The position numbers and the translations under genes are program-made. Of a DNA stretch of 64,000 nucleotides, positions 1 through 64,000 are shown piece by piece. Position 1 is the stretch's first letter; the number at the start of each line of letters is the position of its first letter. The stretch is taken from contig NC_090189.1 of assembly GCF_024679245.1 (NCBI RefSeq), positions 37,470,889 through 37,534,888 on the forward strand, in the 5' to 3' direction. The notes beneath the pieces are model-generated. The model had not been told where the DNA came from and did not search any database. It saw only the letters and a list, made by a program, of their open reading frames with translations. This DNA is from Pseudorasbora parva (Eukaryota; Chordata; Actinopteri; Cypriniformes; Gobionidae).

Positions 1-183
1 AGAATCTGTGGGATATTGTGAAGAGAAAGTTGAGAGACGCAAGACCCAACACTCTGGATGAGCTTAAGGCCGCTATCGAAGCATCCTGGGCCTCCATAAC
101 ACCTCAGCAGTGCCACAGGCTGATCGCCTCCATGCCACGCCGCATTGAAGCAGGGGGGGAGACGCTTCTCTCATTTTGCTAGA
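1..183 (+). pseudogene. Tc1/mariner transposase, C-terminal fragment
   Basis: The first 150 bases translate without a stop into the C-terminal end of a Tc1-family transposase: a NLWDIVKRKLRDARP segment, then a helix like those seen at this position in fish Tc1 proteins, then ITPQQCHRLIASMPRRIEA. After RRIEA the frame departs from the family and meets TAG at 181-183, so the end is altered. The catalytic domain lies off the left edge. It is a dead fragment sitting in the downstream part of the yipf5 locus. The ENLW-type motif normally carries the last catalytic Glu; only NLW is in the window. Confidence 0.8.
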
Positions 184-1205
184 AAGTAGTGCTCCCGACT
201 TGTCACTGGTTTCCATGACGGGTCACATATACCTGTGGATCTCATTCTATTTAATTGTTTAATTTGATAATTGTGGATCTATAACTTATTTGTTTGGAAG
301 CATGAAAAATCTAACACCGTATGTCCCCCCATCTCCCCTCCACTGCTTATTTTCTAATGATAATGAGTAATGCTAATAGTGGAAATAGTGATGCTTGCCT
401 CAGCGAGCACCACTAATAAGGCAGAACATTAGAATAATCAGACAGGACTGCCATTGCACAGCATGATAAATGGACTCCCGATACTGGATGACAACAGCAA
501 CCAGCGGTAATCCATGAAGTGGCTTTCTCCAATTCTCTCTGCCCACTGCCGGTTCATTTCAAGCACAGCTCTGAAGAACTGGGGCAAGTAGCGTTCATAA
601 GGACTCCTTGACTTCAGTGTGCAGAGACACAGATGTGGTTGTACTAAACACAGCCCCAGGTGACACTTGTTTGTTTTTCAAGCAATGCTTTATTCTAAGA
701 GTTCTGGCTGTGGGACGCAGAGACAATGCATTATTGATTTCGCTGTAAACAAGAATAAATTCACCCCTGGGAATCACAGCAGTGTGACTAAGAAAAGGGA
801 ATCGCTGATTCTGAAAATGATTCCAGATGCATACAAATGTACTACAGAAAAATATGAGTCACAGTTTTAAAAATAAATCCTCATTTATCAGCGACGCAAA
901 CTGAAGAGGTACATAACATTAATATGATATTAATCTTCGTACTAAAACCCAATACAGAATTTTTAACAACATTTTTTAGATATAGGCCCGTTTTCACAGG
1001 CAGGGCTTACACTAAGATAGGATTAGGTCTTAGCTAAATTACAACATTTAAGTAGCTTTAATAAACGCCTTAGAAAAACGTGTGCATCTTGAGAAAAAAA
1101 TAATGGCACTGACTTATTTTAAGATCAGTTAAAACACTCGCTTAAGCCTTGGGGATAGCCCGGGGATAACCATTTAAACTAAATTGTTACACCTTTTTTG
1201 CGTTC
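184..1205. other. Stretch without recognised genes
   Basis: No coding signal is visible. Around 985-1190 there is a dispersed-repeat-like segment starting GGCCCGTTTTCACAGGCAGG, a type of end common on cyprinid non-autonomous DNA elements. I could not define both of its ends. The rest is A+T-rich sequence, probably downstream intron of yipf5. Confidence 0.4.
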
Positions 1206-1208
1206 TGG

Positions 1209-1357
1209 ACTAGCCTAGTAATCTAGACGGACCCTAGCGGCAGCAAATCTATTTTTACGAGTGTCGTCTAGCAACTCTCAATACACTTTTGAGCTGGAAA
1301 AACCAAACTCTGGTCAGGCCAATCACTTCGTGTATACAGTCGGTGGGCGGGTATTAA
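1209..1357 (+). repeat. Partial copy of the 9-bp-TSD DNA element family (5' half)
   Basis: This matches the first ~150 bp of the full element at 34947-35456, including CCCTAGCGGCAGCAAATCTA and the GTGTCGTCTAGCAACTCTCA block. It stops at the GTCGGTGGGCGG motif, where similarity ends. The other half of the consensus is not adjacent, so this is a truncated, non-coding copy. Confidence 0.75.
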
Positions 1358-2257
1358 TGGTTAAAAATATGTAAAAATGCACTGTCTGGCGAGTATTCAG
1401 GTAAACACAGTCGGGTATGTCTTTAGTGAATGTATACAGTTGAGGTAATTAGATCCACGCAGGTCTTAATCCAGACCTAATATTTTGTGTGATTAATGTT
1501 AATCAAACAACAATGAAAAATAGAAAAACACCACATGCTTGGCTAAATAACTAAAATATATTTATTAAGAATTAGTGTATAGTAAAATTATAGAGTGAAG
1601 ACTAAGCAGTTTTATATTTGATTATTTAATTTCTTTCTTGACTCGCTAATGTTAAACAGACCTAATGTAGCTGAAAAAATAAACCATTGTTTTTGTCATA
1701 ATGTTTGTAATTTGCATTTTTTGCTTATTTTTAAAAAGACAAAAGACAATTAAAAATCTATATTATAATAATAAAATTACATTTAAAAAATATTAAATTA
1801 CTTGTATCATTAAATAAGGTTTTGGTCACCCCAACCTGTTGAGAAGTGAAAGGTTAGTGAATGATAACATGATTGGTAATGTGATCTCTGTAAGGATGTT
1901 CACACTGCCATGCAGTTTTTATAGCAATAAGAGGAGGGAATGGACAAAAACCAGTGAATTTTTAGTAAAATAAATAAATAAAACAATGAATAATAAGTTC
2001 TGTTGTCATATTCAACTAGTTTGACTGTTTTTGTGTGTGTTTTTTTTAGTATCGGTATCGAGGGATTTTAGTCTTGTATCGTATCAAAGTCATAATTTTG
2101 TGACAACACTAGTCCGGTTATAGGTTTAGAAACCCGACACTAGTGTTTACTAGTCTTTATTTGAAAATATATGATTCCCAGTGCGCACAAACTTACCAGA
2201 TTACTGAGAGCCCTGTTGGTTACAGTCTTAACTTCCTTTTTATTCATACATTTTTAA
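1358..2257. other. A+T-rich stretch without recognised genes
   Basis: No exon or reading frame is supported. At about 2050-2100 there is a short hAT-terminal-like motif (ATCGGTATCGAGGG). The stretch is probably yipf5 intron with old repeat debris. Confidence 0.35.
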
Positions 2258-3003
2258 AGGGGTGATGAATTGAGAAATCAACTACTTCCCTTGCGCTTTT
2301 GATATATAAAAGGTCATGGTAATATAAGAATATCCTCAAAGTTTCAGAGCTGAAAACTTGAAGTTCCAGCTCACGTGGGGAACACATTTTCACTTAATTT
2401 CACTGCGGACCGTTTGTAAACAAATCTCCAGTCGATGCTGGATTTAGATCCGACAGGAATGGTGCAACACACTTATGTGAGTAAAACGTGTTTTATATGT
2501 AATAGAACTGCATTGTTATAGATCGTTTTGCTTATGTGTACGTGTCTAACAGAAGATGCCTTTAGCACGCTGGACTCAGACACATATGGGCCAGGGCTCG
2601 CAAAGCACAGCAGGCCGATCAATCTCATATTCCTTTCTTGTTCTGCTGTTCTCTCTCTCGAGTTGACATCTGAAGAGCGGCGGACGCGTGTATGTGTGCG
2701 TGCATAAATATCCTCAAAAATGTCTTCCTCCGCATGTTTATTGCTGTTGACCAGCTAGCACGAGCCCTCCATGAGTCAGTGGGCGGGGCTACTGGATTAG
2801 ACGCGCTGTAGAGGCGTTGTTTAGACACGCTATGACGTCAGTATGAAGCACAAAACCGTTTGCTGAGCCTGGTGTCTGTAAAAGCTTTTTTTGACTAACA
2901 AGGAAGTTTTCAGCTCTGAAACTTAGAGGATATTCTTATATTACCATGACCTTTTATATATCAAAAGCTCAAGGGAAAGCTGATTTCTCAATTCATCGCC
3001 CCT
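2258..3003. mobile_element. Non-autonomous DNA transposon with ~105-bp TIRs, TTAA target site
   Basis: The left arm begins AGGGGTGATGAATTGAGAAA. The right arm is its near-perfect reverse complement over roughly 105 bp, through the ATATAAAAGGTCATGGTAAT segment to a GAAAACTT motif. TTAA lies immediately outside both ends (2254-2257 and 3004-3007). The interior has no transposase. A TTAA duplication with AGGG/CCCT ends is seen in the piggyBac and Kolobok superfamilies; I cannot choose between them from a non-coding copy. Confidence 0.85.
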
Positions 3004-3007
3004 TTAA

Positions 3008-3544
3008 AGGGGTGATTCAGTGTTTTTTTTTTTTCCTAGGCTTGGTTGTGTTTATGGGGCACAGTATAACATGTCTTAGTACTTCCTTAAAAAAAAAACA
3101 AAGTATTTTTCTTCTATTTGACCTTTATTCCACACCGCTGTCTCCACTGCCCTTTGAGCGGCTCGTTTGCTTCCTGCTTCTATGAAGCCCATCCCTCCGA
3201 AAACCGCAATGGTCTTAGATTGGATAGATGGCCAAATGTAGTTCCCTGTATTTTTATTGGCTGAAGTGCCAAGCACAGGTTGTCCGGAAATGCCACGGCC
3301 CTTACCATTACAGGCAGAAGTCACATCTGCGGAGACTAGCAAGGGTTTATGACGTCACCAACCCAGGAAGAAGCTCGTTGTAGTCCAAACCGGCCGTTTT
3401 TATAGGCAATAAACTGCCAACTGACAATATCTCCGTTTGCATTGAACTTTCAGCACTGTAACTTTGCAGATACTGTTTATGCTCAAGCAGCAATATTACA
3501 CACTAACTAAAGTTCAAAAAGTGAAATCGCATGCAAACACCCCT
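3008..3544. mobile_element. Second TTAA-type non-autonomous transposon, abutting the first
   Basis: It begins AGGGGTGATTCAGTG directly after the TTAA at 3004-3007 that also ends the previous element. It finishes CAAACACCCCT before another TTAA at 3545-3548. The two elements therefore share one TTAA. The interior is non-coding, with short runs of T and A. It lies just downstream of yipf5 exon 3, in the following intron. Confidence 0.75.
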
Positions 3545-3801
3545 TTAACCATTTCTTTATTTGTGAAAAATACCTTAGGATTGCAGAATAAAAAATGCTT
3601 TTTAATTAATTTTCTAATTATTTATATACAATTTATTAAATATATGGTCAAATAAATATATTGGCCACACTGCTCTGTAAAAAAAATCGGCAGTAGCCAT
3701 AAAAAATAAATAAATATTGGTCTAGAATGACTAAAGGATGAGAATATGACCATCAAACTTTCCTTTTCAGGTGAACTACAGCAAGGTAAAGTCTCGCTCA
3801 C

Positions 3802-3977
3802 CCTCCAGCAATGGCGGCTCATCCTCAAAGCTGCTGCTGTACATGGACTGTGGGGAGGCTGGTGTAAACGCTGGCGTGGGCTGGAAGATCTGCCCCGTGT
3901 ATGGCTGCTGGGGCTGCATCATTCCCGGAGTTGCCGTGTAGCCCATCGGCTGGGAGTAATCATACTGTCCATATGGT
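3802..3977 (-). CDS. yipf5: YIPF5 (Yip1 domain family member 5), coding exon 3
   Basis: Read on the minus strand this 176-bp exon starts after an acceptor (CATTAG) at 3978-3979 and ends before a donor (GTGAGC, 3801-3796). It encodes 58 residues beginning [13 protein letters not shown], with [12 protein letters not shown] and ending FEDEPPLLE. This is the proline/glutamine/tyrosine-rich cytosolic N-terminal region of YIPF5, ahead of the five membrane segments. The family protein is an ER/early-Golgi membrane protein that binds YIF1 and takes part in COPII-linked ER-Golgi transport. The exon joins the upstream exon exactly: the AA left over from 7696 plus the first A here makes Lys. The membrane-spanning exons are not in the window and must lie past the left edge. 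Confidence 0.93.
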
Positions 3978-4029
3978 CTAATGGACGCAAAAAGATAAAG
4001 TTATTAAACATCGCATACATTTAAAATCT

Positions 4030-5158
4030 TGCTTATTACTTAAAAAGCACTAAATGGTTTAGCTCCCCAGTACTTAAGCGAGCTCTTAACACATTATACT
4101 CCATCACGTCTATAGCGGTCTCAAAACTCTGGCCAGTTGATAATACCTAGAATATCTAAATCAACTGCAGGCGGTCGATCCTTTTCCTATTTAGCTCCTA
4201 AACTCTGGAATAGTCTTCCTAGCATTGTTTGGGAAGCAGACACACTCTGTCAGTTTAAATCAAGACTAAAACACATCTCTTTACTATGGCATACACATAG
4301 AACTTTCATTATTCAAATCAATTGACTGATTGTTAGGCTGCATTAACTAGGTCAGCCGGAACCGGGAACACTTCCCATAACACCTGATGTACTCGTTACA
4401 TCATAAAAAGAGTGGCATCTACGCTAATGTTGTCTCTCTGTTTATCCCGAGGTTTACTGTAGTCCGCCGGATCCAGGCCGTGTCCGGATCGGATGGTGGA
4501 CCTAGACATGACCAGCTCATCCTGGAGTGTCTGCTGAGCCCGTGTCAATTGGTGTCTCCTCTGAATTTGCCTCATCGGCACATCATCCTCAGTAAACCCG
4601 TCTCCAGCGCGAACACTACAATCTTTCATGTATTCATAGTCTAGTGTAATTGACACACCATCCTAAATAAACCAGTCTCTTGCTTGATACCCAGAAATGA
4701 TGAATATTCGGATCTAATATGACTTCTTTCCTATAAGGTTGCCAGAATAATAATCATACACTGTTTGATAATAGGACAGAGGAGAACTGGCCCCCTGTCT
4801 GGTTTCTCCCAAGGTTTATTTTTCTCCATCATGCCCTGATGTAGTTTTGGTTCCTTGCCACTGTCGCCTTTGGCTTGGCTTGCTCAGTTGGGGACACTAA
4901 AATTATGATCCAAGTTATTCAACTAAATATACATTTAATTATATACATTCTTATTTAATTATATACATTTTAATACTGATCTGTCAACATTGTCACTATA
5001 TGATGTATTTAAATAAACTGATTACATCACTGTTTTCTCCAAAACGACTGTACACACCAAATTTTGTTGCAATATTGTCCTGTTTAACACAGTGAAGCTG
5101 CTTTGAAACAATCGTGATTGTAAAAGCGCTATATAAATAAAGTTGATTGATTGATTAA
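4030..5158 (+). mobile_element. 5'-truncated L2-type LINE, antisense in a yipf5 intron
   Basis: At 4030-4310 broken frames encode the end of a reverse transcriptase protein of the L2/CR1 type: KALNGLAPQYLSELL-like text, then SYLAPKLWNSLPS and TLCQFKSRLKHISL, which is the standard C-terminus. Downstream is about 800 bp of 3' untranslated sequence that ends TAAATAAAGTTGATTGATTG, the short tandem tail typical of this LINE class in fish. The upstream RT and endonuclease are missing. It sits in the intron between yipf5 exons 2 and 3, in the opposite orientation. Confidence 0.75.
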
Positions 5159-5259
5159 GTCATAATTAGGTGACATTCTCTCACTCAATTTAAGGCTTGT
5201 TTTTTTACTACAATTATGAAATAAAAACAGCTTGTATTTCTTGAAAAATACAAATTTGC

Positions 5260-5585
5260 ATAGTCGGTGGGCGGGGCTTAACATAGTGACGGCAAAGTTG
5301 TGTTTGCGTGCTTCTAGTAAACACAGAAGCTGGCGAACGGCGGTCTTTCGAATCAGCTTTGACCGCGACTCTGGAAGATGTGTTCTGAGTTTTGACGACC
5401 GGATACGGCGAAAGTTTAATCTGTCAGCTAGCTCCGCTTCACGTTGCTGTCTTTGGTTGTAGCGCTATCCAATTGCGTGCAGAGAGAGTTTAAAGACAAC
5501 CGTTTATCCCGCCCCTCGGATTGAGCTCTGTCAATGGTGAGTTTGCAGACCAAACATCTTGATGTGGGTCTGGCTTGTCAGGCTA
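5260..5585 (+). repeat. Partial copy of the 9-bp-TSD DNA element family (3' half)
   Basis: It matches the 3' part of the 34947-35456 element, from GTCGGTGGGCGGGGCTTAAC through TTTATCCCGCCCCTCGGATT to the terminal GGCTTGTCAGGCTA. The 5' half is absent. No matching 9-bp flank was found, so it is a truncated copy. Confidence 0.8.
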
Positions 5586-6282
5586 CATAACTCCAGCAAA
5601 TCTCAACTGCTTGATTGATTATACTGTTGTATTATACCGCACAACTATACTATCAACCTACTGTATATAGGTTGCTGGGGGTGCTTACTGCTCACCCTGT
5701 GGCCTGTATGGGTCCTTACACCCGAGTATAGTGATGGGGACGATACGTATAGTGATACGGATGATACGTTAAACCGAAGTCCTGAGATGGATATATAGTA
5801 GGGCTACCCCCTTATAGTCAACCAAATTTTAATTAGTCAGTTAGTCACAGAAAAAAAAAACTCCACAGAAATTGGTGAAGTCAAGCAGGAAATCCGAACG
5901 GTTGTCTAACATTCATGGACCTCAGACATGGCTTATCATTTGAAGTATGTTAGTAGTAGCCTTTTTTAGATGGCTGCTGCCTCAAACACTAACCTAGATA
6001 AATGTGCGCTATTATTAGGCTCATATCCAAGCTTAGCTTAACATCCATTTCTCTCTAAAGTTGCATCCACTTACTGTAGAGATGACGGGTCAGCGTCATC
6101 AACTTCATCTTTGGAGCCGACACTAATTCAGGAAACACTAGTTTATTAATAAACTGTTAAAATGTTTTTGAGACACATTCAAAATCTTTGTTTTTTTTTT
6201 ATTTATACGCTCGTTATTATGTTTTTACGTTATTATGCCCTGAGAGCATTTTACATTTTACAATGCAACTCCCCAAATATAT
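5586..6282. other. Stretch without recognised genes
   Basis: A+T-rich intronic sequence of yipf5. Small repeat-like pieces occur near 5700-5860 (for example GATGATACGTTAAACCGAAG and TAGTCAACCAAATTTTAATT). No complete element can be outlined. Confidence 0.3.
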
Positions 6283-6286
6283 ATTT

Positions 6287-6586
6287 AAAGGAGTAGTTCA
6301 CTTCAAATAAAAAATGTCCTGATATTTTACTCACCCCCATCTCATCCAAAGAGTTTGTGTCTTCCTTAAAAAGAAAGATTGAGGAAAACATTCGAGGATT
6401 TTTCTCCACATAAGGGACTTCCTTGATTGCTATTGATTTGGACATTCAACTCATCAATTGCCATTGAAATGCATTATGAGAAATCATGAGAAAAATCATG
6501 GAATGTTTTCCTCAAAAAACAACAACTTTCTATTCGACTGAAAAAGAAAGACAAACACAAACACCTTGGATGAGATGGGCTTGAGT
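6287..6586. repeat. Partial palindromic TTAA-type MITE
   Basis: It begins TTTAAAGGAGTAGTTCACTT, the usual end of the abundant cyprinid TTAA palindromic family. TACTCACCCCCATCTCATCC on the left is mirrored by GGATGAGATGGGCTTGAGTA on the right. The right arm stops where the next element begins, so the terminal part was lost or displaced. Non-coding. Confidence 0.6.
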
Positions 6587-6591
6587 AAGGC

Positions 6592-7292
6592 TGCATTTAC
6601 ACTGCAGGTCTTGATGCACAATTCCGATTTGTGGTGACTATATCCAATTTTTTTGACGACACACTTACATCGTCTTTAAAAAGTGACCCGTATCCGATAT
6701 TTGCATTTACACTGTACACTGGCGAAACAGCCTAAGATGTTCTTAACCGGAAAAGGAAGTAAAACGGCACTGTTACAAAACATTGTAATAGATTATACAA
6801 TGTTTTGCTTCCTGCACTTTTTTTCACACATAAAAGGTCAGCAAAACATTTCTCTCGTAAGGTGGAGAAAAAGAGGAGAGCCCTTGACAGGGTTGCCAGG
6901 TTTTCACAACAAAACCAGCCCAATTACAACTCAAAACTGTGTTAAAGTAGCCCAATTCCACAGAAAAACAGCGAACTTGGCAACACTGGCCCTTGATCAC
7001 AGTTCGTGTCCACCTGAGTTGACGTCATTCGCCCCCGTCTCTTTTTCAATGACGCACGACTCGCATTTACTGGGGAATATCTGATTTGACCACTTACATG
7101 GCAGACGCAAATGCATGTATCCAATTCATATTATTAGATTTATTACCATATATGAGTGAGGCCTGAATCCGATTTGAGGATATCGGAATCCATGCGTTTT
7201 TTTACTGCTTACACGTTCATGTTATATCCGATCTGTGCCACATGAAAAAAAAATCGGAATTGGGTCACTTGAACCATGCAGTGTAAATTCCA
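6592..7292. mobile_element. Non-autonomous DNA element with imperfect inverted ends
   Basis: The left end has GCATTTACACTGCAGGTC and ACAATTCCGAT. The right end has the reverse-complement pieces ATCGGAATTGGGTCA and GCAGTGTAAATTCC. TIRs are imperfect over about 40 bp. There is no coding sequence inside, and a small hAT MITE is nested at 6888-6988. No clear target duplication was found. Confidence 0.6.
6888..6988. mobile_element. 101-bp hAT-type MITE with 8-bp TSD
   Basis: The ends are CAGGGTTGCCAGG and CTTGGCAACACTG, inverted copies of each other with one or two mismatches. GCCCTTGA occurs directly on both sides (6880-6887 and 6989-6996), an 8-bp duplication as made by hAT transposases. A related element is at about 40633-41250. 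Confidence 0.85.
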
Positions 7293-7695
7293 TGGAGGCG
7301 CCACCTTGCAACTTACAGGACTTAAAGAAGCTGCTACTAAAATCTTGGTACCAGATACCACAGCACACCTTCAGGGGTCTAGTGGATTCCATGACTCAAC
7401 AGGTCAGTGTTGTTTTGGCAGGAGGGAAGACCAACACAAGTCATAATGTTATGCCTGATCAGCGTATATACTATAGAGCAAATCTCAACAGCTGTGTTGT
7501 CTATATCATCAACCAGCTTGAATCTGCTAAATGTGAAGGCATGAAGATAGTAAACTATTATAAAGCTCATGATTTTCTGTAAAGCAGTTTTGAAACAAGG
7601 TATATTGTGGAAAAGAGCTATTCAAATAAAATTGACTTAAACATGGCTATATTATAATAATAACCACATCAAGACTGTGCAAGGCTCAGGCATAC

Positions 7696-7805
7696 TTGCT
7701 GTACGGGTCATCTGTGTTGCTGTAGCCATATCCTGCTTGGTTCTGATCATCTACACTGTAACTAGACTGGTAAAAGTCTGTGTTGAAGTTGTCAAACCCT
7801 GACAT
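7696..7805 (-). CDS. yipf5: YIPF5 start codon exon (coding exon 2)
   Basis: The minus strand shows an acceptor (TTCCAG, AG at 7817-7816), ten bases of 5' UTR, ATG at 7805, 36 complete codons and a donor (GTATGC) starting at 7695. The peptide [20 protein letters not shown], then a Tyr/Gly/Asp-rich stretch to DPYSK, is the conserved N-terminus of YIPF5. The exon ends in phase 2 and joins exon 3 at 3977 without a frame break. Together the two exons give the first 95 residues, all cytosolic. Reading on past the donor gives a stop at once, which supports the splice. Introns on both sides are full of transposon copies, none of which touches the exon. Confidence 0.95.
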
Positions 7806-7952
7806 TGCAAGCAGCCTGGAAGACATCAAGCATAAAAATTTGTCAGCACAGGACAATATTATTTGCACTATAAATAACAAATAACAAGGAGGTTACTTGG
7901 GTGGAGATCTGCTGAAGATCTTGATTAAGCTAAACCAACTTCATTTAATGAA

Positions 7953-8659
7953 AGGGTTAGTTCACCCCAAAATGAAAATTATCCCATAATTTACTAACTG
8001 TCAAGCCTTCCTAGGTGTATCAGTTTTTTTCCAGCCAAACTGTTATATAAAAAAAATATCCTGTCTCTTCTAAGCTTTAATGGGAGTGAATGGTACCTTA
8101 GATTTTGAAGCCTAGCAGAAGAGTGACCTCTGACCCGATGCACAACGGTATTGATGAATGCGGAAGCGCAGCGAATAGAGAAAACATAGGTCACCATTTT
8201 TTTAAAGAGAAGTGCGTGAGGATCTTGAGTTTGTTGCCCATCTCTATTAGTTTGAATCGTGAGAGGCATCTACTCTCACCTAAACTTACACTACTCTTAC
8301 ATCCTACGTCATGTGTCGGGTCAGAGGTCACTCGTCTGCCAAAACTCGACTCGCACACGGCCATTACCAGAAGCCAGTGATTATAAAGTTATAAATATGG
8401 ATTTTTTTCTTACAAAAATACATTACTTCAGAAGGGCTTTATAACTTTTATGCTGGAACGATGCACTTTTTGGGTTTTTGAAATTGACCATTATCATAAA
8501 GTTACCATTCACTCCCATGATAAAGCTTGGAAGAGCCAGGATATTTTCAATTTTAACTCTGATTGTATTCATCTGAAAGAAGAACGTCATATACACCCAA
8601 GATGGCTTGAGGGTGAGTAAATCACAGAGTAATTTTCCCTTTTGAGGTTAACTATCCCT
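7953..8659. mobile_element. Palindromic TTAA-type MITE in yipf5 intron 1
   Basis: The left arm is AGGGTTAGTTCACCCCAAAA then TGAAAATTA. The right arm, read inverted, repeats this as TTTTCCCTTTTGAGG and AACTATCCCT. GTCAAGCCTTCCTAGGTGTA on the left mirrors TACACCCAAGATGGCTTGA on the right. TTAA follows the right end; the left flank is altered. No protein is encoded. Confidence 0.75.
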
Positions 8660-8664
8660 TTAAA

Positions 8665-9290
8665 AATCACACACACAAATTAAGTCGTAAAAAATAATAA
8701 TAATAAAGCATGCAAATTGTATTCATTGACAGGAACAGATGGATGATATTAATAAATCAAACACATGATCTGGATAAAGAATCAACATACACAAAAACGC
8801 AGTATGGTAAAGAGAAAGAATTAGATTTTAATACCATGGTATTGACAGATTACAAAGGACCAAAATGGTTAAACCATGTTTAATTTGAAATAACTGTGGT
8901 ATTACAATCACGGTACAATGATAATGGCATACTGCATGTACAAATGAGGACGGTATTATTACCATAGTATGTAAAATAACTTGCCATTACAAAGATAGAT
9001 GTCTAAAAACCACGGAGAGTATTTGTCAGATAAGATATAATATATCAGATTGCATGTTTACTAAAAGCATGTCACACTATTTATCTTCCACATATTTGTC
9101 TGAAGTCACACACTTTTAAGGTGATTTTAGCATAAATACTGTTTGTTTTGTTTGGGCTCAGTTAGCACAGCTCTACTAAAGCACTGCAACGGCACATCCG
9201 ATCCCTGTCAGCGCCATTTAAACACTGTCCCACACACATCTTCAAACATGTAATACATCTAAAACATAAAGTTATAATGAAGTAAATTCT
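8665..9290. other. Intron 1 of yipf5, no further feature
   Basis: A+T-rich sequence with weak internal repetition of ACCATGGTATT-like words around 8830-8970. No element ends or exons are recognisable. Confidence 0.4.
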
Positions 9291-9304
9291 GCAGTTTTAC
9301 TCAC

Positions 9305-9450
9305 ACCGTTAATCGCCCAAGACTCCGCCAACACCGCTAACTACGTGTCAAGAAAGAGAAGCAGAACTTCCGGGTCATGGAGACGATAACGTCATGTGCG
9401 TTTAGGCTGCGGGAAACTGAAGTGCGTCCTCTATGGGAAGAAGCGCTCAA
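9305..9450 (-). promoter_or_regulatory. yipf5: yipf5 promoter and noncoding first exon region
   Basis: On the minus strand a good splice donor (GTGAGT) starts at 9304, so a noncoding first exon ends at 9305. Upstream the sequence becomes G+C and CpG richer than its surroundings. It contains an ETS-type CCGGAAG motif (around 9366-9375, read as CTTCCGG on plus) and a CRE-like TGACGT half site near 9390. There is no TATA box. This is the usual arrangement of a housekeeping vertebrate promoter. The start site itself is not determined; 9330-9400 is my estimate. Confidence 0.6.
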
Positions 9451-9576
<126 letters not shown>

Positions 9577-9730
9577 GCTGCGTCAGAAATCGCTGACTAT
9601 CCAATACTGTATAGTGCATTTAACTGCCATACACTATATCAGGATGAGTGAATGAGTGTGAACAAGTGGGCTTAAAGACAGCTACAGGCAAGCCAATATG
9701 TGACCAGAACCAGTAGCCTAATAAAGGTCA

Positions 9731-9733
9731 GTT

Positions 9734-9766
<33 letters not shown>
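9731..9766. repeat. Poly(T) tract
   Basis: More than 30 consecutive T residues followed by TGCAATTGAG. It could be the tail of an old minus-strand retroposon, but no body can be identified. Confidence 0.85.
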
Positions 9767-9768
<2 letters not shown>

Positions 9769-10236
9769 AATTGAGATGTATAGGCTGAAAAGCCTCAAAA
9801 TCACCTGAAAGCTGTCCATTGATGAATTAATACAATTTCTATTGATGTATTGTACAGGTACTGTATGATTAGACTATCATTAAGAAGTTGGTTTATTTCA
9901 CTAATTGCATTCAAAAAGTGAAACTTATAGGCTATTCACTCATTACACATACACAGACTGATATATTTCAAATGTTTATTTATTTTAATTTTGATGATTA
10001 TAACTGACAACTAAGGAAAATCCCAAATTCATCTCAGAAAAATTTGAATTTTAGGCTACTTAAGACCAATACAAAGAAAGGATTTTTAGAAAACTTGGCC
10101 AACTGAAAAGTATGAACATGAAAAGTATTAGCATGTAGATCACTCTATAGTTAGTTGGGGTTCCTTTTGCCTGAATTACTGCAGCAATGCGGCGTGGCAT
10201 GGATTCGATCAGTCTGTGGCTCTGCTCAGGTGTTAT

Positions 10237-11747
10237 AATAATAATAATAATAATACATTTTATTTATAATGCACTTTATATTAAACAAAATCTCAAAGTG
10301 CTACAGAATTTAAAAAAACAAAACAATCAACAACAATAAATAAATAAAACCGAAAAATAAAATAAAATAAATTAAACAAGTAGCAAGTCAATTAAAAGCT
10401 CTGCTAAAAAGGTGGGTTTTAAGACCACGCTTAAAAGTATTTATAGTCTGTGGAGTCCGCAGGTGGTCAGGGAGAGCGTTCCACAGACTGGGGGCTGCAG
10501 AGCAGAAGGCCCGATCCCCCATAGTACGGAGATTGGCTGTGGGAGTTTTGAGGCGATACAGCGAAACAGAGCGGAGGTTACGAGTGGCTGTTTGTGTGGT
10601 GAGGAGTTCCTTGAGATTGGAGGGAGCATCACCATGGATGCACTGGTGGGTAAGGAGAGAAATCTTGTACTCGATCCTGAACGACACAGGAAGCCAGTGG
10701 AGTGATTTTAGAATGGGGGTGATATGGTCGTATTTGCGCACCCTCATGAGGATCCTAGCAGCGCTGTTCTGAATACACTGCAGCCTCTGGAGATTTTTGC
10801 TAGGGATGCCAATAAGGAGCGCATTGCAGTAGTCCAGCCTGGAGGAGATAAAGGCATGGACAAGCTTCTCCGCATCAGCCAGTGATAGAATGGGACGAAG
10901 TTTGGCAATGTTTCTGAGGTGGAAGAAGGAGGTCTTACACAGGAGTTTGATGTGCGCTTCAAAAGTAAGCTGTGATTCCATTCTGACCCCCAGATTCGTG
11001 ACTGAAGTGGAAAGAGGAATGACATGATCAGAGAAAGCAATGCTGGTGATCACGGACTTCTGGACCTGAAGTGGAGTGCCGACTAGGATAGCTTCAGTTT
11101 TGGAGGTGTTTAGCTGCAGAAAGTTTTGCTTCATCCACGCCTTTATCTCATCCAGGCAAGTGATCAAAGTGGATGGTGTGAGGTCAGCAGAGGGAGATGA
11201 ACTTGTCCTAAAGTAAAGTTGAGTGTCATCAGCATAGCAGTGAAAAGAAATCCCATGCCGGTTGATGAGACGGCCAAGGGGGAGCCTGTAGAGGATGAAC
11301 AGGGTGGGACCGAGCACTGAGCCTTGAGGGACACCGCAGGTGACATTGTGTGACAGGGATGTAGCTTCTCCTAACGCAACATATTCAGTTCTCCCAGTGA
11401 GATAAGAAGAAAACCAGTTGTGTACCGAGTCAGAGAGACCAATGGTGGAATGTAAACGGTGAACGAGGATGTTATGGTCAACTGTATCGAAAGCTGCAGT
11501 TAAGTCCAGGAGGATGAGAAGGGATGGGGAACCAGCATCTGCCGCCATCAATAGATTGTTTGTGACCCTGACCAAAGCTGTTTCTGTGCTGTGTCCTGAG
11601 CGGAAACCAGACTGAAATTTCTCATAAAGATGGTTATGCTCCAAATGGACCTGAAGCTGTGCAGCAACAACTTTTTCCAGCACCTTAGAGAGGTATGGGA
11701 GGTTGGAGATGGGCCTGTAGTTGTCATTAACATCTGAGATCTCATCA
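10237..11747 (-). mobile_element. 5'-truncated L2-type LINE inserted in the Tc1 transposase
   Basis: The 3' end is a short (ATT)n tail at 10237-10256, and the 5' breakpoint falls within the RT region. Host Tc1 sequence resumes exactly on both sides: the CTCATAA and ATAACACC halves of one Tc1 codon block. Insertion site and order of events are therefore clear, with a short ATAA-type duplication. Confidence 0.85.
10388..11740 (-). CDS. L2/CR1-type reverse transcriptase, C-terminal two thirds
   Basis: An open frame of about 450 codons starts at the truncation with YRPISNLPYLSKVLEKVV. It continues through FQSGFRSGHSTETALVRV, the RT motif A LLDLTAAFDTVDH, GVPQGSVLGP and the motif C FHCYADDTQLYF. 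It ends with the usual L2 C-terminal text (ALPDHLRTPQTINTFKRGLK). The endonuclease domain and the RT fingers are missing, so no autonomous retrotransposition is possible. The remaining frame has no stop, which suggests fairly recent insertion. There is no native start codon. Confidence 0.85.
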   Translation of the reverse strand: MSDVNDNYRPISNLPYLSKVLEKVVAAQLQVHLEHNHLYEKFQSGFRSGHSTETALVRVTNNLLMAADAGSPSLLILLDLTAAFDTVDHNILVHRLHSTIGLSDSVHNWFSSYLTGRTEYVALGEATSLSHNVTCGVPQGSVLGPTLFILYRLPLGRLINRHGISFHCYADDTQLYFRTSSSPSADLTPSTLITCLDEIKAWMKQNFLQLNTSKTEAILVGTPLQVQKSVITSIAFSDHVIPLSTSVTNLGVRMESQLTFEAHIKLLCKTSFFHLRNIAKLRPILSLADAEKLVHAFISSRLDYCNALLIGIPSKNLQRLQCIQNSAARILMRVRKYDHITPILKSLHWLPVSFRIEYKISLLTHQCIHGDAPSNLKELLTTQTATRNLRSVSLYRLKTPTANLRTMGDRAFCSAAPSLWNALPDHLRTPQTINTFKRGLKTHLFSRAFN

Positions 11748-12809
11748 TTATGAGAGCCCAGGTTGCTCTGATAGTGGCCTTTAGCTCTTCTGCATTGTTG
11801 GGTCTGGCAAATCGCATCTTCCTCTTCAATACCCCAGAGATTTTCTATGGGGTTAAGGTCAGGCGCGTTTGCTGGCCAATTAAGAACAGGGATACCATGG
11901 TCCTTAAACTGGCACTGTGTGCAGGTGCCAAGTCCTGTTGGAAAATGAAATCTGCATCTCCATAAAGTTGGTCAGCAGCAGGAAGCAAGAAGTGCTCAAA
12001 AACTTCCTGGTATGTGGCTGCATTGACCTTGGACCTCAGAAAACGCAGTGAAAACACCAGCAGATAACATGGCACCCCAAACCATCACTGACTGTGGACA
12101 CTTTACACTGGACCTCTCTTCCTCCAGATTCTGGGAACCTGATTTCCAAAGGAAATGCAAAATTTACTTTCATCAGAGAACATAACTTTGGACCACTCAG
12201 CAGCAGTCCAGTGCTTTTTGTCTTTAGCCCAGACGAGGCATTTTTGACCCTGTCTGTTCTTCAAGAGTGGCTTGACATAAGGAATGTGACAGCTGAAACC
12301 CATGTCTTGCATACGTCTGTGCGTAGTGGTTCTTGAAGCACTGACTCCAGCTGCAGTCCACTCTTTGTGAATCTCCCCCACATTTTTGAATGGGTTTTGT
12401 TTCACAATCCTCTCCCGGGTGCGGTTATCCCTATTGCACTTTTTTCTACCACATCTTTCCCTTCCCTTCGCCTCTCTATTCATGTGCTTGGACACAGAGC
12501 TCTGTGAACAGCCAGACTCTTTTGCAATGACCTTGTGTGAGAGACCATTTAAAGGCCTTTGCAGGTGTTTTGAGTTAATTAGATTAGAGTGTGGCACTTG
12601 GTGTCTTCAATACTGAACCTTTTCACAATATTGTAATTTGCTGAGATACTGAATTTGAGATTTTCCTTGTCAGTTCTAATTATCAAAATTAAAAGTAATA
12701 AACATTAGAAATATATATGAATATACAAGTTTCACTTTTTGAACGGAATTAGTGAAATTAATCAACTTTTTGATGATTTTCTAATTATATGACCAGCACT
12801 GTATATGGA

Positions 12810-14250
12810 ATTTAGCATTTATATTTTCCAATATATTGCAATATTGAAAGTGGCAATCATGTGTATTTTTTGAAATATATTACATGAATATATAATATAT
12901 TGTATAATACTATCAATATATTATTCCATGTATTTTATTTTTTATTTATTTAGTTTTTTGGTCAACAAGCAAAATTCCAGTTACAATCACTATTTACAAT
13001 ATATTATAATATATTTCAATAATATAGTGGTAAATATATGTTCCTTTCATAGGGATTTGTTAATATGGAATATACTATTTTACTAGCAATACTTTAATTC
13101 AGTAAAATCATTATGATAATTTTTTATATACTGTATATTTTGTTATTTGTTGGAAATGTTCATCCATATTAATGGATCTAAACTGTTACATCATGCATAC
13201 TTAAAAAAAAGCAATTAACTCTCTATTCTTCTCTGATTTCTTTATTAGTCTGGAAAAATATGAACATGCGCCTGGTCTAAATAGTGTTGCATGTATGAAT
13301 CATTAATCATCTGCTCCACCATACAATGTGATGGCAGTTACACAAAGCAGACACGGATGTGTTGGTGTCAGGAGAAACTAAAAATAAATATCTGCCAGGA
13401 AATCATCATTATTATTTTGTCAGAGTAATAGAGGTTATATGTGAGGGGTGATTGTATTATTATACAGGGAGAGAAAGGCTACATCCATTGGAATGTTCAT
13501 GTAACAGACATAAAGCAGCATAATGGTGCAGGTGGAATGGAGTGATAATGTGGTGGTTCAGGCTCAGGGCTGGTAACACAAAAGTCCCATCATAGTTTGA
13601 GTCATTACTGAAAGCCACAGTCGCATTGTGCGCCCTTAAGCGCTCCTCAAGTTACTCCAGGGAGACAAAGCATCTACTAAAAAGAAAAGTAAGCATAAAA
13701 CAGATCACCAGCAGCAAAATCAGCACTTCCACATTTAGACCTGCATTTATAAACAAATGCTTTCTGACCAAAATAATATACAGCTAGATAATGTTGGCTT
13801 GCTAAAGGAGGCCAGTGTCTAAAAATGCCGTAACACAAGCACAGAGAGGTTCTTGGATCAAGATTGTTTTGTCCAAGCTCATTTCGGGTCATTCAGACGG
13901 AACTGAGAGCACTAGGCACACCTAAAATGCATCATGGCAAGTGGGTAAGAGACAGCAGTCAATTAACTGTGCTGTAAGGAGAGCACAGAAGCTCAGCCAG
14001 CGATCCACTGTGCTGATTGTGTCAGACAACTCTAAAGGAAACAGAACGGAGGAAAGAGAGAGAGGAGATTCTATGTGAAGTGAGCTGTGTGAAATGATAC
14101 CCTCTCCACCAGCCAAAGAAATTTATTGGCCTGGATCCTTTTGGGTGTATTCAAGTAGAACATTTTGATATCTGAGAGTTTTATAGGATTTTACCACATA
14201 TTACCAATTGTTGCAATCAAACCTGAAATATCATATTTTAATTCAAAATC
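12810..14250. other. A+T-rich intergenic stretch
   Basis: No exons or element ends were recognised. 12830-13200 is rich in ATATT words. 13500-14120 is more balanced in composition and could be unique sequence. Confidence 0.4.
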
Positions 14251-14253
14251 AAA

Positions 14254-14257
<4 letters not shown>

Positions 14258-14284
<27 letters not shown>
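14258..14284. repeat. (AT)n microsatellite
   Basis: Alternating AT run followed by imperfect TATTATTA words to about 14330. Confidence 0.9.
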
Positions 14285-14289
<5 letters not shown>

Positions 14290-14604
14290 TTATATTATAT
14301 ATTATTATTAATATTATTAATAAATATAATTATTTATACAACAATTAGTTCTGGGTTGAAACGCAGAAACGCATTCGATTTCAATACATATTTTGTTATT
14401 TTGATAAGAAAACCACCTAGTGTTCTGAAAAAGCAAACTGTTTGGTTTTATATGAAATAACACTTAATATAATACAGTAATCCATTCTAATAGAACTTGT
14501 CATTTTAATATATTCATATTTGCATATGCAATTTAGAACTGCATATTGAAATATGATTAATTTGTTATAATTATTATTATTTTAATCTAGTATCTTTTAA
14601 AAAA

Positions 14605-14692
14605 ACTATCGGTCGATTAATCGGTTATTGGCAAGTGTGGTTCGACCTAGCTATCGGTATCGGTAAAATCCACTATCGGACGACCTCTAATA
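14605..14692. repeat. hAT terminal fragment
   Basis: This contains ATCGGTCGATTAATCGGTTA and ends ACTATCGGACGACCTCTA. The CGACCTCTA end is the inverted TAGAGGTCG-type terminus of a common fish hAT family. The opposite end was not found, so it is a solo end. Confidence 0.5.
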
Positions 14693-14694
14693 TT

Positions 14695-15400
14695 GATTTT
14701 ATACAAGTTTAATAAAGAAGAATTCAATATTAGGTGACTTACATTTCAGATACAATATTTGCCCATTTTTACTCCATTTCACCCACTAAATTAGTTCAAA
14801 ACAAAGTCACAGCACTGTAATCGCATCTCTGAGCAACATACGTGGTGTTTCCTTAATGAATGAATCCGCTTTTTGAATGAATCATTTAAATCAATGATTG
14901 AGTGACTAAGATAGATATAGTCAAATGATTCGTTTTTGAATTAATCAGTCGTTTGAATGAATCACAATGACTCACCCATTAACAGTGACTTGCCTCCGCC
15001 TACTGGTGGTTTTAATTAATTCTATTTTACATTTTAAGAATCTTTTCATGTTTTAAATAATTTCAAATATCAGTATTCAACGTCGTGTTTAAAACATCGA
15101 AACATTTTTGCATAACTGTGGGTTCTTTGTCACCTCTAAGCTCATTATACAGTGTGTAAATGCCACTTTAAATGCAGCTTCTGTTTCCTCTCCAATGTAA
15201 AGATGAATTTTGTTGATACTTATTTAATTTGATTGGTAACAGCCCTATTGTGTCTTATTATAATTTAATTTGATTTAAAAGATGATGCATGCATATAATT
15301 AAGTACAAAAATATTATTATATACATACACTCTCGGCAAAATATCATCTAATTATCTTTATCGAGAAAATCACAGAAAATATTGAGATATTTTTTGTCAG
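14695..15400. other. Stretch without recognised genes
   Basis: A+T-rich. 14860-14990 has a locally repeated ATGAATGAATC/GAATCATTTAAAT word pattern. No element boundary is defined. Confidence 0.3.
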
Positions 15401-15434
15401 TATCGTACACCCCTACCGGGTACCACTGATCTCC

Positions 15435-16120
15435 ACTACAAATAGGAAAAAGAGGCTACAATTTGCACAAGCTCACCAAAATTGGACAGTTGAAGACTGG
15501 AAAAATGTTGCCTGGTCTCGATTTTGAGTCTCGATTTCTGTTGAGACATTCAGATGGTAGAGTCAGAATTTGGCGTAAACAGAATGAGAACAGGGATCCA
15601 TCATGCCTTGTTACCACTGTGCAGGCTGGTGGTGGTGGTGTAATGGTGTGGGGATGTTTTCTTTGCACACTTTAGGCCCCTTAGTGCCAATTGGGCATCG
15701 TTTAAATGCCACGGCCTACCTTAGCATTGTTTCTGACCATGTCCATCCCTTTGTGACCACCATGTACCCATCCTCTGATGGCTACTTCCAGCAGGATAAT
15801 GCACCATGTCACAAAGCTCAAATCATTTCAAATTGGTTTCTTGAACATGACAATGAGTTCACTAAAATGGCCCCCACAGTCACCAGATCTCAACCCAATA
15901 GAGCATCTTTGGGATGTGGTGGAACGGGAGCTTCATGCCCTGGATGTGCATCTCACAAATCTCCATCAACTGCAAGATGCTATTCTATCTATATGGGCCA
16001 ACATTTCTAAAGAATGCTTTCAGCACCTTGTTGAGTCAATGCCATGTAGAATTAAGGCAGTTCTGAAGTGGAAGGGGGTCAAACACAGTATTAGTATGGT
16101 GTTCCTAATAATCCTTTAGG
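15435..16120 (+). pseudogene. Tc1-type transposase relic
   Basis: Fragments in alternating frames read FAQAHQNWTVEDWKN, SRFLLRHSDGRVRIWRKQ, GGGGVMVWGCF, YFQQDNAPCHKA (second catalytic Asp), then SPDLNPIEHLWDVVERELH (third catalytic residue region), and end in LVESMPCRIKAVLKWKG. At least three frameshifts are needed, and the first DES motif is corrupted near 15525. The 5' third is missing. The sequence after the stop (GTGTTCCTAATAATCCTTTA) resembles the terminal repeat of this Tc1 group. Confidence 0.85.
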
Positions 16121-16124
16121 TGAG

Positions 16125-17125
16125 AAAAGCTCCACCTGCTCCAGGGCAGGTTATGTTCTGGATAAGAGATCTCGAACTGAAATTGGACCATTTAGCTGTG
16201 AGTAAAGTGACACACTTCTGATGCAATAAAGCCACTCCCCCTGTTTCTACTCCAAATGAAAGGTCACAACATAGCATTTTTTTTTTTTTTTTAAACGAAA
16301 GTGTCTGGCTTTTAACAATGCTGATTTATAATAATAATAATTTAAAATGATTAAGATATCATTTATGTAATTATTATACCCTTAATCAATTACACATGTA
16401 TAATTTTAAATAATTAATCATTAATCGGCATTTAGTTAAAATTAACATAAATGGCCAATCTAAATGTCATACAAATAAGCTTTAAAATCAATAAATAAAG
16501 CTATAAAAATGACTAAATGTGACCCTGTCTGTGAAAACCCTCCTAAAGTCATTTTTTTCTGATTCACTGTTTTATACATAAAATCATTCTACATAATGTA
16601 AAGAACATTCTGTTAAAATGTAACCTTGATATCTCTAATATTAACGGAGTATGGCTATGTTAAAGATTTGCTGAATTTCGGCCTCAGAAAATCATGTTTT
16701 TGAGAAATTCCAATGTAAACACAAGCTTATATTTAAAACTGCAACACATTTGATGCATAATTATCCTGCGTATGAGCCATATACCACATTAAAGCTGAGA
16801 TTCTCCCATTTTCAGTGATATATGACACATTTATGGGAAAATTCTTAAAGTTTTGTAAAACCCTATTTATTATGATGCGTATGTCCAAAAAGCACAAAAA
16901 CATTCAAACGAATTGGGGGTACAAGAGCTCGATTGTAGCAACAATTACCAAGTCATTTAATTGAACATGTTGTTCCAAACCTGCACTTTCTTCAATAAAC
17001 CCGGTTATATCATTATTTGGGGTAATTCCACCGAGATTAATATCAGGAAAGCTGTTTAAGCAATCAGCTATTTTCTGTTCCACTGTTTAAGTGCTGCCAT
17101 GTCAAATAGTCTAGATAACTTAATT
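16125..17125. other. A+T-rich stretch without recognised genes
   Basis: A poly(T) run lies at 16277-16293 and ATAATAATAATT words at 16330-16345. No coding evidence. Confidence 0.35.
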
Positions 17126-17133
17126 CATGAATC

Positions 17134-18059
17134 CAGTGTTTCCCAACCTTTTTTCAGTCATGGCACTCTTTGAAAATGTTCTAAATTTTGTGGCACCCCC
17201 TCCATACGTTACACTAGGGCTGTAACGGTACAGATTGCTCACGATTGGGTTTTAGGTTTTAGGTTCACAGTTTCAGGTTCATGGTTTCTGTTTGGTTCGG
17301 TATTTGCTATGTTTATGGAAAAAAGGACTACTGTCAAATAAAAATAAAGAAAAGAACAAATAACTTAGCACAAATAATTACTATTGAGCAAAGATAATAA
17401 AATAATGCTTTTTTCTTTTCTTTTCAGGTAGGTCTTACATTAGTTTTAGGTAAATAAATTGAATAAAGTAATCAAATGAAAAATGACTGCATATTTAACT
17501 GTTTAAATTAAATATTAATCCTTATTAAACTTACAAAAGCTATTCAATCAAGAGCAGTGAGTGATTCCTTATCTTCTTTTATATTCCTTTATCTTCTTTC
17601 TTTTTTTTTAAAACAGGAAAGGATTAAGGACAATCGGGCCTGGCTCAGTATACAACTGATTTTCAGCAGGTTCCTGCTCTGCAGAACATAAAAACCACAT
17701 TCACAACAAAGCTCACACACTTGACAAGACAACACACACAATGACTTAAGACAACAACAGACACACATAACCAAGATATGGGCGACAGGAGGGGCTATAG
17801 AACCATCTGCATGATTAATCTTTGACATTAAACAGACAGCAGTAAAGGCTACTTCTCCTTTAAGACCCAGGGGTATCGCTTTCTCGACTGTATGTTAACT
17901 TAAGGCATATTCAGACTATGTCTGCTTAATACATAAAGCACTATTTTCAAGTTACAACCTATATTAAAGATGCGTCATCATCATGTGAGATGAACCGCGA
18001 TGCAAAGTGCGTGCTGAAACCTTTTACGCAGCACCCCGCGTACCCCTGTTGGGAAACTG
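17134..18059. mobile_element. hAT-type non-autonomous element with imperfect 8-bp TSD
   Basis: The left end CAGTGTTTCCCAACCTTTTT is mirrored by the right end TGTTGGGAAACTG. The flanks are CATGAATC (17126-17133) and CATTAATC (18060-18067), an 8-bp duplication with one mismatch. A second hAT-like end (TAGGGCTGTAACGGTACAG) begins at 17216 inside it. A segment at 17455-17945 recurs at 57530-57760. Confidence 0.75.
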
Positions 18060-18067
18060 CATTAATC

Positions 18068-18814
18068 TGACGCACCACCATCCACCACATGTTTTATATT
18101 GACACATAGCAGGCCTAAAATGACTTTAAAATAAGATGGTTATTATTGGCACAATGTTGAGCTACAAAACAAAGAAGAAAATATTAAAATATTGCCGATG
18201 ACACGAAAATATCTCGCCAGACATCTGAACCCGGCTTAAGTCGCAGTGACCTGATTGCCGCTCGTGCCGTTTGATATTAATGTATTTCTCTTCCTAATGG
18301 TAAAAAAAATAAGTTCCTGAACCGAACAGTCATACGAATCATCTGGTGTCGTTGTGATGAAACCCCCCTGAGATGATTAAAATCGACGTTTAGGGAGCCC
18401 GCATCCGATATTTTTTTTGTGCAAAAGTATAAAGTGTAGTGTCAATAAAATCACTAATTTCAGTATTTATAATGTTATGAATTAAAAATTGAGTATTGTA
18501 TCTCAAACCCTTTGGTATAATTTATCATTATCTTATTTGATTTTCAGGAAATCAGAATATGACACCACTCAAGATACAAAAGCCAGTGATGGAAAAAAAA
18601 AATTGTCAGCAGACAAATTTTCATGTCATTTTCATGATTCCTTCATCACACTGCACGCAGATGCCAGAAGAGTATAGGATGTAGAGTAAATATTCAGAAA
18701 GTCGAGGCAGAGAAGTCAAAGTCACTGACAGTGCTGCAGACATTTTCATTCTGAGATTAAAAAATTCCACAATAAATGTGTTAAACAATATGGCACTGAC
18801 ACATCTTAAAGTGC
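18068..18814. other. Stretch between hAT element and provirus
   Basis: No coding evidence and no clear element ends. This is the host sequence immediately flanking the provirus integration site. Confidence 0.4.
18811..18814. other. Target-site duplication GTGC, left
   Basis: GTGC precedes the LTR here and follows the other LTR at 34455-34458. A 4-bp duplication fits a retroviral-type integrase with a 4-bp stagger. Confidence 0.85.
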
Positions 18815-20595
18815 TGTAACAACAACGAGTTTATGAGTTTAATGTCTCAGGGAATAATTAACTCAAAAGGGGCTCAATATTCAATATTCATGAATTTATG
18901 AATATAATTTGCCCGTCATTCATTACGTATTAAAAATTTCCCGATAGGGAAAATTGTTTAATTAAATACAAGTAACCCTTTATGAAATTGCTTGAAATTA
19001 TCCTACTAAGTTCGTCCACCAAATTAGTTATAGACTTTTCAACTCAATTCTCCATAAGGGATCACTGCTTTACGAGCGCATAAGAAACATTAACTTTACT
19101 GATCAGGACAAGTTCAATATTTCAAATGGTCATACAGTTTACTTTACTAACATAGTAGCATAAGCAGTTAGGTAACTTAGATCGCAAGTTTCATTGACTT
19201 TGTGTATGTGGGAGAACAACAGACCCAACTCATTAAATGTCTTTTCGGAGGTTTAATAAACACAGACTAAAAATAACACTACGATTCACACAGAGAGTAC
19301 ACACTAAATATGCATCAAGAAAGTAGACATGTAGGTATTAACGAAAGAATACATAAAAGAGAATAATGAATAGAATGAAATTAGAGAGAGATAAAAGAGA
19401 GAGATGGGGGAGAGAGAGATGAGAGAGAGAGATGAGACAAAGCATTTAGAGGTAAGAACACAACTTTCCTTCAGTTCAACAACTACGACCTTCACGGAGC
19501 TTGTCCCAACGGGACAATACACACCTTCTTTACAGCAGTATGAATTTTATAAGAAGAAGAATACTTGCATTTCTTTTGGTTTCGTTTTGGCTTCTCGCTT
19601 GTGTGTGTGTATATATATCTGCGTCTCAGGTAGTTCTCTCCGAGGTCGGGAGGTGACGTAGTTTTCCTTTAGCGGCGTTTCGGGTCTACCTCCTGAAGTA
19701 GCCCGTGGCTAGTAAGTTGATGGAACGAGGAACAAAGGATTGTTGAAGACCGGATTGTAGAAACGGAGTTTCTTGAAGAGGAGTTTCCAGAAGAGAAGAG
19801 TTCAGAGGAGAGTTTCAGAAGTCAAGCCGGGAAGAAGTTTCAGAAGCGAAGAGGGAAGTCAAGAGGGAAGATTGTGGTCTCCACTGATCTTTTAAGAGAA
19901 TTAATCCACGCCCCCTTCTGGCTAATTCACCCAATCCAGAGGGTGAATTCGGTAGCGGGAAAAGTTCTCTTTGTCTCATTTTATGGCCTATTTTGCATGT
20001 TCCTGAGGTGTCGTAAAGGGGTGTTGATTTTGTATGGTTTTACTCCCAAGTCGGCTAAACATATTAATGATACATTTCACAATCCCATTTTGTGCATCAT
20101 TGAGTAAGTCAAAGAAATAGGAATATTTAGATATCAAACACCTTATGGCTGGGAGATATTAAAACAGAGATACAATTTTACACAGGAATACAAGCATTTA
20201 AAATGAGCTTACATTGTTTCTATGCCATGACTGAGTAGGCCTGAGTCAAGGAGCATGCATATACACACCAAGCTACCTCGTATACAGTCTAGAATAGTCT
20301 TAATTAAAGCTTCATAAGGAATGTGTGTGTGTGCTCGTGAGTCCTTGTGTATTGACAGGAGCCTTGGCGCCTTTCGGTCTGGGGAATGAAAAAGGGGGGG
20401 AAACAGGGTTCGAGTCGTGTGACCCGATCAGGGCCTGTGTTATTGGACGGGGTCGTAAAACTGCCGAAGTTGTCACTTCCCCCAGACTCTGTGGCGTGGC
20501 TCTTAATTTACATGCGGCTAAAAGCTATCCCCCCTTTTTACAATCAACATTGGGTTCCTCTTTGATCCTCATTGTAAGAAACCACAGACGCTACA
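18815..20595 (-). repeat. 3' LTR of the provirus (1781 bp)
   Basis: It begins TGTAAC and ends GCTACA on plus, so it is a TG...CA unit. It is the same length as the other LTR, without indels. I found three substitutions against it (near 18851, 18873 and 20580). It contains GA-rich runs (19383-19437) and a TG/TA run (19598-19618). Short reading frames inside it are identical in both LTRs only because the LTRs are. Promoter signals for the minus direction were not identified with confidence. Confidence 0.95.
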
Positions 20596-20596
20596 G

Positions 20597-20608
20597 TTCC
20601 CCCTTTTC
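20597..20608 (-). promoter_or_regulatory. Polypurine tract
   Basis: The minus strand reads GAAAAGGGGGAA, ending two bases before the 3' LTR. This is the position and composition expected for the plus-strand DNA primer of reverse transcription. Confidence 0.85.
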
Positions 20609-20808
20609 ATCTGACGAAGTCCGTATGACATCGTGGGATGACAGTTATCGTTTTGGTCGGATGACAGGTGGATCATGAGGGTCAAGTGGCTAGTGGTTTC
20701 TTAATTGTTGTTTTTCTTCAGCCTTCGGTTCCTGAGGTTATTCTCGGACAGCCTCCCATCACGATGGATGGATGGTAGGTGAGTCGGGCAGTCGGGAGCA
20801 GGTGTTTG

Positions 20809-22575
20809 TTACGGCTGGGGCGCCAGCTCGATGAGGTCCGTCTCTGCTCCGGGCGTTGTAATTTCCCTCCGGGGTTTCCATCGGAGACCCCCGGACACGG
20901 CCGTTGTGAGCTTGGCTGTGGAGGTTCTCATCTGGTTGAATTTTCTGTACAGGAGGAAAGCGATGCCCAGGGTTAGGGTATTGCCGAAGATCATAGAGAC
21001 ACATAGCGCAGTGTCAGCGGCGGTCCAGGTTTGGACCACAGGAGAGTTATTCAGGATGGGTATTCGGGACAATGCTTGGAGGGCTGTATCAAGGGGAGCA
21101 ATGTCAATGAGCTGGGGCCCCCCTTTCTCAATCCACAATTCTAACTCGGGAGTGAGGGTGAAGTTGTGGTCCTTGAAGAAGGCGGGGATTTCCAGTTCCG
21201 ACTGGTATTCTTCGCTCGGGAGGTGGTACAAGGCCAAGTCGTCCAGGTGGAGGATGGCTCCTCGTGGTACTTGGACCCACATGCTCTGATCCAGCAGGTT
21301 GATACGAGTCGCAGTGTCGTGTTGGTCGTAGATCAGTGTGGCGGTGCGCACGGGAGTGTTGACGAGCCACCTGTCACCTACGATCTCTGCTTGCGTCTCG
21401 GTGACTAGGGTACGAGGCGTTGCGTCGGTGGGGCAGCGGGTATTGCTGAGCATAGGTTGCAACCCGCAGATTCCCTCCGTGTTGTCTCGGAGGAAAGGTT
21501 TGCTTGGGCAGAGATAATGAATGTCTTTGGTCAGGGTGCACATGTGTAGGTTTGGGGCTAGGTACAGCTGTGTGTCGCTGTCATGGTACGCGACTACCTG
21601 AGGAGTGCGCACCTTGAGGTGGGTGTTACCTTTCCAAAAGCCTACATTAATAATGTCTTTGAGTCGGTAGATTCGGCTCGACTCGATGATGGGTAAATTA
21701 AGGAGGAAACCCATTTCTTTCTGCTCGGGATCCACATACAGGGGAATGGCGCTTCCCAACGAGTAGGCCAGGTGTATCTGCAGCGGGTCAGTGGGTGCGT
21801 TGATCGCAGATGCCAACACGTTTTGCACCAGGCTTAAGGGTATCAGGTACGGTGGGATTCTACCCATGGCTAAGCTGTCGATGGACGAGCTTATTTCCCG
21901 TAACATGTCCGTCATTAAGGCGGTAACTAGCTGTGTTTGGGCAAAGTCATTTTGGAAGACGGTGAATAACTGTTTCATGGAGTTCACGGTCTGGTTCAAC
22001 AGGACACTGTGGGTGTTTAGAATTACCACAGTTCCTCTCAACGTCTTGCCGATAGTCTGTAGAGCGGCACTCTGTGTGGTGAGTTGCTCTTTGAGCTGTG
22101 GAAGTTCAGTTTGGATTTCAGCCACATGTCGTCTTACTGTGGCGATGTTCACTGCGTTGACACTGGACATACCAATGTTAAACAGAGTTCCGACGGCGGC
22201 AGCGGCTCCGAGCAGCGCTCCCAGGAACCGTTTGGGGCGGCGGTTGTGTCCACCTAATTCTGCCTGGGTGACGGTCATCTTCTCTAGTTGTTTTAGCATG
22301 TGCGTGACATCAGCATCGGCGTGGCGGAGAGAGTCCTCTGTCCAGCGAGCACCGGCCCAGCTGTACTGGGCTACTGCACGGGGGTAGTGTGCGTTGTAGA
22401 CGTTGCGGGGGTCAAGTCGGACATACACCTTCTGAGTGTGGGTTCGGCAGTTGGTGATCAGAAGTCCAGGTTGCTCTCTCAGTACGATGCCCGAGGCTGG
22501 ACCCGGTGTGATGATGTCTGGTGGTGGCTGGCCTCTGATTGTCTGGAGGCACAGGAGCAGGATCCACAGTGGCAT
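20809..22575 (-). CDS. env: Env: class I fusion glycoprotein, 588 aa
   Basis: This is the surface fusion protein of the provirus, synthesised into the ER. Residues 1-15 (MPLWILLLCLQTIRG) form a signal peptide. A short N-terminal subunit follows to the furin-type site RRPKR at 112-116. The next residues, FLGALLGAAAAVGTL, are a typical fusion peptide, followed by a helical heptad region to about 235. Cysteines at 346, 356, 370 and 381 cluster in the large subunit; C43 in the small subunit could link to it. Glycosylation sites are NQT (194) and NFT (471). A membrane segment lies at about 521-543, followed by a 45-residue tail. A small N-terminal and large C-terminal subunit resembles paramyxovirus F-type proteins rather than gammaretroviral SU/TM, and no CX6CC motif is present. 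The frame is intact. The start is the first ATG, one base after a splice acceptor. Confidence 0.88.
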   Translation of the reverse strand: MPLWILLLCLQTIRGQPPPDIITPGPASGIVLREQPGLLITNCRTHTQKVYVRLDPRNVYNAHYPRAVAQYSWAGARWTEDSLRHADADVTHMLKQLEKMTVTQAELGGHNRRPKRFLGALLGAAAAVGTLFNIGMSSVNAVNIATVRRHVAEIQTELPQLKEQLTTQSAALQTIGKTLRGTVVILNTHSVLLNQTVNSMKQLFTVFQNDFAQTQLVTALMTDMLREISSSIDSLAMGRIPPYLIPLSLVQNVLASAINAPTDPLQIHLAYSLGSAIPLYVDPEQKEMGFLLNLPIIESSRIYRLKDIINVGFWKGNTHLKVRTPQVVAYHDSDTQLYLAPNLHMCTLTKDIHYLCPSKPFLRDNTEGICGLQPMLSNTRCPTDATPRTLVTETQAEIVGDRWLVNTPVRTATLIYDQHDTATRINLLDQSMWVQVPRGAILHLDDLALYHLPSEEYQSELEIPAFFKDHNFTLTPELELWIEKGGPQLIDIAPLDTALQALSRIPILNNSPVVQTWTAADTALCVSMIFGNTLTLGIAFLLYRKFNQMRTSTAKLTTAVSGGLRWKPRREITTPGAETDLIELAPQP

Positions 22576-22576
22576 C

Positions 22577-22587
22577 CTGTTACAGGC

Positions 22588-22610
<23 letters not shown>
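22577..22610 (-). promoter_or_regulatory. Splice acceptor for env, with (CT)n polypyrimidine tract
   Basis: The minus strand reads a run of CT repeats, then TTGCCTGTAACAG, then G and the env ATG. AG is at 22578-22577. This is a strong acceptor only one base before the start codon, suggesting env is made from a spliced mRNA. The pyrimidine tract is a dinucleotide microsatellite (GA on plus, 22589-22615). Confidence 0.7.
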
Positions 22611-22621
<11 letters not shown>

Positions 22622-22697
22622 AAGAGAGAGTGTGTGTCAGTGAGATTTGTCCCAGGTGGGTGGGACAGTCTTCTCGTTTCGGGGACGGCGGTTGTGT

Positions 22698-25600
22698 TCA
22701 GCTTGCATTGGCCCCTAACTGTCTTTCTCTGTTAGTGGCCACATGTCTCTTGATCTGGTTCCTGTGAACCCATTTGAGAACTGGTTCTCTTTGTCCCTGG
22801 TTTAGCTGAATCTGGTATGCGACGGGAGAGAGTTTGTTCATAATCTCATGGGGTCCCGTCCAGTGGGGCAGAAATTTCTTTGACAATCGTCGGGAGCCTG
22901 TCAAAGGTGGCGGGTTGAAGTTGTAATACCAGACCTTGTTGCCCACCTCCAGTTCTTGGTGTGAGGCTTTGCGGTCGTAATAGGCTTTCTGACCTTCAGC
23001 GCTCTTTTGCAAGTGTTGCTGAGCAAAGGCAAAAGTTGTTTTTAAATGTCTATGGAGTTCATCGAGGTACTGGAATGTGGTGTACGCGGTGACCAGGTTG
23101 GAGTCGCCGGGTTGGTACAGCAGGTGTAGTGGCAGAGTCATCTGCCGCCCAGTCATGAGTTCAAAAGGGGATACCCGTGTTGATTCCTGCGGGGTGGCTC
23201 TGAGGGCCATCAGCACGAGGGGGAGTTTCATATCCCAGTCTTTTTGGTTAGCAGACACGTACTTTCTCAGCATGGCGACTACTGTGCGATTCGATCGTTC
23301 AACTTGCCCTGATGCGATTGGATGGTAACTGACGTGCAGTCTAGCCTGTATCCCCAGGCATTTCCAGATTTGTTGCATGATCTCGGCAGTGAAATGGGTG
23401 CCTCTGTCTGAGTTGACTTTCAGTGGCAATCCGAACCGTGAGAAAACGTGGTTTAACAGGAGGTATGCTGTGGTCTGGGCGGTGTCGTTGGGTGCTGGTA
23501 GACACTCCACCCACTTGGTAAACTGGCACACCACTGTAAGAAAGTACTTGTTGCCTCTTGTGGACCTGGGCAGGGGTCCTACCCAGTCGATTTGTAGGTC
23601 TGACCACGGAAACGTGATTCCTCTGCGTTGCAGTGGGGCTCTGTGGTTCGGGTTTGCCGGTTGGAACTGACAGCAAACCAGACACTCTCTGACGTACTCC
23701 GCAACATCTTGCTGCATGCCGGGCCAATATGCCACCTGTTTCAGTGTGTCATACGTGGCTCTGGTGCCGTGGTGTCCCGCACATGGTGTGTCGTGGGCGT
23801 ACATTAGCATCACCCCCCTTTGCGATCGTGGCACCACAAGCCGTGGCGTTGTGCTGCCATCGGGTGCAAACCACAGAATGTCGTCCTGTATACGCATCAT
23901 GTTTTTGGAGTTGTATAGTTGCTTGAGGCTTGAATCCTCAGAGAGGTCAGAGTCAGAGATAGGGTGGTCGGAGGGGTCAGAGAGGTGGTCGAAAATTGTC
24001 TTAATTGCCGTGTCAGAGGCTTGCATGTCCGCGATGTCGTTGTGTGAAATCTGCGGCGTGAGCGCTAGTGACTGTGCGGCGGCCATCGTGGCAGGTGCTG
24101 GTCGCTTGCTGCGGGTTAGCACTGCCACGGCGGGGCTGGGTGTGGGGTTTGGAGGTTCCCACATCTCGCCGTGTAGTGCGCCCATCTTTGCGAGGGCATC
24201 GGTCTGGTCATTTAAGTCTTTGTCGGGGCCGGGTAGTTTCGAATGGCCTTTGACCTTTTTCCAGTACACCGTCAGTTCATGTGTACTTGTGATGTTGTCA
24301 CATTCCTGGAACAGGTGTTGGTGCTTGACTGGCTTGTTGTTAGCGGTCTTGAAACCATTTTGTTTCCAGGTTGGAAGGTGGCAAATGAAACTGAGCCTGG
24401 CGTAGTTAGAGTCTGAGCAGATGAGTAGTTCTTTGAAGTTATGGGCTGACGCGATCTGACAGGCTATGAGAATGGCTGCTATTTCTGCATATTGCGATGA
24501 CTGGGGGCCCAGCATGAAGTGTCGTGGTGGGCACGGCTGATCGTTCACCCATAGCACACCTGCACCTGCTTTGAGGGTGCCGTCGTGGTTGTAGGAGCAC
24601 CCATCGACGTAGGCCGTGGGCATGTCCTGGCACGCGTTCAGTTCAAAGTACCTGTGACAGGTGAGTTGTTGTTGTTGGGGTTCTTGTTCATCAGCGGCAG
24701 CTGTAGGCGTGTCATCGGAGCAGTTCTGGCATGCAGCCAGGCCATTACCCAGCGCAGACTTGTGGTTCTGTGCATATCGTGCCTCAACGTTGCGGCCTTG
24801 GAGGGCCATCAGCCATGTGGCGATACGTGAATTAGTGACTACGCCATCTCGGATGCGTTGGCTATTGAGGAACATTACGGGCTGGTGGCAAGTCTCTATG
24901 ATAACCTTCTGCGCCCCAATGTAGTTGGAGAACCGCTGTATGGCCCACACCGTGCAGAACAGAGCTTTTTCACAGTCCGAGAACTTGCACTCCGGTGGGA
25001 GAAGCGTTTTGCTGGCATATGCGACCACCTTTTTGTCTTGGTCATGTCGTTGATAAAGGCCAGCACTAAGACAGTGGTCGGAAAACCCGGCTTCCAGGTA
25101 GAATTCCTTCTGTGGATCTGGGTAAGCAAGGCATGGGGCTGTGCATAAATGTCTTTTTAGTGCTGCCATGGCATGTTCCTGAGCTTCGGTCCAGACAAAC
25201 GGTGAGTCTTTCTTTAGCAGGGCTGTGAGCGGTCTGGCAATGTCTGAATAGTTCTCGATGAATTGTCGGGAGTAATTGCATACCCCCAGAAAACTGCGTA
25301 GCTTAGAGACATTAGTAGGGGGCTTGATGTTTTGAATGGCATGAATTCGGTTAGATTGAGGTTCAATGCCTTGGGATCCGATGAGCAAGCCAACGTAGTT
25401 GACCTTGGTTCGGCACCATTGTCCCTTGTGGAGGGCAATCTTGGCACCGGCTGCGGATAATTGGTTCAAAACATAGTCTATTTCTTTCAGGTGGTCGTCC
25501 ACCGTGGCGCTCTTCATGAGAACGTCGTCTACGTAGATTAAGTTGCCTCTTACTCTGGCATCCGGGCAGGCTTTGTTAAGGAAGATGTTGAACTCAGCTG

Positions 25601-28028
25601 GTGAGTTAGCATATCCGAACGGGCACCTGTTGAAGGTGAATTGTCGGTTGCCAAATGTGAAGGCCAGCTTGTGTTGATCTTCTGGATGCACTGGGATGGT
25701 CCAGAATCCAGAGGCCACATCAAGTGTAGAGAAGATTGTGGCCCCCCTTATTCGGGGTATTTCTTGTTCCAACTGAGTCATTGGCCACCTTGACAGCGGC
25801 ACCTGTTGATTCAATCTCCGATAGTCTATTGTTGGGCGCCAAGTGCCGTTGGGTTTGAGCACGGGCCAAATTGGGGCGGAGTAGGTGCTGTTACATGGAC
25901 GGATGACACCTTTGTCGAGCATGGACTCGATAATCTTCTGCACTGGTTCGTATGAAGCGATTGGGATCTTGTACTGCTTGACAAACGTGGGAGGCGCACC
26001 AGGTTGTGTTGGGATGCGCACCGTGTGGAGGTTTGTGAGCCCGCAGTCTAATGAGTCTTTGGCAAAGGATTCTTTAAACTTATAGAGGACTCGTCTGAGT
26101 CCCTGACGTTCTGTCTCATTTTGGAGCGCGTTAGCGTTTTGTAGAATTTGTTGCACTTGAGACTCAAAACCGGGGTACGGTTCCTCCACCTGGGTGTCAT
26201 CAGGCAGTTTGGTATGGAGGGGTGCAGCTAGTTCATCCGTTTCCATGACAGGCTGTTGGGAGACTGTGTATATTACAAGGTGACTGTCCTCTGTCAGCTC
26301 CGTTCGGCAGACCTGGTCTTTGGCCGCCGGCATGACAGATGTTATGGCGATGAACTTGAAGGGTACAGTGAACAGGGTGTTGTCTGTACATTCTGCTGGT
26401 ATCAGTGCGGGCGGAATGGGCCCAATGATGGGTAACACAAGTTCAAAGTCATGAAAGTCATTGCTGATTAGCCATCCCAGTCGAAAGGCTTTTGGGATGT
26501 TGATGTCCATTGCTGTGCAGTTGTTGAACAGGATGTAAACAATACGAGATGACACTTCAGTGAGGGGTGTGGCTTCAAGTGTGAGTCCGAGTTCCACACA
26601 CTCGGGTGAGGGTTGGAAGAAACTCAGTGTGTGGTTTAAGGTTTGACCACATCGCATGTTGAGCCGCACAGCGACCCCTTTGGTGTATGCTGGTATTGCA
26701 GTTCCTTGTTCACTGACAAGCGTGCAGACTTCAGGGATGGTCTGTCCCGACATGAGATTGTCAAGGCTGATGGGAAAGGGTGGCTGTGACGTTAATGGAG
26801 CCCATACCATTTCGTTACATACGTCCACATGAGCCTGGAGGCGAATCAGAATGTCTGCTCCGATGTAAACATCGTGGGGCGGGTCCGGCAGGACCAGAAA
26901 ATAATGGGTAAGGCACCTGTGGTTCCATTTCAGGTGTAACGCACAGACTCCTTTGGCGGACTCCATAGAGGAGGGGTATGAGTTCAAAGGAAAGCGGGTG
27001 CGCTTGCTGGCGTAAAGAGTGTGTGGTGCCTTTTCACTGAGTGACTTGAACAGTGAGAGACTAATGGCTGAGTTATCGGCCCATAGTGCGAGAATAATGT
27101 TTGTGGTGGTGATGTCATTCAGCTGTAGGTCATTCATGACCCGGGGGCAGAAGGCATCAGAGTCTTTGGTTAGCTGAAATGTGCAGAGTAGCGAACTTGC
27201 ACTTGGCTTTGGGGCTGAGGCTGGGTTGTCACAGTGTGCTGCAGGGGGTCCCGTGACCTTTGTGACCTGGCAGTCTGGCTCTGCGGGAGTTCCCGTGACC
27301 TCTGTGACTTGACAGTCTCGCTCAGACGATGTGTGTGTCTGAAGGGGCAGAGGGTCACGCACTTGAGCCCAGACTTTCAGCTGTTTGAAGTCCAGTACGG
27401 GTTCGAAGCGGTCCAGCAGGTCTTTTCCGATGAGGAAAGGATAAGCGTTCATAGGGGAGACATAGACGGGATGTATCAGGCTCATTGGTCCAATTGTCAG
27501 GTGGATGGAAGCTACGTGCTTGAGCTGGATGTCGTTTTGGCTATACGACTGCACATTTAGCTTACAAGTGTGAAGGTTAAGGGTGCGATTTTGCCTCTGT
27601 GCTTCAAATCTGAGTCTTTCAAACAGTTGGGCGGATATAAGCGTGAGGTCGGAGCCAGTGTCAACTAGGGCTTCGAGCTTAAATTCCCTTTCCATAGTGA
27701 TAGTCAGATAGAGTTTTCGAGCCATCCCCTTCTCGATTAGGTTTCCCAGGAGTCTTGGTGTGGGGACTTGTGTGTTGCTTAATAAGCCGTCTGGATATGT
27801 GTCAAGTGTCTCATTATGCGTGCAAATAATCAAAACAGCGCTTTCTGGTACGCTGGGCTGCCCCATGATGCTGTCTTGATCAGAGGCTGTTGCTGTCAGC
27901 TGTTGTGTGGGTGTGCTGCTGACGTGTGGGGGTGCAAAAGTTAGTTCATTAGTCTGTGGTTGGGGAACAGTGTTCAGGGTGGATGATTCAGTTGCAGGAG
28001 GGTCAGGCAGGTTGATTTCAGGTATCAT
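22698..28028 (-). CDS. pol: Pol: protease / second protease-like / RT / two RNase H / integrase, 1776 aa
   Basis: Numbering is from the ATG at 28028. Retropepsin: LVDTGSDLTL at 121-130, with FLIGKDLLDRF at 198-208. A second retropepsin-like domain follows at about 300-412: LALWADNSAISLSLFKSL aligns with the first active-site segment but lacks DTG, and VYIGADILIRL repeats the C-terminal strand/helix. RT at about 650-960 has Asp770 (FSTLDVASG) and YVDD at 832-835. RNase H 1 (about 975-1100) keeps Glu1020 but has lost the catalytic Asp residues. RNase H 2 (1138-1285) has Asp1142, Glu1182, Asp1206, His1262 and Asp1277. Integrase: HHCC zinc site (H1412, H1419 or H1420, C1449, C1452), catalytic Asp1481, Asp1541, Glu1577, and a GPY/F-like WTGPHEI at 1723-1729. 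The whole frame is in phase with gag and separated from it by one UGA codon. Confidence 0.93.
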   Translation of the reverse strand: MIPEINLPDPPATESSTLNTVPQPQTNELTFAPPHVSSTPTQQLTATASDQDSIMGQPSVPESAVLIICTHNETLDTYPDGLLSNTQVPTPRLLGNLIEKGMARKLYLTITMEREFKLEALVDTGSDLTLISAQLFERLRFEAQRQNRTLNLHTCKLNVQSYSQNDIQLKHVASIHLTIGPMSLIHPVYVSPMNAYPFLIGKDLLDRFEPVLDFKQLKVWAQVRDPLPLQTHTSSERDCQVTEVTGTPAEPDCQVTKVTGPPAAHCDNPASAPKPSASSLLCTFQLTKDSDAFCPRVMNDLQLNDITTTNIILALWADNSAISLSLFKSLSEKAPHTLYASKRTRFPLNSYPSSMESAKGVCALHLKWNHRCLTHYFLVLPDPPHDVYIGADILIRLQAHVDVCNEMVWAPLTSQPPFPISLDNLMSGQTIPEVCTLVSEQGTAIPAYTKGVAVRLNMRCGQTLNHTLSFFQPSPECVELGLTLEATPLTEVSSRIVYILFNNCTAMDINIPKAFRLGWLISNDFHDFELVLPIIGPIPPALIPAECTDNTLFTVPFKFIAITSVMPAAKDQVCRTELTEDSHLVIYTVSQQPVMETDELAAPLHTKLPDDTQVEEPYPGFESQVQQILQNANALQNETERQGLRRVLYKFKESFAKDSLDCGLTNLHTVRIPTQPGAPPTFVKQYKIPIASYEPVQKIIESMLDKGVIRPCNSTYSAPIWPVLKPNGTWRPTIDYRRLNQQVPLSRWPMTQLEQEIPRIRGATIFSTLDVASGFWTIPVHPEDQHKLAFTFGNRQFTFNRCPFGYANSPAEFNIFLNKACPDARVRGNLIYVDDVLMKSATVDDHLKEIDYVLNQLSAAGAKIALHKGQWCRTKVNYVGLLIGSQGIEPQSNRIHAIQNIKPPTNVSKLRSFLGVCNYSRQFIENYSDIARPLTALLKKDSPFVWTEAQEHAMAALKRHLCTAPCLAYPDPQKEFYLEAGFSDHCLSAGLYQRHDQDKKVVAYASKTLLPPECKFSDCEKALFCTVWAIQRFSNYIGAQKVIIETCHQPVMFLNSQRIRDGVVTNSRIATWLMALQGRNVEARYAQNHKSALGNGLAACQNCSDDTPTAAADEQEPQQQQLTCHRYFELNACQDMPTAYVDGCSYNHDGTLKAGAGVLWVNDQPCPPRHFMLGPQSSQYAEIAAILIACQIASAHNFKELLICSDSNYARLSFICHLPTWKQNGFKTANNKPVKHQHLFQECDNITSTHELTVYWKKVKGHSKLPGPDKDLNDQTDALAKMGALHGEMWEPPNPTPSPAVAVLTRSKRPAPATMAAAQSLALTPQISHNDIADMQASDTAIKTIFDHLSDPSDHPISDSDLSEDSSLKQLYNSKNMMRIQDDILWFAPDGSTTPRLVVPRSQRGVMLMYAHDTPCAGHHGTRATYDTLKQVAYWPGMQQDVAEYVRECLVCCQFQPANPNHRAPLQRRGITFPWSDLQIDWVGPLPRSTRGNKYFLTVVCQFTKWVECLPAPNDTAQTTAYLLLNHVFSRFGLPLKVNSDRGTHFTAEIMQQIWKCLGIQARLHVSYHPIASGQVERSNRTVVAMLRKYVSANQKDWDMKLPLVLMALRATPQESTRVSPFELMTGRQMTLPLHLLYQPGDSNLVTAYTTFQYLDELHRHLKTTFAFAQQHLQKSAEGQKAYYDRKASHQELEVGNKVWYYNFNPPPLTGSRRLSKKFLPHWTGPHEIMNKLSPVAYQIQLNQGQREPVLKWVHRNQIKRHVATNRERQLGANAS

Positions 28029-28037
28029 GTCTAGTCA
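28029..28037 (-). promoter_or_regulatory. Gag stop with readthrough context UGA-CUA-GAC
   Basis: The gag stop TGA (28037-28035) is followed by CTA GAC and then ATG, with gag and pol in the same frame (29909 to 28028 is a multiple of three). UGA followed by CUAG is a well-documented leaky stop in animals and viruses. This suggests Gag-Pol is made by stop readthrough, as in gamma- and epsilonretroviruses, rather than by frameshift. No downstream pseudoknot was established. Confidence 0.7.
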
Positions 28038-29909
28038 TGCTGTGCCTGGTCCGTCCTTCTTGTCTTCCTTGTGAGGTTTCTGTCGGAGGAACTCTTTCAG
28101 GGTTTTTAAGAGCTCTGTGACCTCAGAAGCAGCTGCACTTTCTTTGCCAGACGTGGGTTCAGGTCTGGGCCTGCCATTGTCCCGTCGAGGGTGGCCTCGT
28201 TGCTGGCTTTCTGGGCTGGGTGGACCCGGAGGTTCGTTTCGGCTCCGTCTGGGTTGTCGGCCGGCTTCCCAGGTGCCCACCCCCTTTTGGTTGTGAAAGG
28301 GGCGAGGCGGTTCCCAGGATCTTTCAGAGCGATCGCTCTGGTACCGTGGCCGGTCGCCATTATGACCACGCTGCCCTCTGCTGGCGTGGAGTGGTTTGGA
28401 CTCTCTGTTGACGGGTCGGTAACTGTGGTTCTGTTGGGCGCCCTCTAGGGTTAGCTCTGGGTGGTGCTCAGAGACAGGGCAGATGGTGGGCTGTTTTACA
28501 GTCTTTTCAGAAATGGTTTTCTGTTTGACATAAGCTTTGTGAGCCAAGTCTCTTAACTGTTGCATGTCCATGCTGCGCGGGCACGCCAGCACTCCCAGGT
28601 GGTGACTGACGGTAGGGTGCAGGTTTCGGAGGAAAAGAGTTTTGAAGTTGATGTCCTCCTCCATGCCTGGGTCGTTACGTGCCCCGAAGTAAGCACGTCG
28701 CAGTCTGTTATAAAAGTTCTGTGAGGTCTCGAGTCGGGCTTGCTTGAGTTCCATGGCAGTGATGAGCCCCTGGTCTGACTCGGGATCGGAGTACTCACGA
28801 ATTAGAGCTTGTCGTAGATGCCAGTAGTCCGCTTTGATGGCCTCTGGTTGTCGATCCAGAAAGCTGCGTACGTCCCGATTAGACGTGGCCCTGAGCAGGT
28901 ACAGTCTGTCCCAGTTGTTCGCTTGAGCGACAGTTTGCAAGTAAAAGTCTATGTCTTTTAAGTATGCGTGGACGTCGTGTCCTCCTGCTGGGTCTGGGCT
29001 GAAGGTAGGAATATTTCTGGCCAGCTTATCAAGGTTCTTTGAGGCTTTGTGGCTGTCGACCTTGACTTCCTGGAAGGGCGTCCTTTCCTCTGCTGCTGAC
29101 GGGGATTCGTGGAGACTGGCAGGTGATCTTTTACACAGGGGGCTGTCATCCCCCTTCGTAGTTCTTGCTTCTTGGTGCAAAGGTGCGGAGTAATCGGTCA
29201 GGGGAAACTCTGTGTTGTGTGTTTCCCCTTTCCGGTCACGTTGCACTTTATATGATTGTCTCAGTTCTCTGTGCACCATGTCAAGTTCATCTTTGAGCTC
29301 GTGTCTTTGCTGGATGAGCTCGTCGATCTCGGCTTGTGCTGACTGCAAATGTTTTGCACAGACTTTAGCGTTAATGTCTCTGTCTTTAAGTTCATCATGG
29401 GCTCTCTCCAGGAGGGCTTCGCCACGCCGAAGCTTTTCGTCGAGGTTTTTTCTGGCGTCTTTCTCTGACTGTATTCGTCGGTCGGTGTCACGACGGAGCT
29501 CCTCCAGGGTCTCTTGAAGTCTTTCTACTTCTTTTCTTTGTTCTTTGTCTGTTTCGTCATCTTTCTCTGTGTCCAGAAGCTGATCTAGACGAAGCTGGGT
29601 GAGGGCTTGGTCTCTCCGGGCCTCCTCGGCTTGAAGCTTTAGCGTTGCTGCCTCCTGTTCCAGGTTGGCGTAGCTCCCTTCGCTTAGCCGTGCCTGTGCG
29701 ATGAGGACGTGGGCGAGGCTTCCGAGGATCTTGGCCACTTCCTTGTTGGAGTAGCTGTGCGTGGGGTCGTGTGTCATCAGCTGGTCTAGCTCTGTGTCCA
29801 GTTGTCCCTGGTTCAGCTGCCCCAGACTTCCTTGACTGGTGGCCGTTAGCGCTTCCAGCCATGTCGTTAGGCGGTCCCACGGGACGGCAGGGCTGGGGGC
29901 ACGGGACAT
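28035..29909 (-). CDS. gag: Gag polyprotein, 624 aa
   Basis: This is the structural precursor of the particle. The first ATG (29909) gives MSRAPSPAVPWDRL; an upstream in-frame extension has no ATG and consists of a CA-repeat translation. Residues about 80-220 form a charged coiled coil (for example KEVERLQETLEELRRDTDRR). Residues 290-462 look like a capsid region: an IPTFSPDPAGGHDVHAYLKD entry segment, then helices with REYSDPESD and FKTLFLRNLHP, similar in style to Ty3/retroviral CA. The tail (497-584) is rich in Arg, Gly, Pro and Gln and has no CCHC zinc knuckle, so RNA binding may rest on basic RG-like stretches as in foamy viruses. A last helix (TELLKTLKEFLRQKP) precedes the leaky UGA. 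Confidence 0.88.
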   Translation of the reverse strand: MSRAPSPAVPWDRLTTWLEALTATSQGSLGQLNQGQLDTELDQLMTHDPTHSYSNKEVAKILGSLAHVLIAQARLSEGSYANLEQEAATLKLQAEEARRDQALTQLRLDQLLDTEKDDETDKEQRKEVERLQETLEELRRDTDRRIQSEKDARKNLDEKLRRGEALLERAHDELKDRDINAKVCAKHLQSAQAEIDELIQQRHELKDELDMVHRELRQSYKVQRDRKGETHNTEFPLTDYSAPLHQEARTTKGDDSPLCKRSPASLHESPSAAEERTPFQEVKVDSHKASKNLDKLARNIPTFSPDPAGGHDVHAYLKDIDFYLQTVAQANNWDRLYLLRATSNRDVRSFLDRQPEAIKADYWHLRQALIREYSDPESDQGLITAMELKQARLETSQNFYNRLRRAYFGARNDPGMEEDINFKTLFLRNLHPTVSHHLGVLACPRSMDMQQLRDLAHKAYVKQKTISEKTVKQPTICPVSEHHPELTLEGAQQNHSYRPVNRESKPLHASRGQRGHNGDRPRYQSDRSERSWEPPRPFHNQKGVGTWEAGRQPRRSRNEPPGPPSPESQQRGHPRRDNGRPRPEPTSGKESAAASEVTELLKTLKEFLRQKPHKEDKKDGPGTA

Positions 29910-29911
29910 TA

Positions 29912-29960
29912 CTGCGAACGAGAGAAACACAGCACACACACACACACACAGAGAGAGAGC
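29912..29960 (-). promoter_or_regulatory. Candidate splice acceptor before gag, with (TG)n tract
   Basis: The minus strand reads a TG-repeat run, then CTGTGTTTCTCTCGTTCGCAG, with AG at 29913-29912, two bases before the gag ATG. If it is used, the 2.7-kb leader would be partly removed from gag-pol mRNA. It is supported by motif only. Confidence 0.45.
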
Positions 29961-31061
29961 CAATGCAAGCTTGTTCTAAGCTAACGAGCTATCGTACGGA
30001 TAGCTGGGAATTTTGGCTAACTGATGTAGACAGTTAGATAATTAGACAATTCAGACAATTAGGTGGGCGGTAGCCCTGGTTGTCACTTGGTGAACTGCTG
30101 CTCGGTCGTCCCGGGACTATCTAATTCTCCTTGGGGTCTCTTGGTGAACTGAAAGAAACACAAACGTGATAGTCCAACAGCGAGGATAGGAAAGAGCACA
30201 GTGGAAACAAACACAAGATGAATTGGTCTGTAATGAAAGGAATGTCAGCGTGCGCGCCGGGAGTGTTAGGGAAAATTAATAGGCTTAATGCTCAAGATAT
30301 ACTAAAATTCGGCTTGTGTTATGGGTTGTCCCATTTAGCTCATCCGGGGTGAATTGAGGTCGCTCAAGTGGAAACCCAGCGGTGTGGTTGGCCTTTCAAA
30401 CGCTTCCAAACACCCACTGCCGTGTCCCCGGTCCCCTGCCACTCTGTGTCGCGTTGCGCCCACTCAAACAGCTTATGACTTTAAACACAACCCGACACAC
30501 CAGTCCATCAACCGCCAGCCCGCGCAGCAAAATCGGAACGTCCCCAGAACCCTCTTTTTCAAGAGTGGCCCCGCTCAGGCCCCGGTTTAGGGATTAGTCC
30601 CAGAGATTGCCTTGCGTGCGTGAGCTGGACTGGTTGACTTCTTTGGAGTGTCGAATTGCTGATGTCGCCACTGCGTGCCGCAGCCGCGGACAGAGATACA
30701 AGAAACCGAGACTCACACACAGCCGGTGTCGGTTACGTCGGTCGGGCCACCCCCCCCTCTGGAGACCAGCCTGTGACGATTCTCAATGCACCTCGGACGC
30801 GTGAGCCCTACAATGGATACACAAAGAGGGTAAACAGGTGGAATTAAAATGAATTAAAAGCTCCCCTGTTCACCGGATCAAAGGCCTTTTGATTGTAGGT
30901 GAGAAGGAAGTGGAAGTTTAAATATCAAGAGCAATTTAGCAAAAAGGCAAAAGTTTCTGTCAAGTAGTGATAAAACAAAAAGCACCTTTGATACGGTTTG
31001 TAATTTACCAGACTGAGCTTTGTTCCCGATGGGAGGGGAAAAGAAAACTTTTGCAGAGAGG

Positions 31062-31230
31062 GAAAAAAAAAAAAAAAATTAATAATAATAAAAAAAAAAT
31101 TAAAATAAAAAAATTAATAATAATAATTTTTAATTAAAAATTAATTAAAATTAAAAATTAAGATTAAAAATTGAAAATTAAAATTAAAATAAAGTTATAA
31201 ATTAAAAAAAAAAAAAAATTGAGAAAAAAA
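31062..31230. repeat. A-rich low-complexity tract in the leader
   Basis: Runs of A mixed with TTAATAATAAT and AATTAAAATT words. On the transcribed strand this is T-rich. Confidence 0.9.
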
Positions 31231-31783
31231 ATAAAAATTAGAAGCTCAACTTAATTCAAATTAAATTCAAAGCAAGTTTAAATGAAATTTAACTAAGCCT
31301 GTAAGGAAAATCAAATAAAAGAAAGCCAATCAAAAATCCTACCCTATAACGATTGATCTCTAAATGGGAGTTATCCAAATAAAAGAATTAATCAGGAAGG
31401 GCGTAGGGATTTAGTGTTGCGCTGACTTAACAGGGTATAGCCACACGGTGGCGTCCTTCCTTCCAATTGGACTGTCTGTGACTTAAACCTAATTTCACTT
31501 TGGGTTAGAGGAAGTTATGTTTCTTTTTAAACTTCAAATTCGAATAAGGGTGTTTAATCAGCGAGAAAGGAGATTTGGTTGTTGCTAGAAAAATTGTATA
31601 AATGAAACTGTGTACAACAGTAAGCAATAAACAATTTATAGGCTCAAACTTATTTTGTTAAGGCAGAATGAAATACGGAGAGTGAAACTATCCGAATTTA
31701 TCCACACGATGGCGCTATTGCGCCCGCCCTAGACTAGAGTTAGTTAGGCGGAAATGCTCACCAGATGGCTTTGTCTGGTTCTT

Positions 31784-31920
31784 GAGTCGCCCTCTGGCGG
31801 TTTGCAAGCGGCGTTGCAATTTCTGAGTCGCCTTCGCGTTTTGCAAGCGGCGTTGCAATTCTTGAGTCGCCCTCTGGCGGTTTGCAAGCGGCGTTGCAAT
31901 TTCTGGGTCGCCCTGGCGTT
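31784..31920. repeat. ~40-bp tandem repeats in the leader
   Basis: Three units start at 31784, 31825 and 31864, each GAGTCGCC... with TTTGCAAGCGGCGTTGCAAT. A partial fourth starts at 31905. Spacing is 41, 39 and 41 bp. Confidence 0.9.
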
Positions 31921-32649
31921 CTTCGCTTTACTGGCTCTTGCAAATCATTTACAAATGACTGGTGCTCTAGATGCACGCGTAACAAGACGGGTGAATGCAG
32001 GAATCTTCCGTCTGCCTATTCACGCATTTTACATGGACTCCAATAGACATTTATCAATATGGCTGACGGTTTTCAGCATCTCTGATTCAAATGTTTTAGG
32101 TCTCAAGTCTTTGGTTAGCTAAGCCAGACTTAAACCAGGAGTTATCGTTTATCTTAACGATCTAATAATTATTCTGAGGCCCCTTATATTGTACAGGAGA
32201 GTCTCGTCCTGTCCCAATCTTCCGCACAGATAGAAACTTTTGTAGTTCAGATCAAGCGGGATAACGCAACGTACGTGTCTACAGACATCATCAAAATCTC
32301 ATTATTTTGATGGAACACATAATATATTGCTCGAGTCAAATGTATGGATTTCCTACAATACATTCGTTTGGGAATCACGCGGATAACCCTATTGCGCCCA
32401 CGGCTGCAGTTTTTCGTTTCAAAATTGGATTTTTGTACCGTTCATATTTTTATTAATATAATCCGGCTACTTCAACATTTCTCAGCATCTGTTTATGCTT
32501 GGGTTCGCCTTGCGCGTACCGTTCAATTCACAAAACAACACCAAAACAAAACGAAACAAAAACGCGCGTGCAGGTTATTAATACCTCAAAAATACACAAT
32601 GAATAGAATATGAATATCACTCACACATACACAAACGCCCGAAACTTGC

Positions 32650-32667
32650 TCGCATTTTTCTCCACCA
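32650..32667 (-). other. Possible primer-binding site
   Basis: On the minus strand the LTR end (...GTTACA) is followed by TGTATT and then TGGTGGAGAAAAATGCG. The TGG start suits pairing with a tRNA CCA end, but it lies six bases from the LTR. I cannot match the rest to a particular tRNA. Confidence 0.35.
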
Positions 32668-32673
32668 AATACA

Positions 32674-34454
32674 TGTAACAACAACGAGTTTATGAGTTTA
32701 ATGTCTCGGGGAATAATTAACTCAAAAGGGGTTCAATATTCAATATTCATGAATTTATGAATATAATTTGCCCGTCATTCATTACGTATTAAAAATTTCC
32801 CGATAGGGAAAATTGTTTAATTAAATACAAGTAACCCTTTATGAAATTGCTTGAAATTATCCTACTAAGTTCGTCCACCAAATTAGTTATAGACTTTTCA
32901 ACTCAATTCTCCATAAGGGATCACTGCTTTACGAGCGCATAAGAAACATTAACTTTACTGATCAGGACAAGTTCAATATTTCAAATGGTCATACAGTTTA
33001 CTTTACTAACATAGTAGCATAAGCAGTTAGGTAACTTAGATCGCAAGTTTCATTGACTTTGTGTATGTGGGAGAACAACAGACCCAACTCATTAAATGTC
33101 TTTTCGGAGGTTTAATAAACACAGACTAAAAATAACACTACGATTCACACAGAGAGTACACACTAAATATGCATCAAGAAAGTAGACATGTAGGTATTAA
33201 CGAAAGAATACATAAAAGAGAATAATGAATAGAATGAAATTAGAGAGAGATAAAAGAGAGAGATGGGGGAGAGAGAGATGAGAGAGAGAGATGAGACAAA
33301 GCATTTAGAGGTAAGAACACAACTTTCCTTCAGTTCAACAACTACGACCTTCACGGAGCTTGTCCCAACGGGACAATACACACCTTCTTTACAGCAGTAT
33401 GAATTTTATAAGAAGAAGAATACTTGCATTTCTTTTGGTTTCGTTTTGGCTTCTCGCTTGTGTGTGTGTATATATATCTGCGTCTCAGGTAGTTCTCTCC
33501 GAGGTCGGGAGGTGACGTAGTTTTCCTTTAGCGGCGTTTCGGGTCTACCTCCTGAAGTAGCCCGTGGCTAGTAAGTTGATGGAACGAGGAACAAAGGATT
33601 GTTGAAGACCGGATTGTAGAAACGGAGTTTCTTGAAGAGGAGTTTCCAGAAGAGAAGAGTTCAGAGGAGAGTTTCAGAAGTCAAGCCGGGAAGAAGTTTC
33701 AGAAGCGAAGAGGGAAGTCAAGAGGGAAGATTGTGGTCTCCACTGATCTTTTAAGAGAATTAATCCACGCCCCCTTCTGGCTAATTCACCCAATCCAGAG
33801 GGTGAATTCGGTAGCGGGAAAAGTTCTCTTTGTCTCATTTTATGGCCTATTTTGCATGTTCCTGAGGTGTCGTAAAGGGGTGTTGATTTTGTATGGTTTT
33901 ACTCCCAAGTCGGCTAAACATATTAATGATACATTTCACAATCCCATTTTGTGCATCATTGAGTAAGTCAAAGAAATAGGAATATTTAGATATCAAACAC
34001 CTTATGGCTGGGAGATATTAAAACAGAGATACAATTTTACACAGGAATACAAGCATTTAAAATGAGCTTACATTGTTTCTATGCCATGACTGAGTAGGCC
34101 TGAGTCAAGGAGCATGCATATACACACCAAGCTACCTCGTATACAGTCTAGAATAGTCTTAATTAAAGCTTCATAAGGAATGTGTGTGTGTGCTCGTGAG
34201 TCCTTGTGTATTGACAGGAGCCTTGGCGCCTTTCGGTCTGGGGAATGAAAAAGGGGGGGAAACAGGGTTCGAGTCGTGTGACCCGATCAGGGCCTGTGTT
34301 ATTGGACGGGGTCGTAAAACTGCCGAAGTTGTCACTTCCCCCAGACTCTGTGGCGTGGCTCTTAATTTACATGCGGCTAAAAGCTATCCCCCCTTTTTAC
34401 AATCAACATTGGGTTCCTCTTTGATCCTCATTGTAAGAGACCACAGACGCTACA
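32674..34454 (-). repeat. 5' LTR of the provirus (1781 bp)
   Basis: This is identical in length to 18815-20595 and differs at three positions that I could see. It carries the promoter and start site for transcription toward lower coordinates. TSD GTGC follows at 34455-34458. Confidence 0.95.
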
Positions 34455-34459
34455 GTGCT

Positions 34460-34937
34460 TTAACATAGTTTCTTACATTGTTCTTGCAGTGTCTGTCTTG
34501 GTTACAGGGAAATAATGTTAATAAAATCAAACTAGACTGCAGTATCTGTTATGATATAAGCCACATGATTTTGCCACGTGTCATATCTTAATTGAATTGG
34601 GCCTGATCTCTCTAGGGTCTTGGCCAGTAAGATATGTATGTGATGAAAAACCTTCTAGCTTTTAAGCTAAATTTCCCAATGTTTTAAAATGTGTTAGAAA
34701 TGTCTTGTGACCATATGAAACCCGGTTCTGTGAGAGGGAACGAGACACTGCATTATGTTGCTGATGCTATGGACGCTTCCGCACGAACCGGTGTCTAAAG
34801 CATGTGTGGAAATGAGTTATTCAACACTGAAATGGCTTCAATGCGGGAGACAGATGTCATAATGCTGGAGGCTGCTGCAATAAAGGGTATGCACTGATGT
34901 TACTTTCCTGCTGGAACTGAGTGGCAGAAGAGCTGCT
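34460..34937. repeat. Host flank with an older dispersed repeat
   Basis: 34890-34946 (CTGAGTGGCAGAAGAGCTGC) matches 51478-51515 and continues after the inserted element at 35457. The 9-bp-TSD element is therefore inserted into an older repeat. The rest is unassigned. Confidence 0.5.
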
Positions 34938-34946
34938 GCATGACTG

Positions 34947-35456
34947 TGGCCTAGAAATCTAGACGCACCCTAGCGGCAGCAAATCTAATCTGCCGCGAGT
35001 GTCGTCTAGCAACTCTCAATACACGTCTGAGCTGTAAACGCCAAACAATCACATTGTGTATAGAGTCAGTGGGTGGGGCTTAACATAATGACGGCCAAGT
35101 TGCGCTTGCGTGCTTCTAGTAAACACAGAAGCTGGCGAACGGCGGTCTTTCAAATCAGCTTTGACCGCGACTCTGGAAGACGTGGAGTTAAGTTTTTCTC
35201 TGAGAAAAGAACAAAGAACGGCACTGAAAGTCATTCTTAAGATGGGAAGACGTGTTCTGAGTTTTGCCAACTGGTCAAAGTTTAATCTGTCAGCTAGCTC
35301 TGCTTCACCTTCGTTGCTCTGGTTGGTTGTAGCGCTATCCTATCGCGTGCAGAGGGAGTTTGAAAGACAACCGTTTATCCCGCCCCTCGGATTGAGCCCT
35401 GCCAATGGAGAGTTTCCAGACCAAACATCTTGATGTGGGTCTGGCTTGTCAGGCTA
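34947..35456 (+). mobile_element. 510-bp non-autonomous DNA element with 9-bp TSD
   Basis: The ends are TGGCCTAGAAATCTAGACGC and GTGGGTCTGGCTTGTCAGGCTA. GCATGACTG is directly repeated at 34938-34946 and 35457-35465. There is no conserved coding frame. A 9-bp duplication points to the Mutator-like (MULE) group; short TAGCC/GGCTA ends are shared with the elements at 38142 and 40260. Confidence 0.85.
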
Positions 35457-35572
35457 GCATGACTGGATTGAATTGGGGAAACTGCGAAAATGGGAGTAAC
35501 ACAAACGATTATCAGTTTAAACTAAAAGATTGAACATTCTTCTGGGGAGTCTGCTCTTTATTTTCTACTGAA

Positions 35573-35718
35573 CAAGAGGCGTGATCAACTGGCATAGTTA
35601 AAATGACTCTGTACGCCATTGGATAGTCCTTCAACCAATCAGACCACAAGAGGCGTAATCAACGGGCATAGTTTAAATGACTGTACGCAATTAGATAGTC
35701 CTTCAACCAATCAGACCA
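35573..35718. repeat. Tandem duplication, 74-bp period, two units
   Basis: CAAGAGGCGTGATCAACTGG begins one unit and CAAGAGGCGTAATCAACGGG the next. Both end TCCTTCAACCAATCAGACCA. Confidence 0.85.
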
Positions 35719-36189
35719 ACAATCCATCTCTTCTCTATCCATCATTGTGTTAAACCCGCCAATAGCATGTCAGGTGGATAAGCCGGTTTGTGATTGGTAA
35801 ATGCAAATTCTTAACAGAAGCACAACAGAAATATGTACAGGTTTCCAGCCTAAGCTGCAGGGCAAAATCAAATCGGGCTGGGTTTACCCAGTCTGTAATT
35901 GTATTTCTTGACATTTATATGTGCCTGAATTCAACGCTGAGAAAATACACAAAGCATATTTGCCTGTGAACGCTTTCATATTACATATTTGCCTGTCAAA
36001 TTATTCACCGCTACAACTTGCATAGTTTTTGTCAACATCTAACATCCATTGTCAACTCTGTATTTAAAAACAACCAATTTTATAAGTGTATAAGATAATA
36101 CATATTGAAATCGTGGGTTGTCAATACAATATAGCAATACAGTATATAGGGTATGAATTTACCCCAAAATGCACCATATTGGTACAAAA

Positions 36190-36425
36190 TGTTATAGGAA
36201 TAGTTAACCCAAAAATGTAAATTCTGTCATTAATTACTTACCCTCATGTCTTTTGACACCCATAAGACCTCCGTTCATCTTCAGAACACAAATGAAGATA
36301 TTTGTGTTGAAATCTGATGGCCAAACCAACAATTGCCAATCGTCAATATAAATTAGAACACAGATTGCCCTGGAGTCGTAGAGGAACCAGGTCAGCATCC
36401 GTAGACTTCGTGAACGTGTGGAGTA
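36190..36425. repeat. Truncated arm of the palindromic TTAA family
   Basis: It contains AGTTAACCCAAAAATGTAAA, CTTACCCTCATGTCTTTTGA and AAGACCTCCGTTCATCTTCA, all also present in the complete palindromic element at 43902-45900. The mirrored arm is absent. Confidence 0.7.
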
Positions 36426-36545
36426 ACAACACTGCAAAAAATGCTCTTCTGACTTTTTTCTTGTTTCCAGTCCAAATATTTAAAAAATCTTAAACCAAGA
36501 TATATTTACTACGTAAGTTAAAGTGCAAAAAATATATATATATAT

Positions 36546-37278
36546 TAGGGCCGGGACTTTAACGCGTTAATTGAGATTAATTAATTACGTGACTTTAACG
36601 CGTTAATTAATTACGCAAAAAAATTTAACCGCATTTATTTTTGCACCGCGGAACGTTTTTCAATGAATCAGTTGCGACGGACCGATTATACTGGAACACC
36701 AACTAGCGCGACAACTACAACAACAAACCATGGGTGCGTCTCAATCCGCTCCCTAGTTCAGTAGTCAGGGCACTGATCAGGGAGTCAGCCCATTGACTTA
36801 TGTCTTGATCAGTGCCCTGACTAGGGAACTAGGGAGCTGATTGAGACGCAGGGCATGCGTGAACATGAACGAAGAAGCTGATGAGACTGCTTTGCTTGGC
36901 CCCGTGGATGGGAAATTTTGTTTTAAAAAACGAAAGAATGAAAGCGTCGTCAAGAGCATGGTAGTGTGCAAGCTATACAACAAGGAATTTGCGTATCACC
37001 GCAGCACATCGAGCCTCAAATATCACAAATATGCTTTTGGTTAACTTAATGGCAAACATTGCACTGGTCTGCTGGACTGAAATAAATAAACAATATTTTG
37101 TTGATTAAGCTTATGTTTTCAGTCATTATTCAATGGTATACTAAAAATACATGTGAAAAATTACTTCTCATTGTTCTCAGGTCAAATATTTATATGCGAT
37201 TAAAATGCGATTAATTTCGATTAATTAATTACAAAGCCTCTAATTAATTAGATTAATTTTTTTAATCGAGTCCCGGCC

Positions 37279-37281
<3 letters not shown>
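36546..37281. mobile_element. hAT-type element with a BED-finger relic
   Basis: Left end TAGGGCCGGGACTTTAACGC and right end GAGTCCCGGCCCTA are inverted, with GATTAATTAATTA arms inside. It lies in an AT repeat, so an 8-bp duplication cannot be separated from the repeat. Confidence 0.75.
36862..37044 (+). pseudogene. hAT transposase N-terminal BED zinc finger fragment
   Basis: About 60 codons read MNEEADETALLGPVDGKF, then a basic segment, then VVCKLYNKEFAYHRSTSSLKYH, ending at a stop. The STSSLKYH text is the standard second half of a BED finger in hAT transposases. The second metal-binding Cys of the CxxC pair is Tyr here and the final His is missing, so the finger is dead. The catalytic domain is absent. 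Confidence 0.7.

Positions 37282-37353
<72 letters not shown>
37282..37353. repeat. (AT)n microsatellite
   Basis: About 70 bp of alternating AT directly after the hAT element; a shorter AT run is on its other side at 36530-36545. Confidence 0.95.
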
Positions 37354-37357
<4 letters not shown>

Positions 37358-37655
37358 TTCTTGAAAAAAAAATCAAAATGTTGTGAGCTTTTGCTTAAAA
37401 CTCTTATTTTGCTTTAAAAAAAAGATCATTTCTGTTTGGGAAAGAAACAAGATTTCAATCAGAAACAATATTATTTTTCTCACCCCATTGGCAGATCATT
37501 TTGCTTGTTTTAAGAATAACACACTTTATTTTGATTTTATTTTCAAAAACAAAAAAATCTTATACCCTTTTACTTATCTAGTAAATGCATCTTGATTTAA
37601 GAATTTTTAGATATTTAAACAAACAATAGTAAGAAGAGCTTTTTTTTGCAGTGGA

Positions 37656-38132
37656 GGCTGAAACAAAGTACTTGACGCTGGTACACACTGCCCAAAAAGC
37701 CAACCTGTGGCACTTTCTGTGTTGTCGCAGAATCTTGCCATGAAAGTAGATGTCTTCTAGATATATTGTGATAAACCATTCCTTGAATTGAACTTGAGAA
37801 ACAATAGCTTTTAGAGTGAGCAACTTAAACCTGAAGTCTTTAAAATATTATTCAGAGCCCTCGAAACTAAAATCGCATGACCCCCCGCTGTTCTCTTAAG
37901 GGAAGGAGAACTTGCTCGCTGCCTCTTTTTACCATATGAGAATGCAATGCAAGTTGTTGCATAATCAAGTGTGATCTGGTTTCCCCAGCAGTGAGTACTC
38001 AATTGAAGTGAAGTGGTTGAAAGCCGAAGCGAATCCTGTAACTTTTTTTTGATAGTTCAAATAACTGAATTTAGATACATTTCGCTTGAAGCTGTTTCCA
38101 AGCTGAGTTTCTCAAATTCGACTTGCAATAGG
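37656..38132. other. Stretch without recognised genes
   Basis: No coding evidence or element ends were recognised. Confidence 0.4.
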
Positions 38133-38141
38133 GGGGAAAAG

Positions 38142-38677
38142 TAGCCTGACAAGCCAGACCCACATCAAGATGTTTGGTCTGGAAACTCACCATTGACAGG
38201 GCTCAATCCGAGGGGCCGGATAAACGGTTGTCTTTCAAACTCCCTCTGCACGTGATAGGATAGCGCTACAACCAACCAGAGCAACGAAGGTGAAACAGAG
38301 CTTGTTGACAGATTAAACTTTCGCCATATCCGGTCGGCAAAACTCCGAACACATCTTCCCTTCTTAAGAATGACTTCAGTGCCGTTCTTTGTTCTTTTCT
38401 CAGAGAAAAGCTTTACTCCAAGTCTTCCAGAGTCGCGGTCAAAGCTGATTCGAAAGACCGCCGTTCGCCAGCTTCAGTCTATGGTGTTTACTAGAAGCAC
38501 GAAAGCACAACTCTGCAGTCACTGGGTTAAGCCCCACCTACCGACTCTATACCGACTCTACACGATTGTGATTGGCCTGACCAGAGTTTGTTTTTTACAG
38601 CTCAGAAGTGAATTGAGAGTTGCTAGACGATAGATTAGATTTGCTGCCGCTAGGGTGAGTCTAGATTTCTAGGTTAG
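38142..38677 (-). mobile_element. 536-bp copy of the 9-bp-TSD element, inverted
   Basis: It runs TAGCCTGACAAGCCAGACCC to GATTTCTAGGTTA and aligns end to end with the reverse complement of 34947-35456. GGGGAAAAG flanks both sides (38133-38141 and 38678-38686), a perfect 9-bp duplication. Confidence 0.88.
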
Positions 38678-38686
38678 GGGAAAAGC

Positions 38687-39290
38687 GCTGAACATGAAAC
38701 GACATATAGACAGGAGAACACTGAACTGCGACTGTAAGAGATTGGTTCAGATGCGCACTTCATCCAGTTTCTCTGTCATCATTACTAGTCACTACCTGCA
38801 ATGAAAAGAAATGCAAGTTATCCACCAGTCTTCACTCATAAACTGCTTGGATAACCTGTTTTGTTCCATTCATTCTTCTGTTCAATAAACAACTGTTTGG
38901 ATTGTTATATCCGTCTTTGAGTCTGGCACATCCTGACAAGCATAAGCTATAATGCACCCTTTCTACTGTATACAGTGCAGGCCAAAAGTTTCTTTGTCAA
39001 ACTGTTTCCAACACTCATAATAAATCATCATATTAAAATGATTTCTGAAGGATCATGTGACATTGAAAACTGAAGTAGCGATCAGCTTTGCATCACAGAA
39101 GTAAATGATAATTTAAAGTATAATAAATTGAAAACCAAATATTTTAAATTGTAATATATCACAATATTAAAAAAAAAACAAGATCTGTATTTTTGATCAA
39201 ATAAATGCAGGCTTGATGAGCAGAAGAAATTCTTTCAAAAACATTACAAATAGTAATGTGTCCAAACTTTTGGCCTGTACTGTATATATA
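38687..39290. other. Stretch with minor repeats
   Basis: At 38979-39000 and 39261-39282 there are inverted words (CAGGCCAAAAGTTTCT and CCAAACTTTTGGCCTG). They bracket a ~300-bp segment that looks like a small Tc1-type MITE. No coding sequence. Confidence 0.4.
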
Positions 39291-39294
39291 AATA

Positions 39295-39765
39295 ATAATA
39301 CATGTATTTTATATAATGCCTTTAAAAGTTGCTTTCTCAAAGCGCTTTACAAGCTTACATAGCAACAGAGTAAACAAGACACTTTAAATACAACAAATAA
39401 AATGAATAATCAAGTAAAAGCAATAGAATGTATTGGGAAGAGATTTAAAAGTCACTAATGTATTTGCTTCCCTGATGTTAGCCGGGAGAGAATTCCAAAG
39501 CTTAGGAGCATAGGAAGAGAATGCTCTATCACACCTAGAACGAAGCCGAGTCTTGAGAACAACCAAGAGACCACTCTGAGAGGAACGCAGATTACGACAT
39601 GTTGTGTCAGATCTGTTAATAGATCAGTCAAGTACTGAAGAGCCAGATTATGCAAAGCCTTATATGCTAACATGAGGATTTTAAAATCAATACGGTACCT
39701 GACAGGGAGCCAGTGCCAAGACTCCAAGACGGGTAATGTGATCACTAACACTAACACCAGACAGA
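39295..39765 (-). pseudogene. L2-type LINE 3' fragment
   Basis: On the minus strand, ESWHWLPVRYRIDFKILML, then YAPKLWNSLPANIREANTL and FKSLPNTF are L2-class RT C-terminal motifs, with frame breaks between them. The 3' side ends in a short AATAATAATACATGTATTTT tail toward 39290. RT catalytic motifs are missing. Confidence 0.75.
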
Positions 39766-39947
39766 ACTTCAGCATCCGAATTTTGTAAATGTCAAAGTTT
39801 GTCAATTGAGGATTTAGATACTTCCGCTAGAAGCTCGAAAGAGTCTTTAGAGATGAAATAGAATATCTAGGTATAAAATGTTGGCTTAGCATGGTTATAA
39901 GGCCACCAAAAGTATGGCCTTAGTAAAGTCAGGTTTCAGTTAGATTA

Positions 39948-40236
39948 ATGTGTATAAATAGTACGAGTGTGCAATGTCATGGAATGTATGTGCCAAAACT
40001 AATTTTGGCGTGCACATACTACGCTGTTTTTTGCGTGCATATGATACTCGCTTTATGGCGTGTATATGACACACTTTTGGGTAGGATTCAGGTGGTGGGG
40101 TGGGGGGTTCATACGTATAATACACCATAAAGTGCGTATCATGCACGCGAAAAACAGCGTAGCATATGCACACCAAAATGAGTTTTGGCGTATACATTCC
40201 ATGACATTGCACACTCGTACTATTTATACGCATTTT
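39948..40236. repeat. ~290-bp palindromic MITE
   Basis: The left arm (GTGTATAAATAGTACGAGTG, ATGTCATGGAATGTATG, AAAACTAATTTTGGCGTG) is repeated in reverse on the right (GTTTTGGCGTATACATTCCA, CACTCGTACTATTTATACGC). A partial second copy is at 56560-56680. Confidence 0.85.
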
Positions 40237-40632
40237 CATGAGATCCACCTGGTTGTTCGTAGCCTGGATGCCAGCCGAACTTAGCCCCGCCCACAACATT
40301 TTTAGGTCGGGCAGTTCGGTCTGGCCTTGCTCCATAGAGGAGTAATTATCCCCGAACAGAAACTGTTCGGACCAATGAAATCATCAGGGCGGGCTTTAGA
40401 CGATGACGGACAGATGATCAACAGTAACGTAATCATGCACGTCATCAAAGGGGCTTGGATTATATTTGTTCGAATCCTAAACGGAGAGCTTGCTTGTGTA
40501 TGCATTCTCCTTCACAATTTCTCTCAGAAATGATGATCATGTTGGGTAAGTACTCTGTGTATCATTAATTTTTTTTTTTTTTTCAACACCGGCAAATATC
40601 GTGTATTCCAGCCTGATTTCAGCGCGCGTGCA

Positions 40633-41250
40633 GACAGGGTTGCCAATTTTTTACAACAAAACCCGCCAACTACTAGCCCTAAACAATAGCTTCTTGGGGG
40701 GTTCTCCGGGGGGAAAATGGCGTTCCGGGGGTAAAATGTGTTATTTTGGCACAATTGCCTGCTAAAATTCGCACTCAAAGGTCTATACAGTATATCACTG
40801 TGTCAAGGGGGGCGTGGTTCAGCGAGGTCTGCAGCGGGAGAGAGAGCCGCGGGACGAGCGGTAAGTGAGTGGGTTGGACGCAGATTAATAACACCTGTCT
40901 CTTGTTCCAGTAATGAGCGCGGAGAGGGGATAAAACGCCAGCGGAACCAGAGGACAGGGAGAGAGAGAGCCGGACTGTTGACGCGAACCCCAGAGACTGA
41001 GTTTACCGGAAGCCGGAAGTGCCGACCCGGAAGTGATCGTTGTGTTGAGAGAAAAGCACACCATTGAGGGTGCTAATGTGTTTTGAGCTTTATAATAAAG
41101 AGATAGCGTCAACAGTCCAACCGACCCCCGTGTCCTCTTCCTTCCTTCTCTACGAACTTTGCTACAATCACATAATAGTTGCTTCAACCCGCAGACATAG
41201 AAAACAACCCGCGGAGAAAAAAAAATGCAGACTTGGCAACACAGTGCAGT
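40633..41250. mobile_element. hAT-type MITE related to 6888-6988, split by a solo LTR
   Basis: Left end CAGGGTTGCCAATTTTTTAC, right end ACTTGGCAACACAG. These match the ends of the 101-bp MITE near 6.9 kb. TGCAG occurs on both sides but a full 8-bp duplication is not clear. Confidence 0.55.
40799..41166 (+). mobile_element. Solo LTR, 368 bp, with 5-bp TSD
   Basis: It starts TGTGTCAAGGGG and ends TTTGCTACA. ATCAC is repeated at 40794-40798 and 41167-41171. A TATA-like GGATAAAACG is at 40928 and an AATAAA signal near 41091. This is the remnant of recombination between the LTRs of a retrotransposon, probably Gypsy-type. Confidence 0.8.
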
Positions 41251-41429
41251 TGAGCTCTGTTGACATTTGACTATGCGTGGCTTCGTTGCTCTGATTGGTT
41301 GTAGCTCTATCCAATTGAGGTCTTTCCTGGTTGGGTTTAAACACGCCCCATAATCACAGCCCAATGGAGCAGTTTCAGACTCATATTCTGACTAGAATTG
41401 AGTTTGACCACGTCAGGCTAGGTTGTTCG

Positions 41430-43897
41430 TACATTTTTACGCAAATTTGGAATTTTTTGATAAATGATGATGTGTTCTTAAAAAAAATTTACGCACATTT
41501 CACACACAAATTTTCGCATATGCATGGTTATAGAATGAGACCCAGTGCTATTTAAATAATAATTTTGCACATTATAATATGCTAAGTTAGGACTCTCAAC
41601 TAGCTTAGAAAACATATTTCTGGTCTTAATCATAGCTTCAGAAGAAATATAGCACACAAACCAGATGGACTTATGATGCTTTTTTGGTCCTTTTTGGAAC
41701 TTGACAGCCTTTGGTCCTCTTGTACAGAAAAGAAGAGTGTGGACATTCTTCAGAGCATCTGCTTTTATGTTCCGTGGAAGAAAGCCATTCAGGTTTGGAA
41801 TGACACGGAAGGGAGGACATGAGGTGAACTATTTCTAAAATGAAAGAAAATTGAAAAGCGTCAGACGGTGAGCACACAAATCTAGGTCAGTGAATCGCCA
41901 TCCTGGCATAATTACCTTCTGCTAATGTGTTGTGCTGTAATCCTGCGATATTGCCCGGCTGTACGTGCAGATTACAACAACCTGTTTTTTTCAGCGCATA
42001 AAAACACACACACACATCCTCTCTTCACTCTGATTCCATTCTCTGACTGAATGCATCAGAGACCTGTGGAAATAGGGCACGTTTGTTTGCAAACACACAG
42101 TTTCCTTTAAGGTCTGTTAGCGGGAGCTTCATTTTGGAAATGCCTAAGCATAAAAACTGGTATATTTTGCTTCCTCTTCATTCATTTATATTTTAAACCT
42201 TTTTGATGTGTGGGTTAAAGGCAATAAATAAGTCATTAGACTATGCAGAAGCGGTTCGGCCGTGTGCGTATGCGTGTTTGTTAACGCATGCTCCCTCGCT
42301 ACCCTAAACAATTATCTCCCACGTAAAGCCAGATGCCACAATCCAGTAGCCGAAGGCATGATATATCAACACCCCTTCAAGTTCGTCAGAAAAACCCGTG
42401 CAGCACGATCTGTTGCTATGCTGAAAATTGCGAGTCAGCTGTGCCTTTCAGGGTTGAGGAGTGTGACGGGAAAAACAGAGCAATGCGAGGACATGGTACC
42501 ACAGGGGCCATGGCAGCGTCTAATGGAATCGCAGCTGGCATGGCAGAGTCCCTCCGTGGCTGCGGCTCTGTCTCAATTATAGTCTAACCCCATGCGGCAA
42601 GCAGGCCTCCTTAAAGCCCTCCTCGAACAAATAATTCATCATCAGCTGCTCTTTGCTGGAGACCTGCAGCCTGACAAAAGTTAGTTTAGGATCCAGAGAG
42701 TGAATCATGCAATACCCTCCAAGGCTCCAAAAATAGCAGAAGCCCGGAATGGCAAACTATGTCTGGGCTTTAATGAGATACTGAGGATATGAAACTACAA
42801 TAAGCAAAATGTGCAGGCAAAGTGCCTTTTCAATTTTAAGGATTGGAATAGCTCTGTGTTTAAATAACGCCTCACATAGAAAAACAAATCCGCTGCATTG
42901 CATCATTTTATGTATAGGAATTAATTTATTATCAAGTGTTTATTGCCTTTCCAACCTACAGAGACATTTACATGAATTATGTGAAAGCTCATTCATCATT
43001 TATTTGGTGTGGATCTCTTTGATATCGTAGTTCTTTCTCCTAGATGGCAATGAGATTAAACAATGGACAAAAAATAATGTTAAGTATGAAATTCTTAACA
43101 TTATTTTTTAATATAGTAAAATTCATATATGGAAATGTATGGATGTGTTGGATTAAACAGAGAACAAACTGACATGTCTCCTGAGAGAGATAGACCCCGA
43201 TAATCTCAAAAGTATGTTGAGTTCAAGAAAGATTATGATTTTAATATGAACTGACTACCCACATTTATTACACGGCTCTTTTGATTCACACCGTTTCGCG
43301 GTCTGATGTTTCCTAACATTCATTGTCATCCATAGAAATGGTCTATTAGAGAGCTCATCTGTGTAATTGAAAAAGGTATCATAAATACAAAAGGTGTAAA
43401 GAGTACCTGAAAATCATACTTGAGCGAAAGTACAGATGCCTTGCAGCGAAAATAACTCCATTAAAAGTTACAAAGCACCAGTTCCATTACGACTTGAGCA
43501 AAAGTCTTGTATTGTCTTTTTACTGAATATAGGCCCCCCTTATGAAAAGTTAATTTTATGAAGTATACTTAAGTAAAGTTCAAGTATATTTAAGTATACT
43601 TTATGTAGTAAGTATACTAATATCAATGTGCACTTGTTTAGTACAAGTATAACAAGTCAAGCATACTTAAGTGCAATTTTAACCATATTTCTGAGAAATA
43701 CATAAAAGTAGACTGAAAGTATACTCCCTATTTTTAGTTTAAAAGATGTCTAATAATATAACACTTGAATAAACTTCTTTTTCATAAGGGCAGATATGCT
43801 CAACACCTGAGAGACATGCCAGTAAAAATAAGAAATAATAGATTTTTAAGATGAGAAATTATGTTTATTGTCTAAAATCAAAATAACACTGAACAAC
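41430..43897. other. Mostly unique-looking sequence, no recognised exons
   Basis: Relatively balanced base composition at 41880-42000 and 42250-42750, with few repeat signatures. Frames of 70-110 codons occur but have no recognisable domain. 43540-43780 is a simple AAGTATACTTAAGT-type repeat. Confidence 0.4.
43540..43790. repeat. Degenerate AAGTATACTT repeats
   Basis: Multiple AGTATACTTAAGT-like words, largely self-complementary, end near CTTTTTCATAAGGGC. The TTATGAAAAGTTAATT motif at 43548 mirrors that end, so this may be a small inverted-repeat element. Confidence 0.5.
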
Positions 43898-43901
43898 TTA
43901 A

Positions 43902-45900
43902 AGGGGTAGTTCACCCAAAAATGAAATTTCTTTCATTAAGGGGGGGGGGGGGACACTCAGTTTCAGTCAATCTCATGTCAATCTTGAGTACCTATAGAGT
44001 AGTATTGCATCCTTCATATCTCAGAAAAGTCTTTAGTTTTATCATATTTATAAAAGAAATATAGGCTGTACCGAGTCTTTCTGGAAAAAACTGAGTGGCT
44101 AGAGGCGTATCGTGTTGGCGGAGCTAAAGAATGAGGAGGGCGCAAAGCGGTGACGTCCTCAAGCGTGGAGGAACCCATGGCTATCTCAGCTAATACAGAT
44201 AATGATCCAGAATCAAATCTGAGGGAGAAATAAATTGAACAGGAGAAACGGCAACATCAGGACGTCCGTCTCTGTGGTATGTACTGTATTTAGGGGCCTC
44301 TCAACATTTCTGTGTCTTTACTCGCAGTGTATGAGGACATGATTCGGTTTATGGACTATTGTATGCGACTAAACCTTAGAAGTAGCAAGCAAAACGGTTT
44401 TGCACATCAGACGAGTGTAACGTTATACATAGAACAACAATGGAGTAACCGTTAGCGCATTTGAATGACGAAGCACGCGATCGTGTCGTTTACTGATGTT
44501 TACTCACGCAACGAGCCAACAGCAGAGACATCTGAAGCAGTTTAACTCACTGACTGCTTCCAAAGCAGGACCGAACCTTTATCGCTGGGTCCGCTCCGTC
44601 AAAAACACACTTCTTTGGTATGATTTGGTGAAGTGCTGTGACAGCAGTGGCGTGTAAATCCACTTTGAGACGCGACTGAAACGATGTTGTGAAGCTTCCC
44701 GTCATTTCTGCGTTCAAATCGGTTCAAATGCAGCGCTGCCTTCCCGGAATGCTGTGCTGAAGCGTTGAAGTCGCTCGACGTCACCCATAGGAATAAAGTG
44801 GAGCACGGCGCGCCAGATAAGTGTTCACGGACGACTGGATCTGCACCTGAGAGAGTGTTTACAGGCGTGCATTTCCTCTCTCTCGCTCTAGTTACGCGCG
44901 CGCACCCTACCGGGAGAAGAGCCCGTACGGCCCATACAAGGACCTTCCGCTCTATTAACGTCAAGCCGACCCATACTCGAAAAAAACTCTCCGAAACTTG
45001 TAAGAAACTGGAAGGAGTATTTTTAACACAGAAATACTCCATCAAACGTCCAACATTAGTTTTTGAAACTTTGTCTATGTTTAGGATGGGAATCCAAGTC
45101 TTTAACAGTGTAAAAAGCTCAGTATGCATGAAACAGCATTTCACCGCCCCTTTAATGACTCACCCCAATGTCGTTCCACACCGTAAGACCTCCGTTCATC
45201 CTCGGAGCACAGTTTAGGATATTTTAGATTTAGTCCGAGGCCTTTCTGTCCTTTAAATGTAAGGGTATGCCCACTTGCTGTCCACGTCCAGAAGGTAATG
45301 AAAACATCATCAGAGTAGTCCATATGTGACATCAGTTGGTTAGTTAGACTCTTTTAAAGCATTGACAATACATTTTGGTCCAAAAATAACAAAAAATACG
45401 ACTTTATTCAGCATTGTCTTCTCTTCCACGTTTGTTTTCAAACCTCAAATAAAGATTCAAACGGTTATGAATCAGCGTATTGATTCATGATTCGGATTGC
45501 ATTCAAACAGCTGAAGTCACGTGACATTGGCGATCCGAATCATGAATCAATACGCTGATTCATAACCGTTTGAATCTTTATTTGAGGTTTGAAAACAAAC
45601 CATGAAGAAGACAATGCTAAATAAAATCATAGTTTTTTTTTTATATTTTTGGACCAAAATGTGTTTTTGATGCTTCAAGAGATTCTAACTAAGTAATTAA
45701 CTGATGTCACATATGGACTACTTTGATGATGTTTTTATTCTCTTTCTGGACATGGACAGTATAGTGTGCATTCACTTGCATACGCTCTCGGACTAAATAT
45801 AAAATATCTTAAACTGTGTTCTGACGGGTCTTACGGGTGTGGAACGACATTAGGGTGAGTCATTAATGAAAGAAATTTCATTTTTGGGTGAACTAACCCT
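43902..45900. mobile_element. Palindromic TTAA-type element, interrupted
   Basis: Left end AGGGGTAGTTCACCCAAAAA, right end TTTTTGGGTGAACTAACCCT. TTAA lies outside both (43898-43901 and 45901-45904). The two arms continue as mirror images for roughly 350 bp each (ACCGTAAGACCTCCGTTCAT, GGTTATGAATCAGCGTATTG) and meet near 45520. A 1.2-kb TTAA element is inserted in the left arm. Confidence 0.88.
43940..45151. mobile_element. TTAA element nested in the palindrome
   Basis: It starts with a run of 13 G and ACACTCAGTTTCAG, and ends CATTTCACCGCCCCT. TTAA is duplicated (43936-43939 and 45152-45155). The untouched right arm of the host palindrome shows the empty site with a single TTAA. Frames inside (for example 44599-45144 minus) have no known domain. 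Confidence 0.85.
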
Positions 45901-46235
45901 TTAAGTGAACGTAAACAGCTTGGAGAATATTGAATGCATATTAGTGTATAGGATCCATGTATTCGGTCTTAAAGTGACAGCAGCTTTGTAGTGAGCTTTA
46001 TCACTTTTATACAAGTATATAAATTAGTTTATGGTAGTCAAATGCAAGCTTGTCAGATGGAGCATCACTGACTGGCTTAAACCATGATGGCATAGCATGC
46101 TTTAATACAACAATAATAAAATAATGCATTGACATAAAAAGTACATAAAGTACTTTTAAAAACAAGTTCTTATGCACTTTTACTTAAGTAAAAATATGTC
46201 TTAGTAATATTTGATCAGCAGTACTTTAGCTTTTA

Positions 46236-47145
46236 CTCAAGTAATGGAATTGTGTTCTTTGTCCACCTCTGCATTAATATGGAGTTGGTCCTTTGCAGCT
46301 ATAACAGCTAACAAGAGCTTTTTTCTATAGTGTTTCTGGCTGAATTTTTGCCCATTTGTCTTGTAGTTCATTTGTAAGGTCAGACGCAGATGTTGGACAA
46401 AAAGACTTGGCTTGCTATCTCTGTTCCAGTTCATCCCAAAGGTGTTCTGTGGGTTGCGAACAGGGTTCTTTGCAGGCCGGTCTTGTTTTTTCACACCAAA
46501 GTCAGTCAACCATGTCTTTTTGGGCCTTGCTTTGTGCACCAGGGCACAGTCATGCAAAAGAAAAGGGCCTTTCTCAAGCTGCTTCAACAAAGTTGAAAGA
46601 ATAGCTCTCTACAACATGTTTTGGTATGCTGGAGCATTAAGATTTCCCGTTTTCTTGAAGTAAGTGTCCTAACCAAATCCCATACCCTTATCGTCCACCA
46701 AACTTTACAGTTGGCACAATGCAGGTAACGTTCTCCTGTCCATCCGCCCATCAGACTGCCAAACACATGGCATTTTACATGGTGCTGCTGCTCTGCCATA
46801 GAAACCCATTCCATGAAGCTCCCCCCGCACTGTTTTTGTGCCAACATTAATGGCAGTGGAAGTTCAGAACTCTTCAGCTATGAAATCAGCAGAGCTTGCT
46901 CTTGCTGCTGTTCACTAAATGCTTCCACGTTCCAATTATACCACTTACAGTACAGTTCAGTAGTGGGATATCTAGAAGGGATAACGTTTCACCAACGGAC
47001 TTATCACAAAGGTGGCGTCCTATCACATCACCACGGTTGAATTCACCAACGACCCAATAACTGCATAATATTAACTGTACTCGGGTTCTGCAAAAATACT
47101 GCACAACAGCTCATATTGCCCAAGCTGCCTACGAGGTCTAATAGG
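46236..47145 (-). pseudogene. Tc1/mariner-type transposase relic
   Basis: Minus-strand pieces read RGDVIGRHLCDKSVGETLSL, LLDIPLLNCTVSGIIGTWK (HTH region), GPFLL then CPGAQSKAQKDMVD, PTEHLWDELEQR (last catalytic Glu region), PTSASDLTNELQDKWAKIQP and finally VIAAKDQ/KGPTPY-type C-terminus. There are many stops and frame changes and the catalytic Asp motifs are not preserved. TIRs were not outlined. Confidence 0.7.
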
Positions 47146-48290
47146 GCTCATTAATATCACAGGCCCTATTTTAACGATCTGAGTGCATGAACTGAAGCGC
47201 ACGGCGCAGGAGCACATGGGGACGTGTCCAAATCCACTTTTGCTAGTTTAACGAGGAAAAAAACGGTCGGCGTTCCAGGCACATGGTCCAAAAGGGTTGT
47301 ACCGACTCAGGGTCTCATCTCCCATTCCCTTTAAAAGCCAGTTGCTCTCGCACCATGGTGGATATGCTATTGACATGGAGGTATATAGACACCCTCAACC
47401 TGACGTGTCAGTATAAATACACGTGTGTAATAAATACACGTATTGGTTAAATAAGTAGCCTATTTCATTCTTCATTACCGCAAATGTCATTCTGATACAT
47501 GCAATGATATATCCATTGACATGAAGGAATTTTTATCCTTATGTACACAATAATAATCTTTTATCCTGTTCATTTTTTATATTTGGCGTGTGCTGCTGCA
47601 CGTCCCTGTGTGTGTAATAATCACGAGTGTGTGCGCGTTGTGCACCTGCCTATAGATGCAAATTACTAACACGCCCTTTAAAAAACACGAAAAATACTGC
47701 ACTCTTGACTGTAGACCAGGTTATTGTTCAAAGTAGGCAGGGTTTACTGTTTTAAGACATGGCTGAGAGCAAATTCCCGATTGTAGCTTCAGATGATGGT
47801 TATTAAGTGTGAAATGTAAGTAGCTAAACTAAGTATTTAATTTCACAGCTGTTTTACTATATTAAATGACTGAAATAAATAATCAAGGATGAAAACAACT
47901 AAACTTTTGTCTAAGTTTGAAAAATATATATAATGTACGTGATTCATGTAATGTAATTCATAACTGCTAATGTGAGGAATGCCCTGGAACCCAGTGAAAA
48001 AGAAATATACCAAAATGTATTTGAAATACATTTATGTTATGCTAAATATACTACAAATACATTTACATGTTTATGTACTTAATAAATAAATACCCTAAGA
48101 TTGTACTTTTGGTGTACTAAATTTAAAGCAACAACTAATTTTGTACTTATGCACTTTCGTTATCCAGAAACAGCGCTGAGGTTAAACTCAGATATACTTA
48201 CATTTATTTTATTATGTTATGGTGGAACTATTGCAAGTATATTTTAAGACTTATATTATACAGAGCCTTACTAATTTGATATTTAATTAT
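47146..48290. other. A+T-rich stretch without recognised genes
   Basis: No exons or element ends were found. 47990-48290 has repeated AAATACATTTA-type words. Confidence 0.35.
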
Positions 48291-48291
48291 A

Positions 48292-48793
48292 CACTCTTAG
48301 TGTACTCTTCTACGTATTTGGAACCAAAAAAGGTTATATATAGAAGTATAGTTGAGTATACGCCAAAGAATCTTTTATGCTAAAAAGGTTCTATAATGAC
48401 AAGAAAGAACCCTTTTGGCACTTAAAAAGGGTTCTAGAACACTGTAAAAAATGAATTTCTTATTTAGTTTTTTTGACTTGTTTCCTAATATAAACATTCT
48501 TACATTAAGAAACAAGTAAAAATTCTTGTCTTTTTTGGGGGAAAATAACTCAAAATTAAGATAGTTTTTGCTTAAAATAAGCAAAATAATCTGCCAATGG
48601 GGTATTTAAAATAATGTTGTTTTAAGATTTTTTTACATACCCCACTGGCAGATTATTTTGAAGATGTTTGGACTAGAAACAAGACAAAAATACTAAATAA
48701 GAAATTCATTTTTTGCAGGGAAATTTTAAGGGATCCAAATACATAGCGCCGATGGAACCTTTTAAGGTTCTAGAACCTTTTCTTCTAAGAGTG
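48292..48793. mobile_element. Non-autonomous element with CACTCTTAG ends
   Basis: Left end CACTCTTAGTGTACTCTTCT, right end TTTTCTTCTAAGAGTG. Arms carry AAGGGTTCTAGAAC and GGTTCTAGAACC. Another element is inserted at 48440-48720. Confidence 0.65.
48440..48720. mobile_element. 281-bp MITE with CACTGTAAAAAATG ends
   Basis: ATGAATTTCTTATTTAG and its inverse CTAAATAAGAAATTCAT lie at the two ends, and TTTGACTTGTTTC mirrors GAAACAAGACAAA. It is of the same family as 36429-37655. Confidence 0.8.
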
Positions 48794-48894
48794 ATATAAC
48801 AGGTTCATGAATTTGCTGCATTGACAAATTTAAACCTGCTTGTTTGAAAGTAACTTCTGAGAGAGCTGTGCTTAATAGATTGATATATTGACGA

Positions 48895-49080
48895 TAGACA
48901 ATGGACCTTTTTTATGGCACACAAAATACAATATTTTGAAGAACATTGGACTCAACTGACTTTCATTTTATGGAATAAACAAGCACAGAGACACTTCAAA
49001 AGATCTTTTGTGTTCTACAGAAGAAAGAAAGTCATAGAGATCTGGAACGGCATCAGGGTAAGTAACTAGTGACAGAATCT
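48895..49080. repeat. Truncated arm of a TTAA palindromic family
   Basis: ATTTTGAAGAACATTGGAC, TTGTGTTCTACAGAAGAAAG and GGTAAGTAACTAGTGACAGA are the standard words of the right arm of this group of elements. Confidence 0.6.
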
Positions 49081-49084
49081 TTGA

Positions 49085-50185
49085 GCAATAAAACTTTCCT
49101 GTAAGTTGAAGAAAACAAACTTTAGATGGTTACGTTAACCTTGACTGGTAGAGAAAAGGCAAAATGGAGGAGAATAAAAACAAGATGCTGAAGTCATGCT
49201 GATTACTGAAAATCCCTCTGGTGCTTTGACGAAACGTGCCACTACTTCCCCTCTCCTGGGGCCAAGCCATTGCTTAGCAACATCTCATCTAATGGAACCA
49301 CCCATTAAATAAGCAATAACGTCATCAGTGCTAAACAAAAAAAAATGAATCCATCCAATGGTCAATCAAACAAAATCAACTTGCTTCCCAGGCTGACAAT
49401 TATGTAATGCATAATGTATTGGCTGTTGCTGCACTCAATACACTTTATGTTGTGCCTCCTATGGTTAGGCTACTAAGACTCCATTAAGAAAGCGTTCAGT
49501 TTGAGCAGCCCTTTAAAAATTAAGTGAAATAAATAAAAGATCAAACAAATAAAGGCCTTGCATGTTCTTGTAAGCACTTGCCCTTGTACTTCTATGCCAG
49601 GAATCTTTAGTCTCATATTGTATTCATTTTTGTGCTGATTTGAGGTGGAATTTGTGGAGCTGAAAGCATAATTGTATTTGTCAAAACACACAAGATTCGG
49701 GTTATAAAACTCTTGGTGCTTTAATTCTGGTGATTACTGTGGATCTTTCAGCGGATTTCTGCAGGTGCAGGTTCTGTATGCTTCCAGACAGTGTGCTCAC
49801 ATCGTTTCCACACCTGCACTGTCCTAGAGATTCACAAGAGCTGATAATGGAAGCGCAGCATAAAGGGATAGCTCACCCAAAAAAAGACGTCTCTGTCAAG
49901 GCTGCGAGAGAGAGATGAGGCAAGAGATAGGGAGAGAGAAGCATGAGGAGCAGACGAGAGGGGGAAAAAAAATTGTCCGGTTTTATAAAAACACACTGCC
50001 ATCTGGTCCTCCACTGGGTGAACTCCTCCACAATGCCTGGCGATGAGGCTGGATAGCTCCCGGTGAACGGTTCTACACTCCTCCACCACCTGGTGGACGG
50101 TGACTGCTCCTCACGGCTCTAAATAAGCCTTTAAATAAAAGGGTTATTGAGCTGTTTACATTGATAAAAAACTGCCTACCCTACA
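49085..50185. other. Stretch without recognised genes
   Basis: No coding domain recognised. 49870-50100 contains a few purine-rich runs and repeated CTCCACCACCTGG-like words. Confidence 0.35.
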
Positions 50186-50191
50186 CTGAAA

Positions 50192-50690
50192 AAATGATGT
50201 ATACTGCTTGTTCAAATTGCTTGAATAAAATGAGCTAAAGCAACACAATTGCTATACATTTTGTCCAAACCCAATTGTGGTCAATCGAACTAAATATAAG
50301 ACAAATTGAAGTCCAACTTAATCCAACTTAATTAATTAATAATTCTAATTAAACTCTATTAAACACAATCATGTGTTCATCTGATCATCTGCTCAAAAAT
50401 ACGTAAAAAAAACCCCTAAAAAACACTTTTACATATAAAATTTACTCAACAACATTTACTCGCTCTTAATTTAGCCATATGGAAAGCATGCTGGAAACGA
50501 ACAAGCCCAGCACAGTTTCAGTCAATGCAACACAAATCATTCATGTAATCTCAACACAAACGGATTAAGTAAACTTCAATTTGACTTATATTTAAGTGGA
50601 TTGAAAACAATCAAATAAAGTTTGGACAAAATTCATTGCAATTGTGTTGATTTAGCTGATTGAGAAGCAAATACAAGGTAAACAATGGCA
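50192..50690. mobile_element. Non-autonomous element with long degenerate inverted arms
   Basis: ACACTGAAAAAATGATG at the left, with arm words TTTTGTCCAAAC and CAAATTGAAGTCCAACTTAA. The right arm has TTAAGTAAACTTCAATTTGA and GTTTGGACAAAATTCATTGC in reverse. Right boundary is approximate. Confidence 0.6.
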
Positions 50691-51051
50691 GCAGAAAAAG
50701 ACTGCAATTACACATACAATTTAAAAAAAAAAAACCTACCAAACCATTTAAAGAAAATAGCTTAAATTGAGGCTTTATTTAAACCTCACAGCCGGTTGAC
50801 GCAGAGGTGAAATAAAACTGGATCTAACTGCAGCCATGTCTATGGCAAAATCAAGGTTCTCAGGAAACAAAATCATTGAGCAGGACAAACAAGTTTGTAA
50901 TGAAGACGTGAGGAAGACTGAACAAAGACTAACAGAAAACAACAGTCAACAGAACAGGACACTAATAAACTAATTGCAAAATAATAAAATAAACTCAAAG
51001 TGCAAAACTAAACTCAAACACAACCTAAACGTGACGGTTTTTTTTTTTCCT

Positions 51052-51290
51052 TGCGGTAATAATTATGGAGCCAGATCAGCCTCAAATATAATACATTTAC
51101 AAAACAAAATTCATAAATGCATAGCACAACATTTGTAAAATCTAATTCGTAAATTCAAAACACAATTCATAAATACAGCACAAGTAAAAGCAAAAATATT
51201 TCCCCAAATGCTCACACAAATGCATCTTACCTAAATAAATTTTAAATCTTTACACAAATATGTATATAACAAGTTCTTGAATTAATTTTC
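51052..51290 (-). repeat. Dispersed repeat, copy 1 (inverted to 55795-56005)
   Basis: TAATTATGGAGCCAGATCAG, GCATAGCACAACATTTGTAA and AAAGCAAAAATATTTCCCCA recur in inverted order at 55795-56005. The class is not known to me. Confidence 0.8.
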
Positions 51291-51404
51291 CACCACACAT
51301 TTATGGAAGATGTTGCATATAATTATGGATCATTGAATCTGCATTTGCGAATCGTCACGTGCATGGACTGCATTGCATTTATGTGTGGCATTTTTGAGAC
51401 CTTC

Positions 51405-52440
51405 CTGGCAGGTTAGGATTCTTAAATAGAGGGAATGCCTCGACGTCACTTTCCCGCCGTAACGCCCCCTCAGCCGGGGCTGAGTGGCAGAAGAGCAGCT
51501 GCGTGACTGGAGTTAATGGAGGAAAACACGAGTAGAGCAAATGATCCTTACAACTTACCAAAGATTCAGTGATCCATGGATAATGATATGCAGCCAGGAA
51601 TCGTGTTTTCCTGACATTTTTAGGAGCCTCATTTCGACAAGAATGTTCATAACTGTCATTCATCACATTTTTCGAGTGAATCCCGCATGTATATGAGGAT
51701 GGGTCCGTGTTTTGAAGTGTGTAGTGGTGGTAATATACTTTATATTCACTAAAAGCTGTCACTCATTCAATAAACGCAATCTCACAAAGTTACGCAGTGA
51801 CATTGGTATACAATTAATCTCTTATTTTCACAATGTCTGCACTTACAGAGGATTGCTGCGCGTGTTTAACTGAACTCAGCGCCTGGACAAACGCTCGAGC
51901 GGTGAGTGATTCCAAATTCAACACCTGTGATTGGCCAATTCCGTTGTAGAAGTGCACAAACATGTCTGTTGGCTACATTACTCACCGAGGCGAAAACACG
52001 TTGGAAATGTAATCATTTGACGAGTGCAAATACATATACACACTGGATCTTTTGCTAGCTGCTTTTCGCTGATAATATGCAATTATTAAGAATTCTTACA
52101 GAGGATTACATATCCTAGACAAGCAGTTATGTGCAGCGTTTCACTCTAAAAGCAGAAGCTGCAGCAGTTGGCAGTGGTTTGAGTGAGAAAATTACACGCT
52201 ATTATCAAGTCCGTCTCAAGCTCAGAACGGCGATGATGCGGTCCGTGGACAAGCCTCCCCCTACCCCCCCTCTGGCGGCGGGCCTGGTTTTGTGAGTTTT
52301 CGCTGCATTCGCGCTGTAAACCAATGCTGCCTCTCAGTCTTTCTGCCACTCAGCGGGGGCGTAATCACAGTCACGCCAGCTGACGATGACGTCACGTGCA
52401 TTCCCTCTATATCTTTTTTTTGGAGGATGTTCTGTTTAGC
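51405..52440. mobile_element. Putative ~1-kb element with inverted ends
   Basis: TAGAGGGAATGCCTCGACGTCA and GAGTGGCAGAAGAGCAGCTG at the left are mirrored on the right by TGCCACTCAGCGGGGGCG and TGACGTCACGTGCATTCCCT. Part of this sequence also occurs at 34890-34946. No coding evidence; exact boundaries unknown. Confidence 0.5.
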
Positions 52441-53395
52441 CAATCGTGGTGAGCTCTTAATCCACCAATCAAAACGCTTTTTACTGATCAGACTCAAGAA
52501 GCTCAACTCTGCGCTTGTTCTGTGCATTGTTTCATGATCGTTTTTTTCATGAACTTTATGTAAATACATTTTAATGGGTACTCTTTTTCTAGCACCTGAT
52601 TACAATTTCTACAAAATTATGATTTATATTGTTTGCACAAAATACAGCTACCTGGTTAGCCTGCTGTCTTATTCACCAAAGTTGCATACCCTGTTTATTC
52701 ATGTTAACTTTCAAAATTGACTTTAACATTAAACAATATTATAAGAGTATAGTAAGAGAAATAGATTAAGTGGTCTTTTTAGATCTCTTTATAGTTTGTC
52801 ATAGGAAAGTAACAGGTTACAATATTTCTGTAGATCTGAATATTCAGCTTATTACTAGCACTTTTTACATTTCACCTTACCTTTAGGGCTGACCTCTGGT
52901 TGTTGCCCATTTTATTAAACTACATTAACAGGTGTAGTCCTAATAATTTATACTTCACACAAATTTAGTCACTCATTGTATTTATTCACAAAATATAAAA
53001 AGCAATATGGTAGAGGTAGTTCACAAAAAAAGAATCATCCTTGGGTTATTCCTGTGAATGTTGAATAAGTAAAAATTCTATACAGATAAATAAAAATACG
53101 CCAAAATAGTACAAATAAAGTACAGCACATGCAAATCATGCAATGACTGGCAGATTTAAATATAATAACATTAGCCAATAGAAAAATACAAAACAATTTC
53201 AGTGTGACAGATGTTATAAGTTACAACAGGAAAAAAAATGTATTTCATCATTAAAATGTACATTTTCTCATTTGAAATAGTTACAATTATTAATTAGTTT
53301 GTTGCAATTATTATAATAATTATATTGCAATCTAAACACTCGGATTTGTTTTTCCAACACAAAATAAAATGGAGAACTTATTATACATATATGTA
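52441..53395. other. A+T-rich stretch without recognised genes
   Basis: No exons, TIRs or long repeats were recognised. Confidence 0.4.
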
Positions 53396-53401
53396 TATAT
53401 A

Positions 53402-54922
53402 CAACCCCAAATCAGAAAAAGTTGGGACAGTTTGGAAAACGCAAATAAAAAAAGAAAGTAGTGATTTCTAAATTTAATTTGACTTGTATTTCATTGCAGA
53501 CAATATGAGGTCTGTCATTCAGACCTGCAACACATTTCAAAAAAAGTTGGGACAGGAGCAATTTAGGGCTAGTAATGAGGTAAAAGAGTTAAATAATGAT
53601 GTGATTTGAAACAGGTGATGTCAACAGGTGATTGAAATTATGATTTGGTACAAAAGCAGCATCCAAGAAAGATCTAATCCTTTAGGAGCGAAGATGGGCT
53701 GAGGATCGCCAGTTTGCCAACAAATACGTGAGAAAATTATTGAAATGTTTAAAAACAATGTTCCTCAAAGAAAGATAGGAAGAGATTTGGATATTTCACA
53801 TTCAGCAGTGCATAACATAATTACAAGATTCAAGGAATCTGGAGGAATTTCAGTGCGTAAAGGACAAGGCCGCAAGCCTAAGCTGAACAACCGTGATCTC
53901 CGATCCCTCAGGCGGCACTGCATCAAGAATTGTCATTCATCTATAAGCGATATCACCACATGGGCTCAGGACTACTTTGGCAAACCTTTGTCAAGTACCA
54001 CAATACGTAGTTACATCCACAAATGCCAGTTAAAACTGTACTGTGCCAAAAGGAATCCTTATGTTAACAGTGTCCAGAAGCGCCGTCGAATTCTCAGGGC
54101 TCGGAGGCATCTGGGATGGACCATCACACAGTGGAAATGTGTACTGTGGTCAGATGAATCAGTATTTCAGGTATTTTTTGGGAGGAATGGACGCCGTGTG
54201 CTCTGGACCAAAGAAGAAAAGGATCATCCAGACTGTTACCAGCAACAAGTCCAAAAGCCAGGGTCTGTCATGGTATGGGGTTGTGTCAGTGCCCTTGGCA
54301 AAGGTAACTTGCACTTCTGTGAAGGCACCATTAATGCTGAAAAGTACATAGAGATTTTGGAGCATAGTATGCTGCCTTCAAGAAGATATCTTTTCCAGGG
54401 ACGTCCATGCATATTTCAACAAGACAATGCAAAACCACATTCTGCACACATTACAAAGTCCTGGCTGCGGAGGAAGAGGGTACGGGTACTTGACTGGCTT
54501 GCCTGCAGTCCCGACCGGTCTCCAATAGAGAATGTGTGGCGCATTTTGAAGCGCAAAATGCGACAACGAAGACCCCGTACTGTTGCCCACCTTAAGACTT
54601 GTTTGCAAGAAGAATGGGACAAAATTACACCTGAAACACTTCATCACTTGGTGTCTTCAGTCCCTAAACGTCTTTTAAGTGTTGTGAAAAGGAATGGCAA
54701 CATTACAAAGTGGTAAATGCTTTACTGTCCCAACTTTTTTTGAAATATGTTGCAGGTCTGAATGACAGGAAAGGATGCATATTTACAAATGACATGAAGC
54801 TGACCAGACAAAACATGAAATATTTTGTGTTCATATTGTCTGCAATGAAATACAAGTCAAATACAGTTTTTTATTTTATTTGCACATTCCATACTGTCCC
54901 ACCTTTTTCTGATTTGGGGTTG
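53402..54922 (+). mobile_element. Near-complete Tc1/mariner transposon
   Basis: Terminal repeats of 29 bp starting CAACCCCAAATCAGAAAAAG match with one mismatch, and TA lies outside both (53400-53401, 54923-54924). A second repeat block (AAAAAAAGTTGGGACAG near 53540, inverse near 54725) gives the IR/DR layout typical of fish Tc1 elements. Length 1521 bp. Confidence 0.95.
53745..54716 (+). CDS. Tc1 transposase, DD34E, 323-codon open frame
   Basis: This is a cut-and-paste transposase acting on the flanking TIRs. The paired HTH DNA-binding region comes first (QRKIGRDLDISHSAVHNIIT, then KGQGRKPKLNNRD). Catalytic Asp are in LWSDESVFQV and FQQDNAKPHSA, and Glu in SPIENVWRILK, 34 residues after the second Asp. 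The frame is open to the TAA after GNITKW. The family start appears to be an in-frame ATG at 53694, but its third codon is TGA (53700-53702), a likely CpG-type C-to-T change. Translation could start only at 53745, losing 17 residues, so activity is uncertain. No other defect is visible. Confidence 0.93.
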   Translation: MFKNNVPQRKIGRDLDISHSAVHNIITRFKESGGISVRKGQGRKPKLNNRDLRSLRRHCIKNCHSSISDITTWAQDYFGKPLSSTTIRSYIHKCQLKLYCAKRNPYVNSVQKRRRILRARRHLGWTITQWKCVLWSDESVFQVFFGRNGRRVLWTKEEKDHPDCYQQQVQKPGSVMVWGCVSALGKGNLHFCEGTINAEKYIEILEHSMLPSRRYLFQGRPCIFQQDNAKPHSAHITKSWLRRKRVRVLDWLACSPDRSPIENVWRILKRKMRQRRPRTVAHLKTCLQEEWDKITPETLHHLVSSVPKRLLSVVKRNGNITKW

Positions 54923-54980
54923 TATACATATATATTAATTAATAAGTGTAATTGTGTTTTATCTGTTTTTCTGCACTTTT

Positions 54981-55085
54981 TGTCACGTACAGATAAGGGA
55001 ACACAAAGGAAAATGGTGCGAGGACTCAAGTGCAGTAAGAAAGGAGATTTATTACAACATAAAACATGAACTCAAAACAAAACCC
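54981..55085 (-). repeat. LTR fragment related to the 59593-59945 LTR
   Basis: On the minus strand it contains GGGTTTTGTTTTG, a TAATAAATC polyadenylation-type signal, GAGTCCTCGCACCATTTTCC and the terminal CTGTACGTGACA. The same order of motifs ends the LTR at 59945. Only the 3' part of the LTR is present. Confidence 0.75.
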
Positions 55086-55139
55086 ACGAGGTGGCAAAAT
55101 ACAAAAACTCAAAACATACCACAAACTCAAAACATACCA

Positions 55140-55490
55140 ACTGGAATCACAGATGATCCACCGGCACAGGGACCACCGGAAAATGATCCACCGGCACAGG
55201 GACCACCGGAAATATCCACCGGCACAGGGACCACCGAAAATATCCACCGGCACAGGGACCACCGGAACTGGGACCACCGGAACTCGATCCACAGGCACAG
55301 GGACCACCGGAACACGATCCACCGGATCTGAGACCACCGGAACATAGTCCACCGCCATAAGGACAACTGGAACACGATCCACCGGAACTGGGACCACCGG
55401 CACAGGCACCATCGGAGTTGTGGATGACACCCTGTTCTTCTCCCAAGCATGCAGGACTGCCACCACAAAGCCTCCCATTACAGCCCATGG
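55140..55490 (-). pseudogene. Pro/Val-repeat region of a non-autonomous LTR element
   Basis: A minisatellite of ~15- to 27-bp units (CCACCGGCACAGGGACCACC on plus) encodes, on the minus strand, repeated VPVVPVPVDRVPVV. The same peptide repeat is encoded at 62174-62740 in the 59.6-kb element. It lies next to a fragment of the same kind of LTR and is a rearranged relic. Confidence 0.65.
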
Positions 55491-55790
55491 CAATACTAAT
55501 TAGGAAGACTGGGGAGAAACTGGATCACGGGGGCTGAACCTTGGAATACTGGAGACACAGGGGTTACTGGAGAGACAGGGGTAGTAGGAGAGTACCAACC
55601 CTCAAGATCCACGAGGACTCCCTCCACGACGGATGATGTAGCCGGCTTATGCACCTGGTCAGACCCTCGCTGTGGTTCGGGCTCCGGGGCGATGACTCCT
55701 CTCAACCTCTGCCTGGGTTCGGGCTTGTCAATCGCGGCAGGCAGGTCTCCACGGTCTGCTGTGAACTCAAAACAGAAAACAGACAGGTAT
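55491..55790 (-). other. Probable internal remnant of the same LTR element
   Basis: The minus strand keeps an open frame with TTPVSPVTPVSPVFQG and an acidic/proline composition, but no recognised domain. Confidence 0.35.
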
Positions 55791-55794
55791 ACAT

Positions 55795-56005
55795 GTAACA
55801 GATATATACATATTTGTGTAAAGATTTTAAATTTATTTAGGTAAGATGCATTTGTATGAGCATTTGGGGAAATATTTATGCTTTTACTTGTGCATTTATG
55901 AATTGTGTTTTGAATTTACGAATCAAGATTTACAAATGTGAATTGTGCTATGCATTTATGAATTTTGTTTTGTATATTTGAGGCTGATCTGGCTCCATAA
56001 TTATG
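55795..56005 (+). repeat. Dispersed repeat, copy 2 (inverted to 51052-51290)
   Basis: TTTAAATTTATTTAGGTAAG, TTTGGGGAAATATTTATGCT and GAGGCTGATCTGGCTCCATA are in reverse order relative to the first copy. Confidence 0.8.
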
Positions 56006-56559
56006 AGTCTCAATATGTTGATATGTGGTATTGTCGCCATATACTGTATATATATTTATAATCTGTGTGTGTTGTGTAATGAGGTCATGTTCAGAAACCG
56101 AAAATAGAGCATCAAACAGGAAGGGAAGTAAACCAAAGTATATCAAAGAATATCAAATAAGGGTCCACACAGCAGAACAGACACCTGACAGTAACATTGT
56201 AGGGCTATTGTTATATGTATAACAGTTAGTTCTGGTAATCAAAGCTGACTGGACAAGAGACTTTATGCTAAGGTTTAATCAGTAAAAACAAAACTACTCA
56301 CCCCTGTGCGTTCTAGACGTGACATCAGTCAGTGCCGTTATGGTGTTACACCACAAGAAACTTTCTTTGACTGAGTCTTTATTCAGCTTCACATTCAATA
56401 AAGAGAGATGTAATGAAACGGCTGTTGAAATAATTTTAACCTTGATTGCTTGTTTAAAAGACATCAATGTGTTGATGCTAAGACAGAGATTTCATATGCC
56501 TTGGACATGGCAACCTTTTTTCACAAATGTGTCTCGGCGCGACGGATCTCACAAAAATG

Positions 56560-56680
56560 CGTATAAATAGTAAGAGTTTGCAATCTCGTGGAATGTATAC
56601 GCCAAAATGAGTTTTGGCGTGCGTATGGTACGCGGTTTTTCGCATGCATATGATACGCACTTTATGGCGTATTATACATA
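56560..56680. repeat. Partial copy of the 39948-40236 palindromic MITE
   Basis: ATGCGTATAAATAGTAAGAG, GTGGAATGTATACGCC and TATGATACGCACTTTATGGC match one arm of the complete palindrome. Confidence 0.8.
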
Positions 56681-56684
56681 TGAT

Positions 56685-58200
56685 GTCATTAATGACTCAC
56701 CCTAATGTGGTTCCTCACCCGTAAGACCTCCGTTCATCTTCAGAACACAGTTTAAGATATTTTATATTTAGTCCGACAGCGTATCTAAGTGTATGCACCA
56801 GGGATGGAAATCTTTTGTCCACCGGCCACTGTGGATGGTTGATTTCAAAATCTACCAACCACTCAATCTTTTAACCAGCCACTTTCTTGTTTTTAACTAA
56901 CATTGTGTTACTGCATGTGAAAAATTAATACTACAATGCTTAAGCAGTTTATTTAATCTCAAGTCTCAATGAAATACTGACATTTTTTCTTTCTCTCTTA
57001 TACACACACAAACCATGAACTGATATACATTTCATTAAATGAGTAGGGTTCTGTGCACTCTTTTTTTTTTTTTAACCTGGATGTGGCATTTGGATGATTC
57101 ATGGTCTTTTATGGCTTTCAGTTTTAGGTTTTTAGTCCCAACAATGAAACTATTCATTTTGGCATCTTCTGAAGCGTGTTGACGACACACCGAGCAGAAC
57201 ATTGTCAGTAGGGATGCACCGAAATAAAAATTATTGTCTGAAACCGAAACACTAAAAGAAATTCTGCCAATTATCCATTGCATTTATGGCTAATGCTATG
57301 ACTGTGTAACTTTACTAAAAATCAAGGCATTGCAATTGCATTAATTAATATTAAAGTTTAAAATAGTAAATCAATTACAAATTATGCAAATATTTATTTA
57401 GCACATTGCAACAACCCACAGTATAAAATAAAATTCATACTAAAATGTTTAACTTGACCTCACTTATGTGTACATTAAGATTAAAATAATAATGCTCATG
57501 CCTACTGGCCTGCAGAAAGGTACATACATTGAATAAAGTAATCAAATGTAAAAACTGCATATTTAACTGTTTAAATTAAAGATAAATCCTTATTAAACTT
57601 AAAGCTATTCAATCAAGAGTAGTGAGTGATGTCCTTTTGTTTGACATTAAACAGACAGCAGTAAAGGCTACTGCCCCTTTAAGACCTAATAGAAGGATAT
57701 GCTCGTCTTTCTCGACTGTATTCAGTTATCTTAAGGCATATTCAGACTAGGTCTGCTTGGATACTCATCAAGATGGACATGTTAACATACTTTTTGTGTC
57801 AGTTTGTCCGTTTAAGCGCAAGACTTGAAAGAGAACTCAATATTTGCGCGATGTGAGACGTGTGCGTGCTTTCGGATGATGCACAGTGACGGATCTTCTC
57901 TCAGCGCGCGCGAGTTCTATTCGCGTCTTCTGGCACAACATCCGGGTAATGACAGTGAAAACGACTGGTCATATTCGGACATTCGGCCGCACTCGCATGC
58001 ATTGAACAAAGTTTACAACGAGGGGATACAGTATGCTATTTGTATTTACCCGCAACGGTGGCCGGTAGGTGAAGCGAGTTTACCCGCCACAGCTCAAAAT
58101 CACCCGCATTTGGCTGGTGGCGGGTGCTAATTTCCATCCCTGGTATGCACACTATACTGTCCATGTCCAGAGGGAATAAAAACATCATCAAAAGCCCCAT
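56685..58200. repeat. Palindromic TTAA-family copy split by an hAT element
   Basis: 56690-56798 (ATTAATGACTCACCCTAATG, AAGACCTCCGTTCATCTTCA) and 58143-58200 (CACTATACTGTCCATGTCCA, GGAATAAAAACATCATCAAA) are adjoining parts of the family at 43902-45900. The right half is cut off after 58200. Confidence 0.75.
56799..58142. mobile_element. hAT-type element, 1344 bp, with perfect 8-bp TSD
   Basis: CAGGGATGGAAATC at the left and AATTTCCATCCCTG at the right. GTATGCAC is at 56791-56798 and 58143-58150. A further hAT-like end (TAGGGATGCACCGAAATAAA) begins at 57211 inside. 57530-57960 recurs elsewhere in the window. No transposase frame was recognised. Confidence 0.88.
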
Positions 58201-58259
58201 TTCCACCAAAATTACCCGGAACAATTTGTACCAGGAACTTTTTTACAGGAACTTTCCTC

Positions 58260-58520
58260 CCCCCCAGACTTGCAACTTTTCTCCCCCCCGGACCTCGGTT
58301 TAACGTCTCATCCGAAGGACGGTGCTCATTGACAGTATTGTGTCCCCATCACTATACTGGGGCATTAGGACCCACACAGACCACAGGGTGAGCGCCCCCT
58401 GCTGGCCTCACTAACACCTCTACCAGCAGCTACCTGGTTTAGCAGCTACCTGGTCAGCCCTGCTTAGCTTCAGTGAGAAACCAGTCTTGGGGTACAGGGT
58501 GATATGGCTGCTGGTAGGGG
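58260..58520. repeat. Dispersed retroposon-like segment
   Basis: ACGTCTCATCCGAAGGACGG, ACTATACTGGGGCATTAGGA, GAGCGCCCCCTGCTGGCCTC and GGGTGATATGGCTGCTGG form a word order I recall from abundant fish repeats, but I cannot assign SINE or LINE. 58521-58920 continues with GGAGCCA-rich sequence and no coding evidence. Confidence 0.4.
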
Positions 58521-59113
58521 CCATCCATGATGACGGAGGAGCCAGGGAGGGGCAATAGTGTTACCATGTGAAGCCAATGAGCCAAAGACCCAGGATGACA
58601 TAGCTGTAATCGAGGTCTGAGTTGGAACTGCAGGCACGCAGGACCCAGATGGAGAAGGGGACTTGGCAGACGGAGGGGGTGAAGCTTGAGGGAAGGAAGA
58701 GCCTGGTGGAGCCAAAGGGGTGGATGGACGAAGCGTAGCCAGAGGACCAGATATCTGGCACAACCAAGGTGATAACTGACCAATGCGGAGCTGGAGGGAC
58801 AAGAAGCGAGGCAGAGCGTGAGGGATGACGGAGCCAAGGTGGAGCCGATAGGTCGACAAGGTGAGGTGGAGTCTAGGGTTCAGAGGTTTAGGGTAAAGTC
58901 AGGGATCGATACACCTAGCCTGAACTGATGAGCTGGAAAGCGGATCTAATGTGCAAGGTGCAGCCAATGAATGAGGAGCCTAGGCCTGCACAATATTGGA
59001 AAAAACTGACATTGCAATATTTTGTTTTTCTGCTATATACATTGCGATATGAAGAAAATCTCACCAGTTGACTTGAATAGCTCTATTTGGAAAGAATGAA
59101 TAATTCTAGAATA

Positions 59114-59592
59114 GGGATGTCCCGATCCGATCACGTGATCGGAAATCGGGCCCGATCACGTGATTTCAGACTCGATCGGAATCGGACGTTACATTCCGAT
59201 CAGGACTCGGATATAATGCATATTCTGGGGTGAGGTGAGCATGATGACGCATCAATAATATGGGTTGTAACTTGAAAATAATGCTTTATGTATGTTTCTG
59301 TAGATGGATACACGTGCTGGCTCCTCGGTGATACATTACAACAGCGCTAATATCGCCCGGGCATATTCGCCAGAAGACGCGAATGAGAACGCGCGCGCTG
59401 ATCTGTCTCTGTGCATCATCCAAATATTGAGTTCTCTTTCAAGTCTTGCACTTAAACGGACCAACTCACACAAGAAGTATGTCAGCATGTCCATCTTGAT
59501 GAGTATCCAAGCAGACATAGTCTGAATATGCCTTAAGATGACTTTATACAGTCGAGAAAGACGACGCAGAGCCTTCCATTAGGTCTTAAAGG
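59114..59592 (-). repeat. hAT-type fragment, cut by an LTR element
   Basis: It begins TAGGGATGTCCCGATCCG. 59400-59592 is the reverse complement of 57665-57910, with TCTTTCAAGTCTTGCACTTA and CAGACATAGTCTGAATATGC. The similarity stops exactly where the LTR begins. Confidence 0.65.
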
Positions 59593-59945
59593 TGTCACAT
59601 GCCTGTCCTGTCTTGTGTGCACATGTGGGTTTTGTCATGTCTAGCATGTGCTCCTGTCATTGTCTGATCCTTGTTATCTGATTAGTGTTAATTTCTCCCA
59701 CCTGTTCCCTATTGATTTCTTCCCCTTATAAGCTCCTTGTGTTTGTCAGTCTGTGTTGGATCCTTGTATATGTCTCGTCATCGTCTCCCGGTTCCCTGTG
59801 TGGTATGTCTTCAGTTCATGGTTTTTGATTATGTATTTTGCCCCCTCATGGGTTTTGTTTTCTGTTTCTGTTTATTTTTGTAAATAAATTATCATTCTCC
59901 TGCACATGAGTCCTTGCACCATTTTCCCTTGTCTGTGACGTGACA
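59593..59945 (+). repeat. Left LTR of the non-autonomous element (353 bp)
   Basis: TGTCAC start, GTGACA end. Contains a TATA-like CTTATAAGCTCC near 59725 and AAATAAATTA polyadenylation-type sequence near 59882. Relative to the right LTR it lacks a 7-bp insertion (CTCCCCC). Confidence 0.9.
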
Positions 59946-60024
59946 GAAGGATCCAACCATACTAGGAGGACTCAGCAGGAGGTGTTTTGTTTATTTATTT
60001 ATTTATTTTTGTTCTCTTTGGACT

Positions 60025-60333
60025 ATGGAGCTAACCAGGCACTTACAGGTGATGCGGCAGGTGAACTCTAAATACATCCGCCAACAGGGGGCGGGTGTAA
60101 GAGAGTTCGCCTGCCAATTCCTTATTGAGGTGCATCACCTGTACCTCAATGAGACGGAGAAGGCAGAGGTGTTTAACCTCTGCCTGCACATGCCTCTCAG
60201 CCCCATGGAGGTTGAGAGAATGGGAACCCCAGACTTTTTGGAGTTTGTGGAACAGCTGGACTCCAGTCCCTCTAGGACCAGGGACTGGATAGCTCCGGTG
60301 GTTCCTGTTCCAGTGGCCCAAGCTCCGGTGGTC
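60025..60333 (+). CDS. Gag-like N-terminal frame
   Basis: About 100 codons begin MELTRHLQVMRQVNSKYIRQ with FLIEVHHLYLNETEKAEVF and PDFLEFVEQLDSSPSRTRDW. They then enter a Pro/Val repeat (VVPVPVAQAPVV), where the L2 LINE interrupts it. The helix-rich text resembles the start of a Gypsy-type Gag, without a complete capsid domain. Whether the peptide is functional cannot be told. Confidence 0.5.
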
Positions 60334-62145
60334 TCTAAGAGCCTTTCATTGCAAAGACCCTTGAGCGAGTTGTGTTCAATCAACTCTCTATGTTTCTTGA
60401 AAGGGATAACCTCCTAGACAACAACCAATCCGGCTTCAAAAGCGGCCATTCGACTGAGACTGCCTTGCTCTCGGTAACTGAGGCACTGAGACTGGCAAAA
60501 GCAGCTTCCAAATCCTCAGTGCTCATTCTGCTGGATCTGTCTGCTGCTTTTGACACAGTTAACCACCAGATCCTCCTGTCAACACTTAAGACGATGGGTA
60601 TCTCAGGAACTGCCCTCCAGTGGTTCAGGTCTTACCTCTCTGGTAGGTCCTACAGGGTGTCATGGAGAGGTGTAGTGTCTAAGTCACATCATCTAGCTAC
60701 TGGGGTTCCCCAGGGCTCAGTCCTTGGACCACTTCTTTTCTCCATCTACATGTCATCATTAGGTTCCGTCATTCAGAAACATGGCTTTTCCTATCACTGC
60801 TATGCTGATGACACTCAACTCTACTTCTCATTTCAACCAGATGATCCTACAGTCAGTGTTCGTATCGCTGCCTGTCTGACAGACATTTCTGACTGGATGA
60901 AAGAGCATCATCTTAAACTCAATCTTGCAAAGACAGAATTACTTGTTTTCTCAACCAACCCAGCACTTCATCAAAATTTCTCCATTCAGCTTGGTTCATC
61001 GACCATAACTCCATCAAGGACAGCCAGGAACCTTGGAGTTGTGATTGATGACCAGTTAAACTTCACTGACCACATTACTGCAACAGCCCGGTCCTGCAGA
61101 TTTGCTTTATACAACATTAGAAAGATTAGACCCTTCCTATCAGAACAGGCTGCACAACTCCTGGTTCAAGCTCTTGTTCTCTCCAGACTGGATTATTGTA
61201 TTGCTCTTCTGGCTGGGCTTCCAGCATGCACTATCAAACCCTTGCAGCTGATCCAGAATGCAGCGGCGAGAGTGGTCTTTAATGAGCCGAAGAGAACGCA
61301 TGTTACGCCTCTCTTCATCAAACTGCACTGGTTGCCAATGGCTGCTCGCATCAAATTCAAGGCTCTAGTTCTCGCCTACAAAACAACCACTGGTTCTGCA
61401 CCAATATACCTAAACTCACTTGTTCAGACTTACACACCCTCCAGAAGCTTGCGTTCTGCGAATGAGCGGCGCCTCGTGGTTCCTTCCCAAAGAGGCATGA
61501 AATCGCTCTCACAGACATTTCCTGGACCGTTCCCACCTGGTGGAATGACCTGCCGATCTCAATTCGTGCTGCCGAGTCTGTAGCCATTCTTAAAAAACAT
61601 CTTAAGACACATCTTTTCCAATTGCACTTTTCCTATTGCACTTGACCAATACAGAATAGCACTTACTGATCATATCTACGTCTCTCATCCGGATTTGTGC
61701 CTTCAGGCAGGTATGTTACATAGTTATCATAGCTACCAAAACCCAGTGTTCTGTATTTTGCGTACGTGAGTTTTTGCTGTCGATGGCTATTGCTGCGCGT
61801 TTAGCTAGAATGCCATACAAAACCAACCCATTGGGCCACTGAATCCGCATTAACGACAACAGTTGGGGCATCAGCCTTAGTCCTAATGGGTTGCTATCAT
61901 AGCTATCAAAATCCAGTGTTCTGTATTTTCTGTACGTGAGTATTTGTTGTAGCTGGCTATATATATATATAAAAAAAAAAAATAAAAAAAAAAGATGTGT
62001 ACTGTGCTAATTAATTGAGATTTCTTACAGCTCTTACAGGTTGTTGGCCTTGTTTGTTTCGTTGCTTCTATTGCTCTACCCTTTTTTGTAAGTCGCTTTG
62101 GATAAAAGCGTCTGCTAAATGATTAAATGTAAATGTAAATGTAAA
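60334..62145 (+). mobile_element. 5'-truncated L2-type LINE inserted in the LTR element
   Basis: The 3' end is GATAAAAGCGTCTGCTAAAT followed by a TAAATG(TAAATG)n tail. The 5' end lies in the RT region. On both sides the proline-rich frame of the LTR element resumes. Confidence 0.85.
60360..61640 (+). pseudogene. L2-type reverse transcriptase, truncated
   Basis: FNQLSMFLERDNLLDNNQSG, the motif A LLDLSAAFDTVNHQ, GVPQGSVLGPLLFS and motif C SYHCYADDTQLYF are intact, followed by the L2 C-terminal segment. The open frame ends at 61583. The usual C-terminal words (LPISIRAAESVAILKKHLK) continue in another frame to about 61640, so there is one frameshift near 61520. The endonuclease is missing and no ATG of its own is at the 5' end. 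Confidence 0.88.
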
Positions 62146-62149
62146 GAGG

Positions 62150-63650
62150 AGGAGGAAAAGGAAGGCTCCCTCCGTGCCTGTTCTTGTGGTCCCAGTTCCA
62201 GTGGTCCCTGTGCCGGTGGTCCCAGTGCCGGCGGATCGTATGCCGGTGGTCCCAGTACCGGCGGATCGTGTTCCGGTGGTCCCGATTCCGACGGATTGTA
62301 TTCCGGTGGTCCCAGCGGTCCTGAAACGGAGGAGGAGAAGGAAGTCTCCCTCCGTGCCTATTCCGGTAGTTTCAGTTCCAGTGGTCCCTGTGCCGGTGGT
62401 CCCACTGCTGGCGGATCGTGTTCCGGGTGTCCCTGTGCCGGTGGATCGTGTTCCGGGTGTCCCTGTGCCGGTGGATCGTGTTCCGGTGGATTGTGTTCTG
62501 GTGGTCCCTGTGCCGGTGGATTGTGTTCCGGTGGTCCCTGTGCTGGTGGATTGTGTTCCGGTGGTCCCTGTGCCGGTGGATTGTGTTCCGGTGGCCCCTG
62601 TGCCGGTGGATCGTGTTCCGGTGGTCCCTGTGCCGGTGGATCGTGTTCCGGGTGTCCCTGTGCCGGTGGATCGTGTTCCGGTGGTCCCTGTGCCAGTGGA
62701 CTCTGTTCCGGTGGACGCTGCTGGGCAGGAGAGGCCTCCCAGACGCCCAGCTCTCACCGCGCCTCCCAGGCGTCCAGCTCTCACCGTGCCTCCCAGGCGT
62801 CCAGCTCTCACCGCGCCTCCTAGGCGCCCTGCCCTGCCTGCGGCGTTGAGGCGTCCTGCTCGGCCCGCGCCGCTGAGGCGTCCTGCTCTCTGTGCGCCGC
62901 TGAGGCGTCCTGCTATGCCCGCGCCTCCCTGGCGCCCTGATCTGCCCGCGCCTCCCAGGCGTCCAGCTCTCACCGCGCCTCCTAGGCACCCTGCCCTGCC
63001 TGCGGCGTTGAGGCGTCCTGCTTGGCCCGCGCCGCTGAGGCACCCTGCTCACCGTGCGCCGCTGAGGCGTCCTGCTATGGTCGCGCCTCCCTGGCGCCCT
63101 GATCTGCCCGCGCCTCCCTGGCGCCCTGCTCTGCCCACGACACCCTGGCGTCCTGCTCTGCCCGCGCCTCCCTGGCGTCCTGCTCTGTCCGCACCTCCCT
63201 GGCGCCCTGCTCTGCCCGCGCCGCCCCGGCTGCCTGAACTCTACGGGCCGCCCCGGCTGCCTGAACTCTACGGGCCGCCCCGGCCATTTGAACTTTGTGG
63301 GCCACCATGGCCTCCTGAGCTTTTTGTTTTCCTTGTTCCTCCCTTGTCTGTTCCTTCCTTGTCTGTTTCCCCTGTCCCTCCCCTGCCCCCCTGTCCCTCC
63401 CCTGCCCCCCTGGTCTGTCCCTCCCCTGCCCCCCTGGTCTGTCCCTCCCGTGCCCCCCTGGTCTGTCCCTCCGTCCCGCCCTGGTCTGTCCCTCCCGTCC
63501 CGCCCTGGCCTGTCCCTTCCGTCCCTCCCTGGCCTGTCCCTCCCGTCCCTCCCTGGCCTGTCCCTCCTGTCCCTCCCTGGCCTGTCCCTCCCGTCCCTCC
63601 CTGGTCTGTCCCTCCCGTCCCTAGTGGAGCGTCTGGTAGCCGCTCCTTAA
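62150..63650 (+). CDS. Proline-rich repeat protein frame of the LTR element
   Basis: A frame of about 490 codons stays open across two kinds of minisatellite. The first half encodes VPVVPVPVDRVP-type repeats, the middle PPRRPALTAPP and APPWRPALPAPP repeats, and the end PPWPVPPVPPW repeats, finishing near GASGSRSLRRG. The other strand and frames also look open, because the repeats have no stops. It follows the gag-like frame after the L2 insertion. I see no domain; it may be an extended gag linker or simply tolerated repeat. Confidence 0.4.
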
Positions 63651-63661
63651 GGAGGGGGTAA

Positions 63662-64000
63662 TGTCACATGCCTGTCCTGTCTTGTGTGCACATGTGGGTT
63701 TTGTCATGTCTAGCATGTGCTCCTGTCATTGTCTGATCCCTCCCCCTTGTTATCTGATTAGTGTTAATTTCTCCCACCTGTTCCATATTGATTTCTTCCC
63801 CTTATAAGCTCCTTGTGTTTGTCAGTCTGTGTTGGATCCTTGTATATGTCTCGTCATCGTCTCCCGGTTCCCTGTGTGGTATGTCTTCAGTTCATGGTTT
63901 TTGATTATGTATTTTGCTCCCTCATGGATTTTGTTTTCTGTTTATGTTTATTTTTGTAAATAAATTATCATTCTCCTGCACATGAGTCCTTGCACCATTT
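63662..64000 (+). repeat. Right LTR, cut by the window edge
   Basis: It aligns with 59593-59931, with a 7-bp insertion and a few substitutions (for example TTCCATATTG against TTCCCTATTG). About 20 bases are beyond the edge. Confidence 0.9.

What the first reader, a model, noticed from the sequence alone, without database searches (positions are those of the whole stretch)
18811..34458. Young, structurally complete lokiretrovirus-like provirus
Two 1781-bp LTRs without indels, three differences seen by eye, a clean GTGC duplication and three open genes indicate very recent integration. The combination of Ty3-type integrase, YVDD RT, doubled RNase H, mononegavirus-F-like Env and readthrough gag-pol is not that of any standard retrovirus genus. 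Lokiretrovirus is the described lineage it fits best. A copy this intact could still be transcribed or mobile.
Basis: partly seen in the sequence, partly recalled or inferred. Interest (0 to 1): 0.88.

Follow-up and report, generated by a model that had tools for sequence, protein, structure and literature searches.

The report
Recently spreading fish lokiretrovirus, many copies
This is a complete retrovirus copy of the little-known lokiretrovirus type in a fish genome (most likely the topmouth gudgeon), one of at least 34 close copies, most of those dated having almost unmarked ends, which likely makes its enzymes by letting ribosomes read through a leaky UGA stop and may still be spreading.

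Summary
On the minus strand lies a full provirus: two 1781-bp LTRs with 3 differences and no indel, a GTGC duplication, and open gag, pol and env. RT and integrase trees place it with vertebrate lokiretroviruses, apart from Ty3/Gypsy. It has a degenerate plus a new RNase H and an Env that matches paramyxovirus F by fold. Beyond the finding: the host assembly holds 34 full-length RT matches of this family at 96-100% identity, 20 with pol open. Of 14 further copies with both LTRs read, 13 have 0-1 substitutions between LTRs; all 14 have perfect 4-bp duplications. RT and env show purifying selection between copies. Gag ends in UGA-CUAG, an efficient readthrough context, in 34 of 34 copies and in 7 of 7 of a second lokiretrovirus family 63-67% alike in RT. 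I read it as a recently, perhaps still, spreading lokiretrovirus that likely makes Gag-Pol by UGA readthrough. Transcription, readthrough and infectivity are untested. Host: most likely Pseudorasbora parva, by an exact contig-length match.

The parts
18811..18814 (.). target-site duplication GTGC, copy 1
18815..20595 (-). 3' LTR (1781 bp)
   Evidence: 3 mismatches, no indel against the 5' LTR
20597..20608 (-). polypurine tract GAAAAGGGGGAA next to U3
20809..22575 (-). env, 588 aa, F-like class I fusion glycoprotein (by fold and Pfam)
   Evidence: (Fusion_gly in 23 of 30 aligned Envs at E 0.01)
20950..21006 (-). predicted transmembrane segment of Env (residues 524-542)
   Evidence: hydropathy
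22228..22239 (-). predicted furin-type site RPKR, followed by a hydrophobic fusion-peptide-like stretch
   Evidence: R113, K115, R116 and F117 invariant in the 30 aligned Envs
22577..22630 (-). predicted splice acceptor: CT tract and AACAG one base before the env ATG
   Evidence: AACAG and the CT tract before it in the window and in 10 of 10 further copies read
22698..28028 (-). pol frame, 1776 aa from its first ATG
27651..27662 (-). protease motif DTGS
   Evidence: weak retropepsin matches
25386..25859 (-). reverse transcriptase core (YVDD at 25524-25535)
   Evidence: RVT_1 6.9e-25
24897..25193 (-). tether: Ty3-type RNase H with two catalytic acids replaced
   Evidence: RT_RNaseH_2 3.5e-26; alignment to Ty3
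24177..24617 (-). second RNase H with its acidic motifs
   Evidence: RNase_H 9.2e-20; motifs
23319..23834 (-). integrase zinc-binding domain and DD-35-E core
28031..28037 (-). gag stop UGA followed by CUAG, in frame with pol (predicted readthrough site)
   Evidence: motif described in PMC4132726
28035..29909 (-). gag, 624 aa: predicted long coiled coil and capsid domain, R/P/G-rich tail without CCHC knuckle
29912..29932 (-). predicted splice acceptor ending 2 nt before the gag ATG
29910..32673 (-). 2764-nt untranslated leader; no frame over 85 codons lying wholly inside it on the element strand
32619..32624 (-). predicted splice donor GTGAGT
32648..32667 (-). primer-binding-site-like TGGTGGAGAAAAATGCGAGC, 6 nt after the LTR (tRNA-Ala-like, recalled)
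32674..34454 (-). 5' LTR
34455..34458 (.). target-site duplication GTGC, copy 2

Best explanation
It is a complete endogenous lokiretrovirus, one of at least 34 close copies in this fish genome, that likely makes Gag-Pol by ribosomes reading through a UGA-CUAG stop and was probably copied into the germline very recently. Shown: intact LTRs, genes and catalytic motifs, lokiretrovirus-side RT and integrase, F-like Env by fold, many copies with nearly identical LTRs and perfect 4-bp duplications, purifying selection on RT and env between copies, and UGA-CUAG at the gag end in every copy read of two diverged families. Inferred: an LTR transcript is spliced from a donor just after the primer site to acceptors before gag (removing the 2.7-kb leader) and before env; a minority of ribosomes read UGA as an amino acid and give Gag-Pol; Env is cut by furin and fuses membranes like a paramyxovirus F; new copies arise at least partly by reinfection of the germline, which keeps env functional.
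Against: No expression, translation or particle data. One assembly, so polymorphism is untested. Env copies were chosen among those with open pol. The 7 copies of the second family are close to each other and count as one lineage. An AU test forcing the window with Gypsy gave p 0.0635; on an unrooted tree that constraint can be met by moving the Gypsy attachment onto the window's branch. Published lokiretrovirus sequences were not at hand; canonical retroviruses were represented by two foamy RTs and two unnamed rows. The Env model is middling (pLDDT 67), whole-chain superpositions are poor (TM 0.2-0.5, rmsd mostly over 20), and no F protein was found by sequence among solved structures. Four other lokiretrovirus records (P0026, P0037, P0040, P0052) run unbroken from Gag into pol, so readthrough is not universal in the lineage.
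Confidence: 0.87

Rival explanations
1. An env-bearing Ty3/Gypsy element (errantivirus-like) that captured an F-type envelope and copies itself inside the germline.
For: The best solved RT relative is Ty3; baculovirus F, from which errantivirus env likely came (PMC12440569, passage), is among the fold matches (3.8e-15); the AU test did not reject window plus Gypsy at 0.05 (p 0.0635).
Against: RT and integrase lie across a 100/100 branch from the Gypsy rows; a second RNase H is present and the first is degenerate; Pfam lists Fusion_gly and no baculovirus F family at E 0.1.
Confidence: 0.03
2. A lokiretrovirus family that now spreads only inside germ cells, with env a passenger.
For: Dozens of copies, most of those dated very young, fit intracellular amplification.
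Against: Env open in 11 of 11 copies read with pN/pS 0.28 (0.12-0.62), cleavage site unchanged in all 11; but these copies were picked for open pol.
Confidence: 0.25
3. Pol is made by termination and reinitiation at the ATG close behind the gag stop (two codons between), or from a separately spliced message, not by readthrough.
For: In this family an ATG lies close behind the stop; foamy viruses make Pol from a spliced message (recalled).
Against: The second family keeps UGA-CUAG but its next Met is 27 codons on, and in two of the 34 copies of this family the ATG reads CTG (L054, L055); UGA-CUAG occurs once on the element strand, exactly here; four other lokiretrovirus records fuse gag and pol.
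Confidence: 0.12
4. Old insertion made to look young by gene conversion between its LTRs or between copies.
For: Few LTR differences can arise by conversion.
Against: The dated copies differ from the window LTR at 6-72 sites while agreeing within themselves, and three long frames are intact.
Confidence: 0.04

Closest known systems
Lokiretroviruses (Wang and Han; as described in PMC9040795, parts 1 and 2 of 4 read)
   Same: LTRs, gag-pol-env, dual RNase H with degenerate tether, Env related to mononegavirus F, vertebrate host, RT beside retroviruses
   Different: readthrough and stop codon are not mentioned in that paper's main text, and no held paper holds both 'lokiretrovirus' and 'readthrough'; the original description is not held, so it may be reported there; four other lokiretrovirus records seen here fuse gag and pol
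Zebrafish BHIKHARI / Bik-1 to Bik-5 (PMC10996621, preprint; section 5 and passages read)
   Same: Gag with N-terminal coiled coil, capsid domain and a tail; a 617-aa zebrafish protein (P0276, the published length of Bik-1 Gag) matches at 38% over 95% and ends in the same column
   Different: Bik-1 and Bik-2 lack pol and env; this element is complete
Odin retrotransposons of sea anemones (PMC9040795)
   Same: dual RNase H; named there as sister of lokiretroviruses
   Different: no env, cnidarian hosts; sequences not tested here
Foamy viruses (Spumaretrovirinae)
   Different: RT lies outside the window's 100/99 set; foamy Pol comes from a spliced message (recalled), here pol is in frame behind a UGA stop
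UGA-CUAG readthrough genes OPRL1, OPRK1, AQP4, MAPK10 (PMC4132726, passages seen)
   Same: the same seven nucleotides; GCA before the stop, as predominates in OPRL1
   Different: cellular genes; efficiency was measured there in human cells, not here

Membership tests
Lokiretrovirus | RT clusters on the lokiretrovirus/retrovirus side, not with Ty3/Gypsy | tested here: met
   the set holds named relatives from lamprey, fishes and frogs, hosts reported for lokiretroviruses; forced Gypsy grouping p 0.0635
Lokiretrovirus | RT clusters with the published reference lokiretroviruses themselves | not testable with these tools
   original paper not held; reference sequences not at hand
Lokiretrovirus | dual RNase H: degenerate tether plus new RNase H | tested here: met
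Lokiretrovirus | Env similar to Mononegavirales fusion glycoproteins | tested here: met
   Fusion_gly 2.3e-06, 26.7 bits, below Pfam's cut-off of 29.8 for this copy; 23 of 30 aligned Envs match at E 0.01; fold
Lokiretrovirus | endogenous in a vertebrate | tested here: met
   G000 contig C3 length equals the contig of a Pseudorasbora parva protein; repeats around it
Ty3/Gypsy (Metaviridae, errantivirus-like) | RT inside Gypsy, single active RNase H | tested here: not met
   forced grouping not rejected at 0.05 (p 0.0635)
Canonical Retroviridae | RT inside canonical retroviruses | tested here: not met
   window forced with foamy and retrovirus-like rows rejected, p-AU 0.0107; only 4 such rows
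Odin retrotransposons | no env gene | tested here: not met
   env present
UGA-CUAG readthrough | UGA followed by CUAG, conserved, with coding sequence in frame behind it | tested here: met
UGA-CUAG readthrough | measured readthrough | not testable with these tools
   needs a reporter or ribosome profiling

The most novel reading that the evidence does not exclude
The F-like Env of lokiretroviruses was not a private capture from a negative-strand virus but is the same ancestral fusogen that foamy viruses and fish epsilonretroviruses still carry, so the common ancestor of retroviruses and lokiretroviruses already had an F-type Env; and in this fish the lineage is live, an infectious lokiretrovirus now entering the germline.
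Probability: 0.22. Interest if true: 0.85.

Novelty: new variant of a known kind. Interest (0 to 1): 0.66.

Why it matters
Lokiretroviruses have been described from genome sequences. A genome with 20 open-pol copies, near-identical LTRs in 13 of 14 dated sister copies and an env under selection makes it directly testable whether the group is still infectious and how it makes its proteins. It points to UGA-CUAG recoding for Gag-Pol, kept in two diverged families, where other lokiretrovirus records fuse gag and pol. It is also a complete relative of the Gag-only BHIKHARI elements reported to be needed in zebrafish development (PMC10996621), the type of partner that could supply their missing enzymes. 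The Env fold match to foamy virus as well as paramyxovirus reopens where retroviral envelopes came from.

Tried and rejected

Rejected: Gypsy or errantivirus membership; a stem-loop-driven readthrough (z +0.4); a further long gene in the leader.

L010 and L011 share their duplication and look like one duplicated locus. L035, and the 4 copies without a locus, were left out of the RT selection count. Env was read in 10 of the 19 other open-pol copies. P0034 gave no RT row for the tree. In the junction count, 3 of 34 copies showed the motif only in a wider fetch. Of three further degraded relatives, L120 and L122 show no UGA-CUAG in the stretch read, and the one in L121 is followed by many stops.
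Full report
What is there. The element occupies 18811-34458 with its duplications and runs on the minus strand. The LTRs (18815-20595, 32674-34454) are 1781 bp, differ at three sites, all transitions, and have no indel; GTGC flanks both ends. Gag, pol and env are open. No other piece of it was found in the window's flanks (blastn, E 0.001). With neutral rates of 2e-9 to 1e-8 per site and year (recalled, not tested for this fish), 3 of 1781 differences mean roughly 0.1 to 0.4 million years.

Pol. Pfam finds aspartic protease (weak), RT, two RNase H regions, zinc-binding domain and integrase core. YVDD, DTGS, DD-35-E and the acidic motifs of the second RNase H are present. In the first RNase H, aligned to Ty3, two of three catalytic acids (places recalled) are replaced, G and C for D, the retroviral 'tether' state. 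The second RNase H was found in 22 of 22 lokiretrovirus-side rows and 2 of 2 retrovirus-like rows, and in 0 of 12 Gypsy rows compared.

Where it belongs. In an RT tree of 64 rows (picked from 111 extracted) the window sits with 41 relatives, among them cyprinids, other fishes, a lamprey and frogs (100/99); two other rows that I had picked as lokiretroviruses, P0078 and P0082, fell with foamy virus instead. That whole side is split from 18 Gypsy rows at 100/100. In a smaller tree of 44 rows under a mixture model the window forced with the four foamy and retrovirus-like rows is rejected (p 0.0107), while the window forced with Gypsy is not (p 0.0635), a constraint that an unrooted tree can meet by moving the Gypsy branch. 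The integrase tree (37 rows) puts the window with lokiretrovirus rows and all 12 Gypsy rows on one side at 100/100. The nearest RT in the tree is from common carp, 92% identical.

Gag. The model (pLDDT 61) has a long coiled coil (about 52-246 in the numbering of the frame from TTG) and a capsid-like part (307-487). There is no CCHC knuckle. Bik-1 Gag of zebrafish is described as coiled coil, capsid and glycine-rich patch (PMC10996621, section 5); a 617-residue zebrafish protein, the published length of Bik-1 Gag, matches at 38% over 95%. That this protein is Bik-1 is my inference from length and species.

Gag-pol junction. Gag ends GCA UGA CUAG, and pol follows in the same frame. UGA-CUAG is the context of four mammalian genes with efficient readthrough in human cells, about 31% in OPRL1, with 12 nt downstream enough (PMC4132726, passages). 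The seven letters occur once on the element strand, exactly here, and no stable fold follows (z +0.4). Of 24 Gags aligned, the window's and 23 chosen from 120 listed, 22 stop in the same column. In the host genome 31 of 34 copies show UGA-CUAG in the first fetch and the other three in a wider one. A second lokiretrovirus family, 63-67% alike in RT, has UGA-CUAG in 7 of 7 copies, in frame with RT in 6 of 7; its next Met is 27 codons on in the six copies where that stretch was read, so reinitiation at a near ATG is not the shared mechanism. The 7 copies are close kin and count as one lineage. Four other lokiretrovirus records (P0026, P0037, P0040, P0052) hold a Gag capsid (E 3e-59 to 3e-29 against this Gag) and run unbroken into pol; how their sources translated them is not known. 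In two further records, P0013 and P0015, Gag passes into pol with W where the other Gags stop, followed by L, as UGA or UGG before CUA would give. I infer that the stop is a trait of part of the lineage.

Splicing. A GTGAGT donor lies 50 nt inside the leader at 32624; a second such site is at 30716. Acceptor-like CAG sites end 2 nt before the gag ATG and 1 nt before the env ATG, the latter behind a long CT tract that all 10 further copies read share. These are predictions.

The family in its host. The window is G000:C18, in a 1.23-Gb assembly. Contig C3 has 64,720,376 bases, the very length listed for a Pseudorasbora parva protein's contig (P0224), so the host is most likely that fish (Gobionidae). 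RT of the window finds 34 full-length matches (289-291 of 291 residues) at 96-100% identity, the window included, of 135 listed, plus three partial loci at 95-99%; 20 of the 34 have an open frame of 1775-1778 codons. Of 20 further copies whose LTR regions were fetched, 14 had both LTRs complete: 8 with no substitution, 5 with one, 1 with nine; indels 0-3; all 14 with perfect 4-bp duplications, two of which are one duplicated locus. Thirteen of these copies differ from the window's LTR at 6-29 sites and the fourteenth at 72, more in each case than between its own two LTRs, so they seem to come from a diverse replicating stock and not from one recent master. RT pN/pS between copies is 0.165 (29 copies) or 0.138 (20 with open pol). 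Env was read in 10 further copies, all chosen for open pol: 11 of 11 frames are 588 codons long, pN/pS 0.28 (bootstrap 0.12-0.62). Two of them are identical in protein to P0124, an Env in an ENA contig of unnamed origin. Selection on env favours spread that uses Env, that is reinfection, over purely intracellular copying; the sample was not random.

Verdict. The finding is right, and understated. Kind: lokiretrovirus. Variant: gag-pol recoding by UGA-CUAG, likely functional. State: recently, perhaps still, mobile. What I cannot show is transcription, readthrough, particle formation, infectivity or polymorphism.

Noticed in passing
20539 and 34398 (minus strand, in U3 of both LTRs): a second polypurine-tract-like AAAAAGGGGGGA inside U3, about 57 nt from its start
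   Followed up: no
32668-32673: six bases (TGTATT) between LTR and primer-site-like sequence; the site looks like tRNA-Ala with three extra A (tRNA recalled)
   Followed up: no
31072-31240 and 31783-31914: A/T-rich and 41-bp tandem repeats inside the long leader
   Followed up: no
10391-11971 (-), 60339-61580 (+), 62075-62128 (+): two LINE-like reverse transcriptase frames; a UnaL2-type LINE 3' end downstream of the second
   Followed up: partly
53703-54713 (+): 337-residue open Tc1-like transposase frame
   Followed up: partly
62123-63661: GC-rich tandem repeats (27, 30 and 54 bp) with long open frames rich in Pro/Val or Arg/Gly
   Followed up: no
L057, L058, L075-L078, L119 (G000 C3, C5, C2, C15, C6, C25, C2): a second lokiretrovirus family in the same genome, 63-67% alike in RT, four copies with 1745-codon frames
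   Followed up: partly
L010 and L011 (G000:C9, about 37 kb apart): two copies with the same duplication GTGG, probably a segmental duplication carrying one insertion
   Followed up: no
P0013, P0015 (protein records, source ncbi, unnamed): Gag-Pol records whose Gag is 58-59% identical to the zebrafish Bik-1-like Gag P0276 and whose pol is 80% like the window's: possible complete partners of the Gag-only BHIKHARI elements
   Followed up: partly
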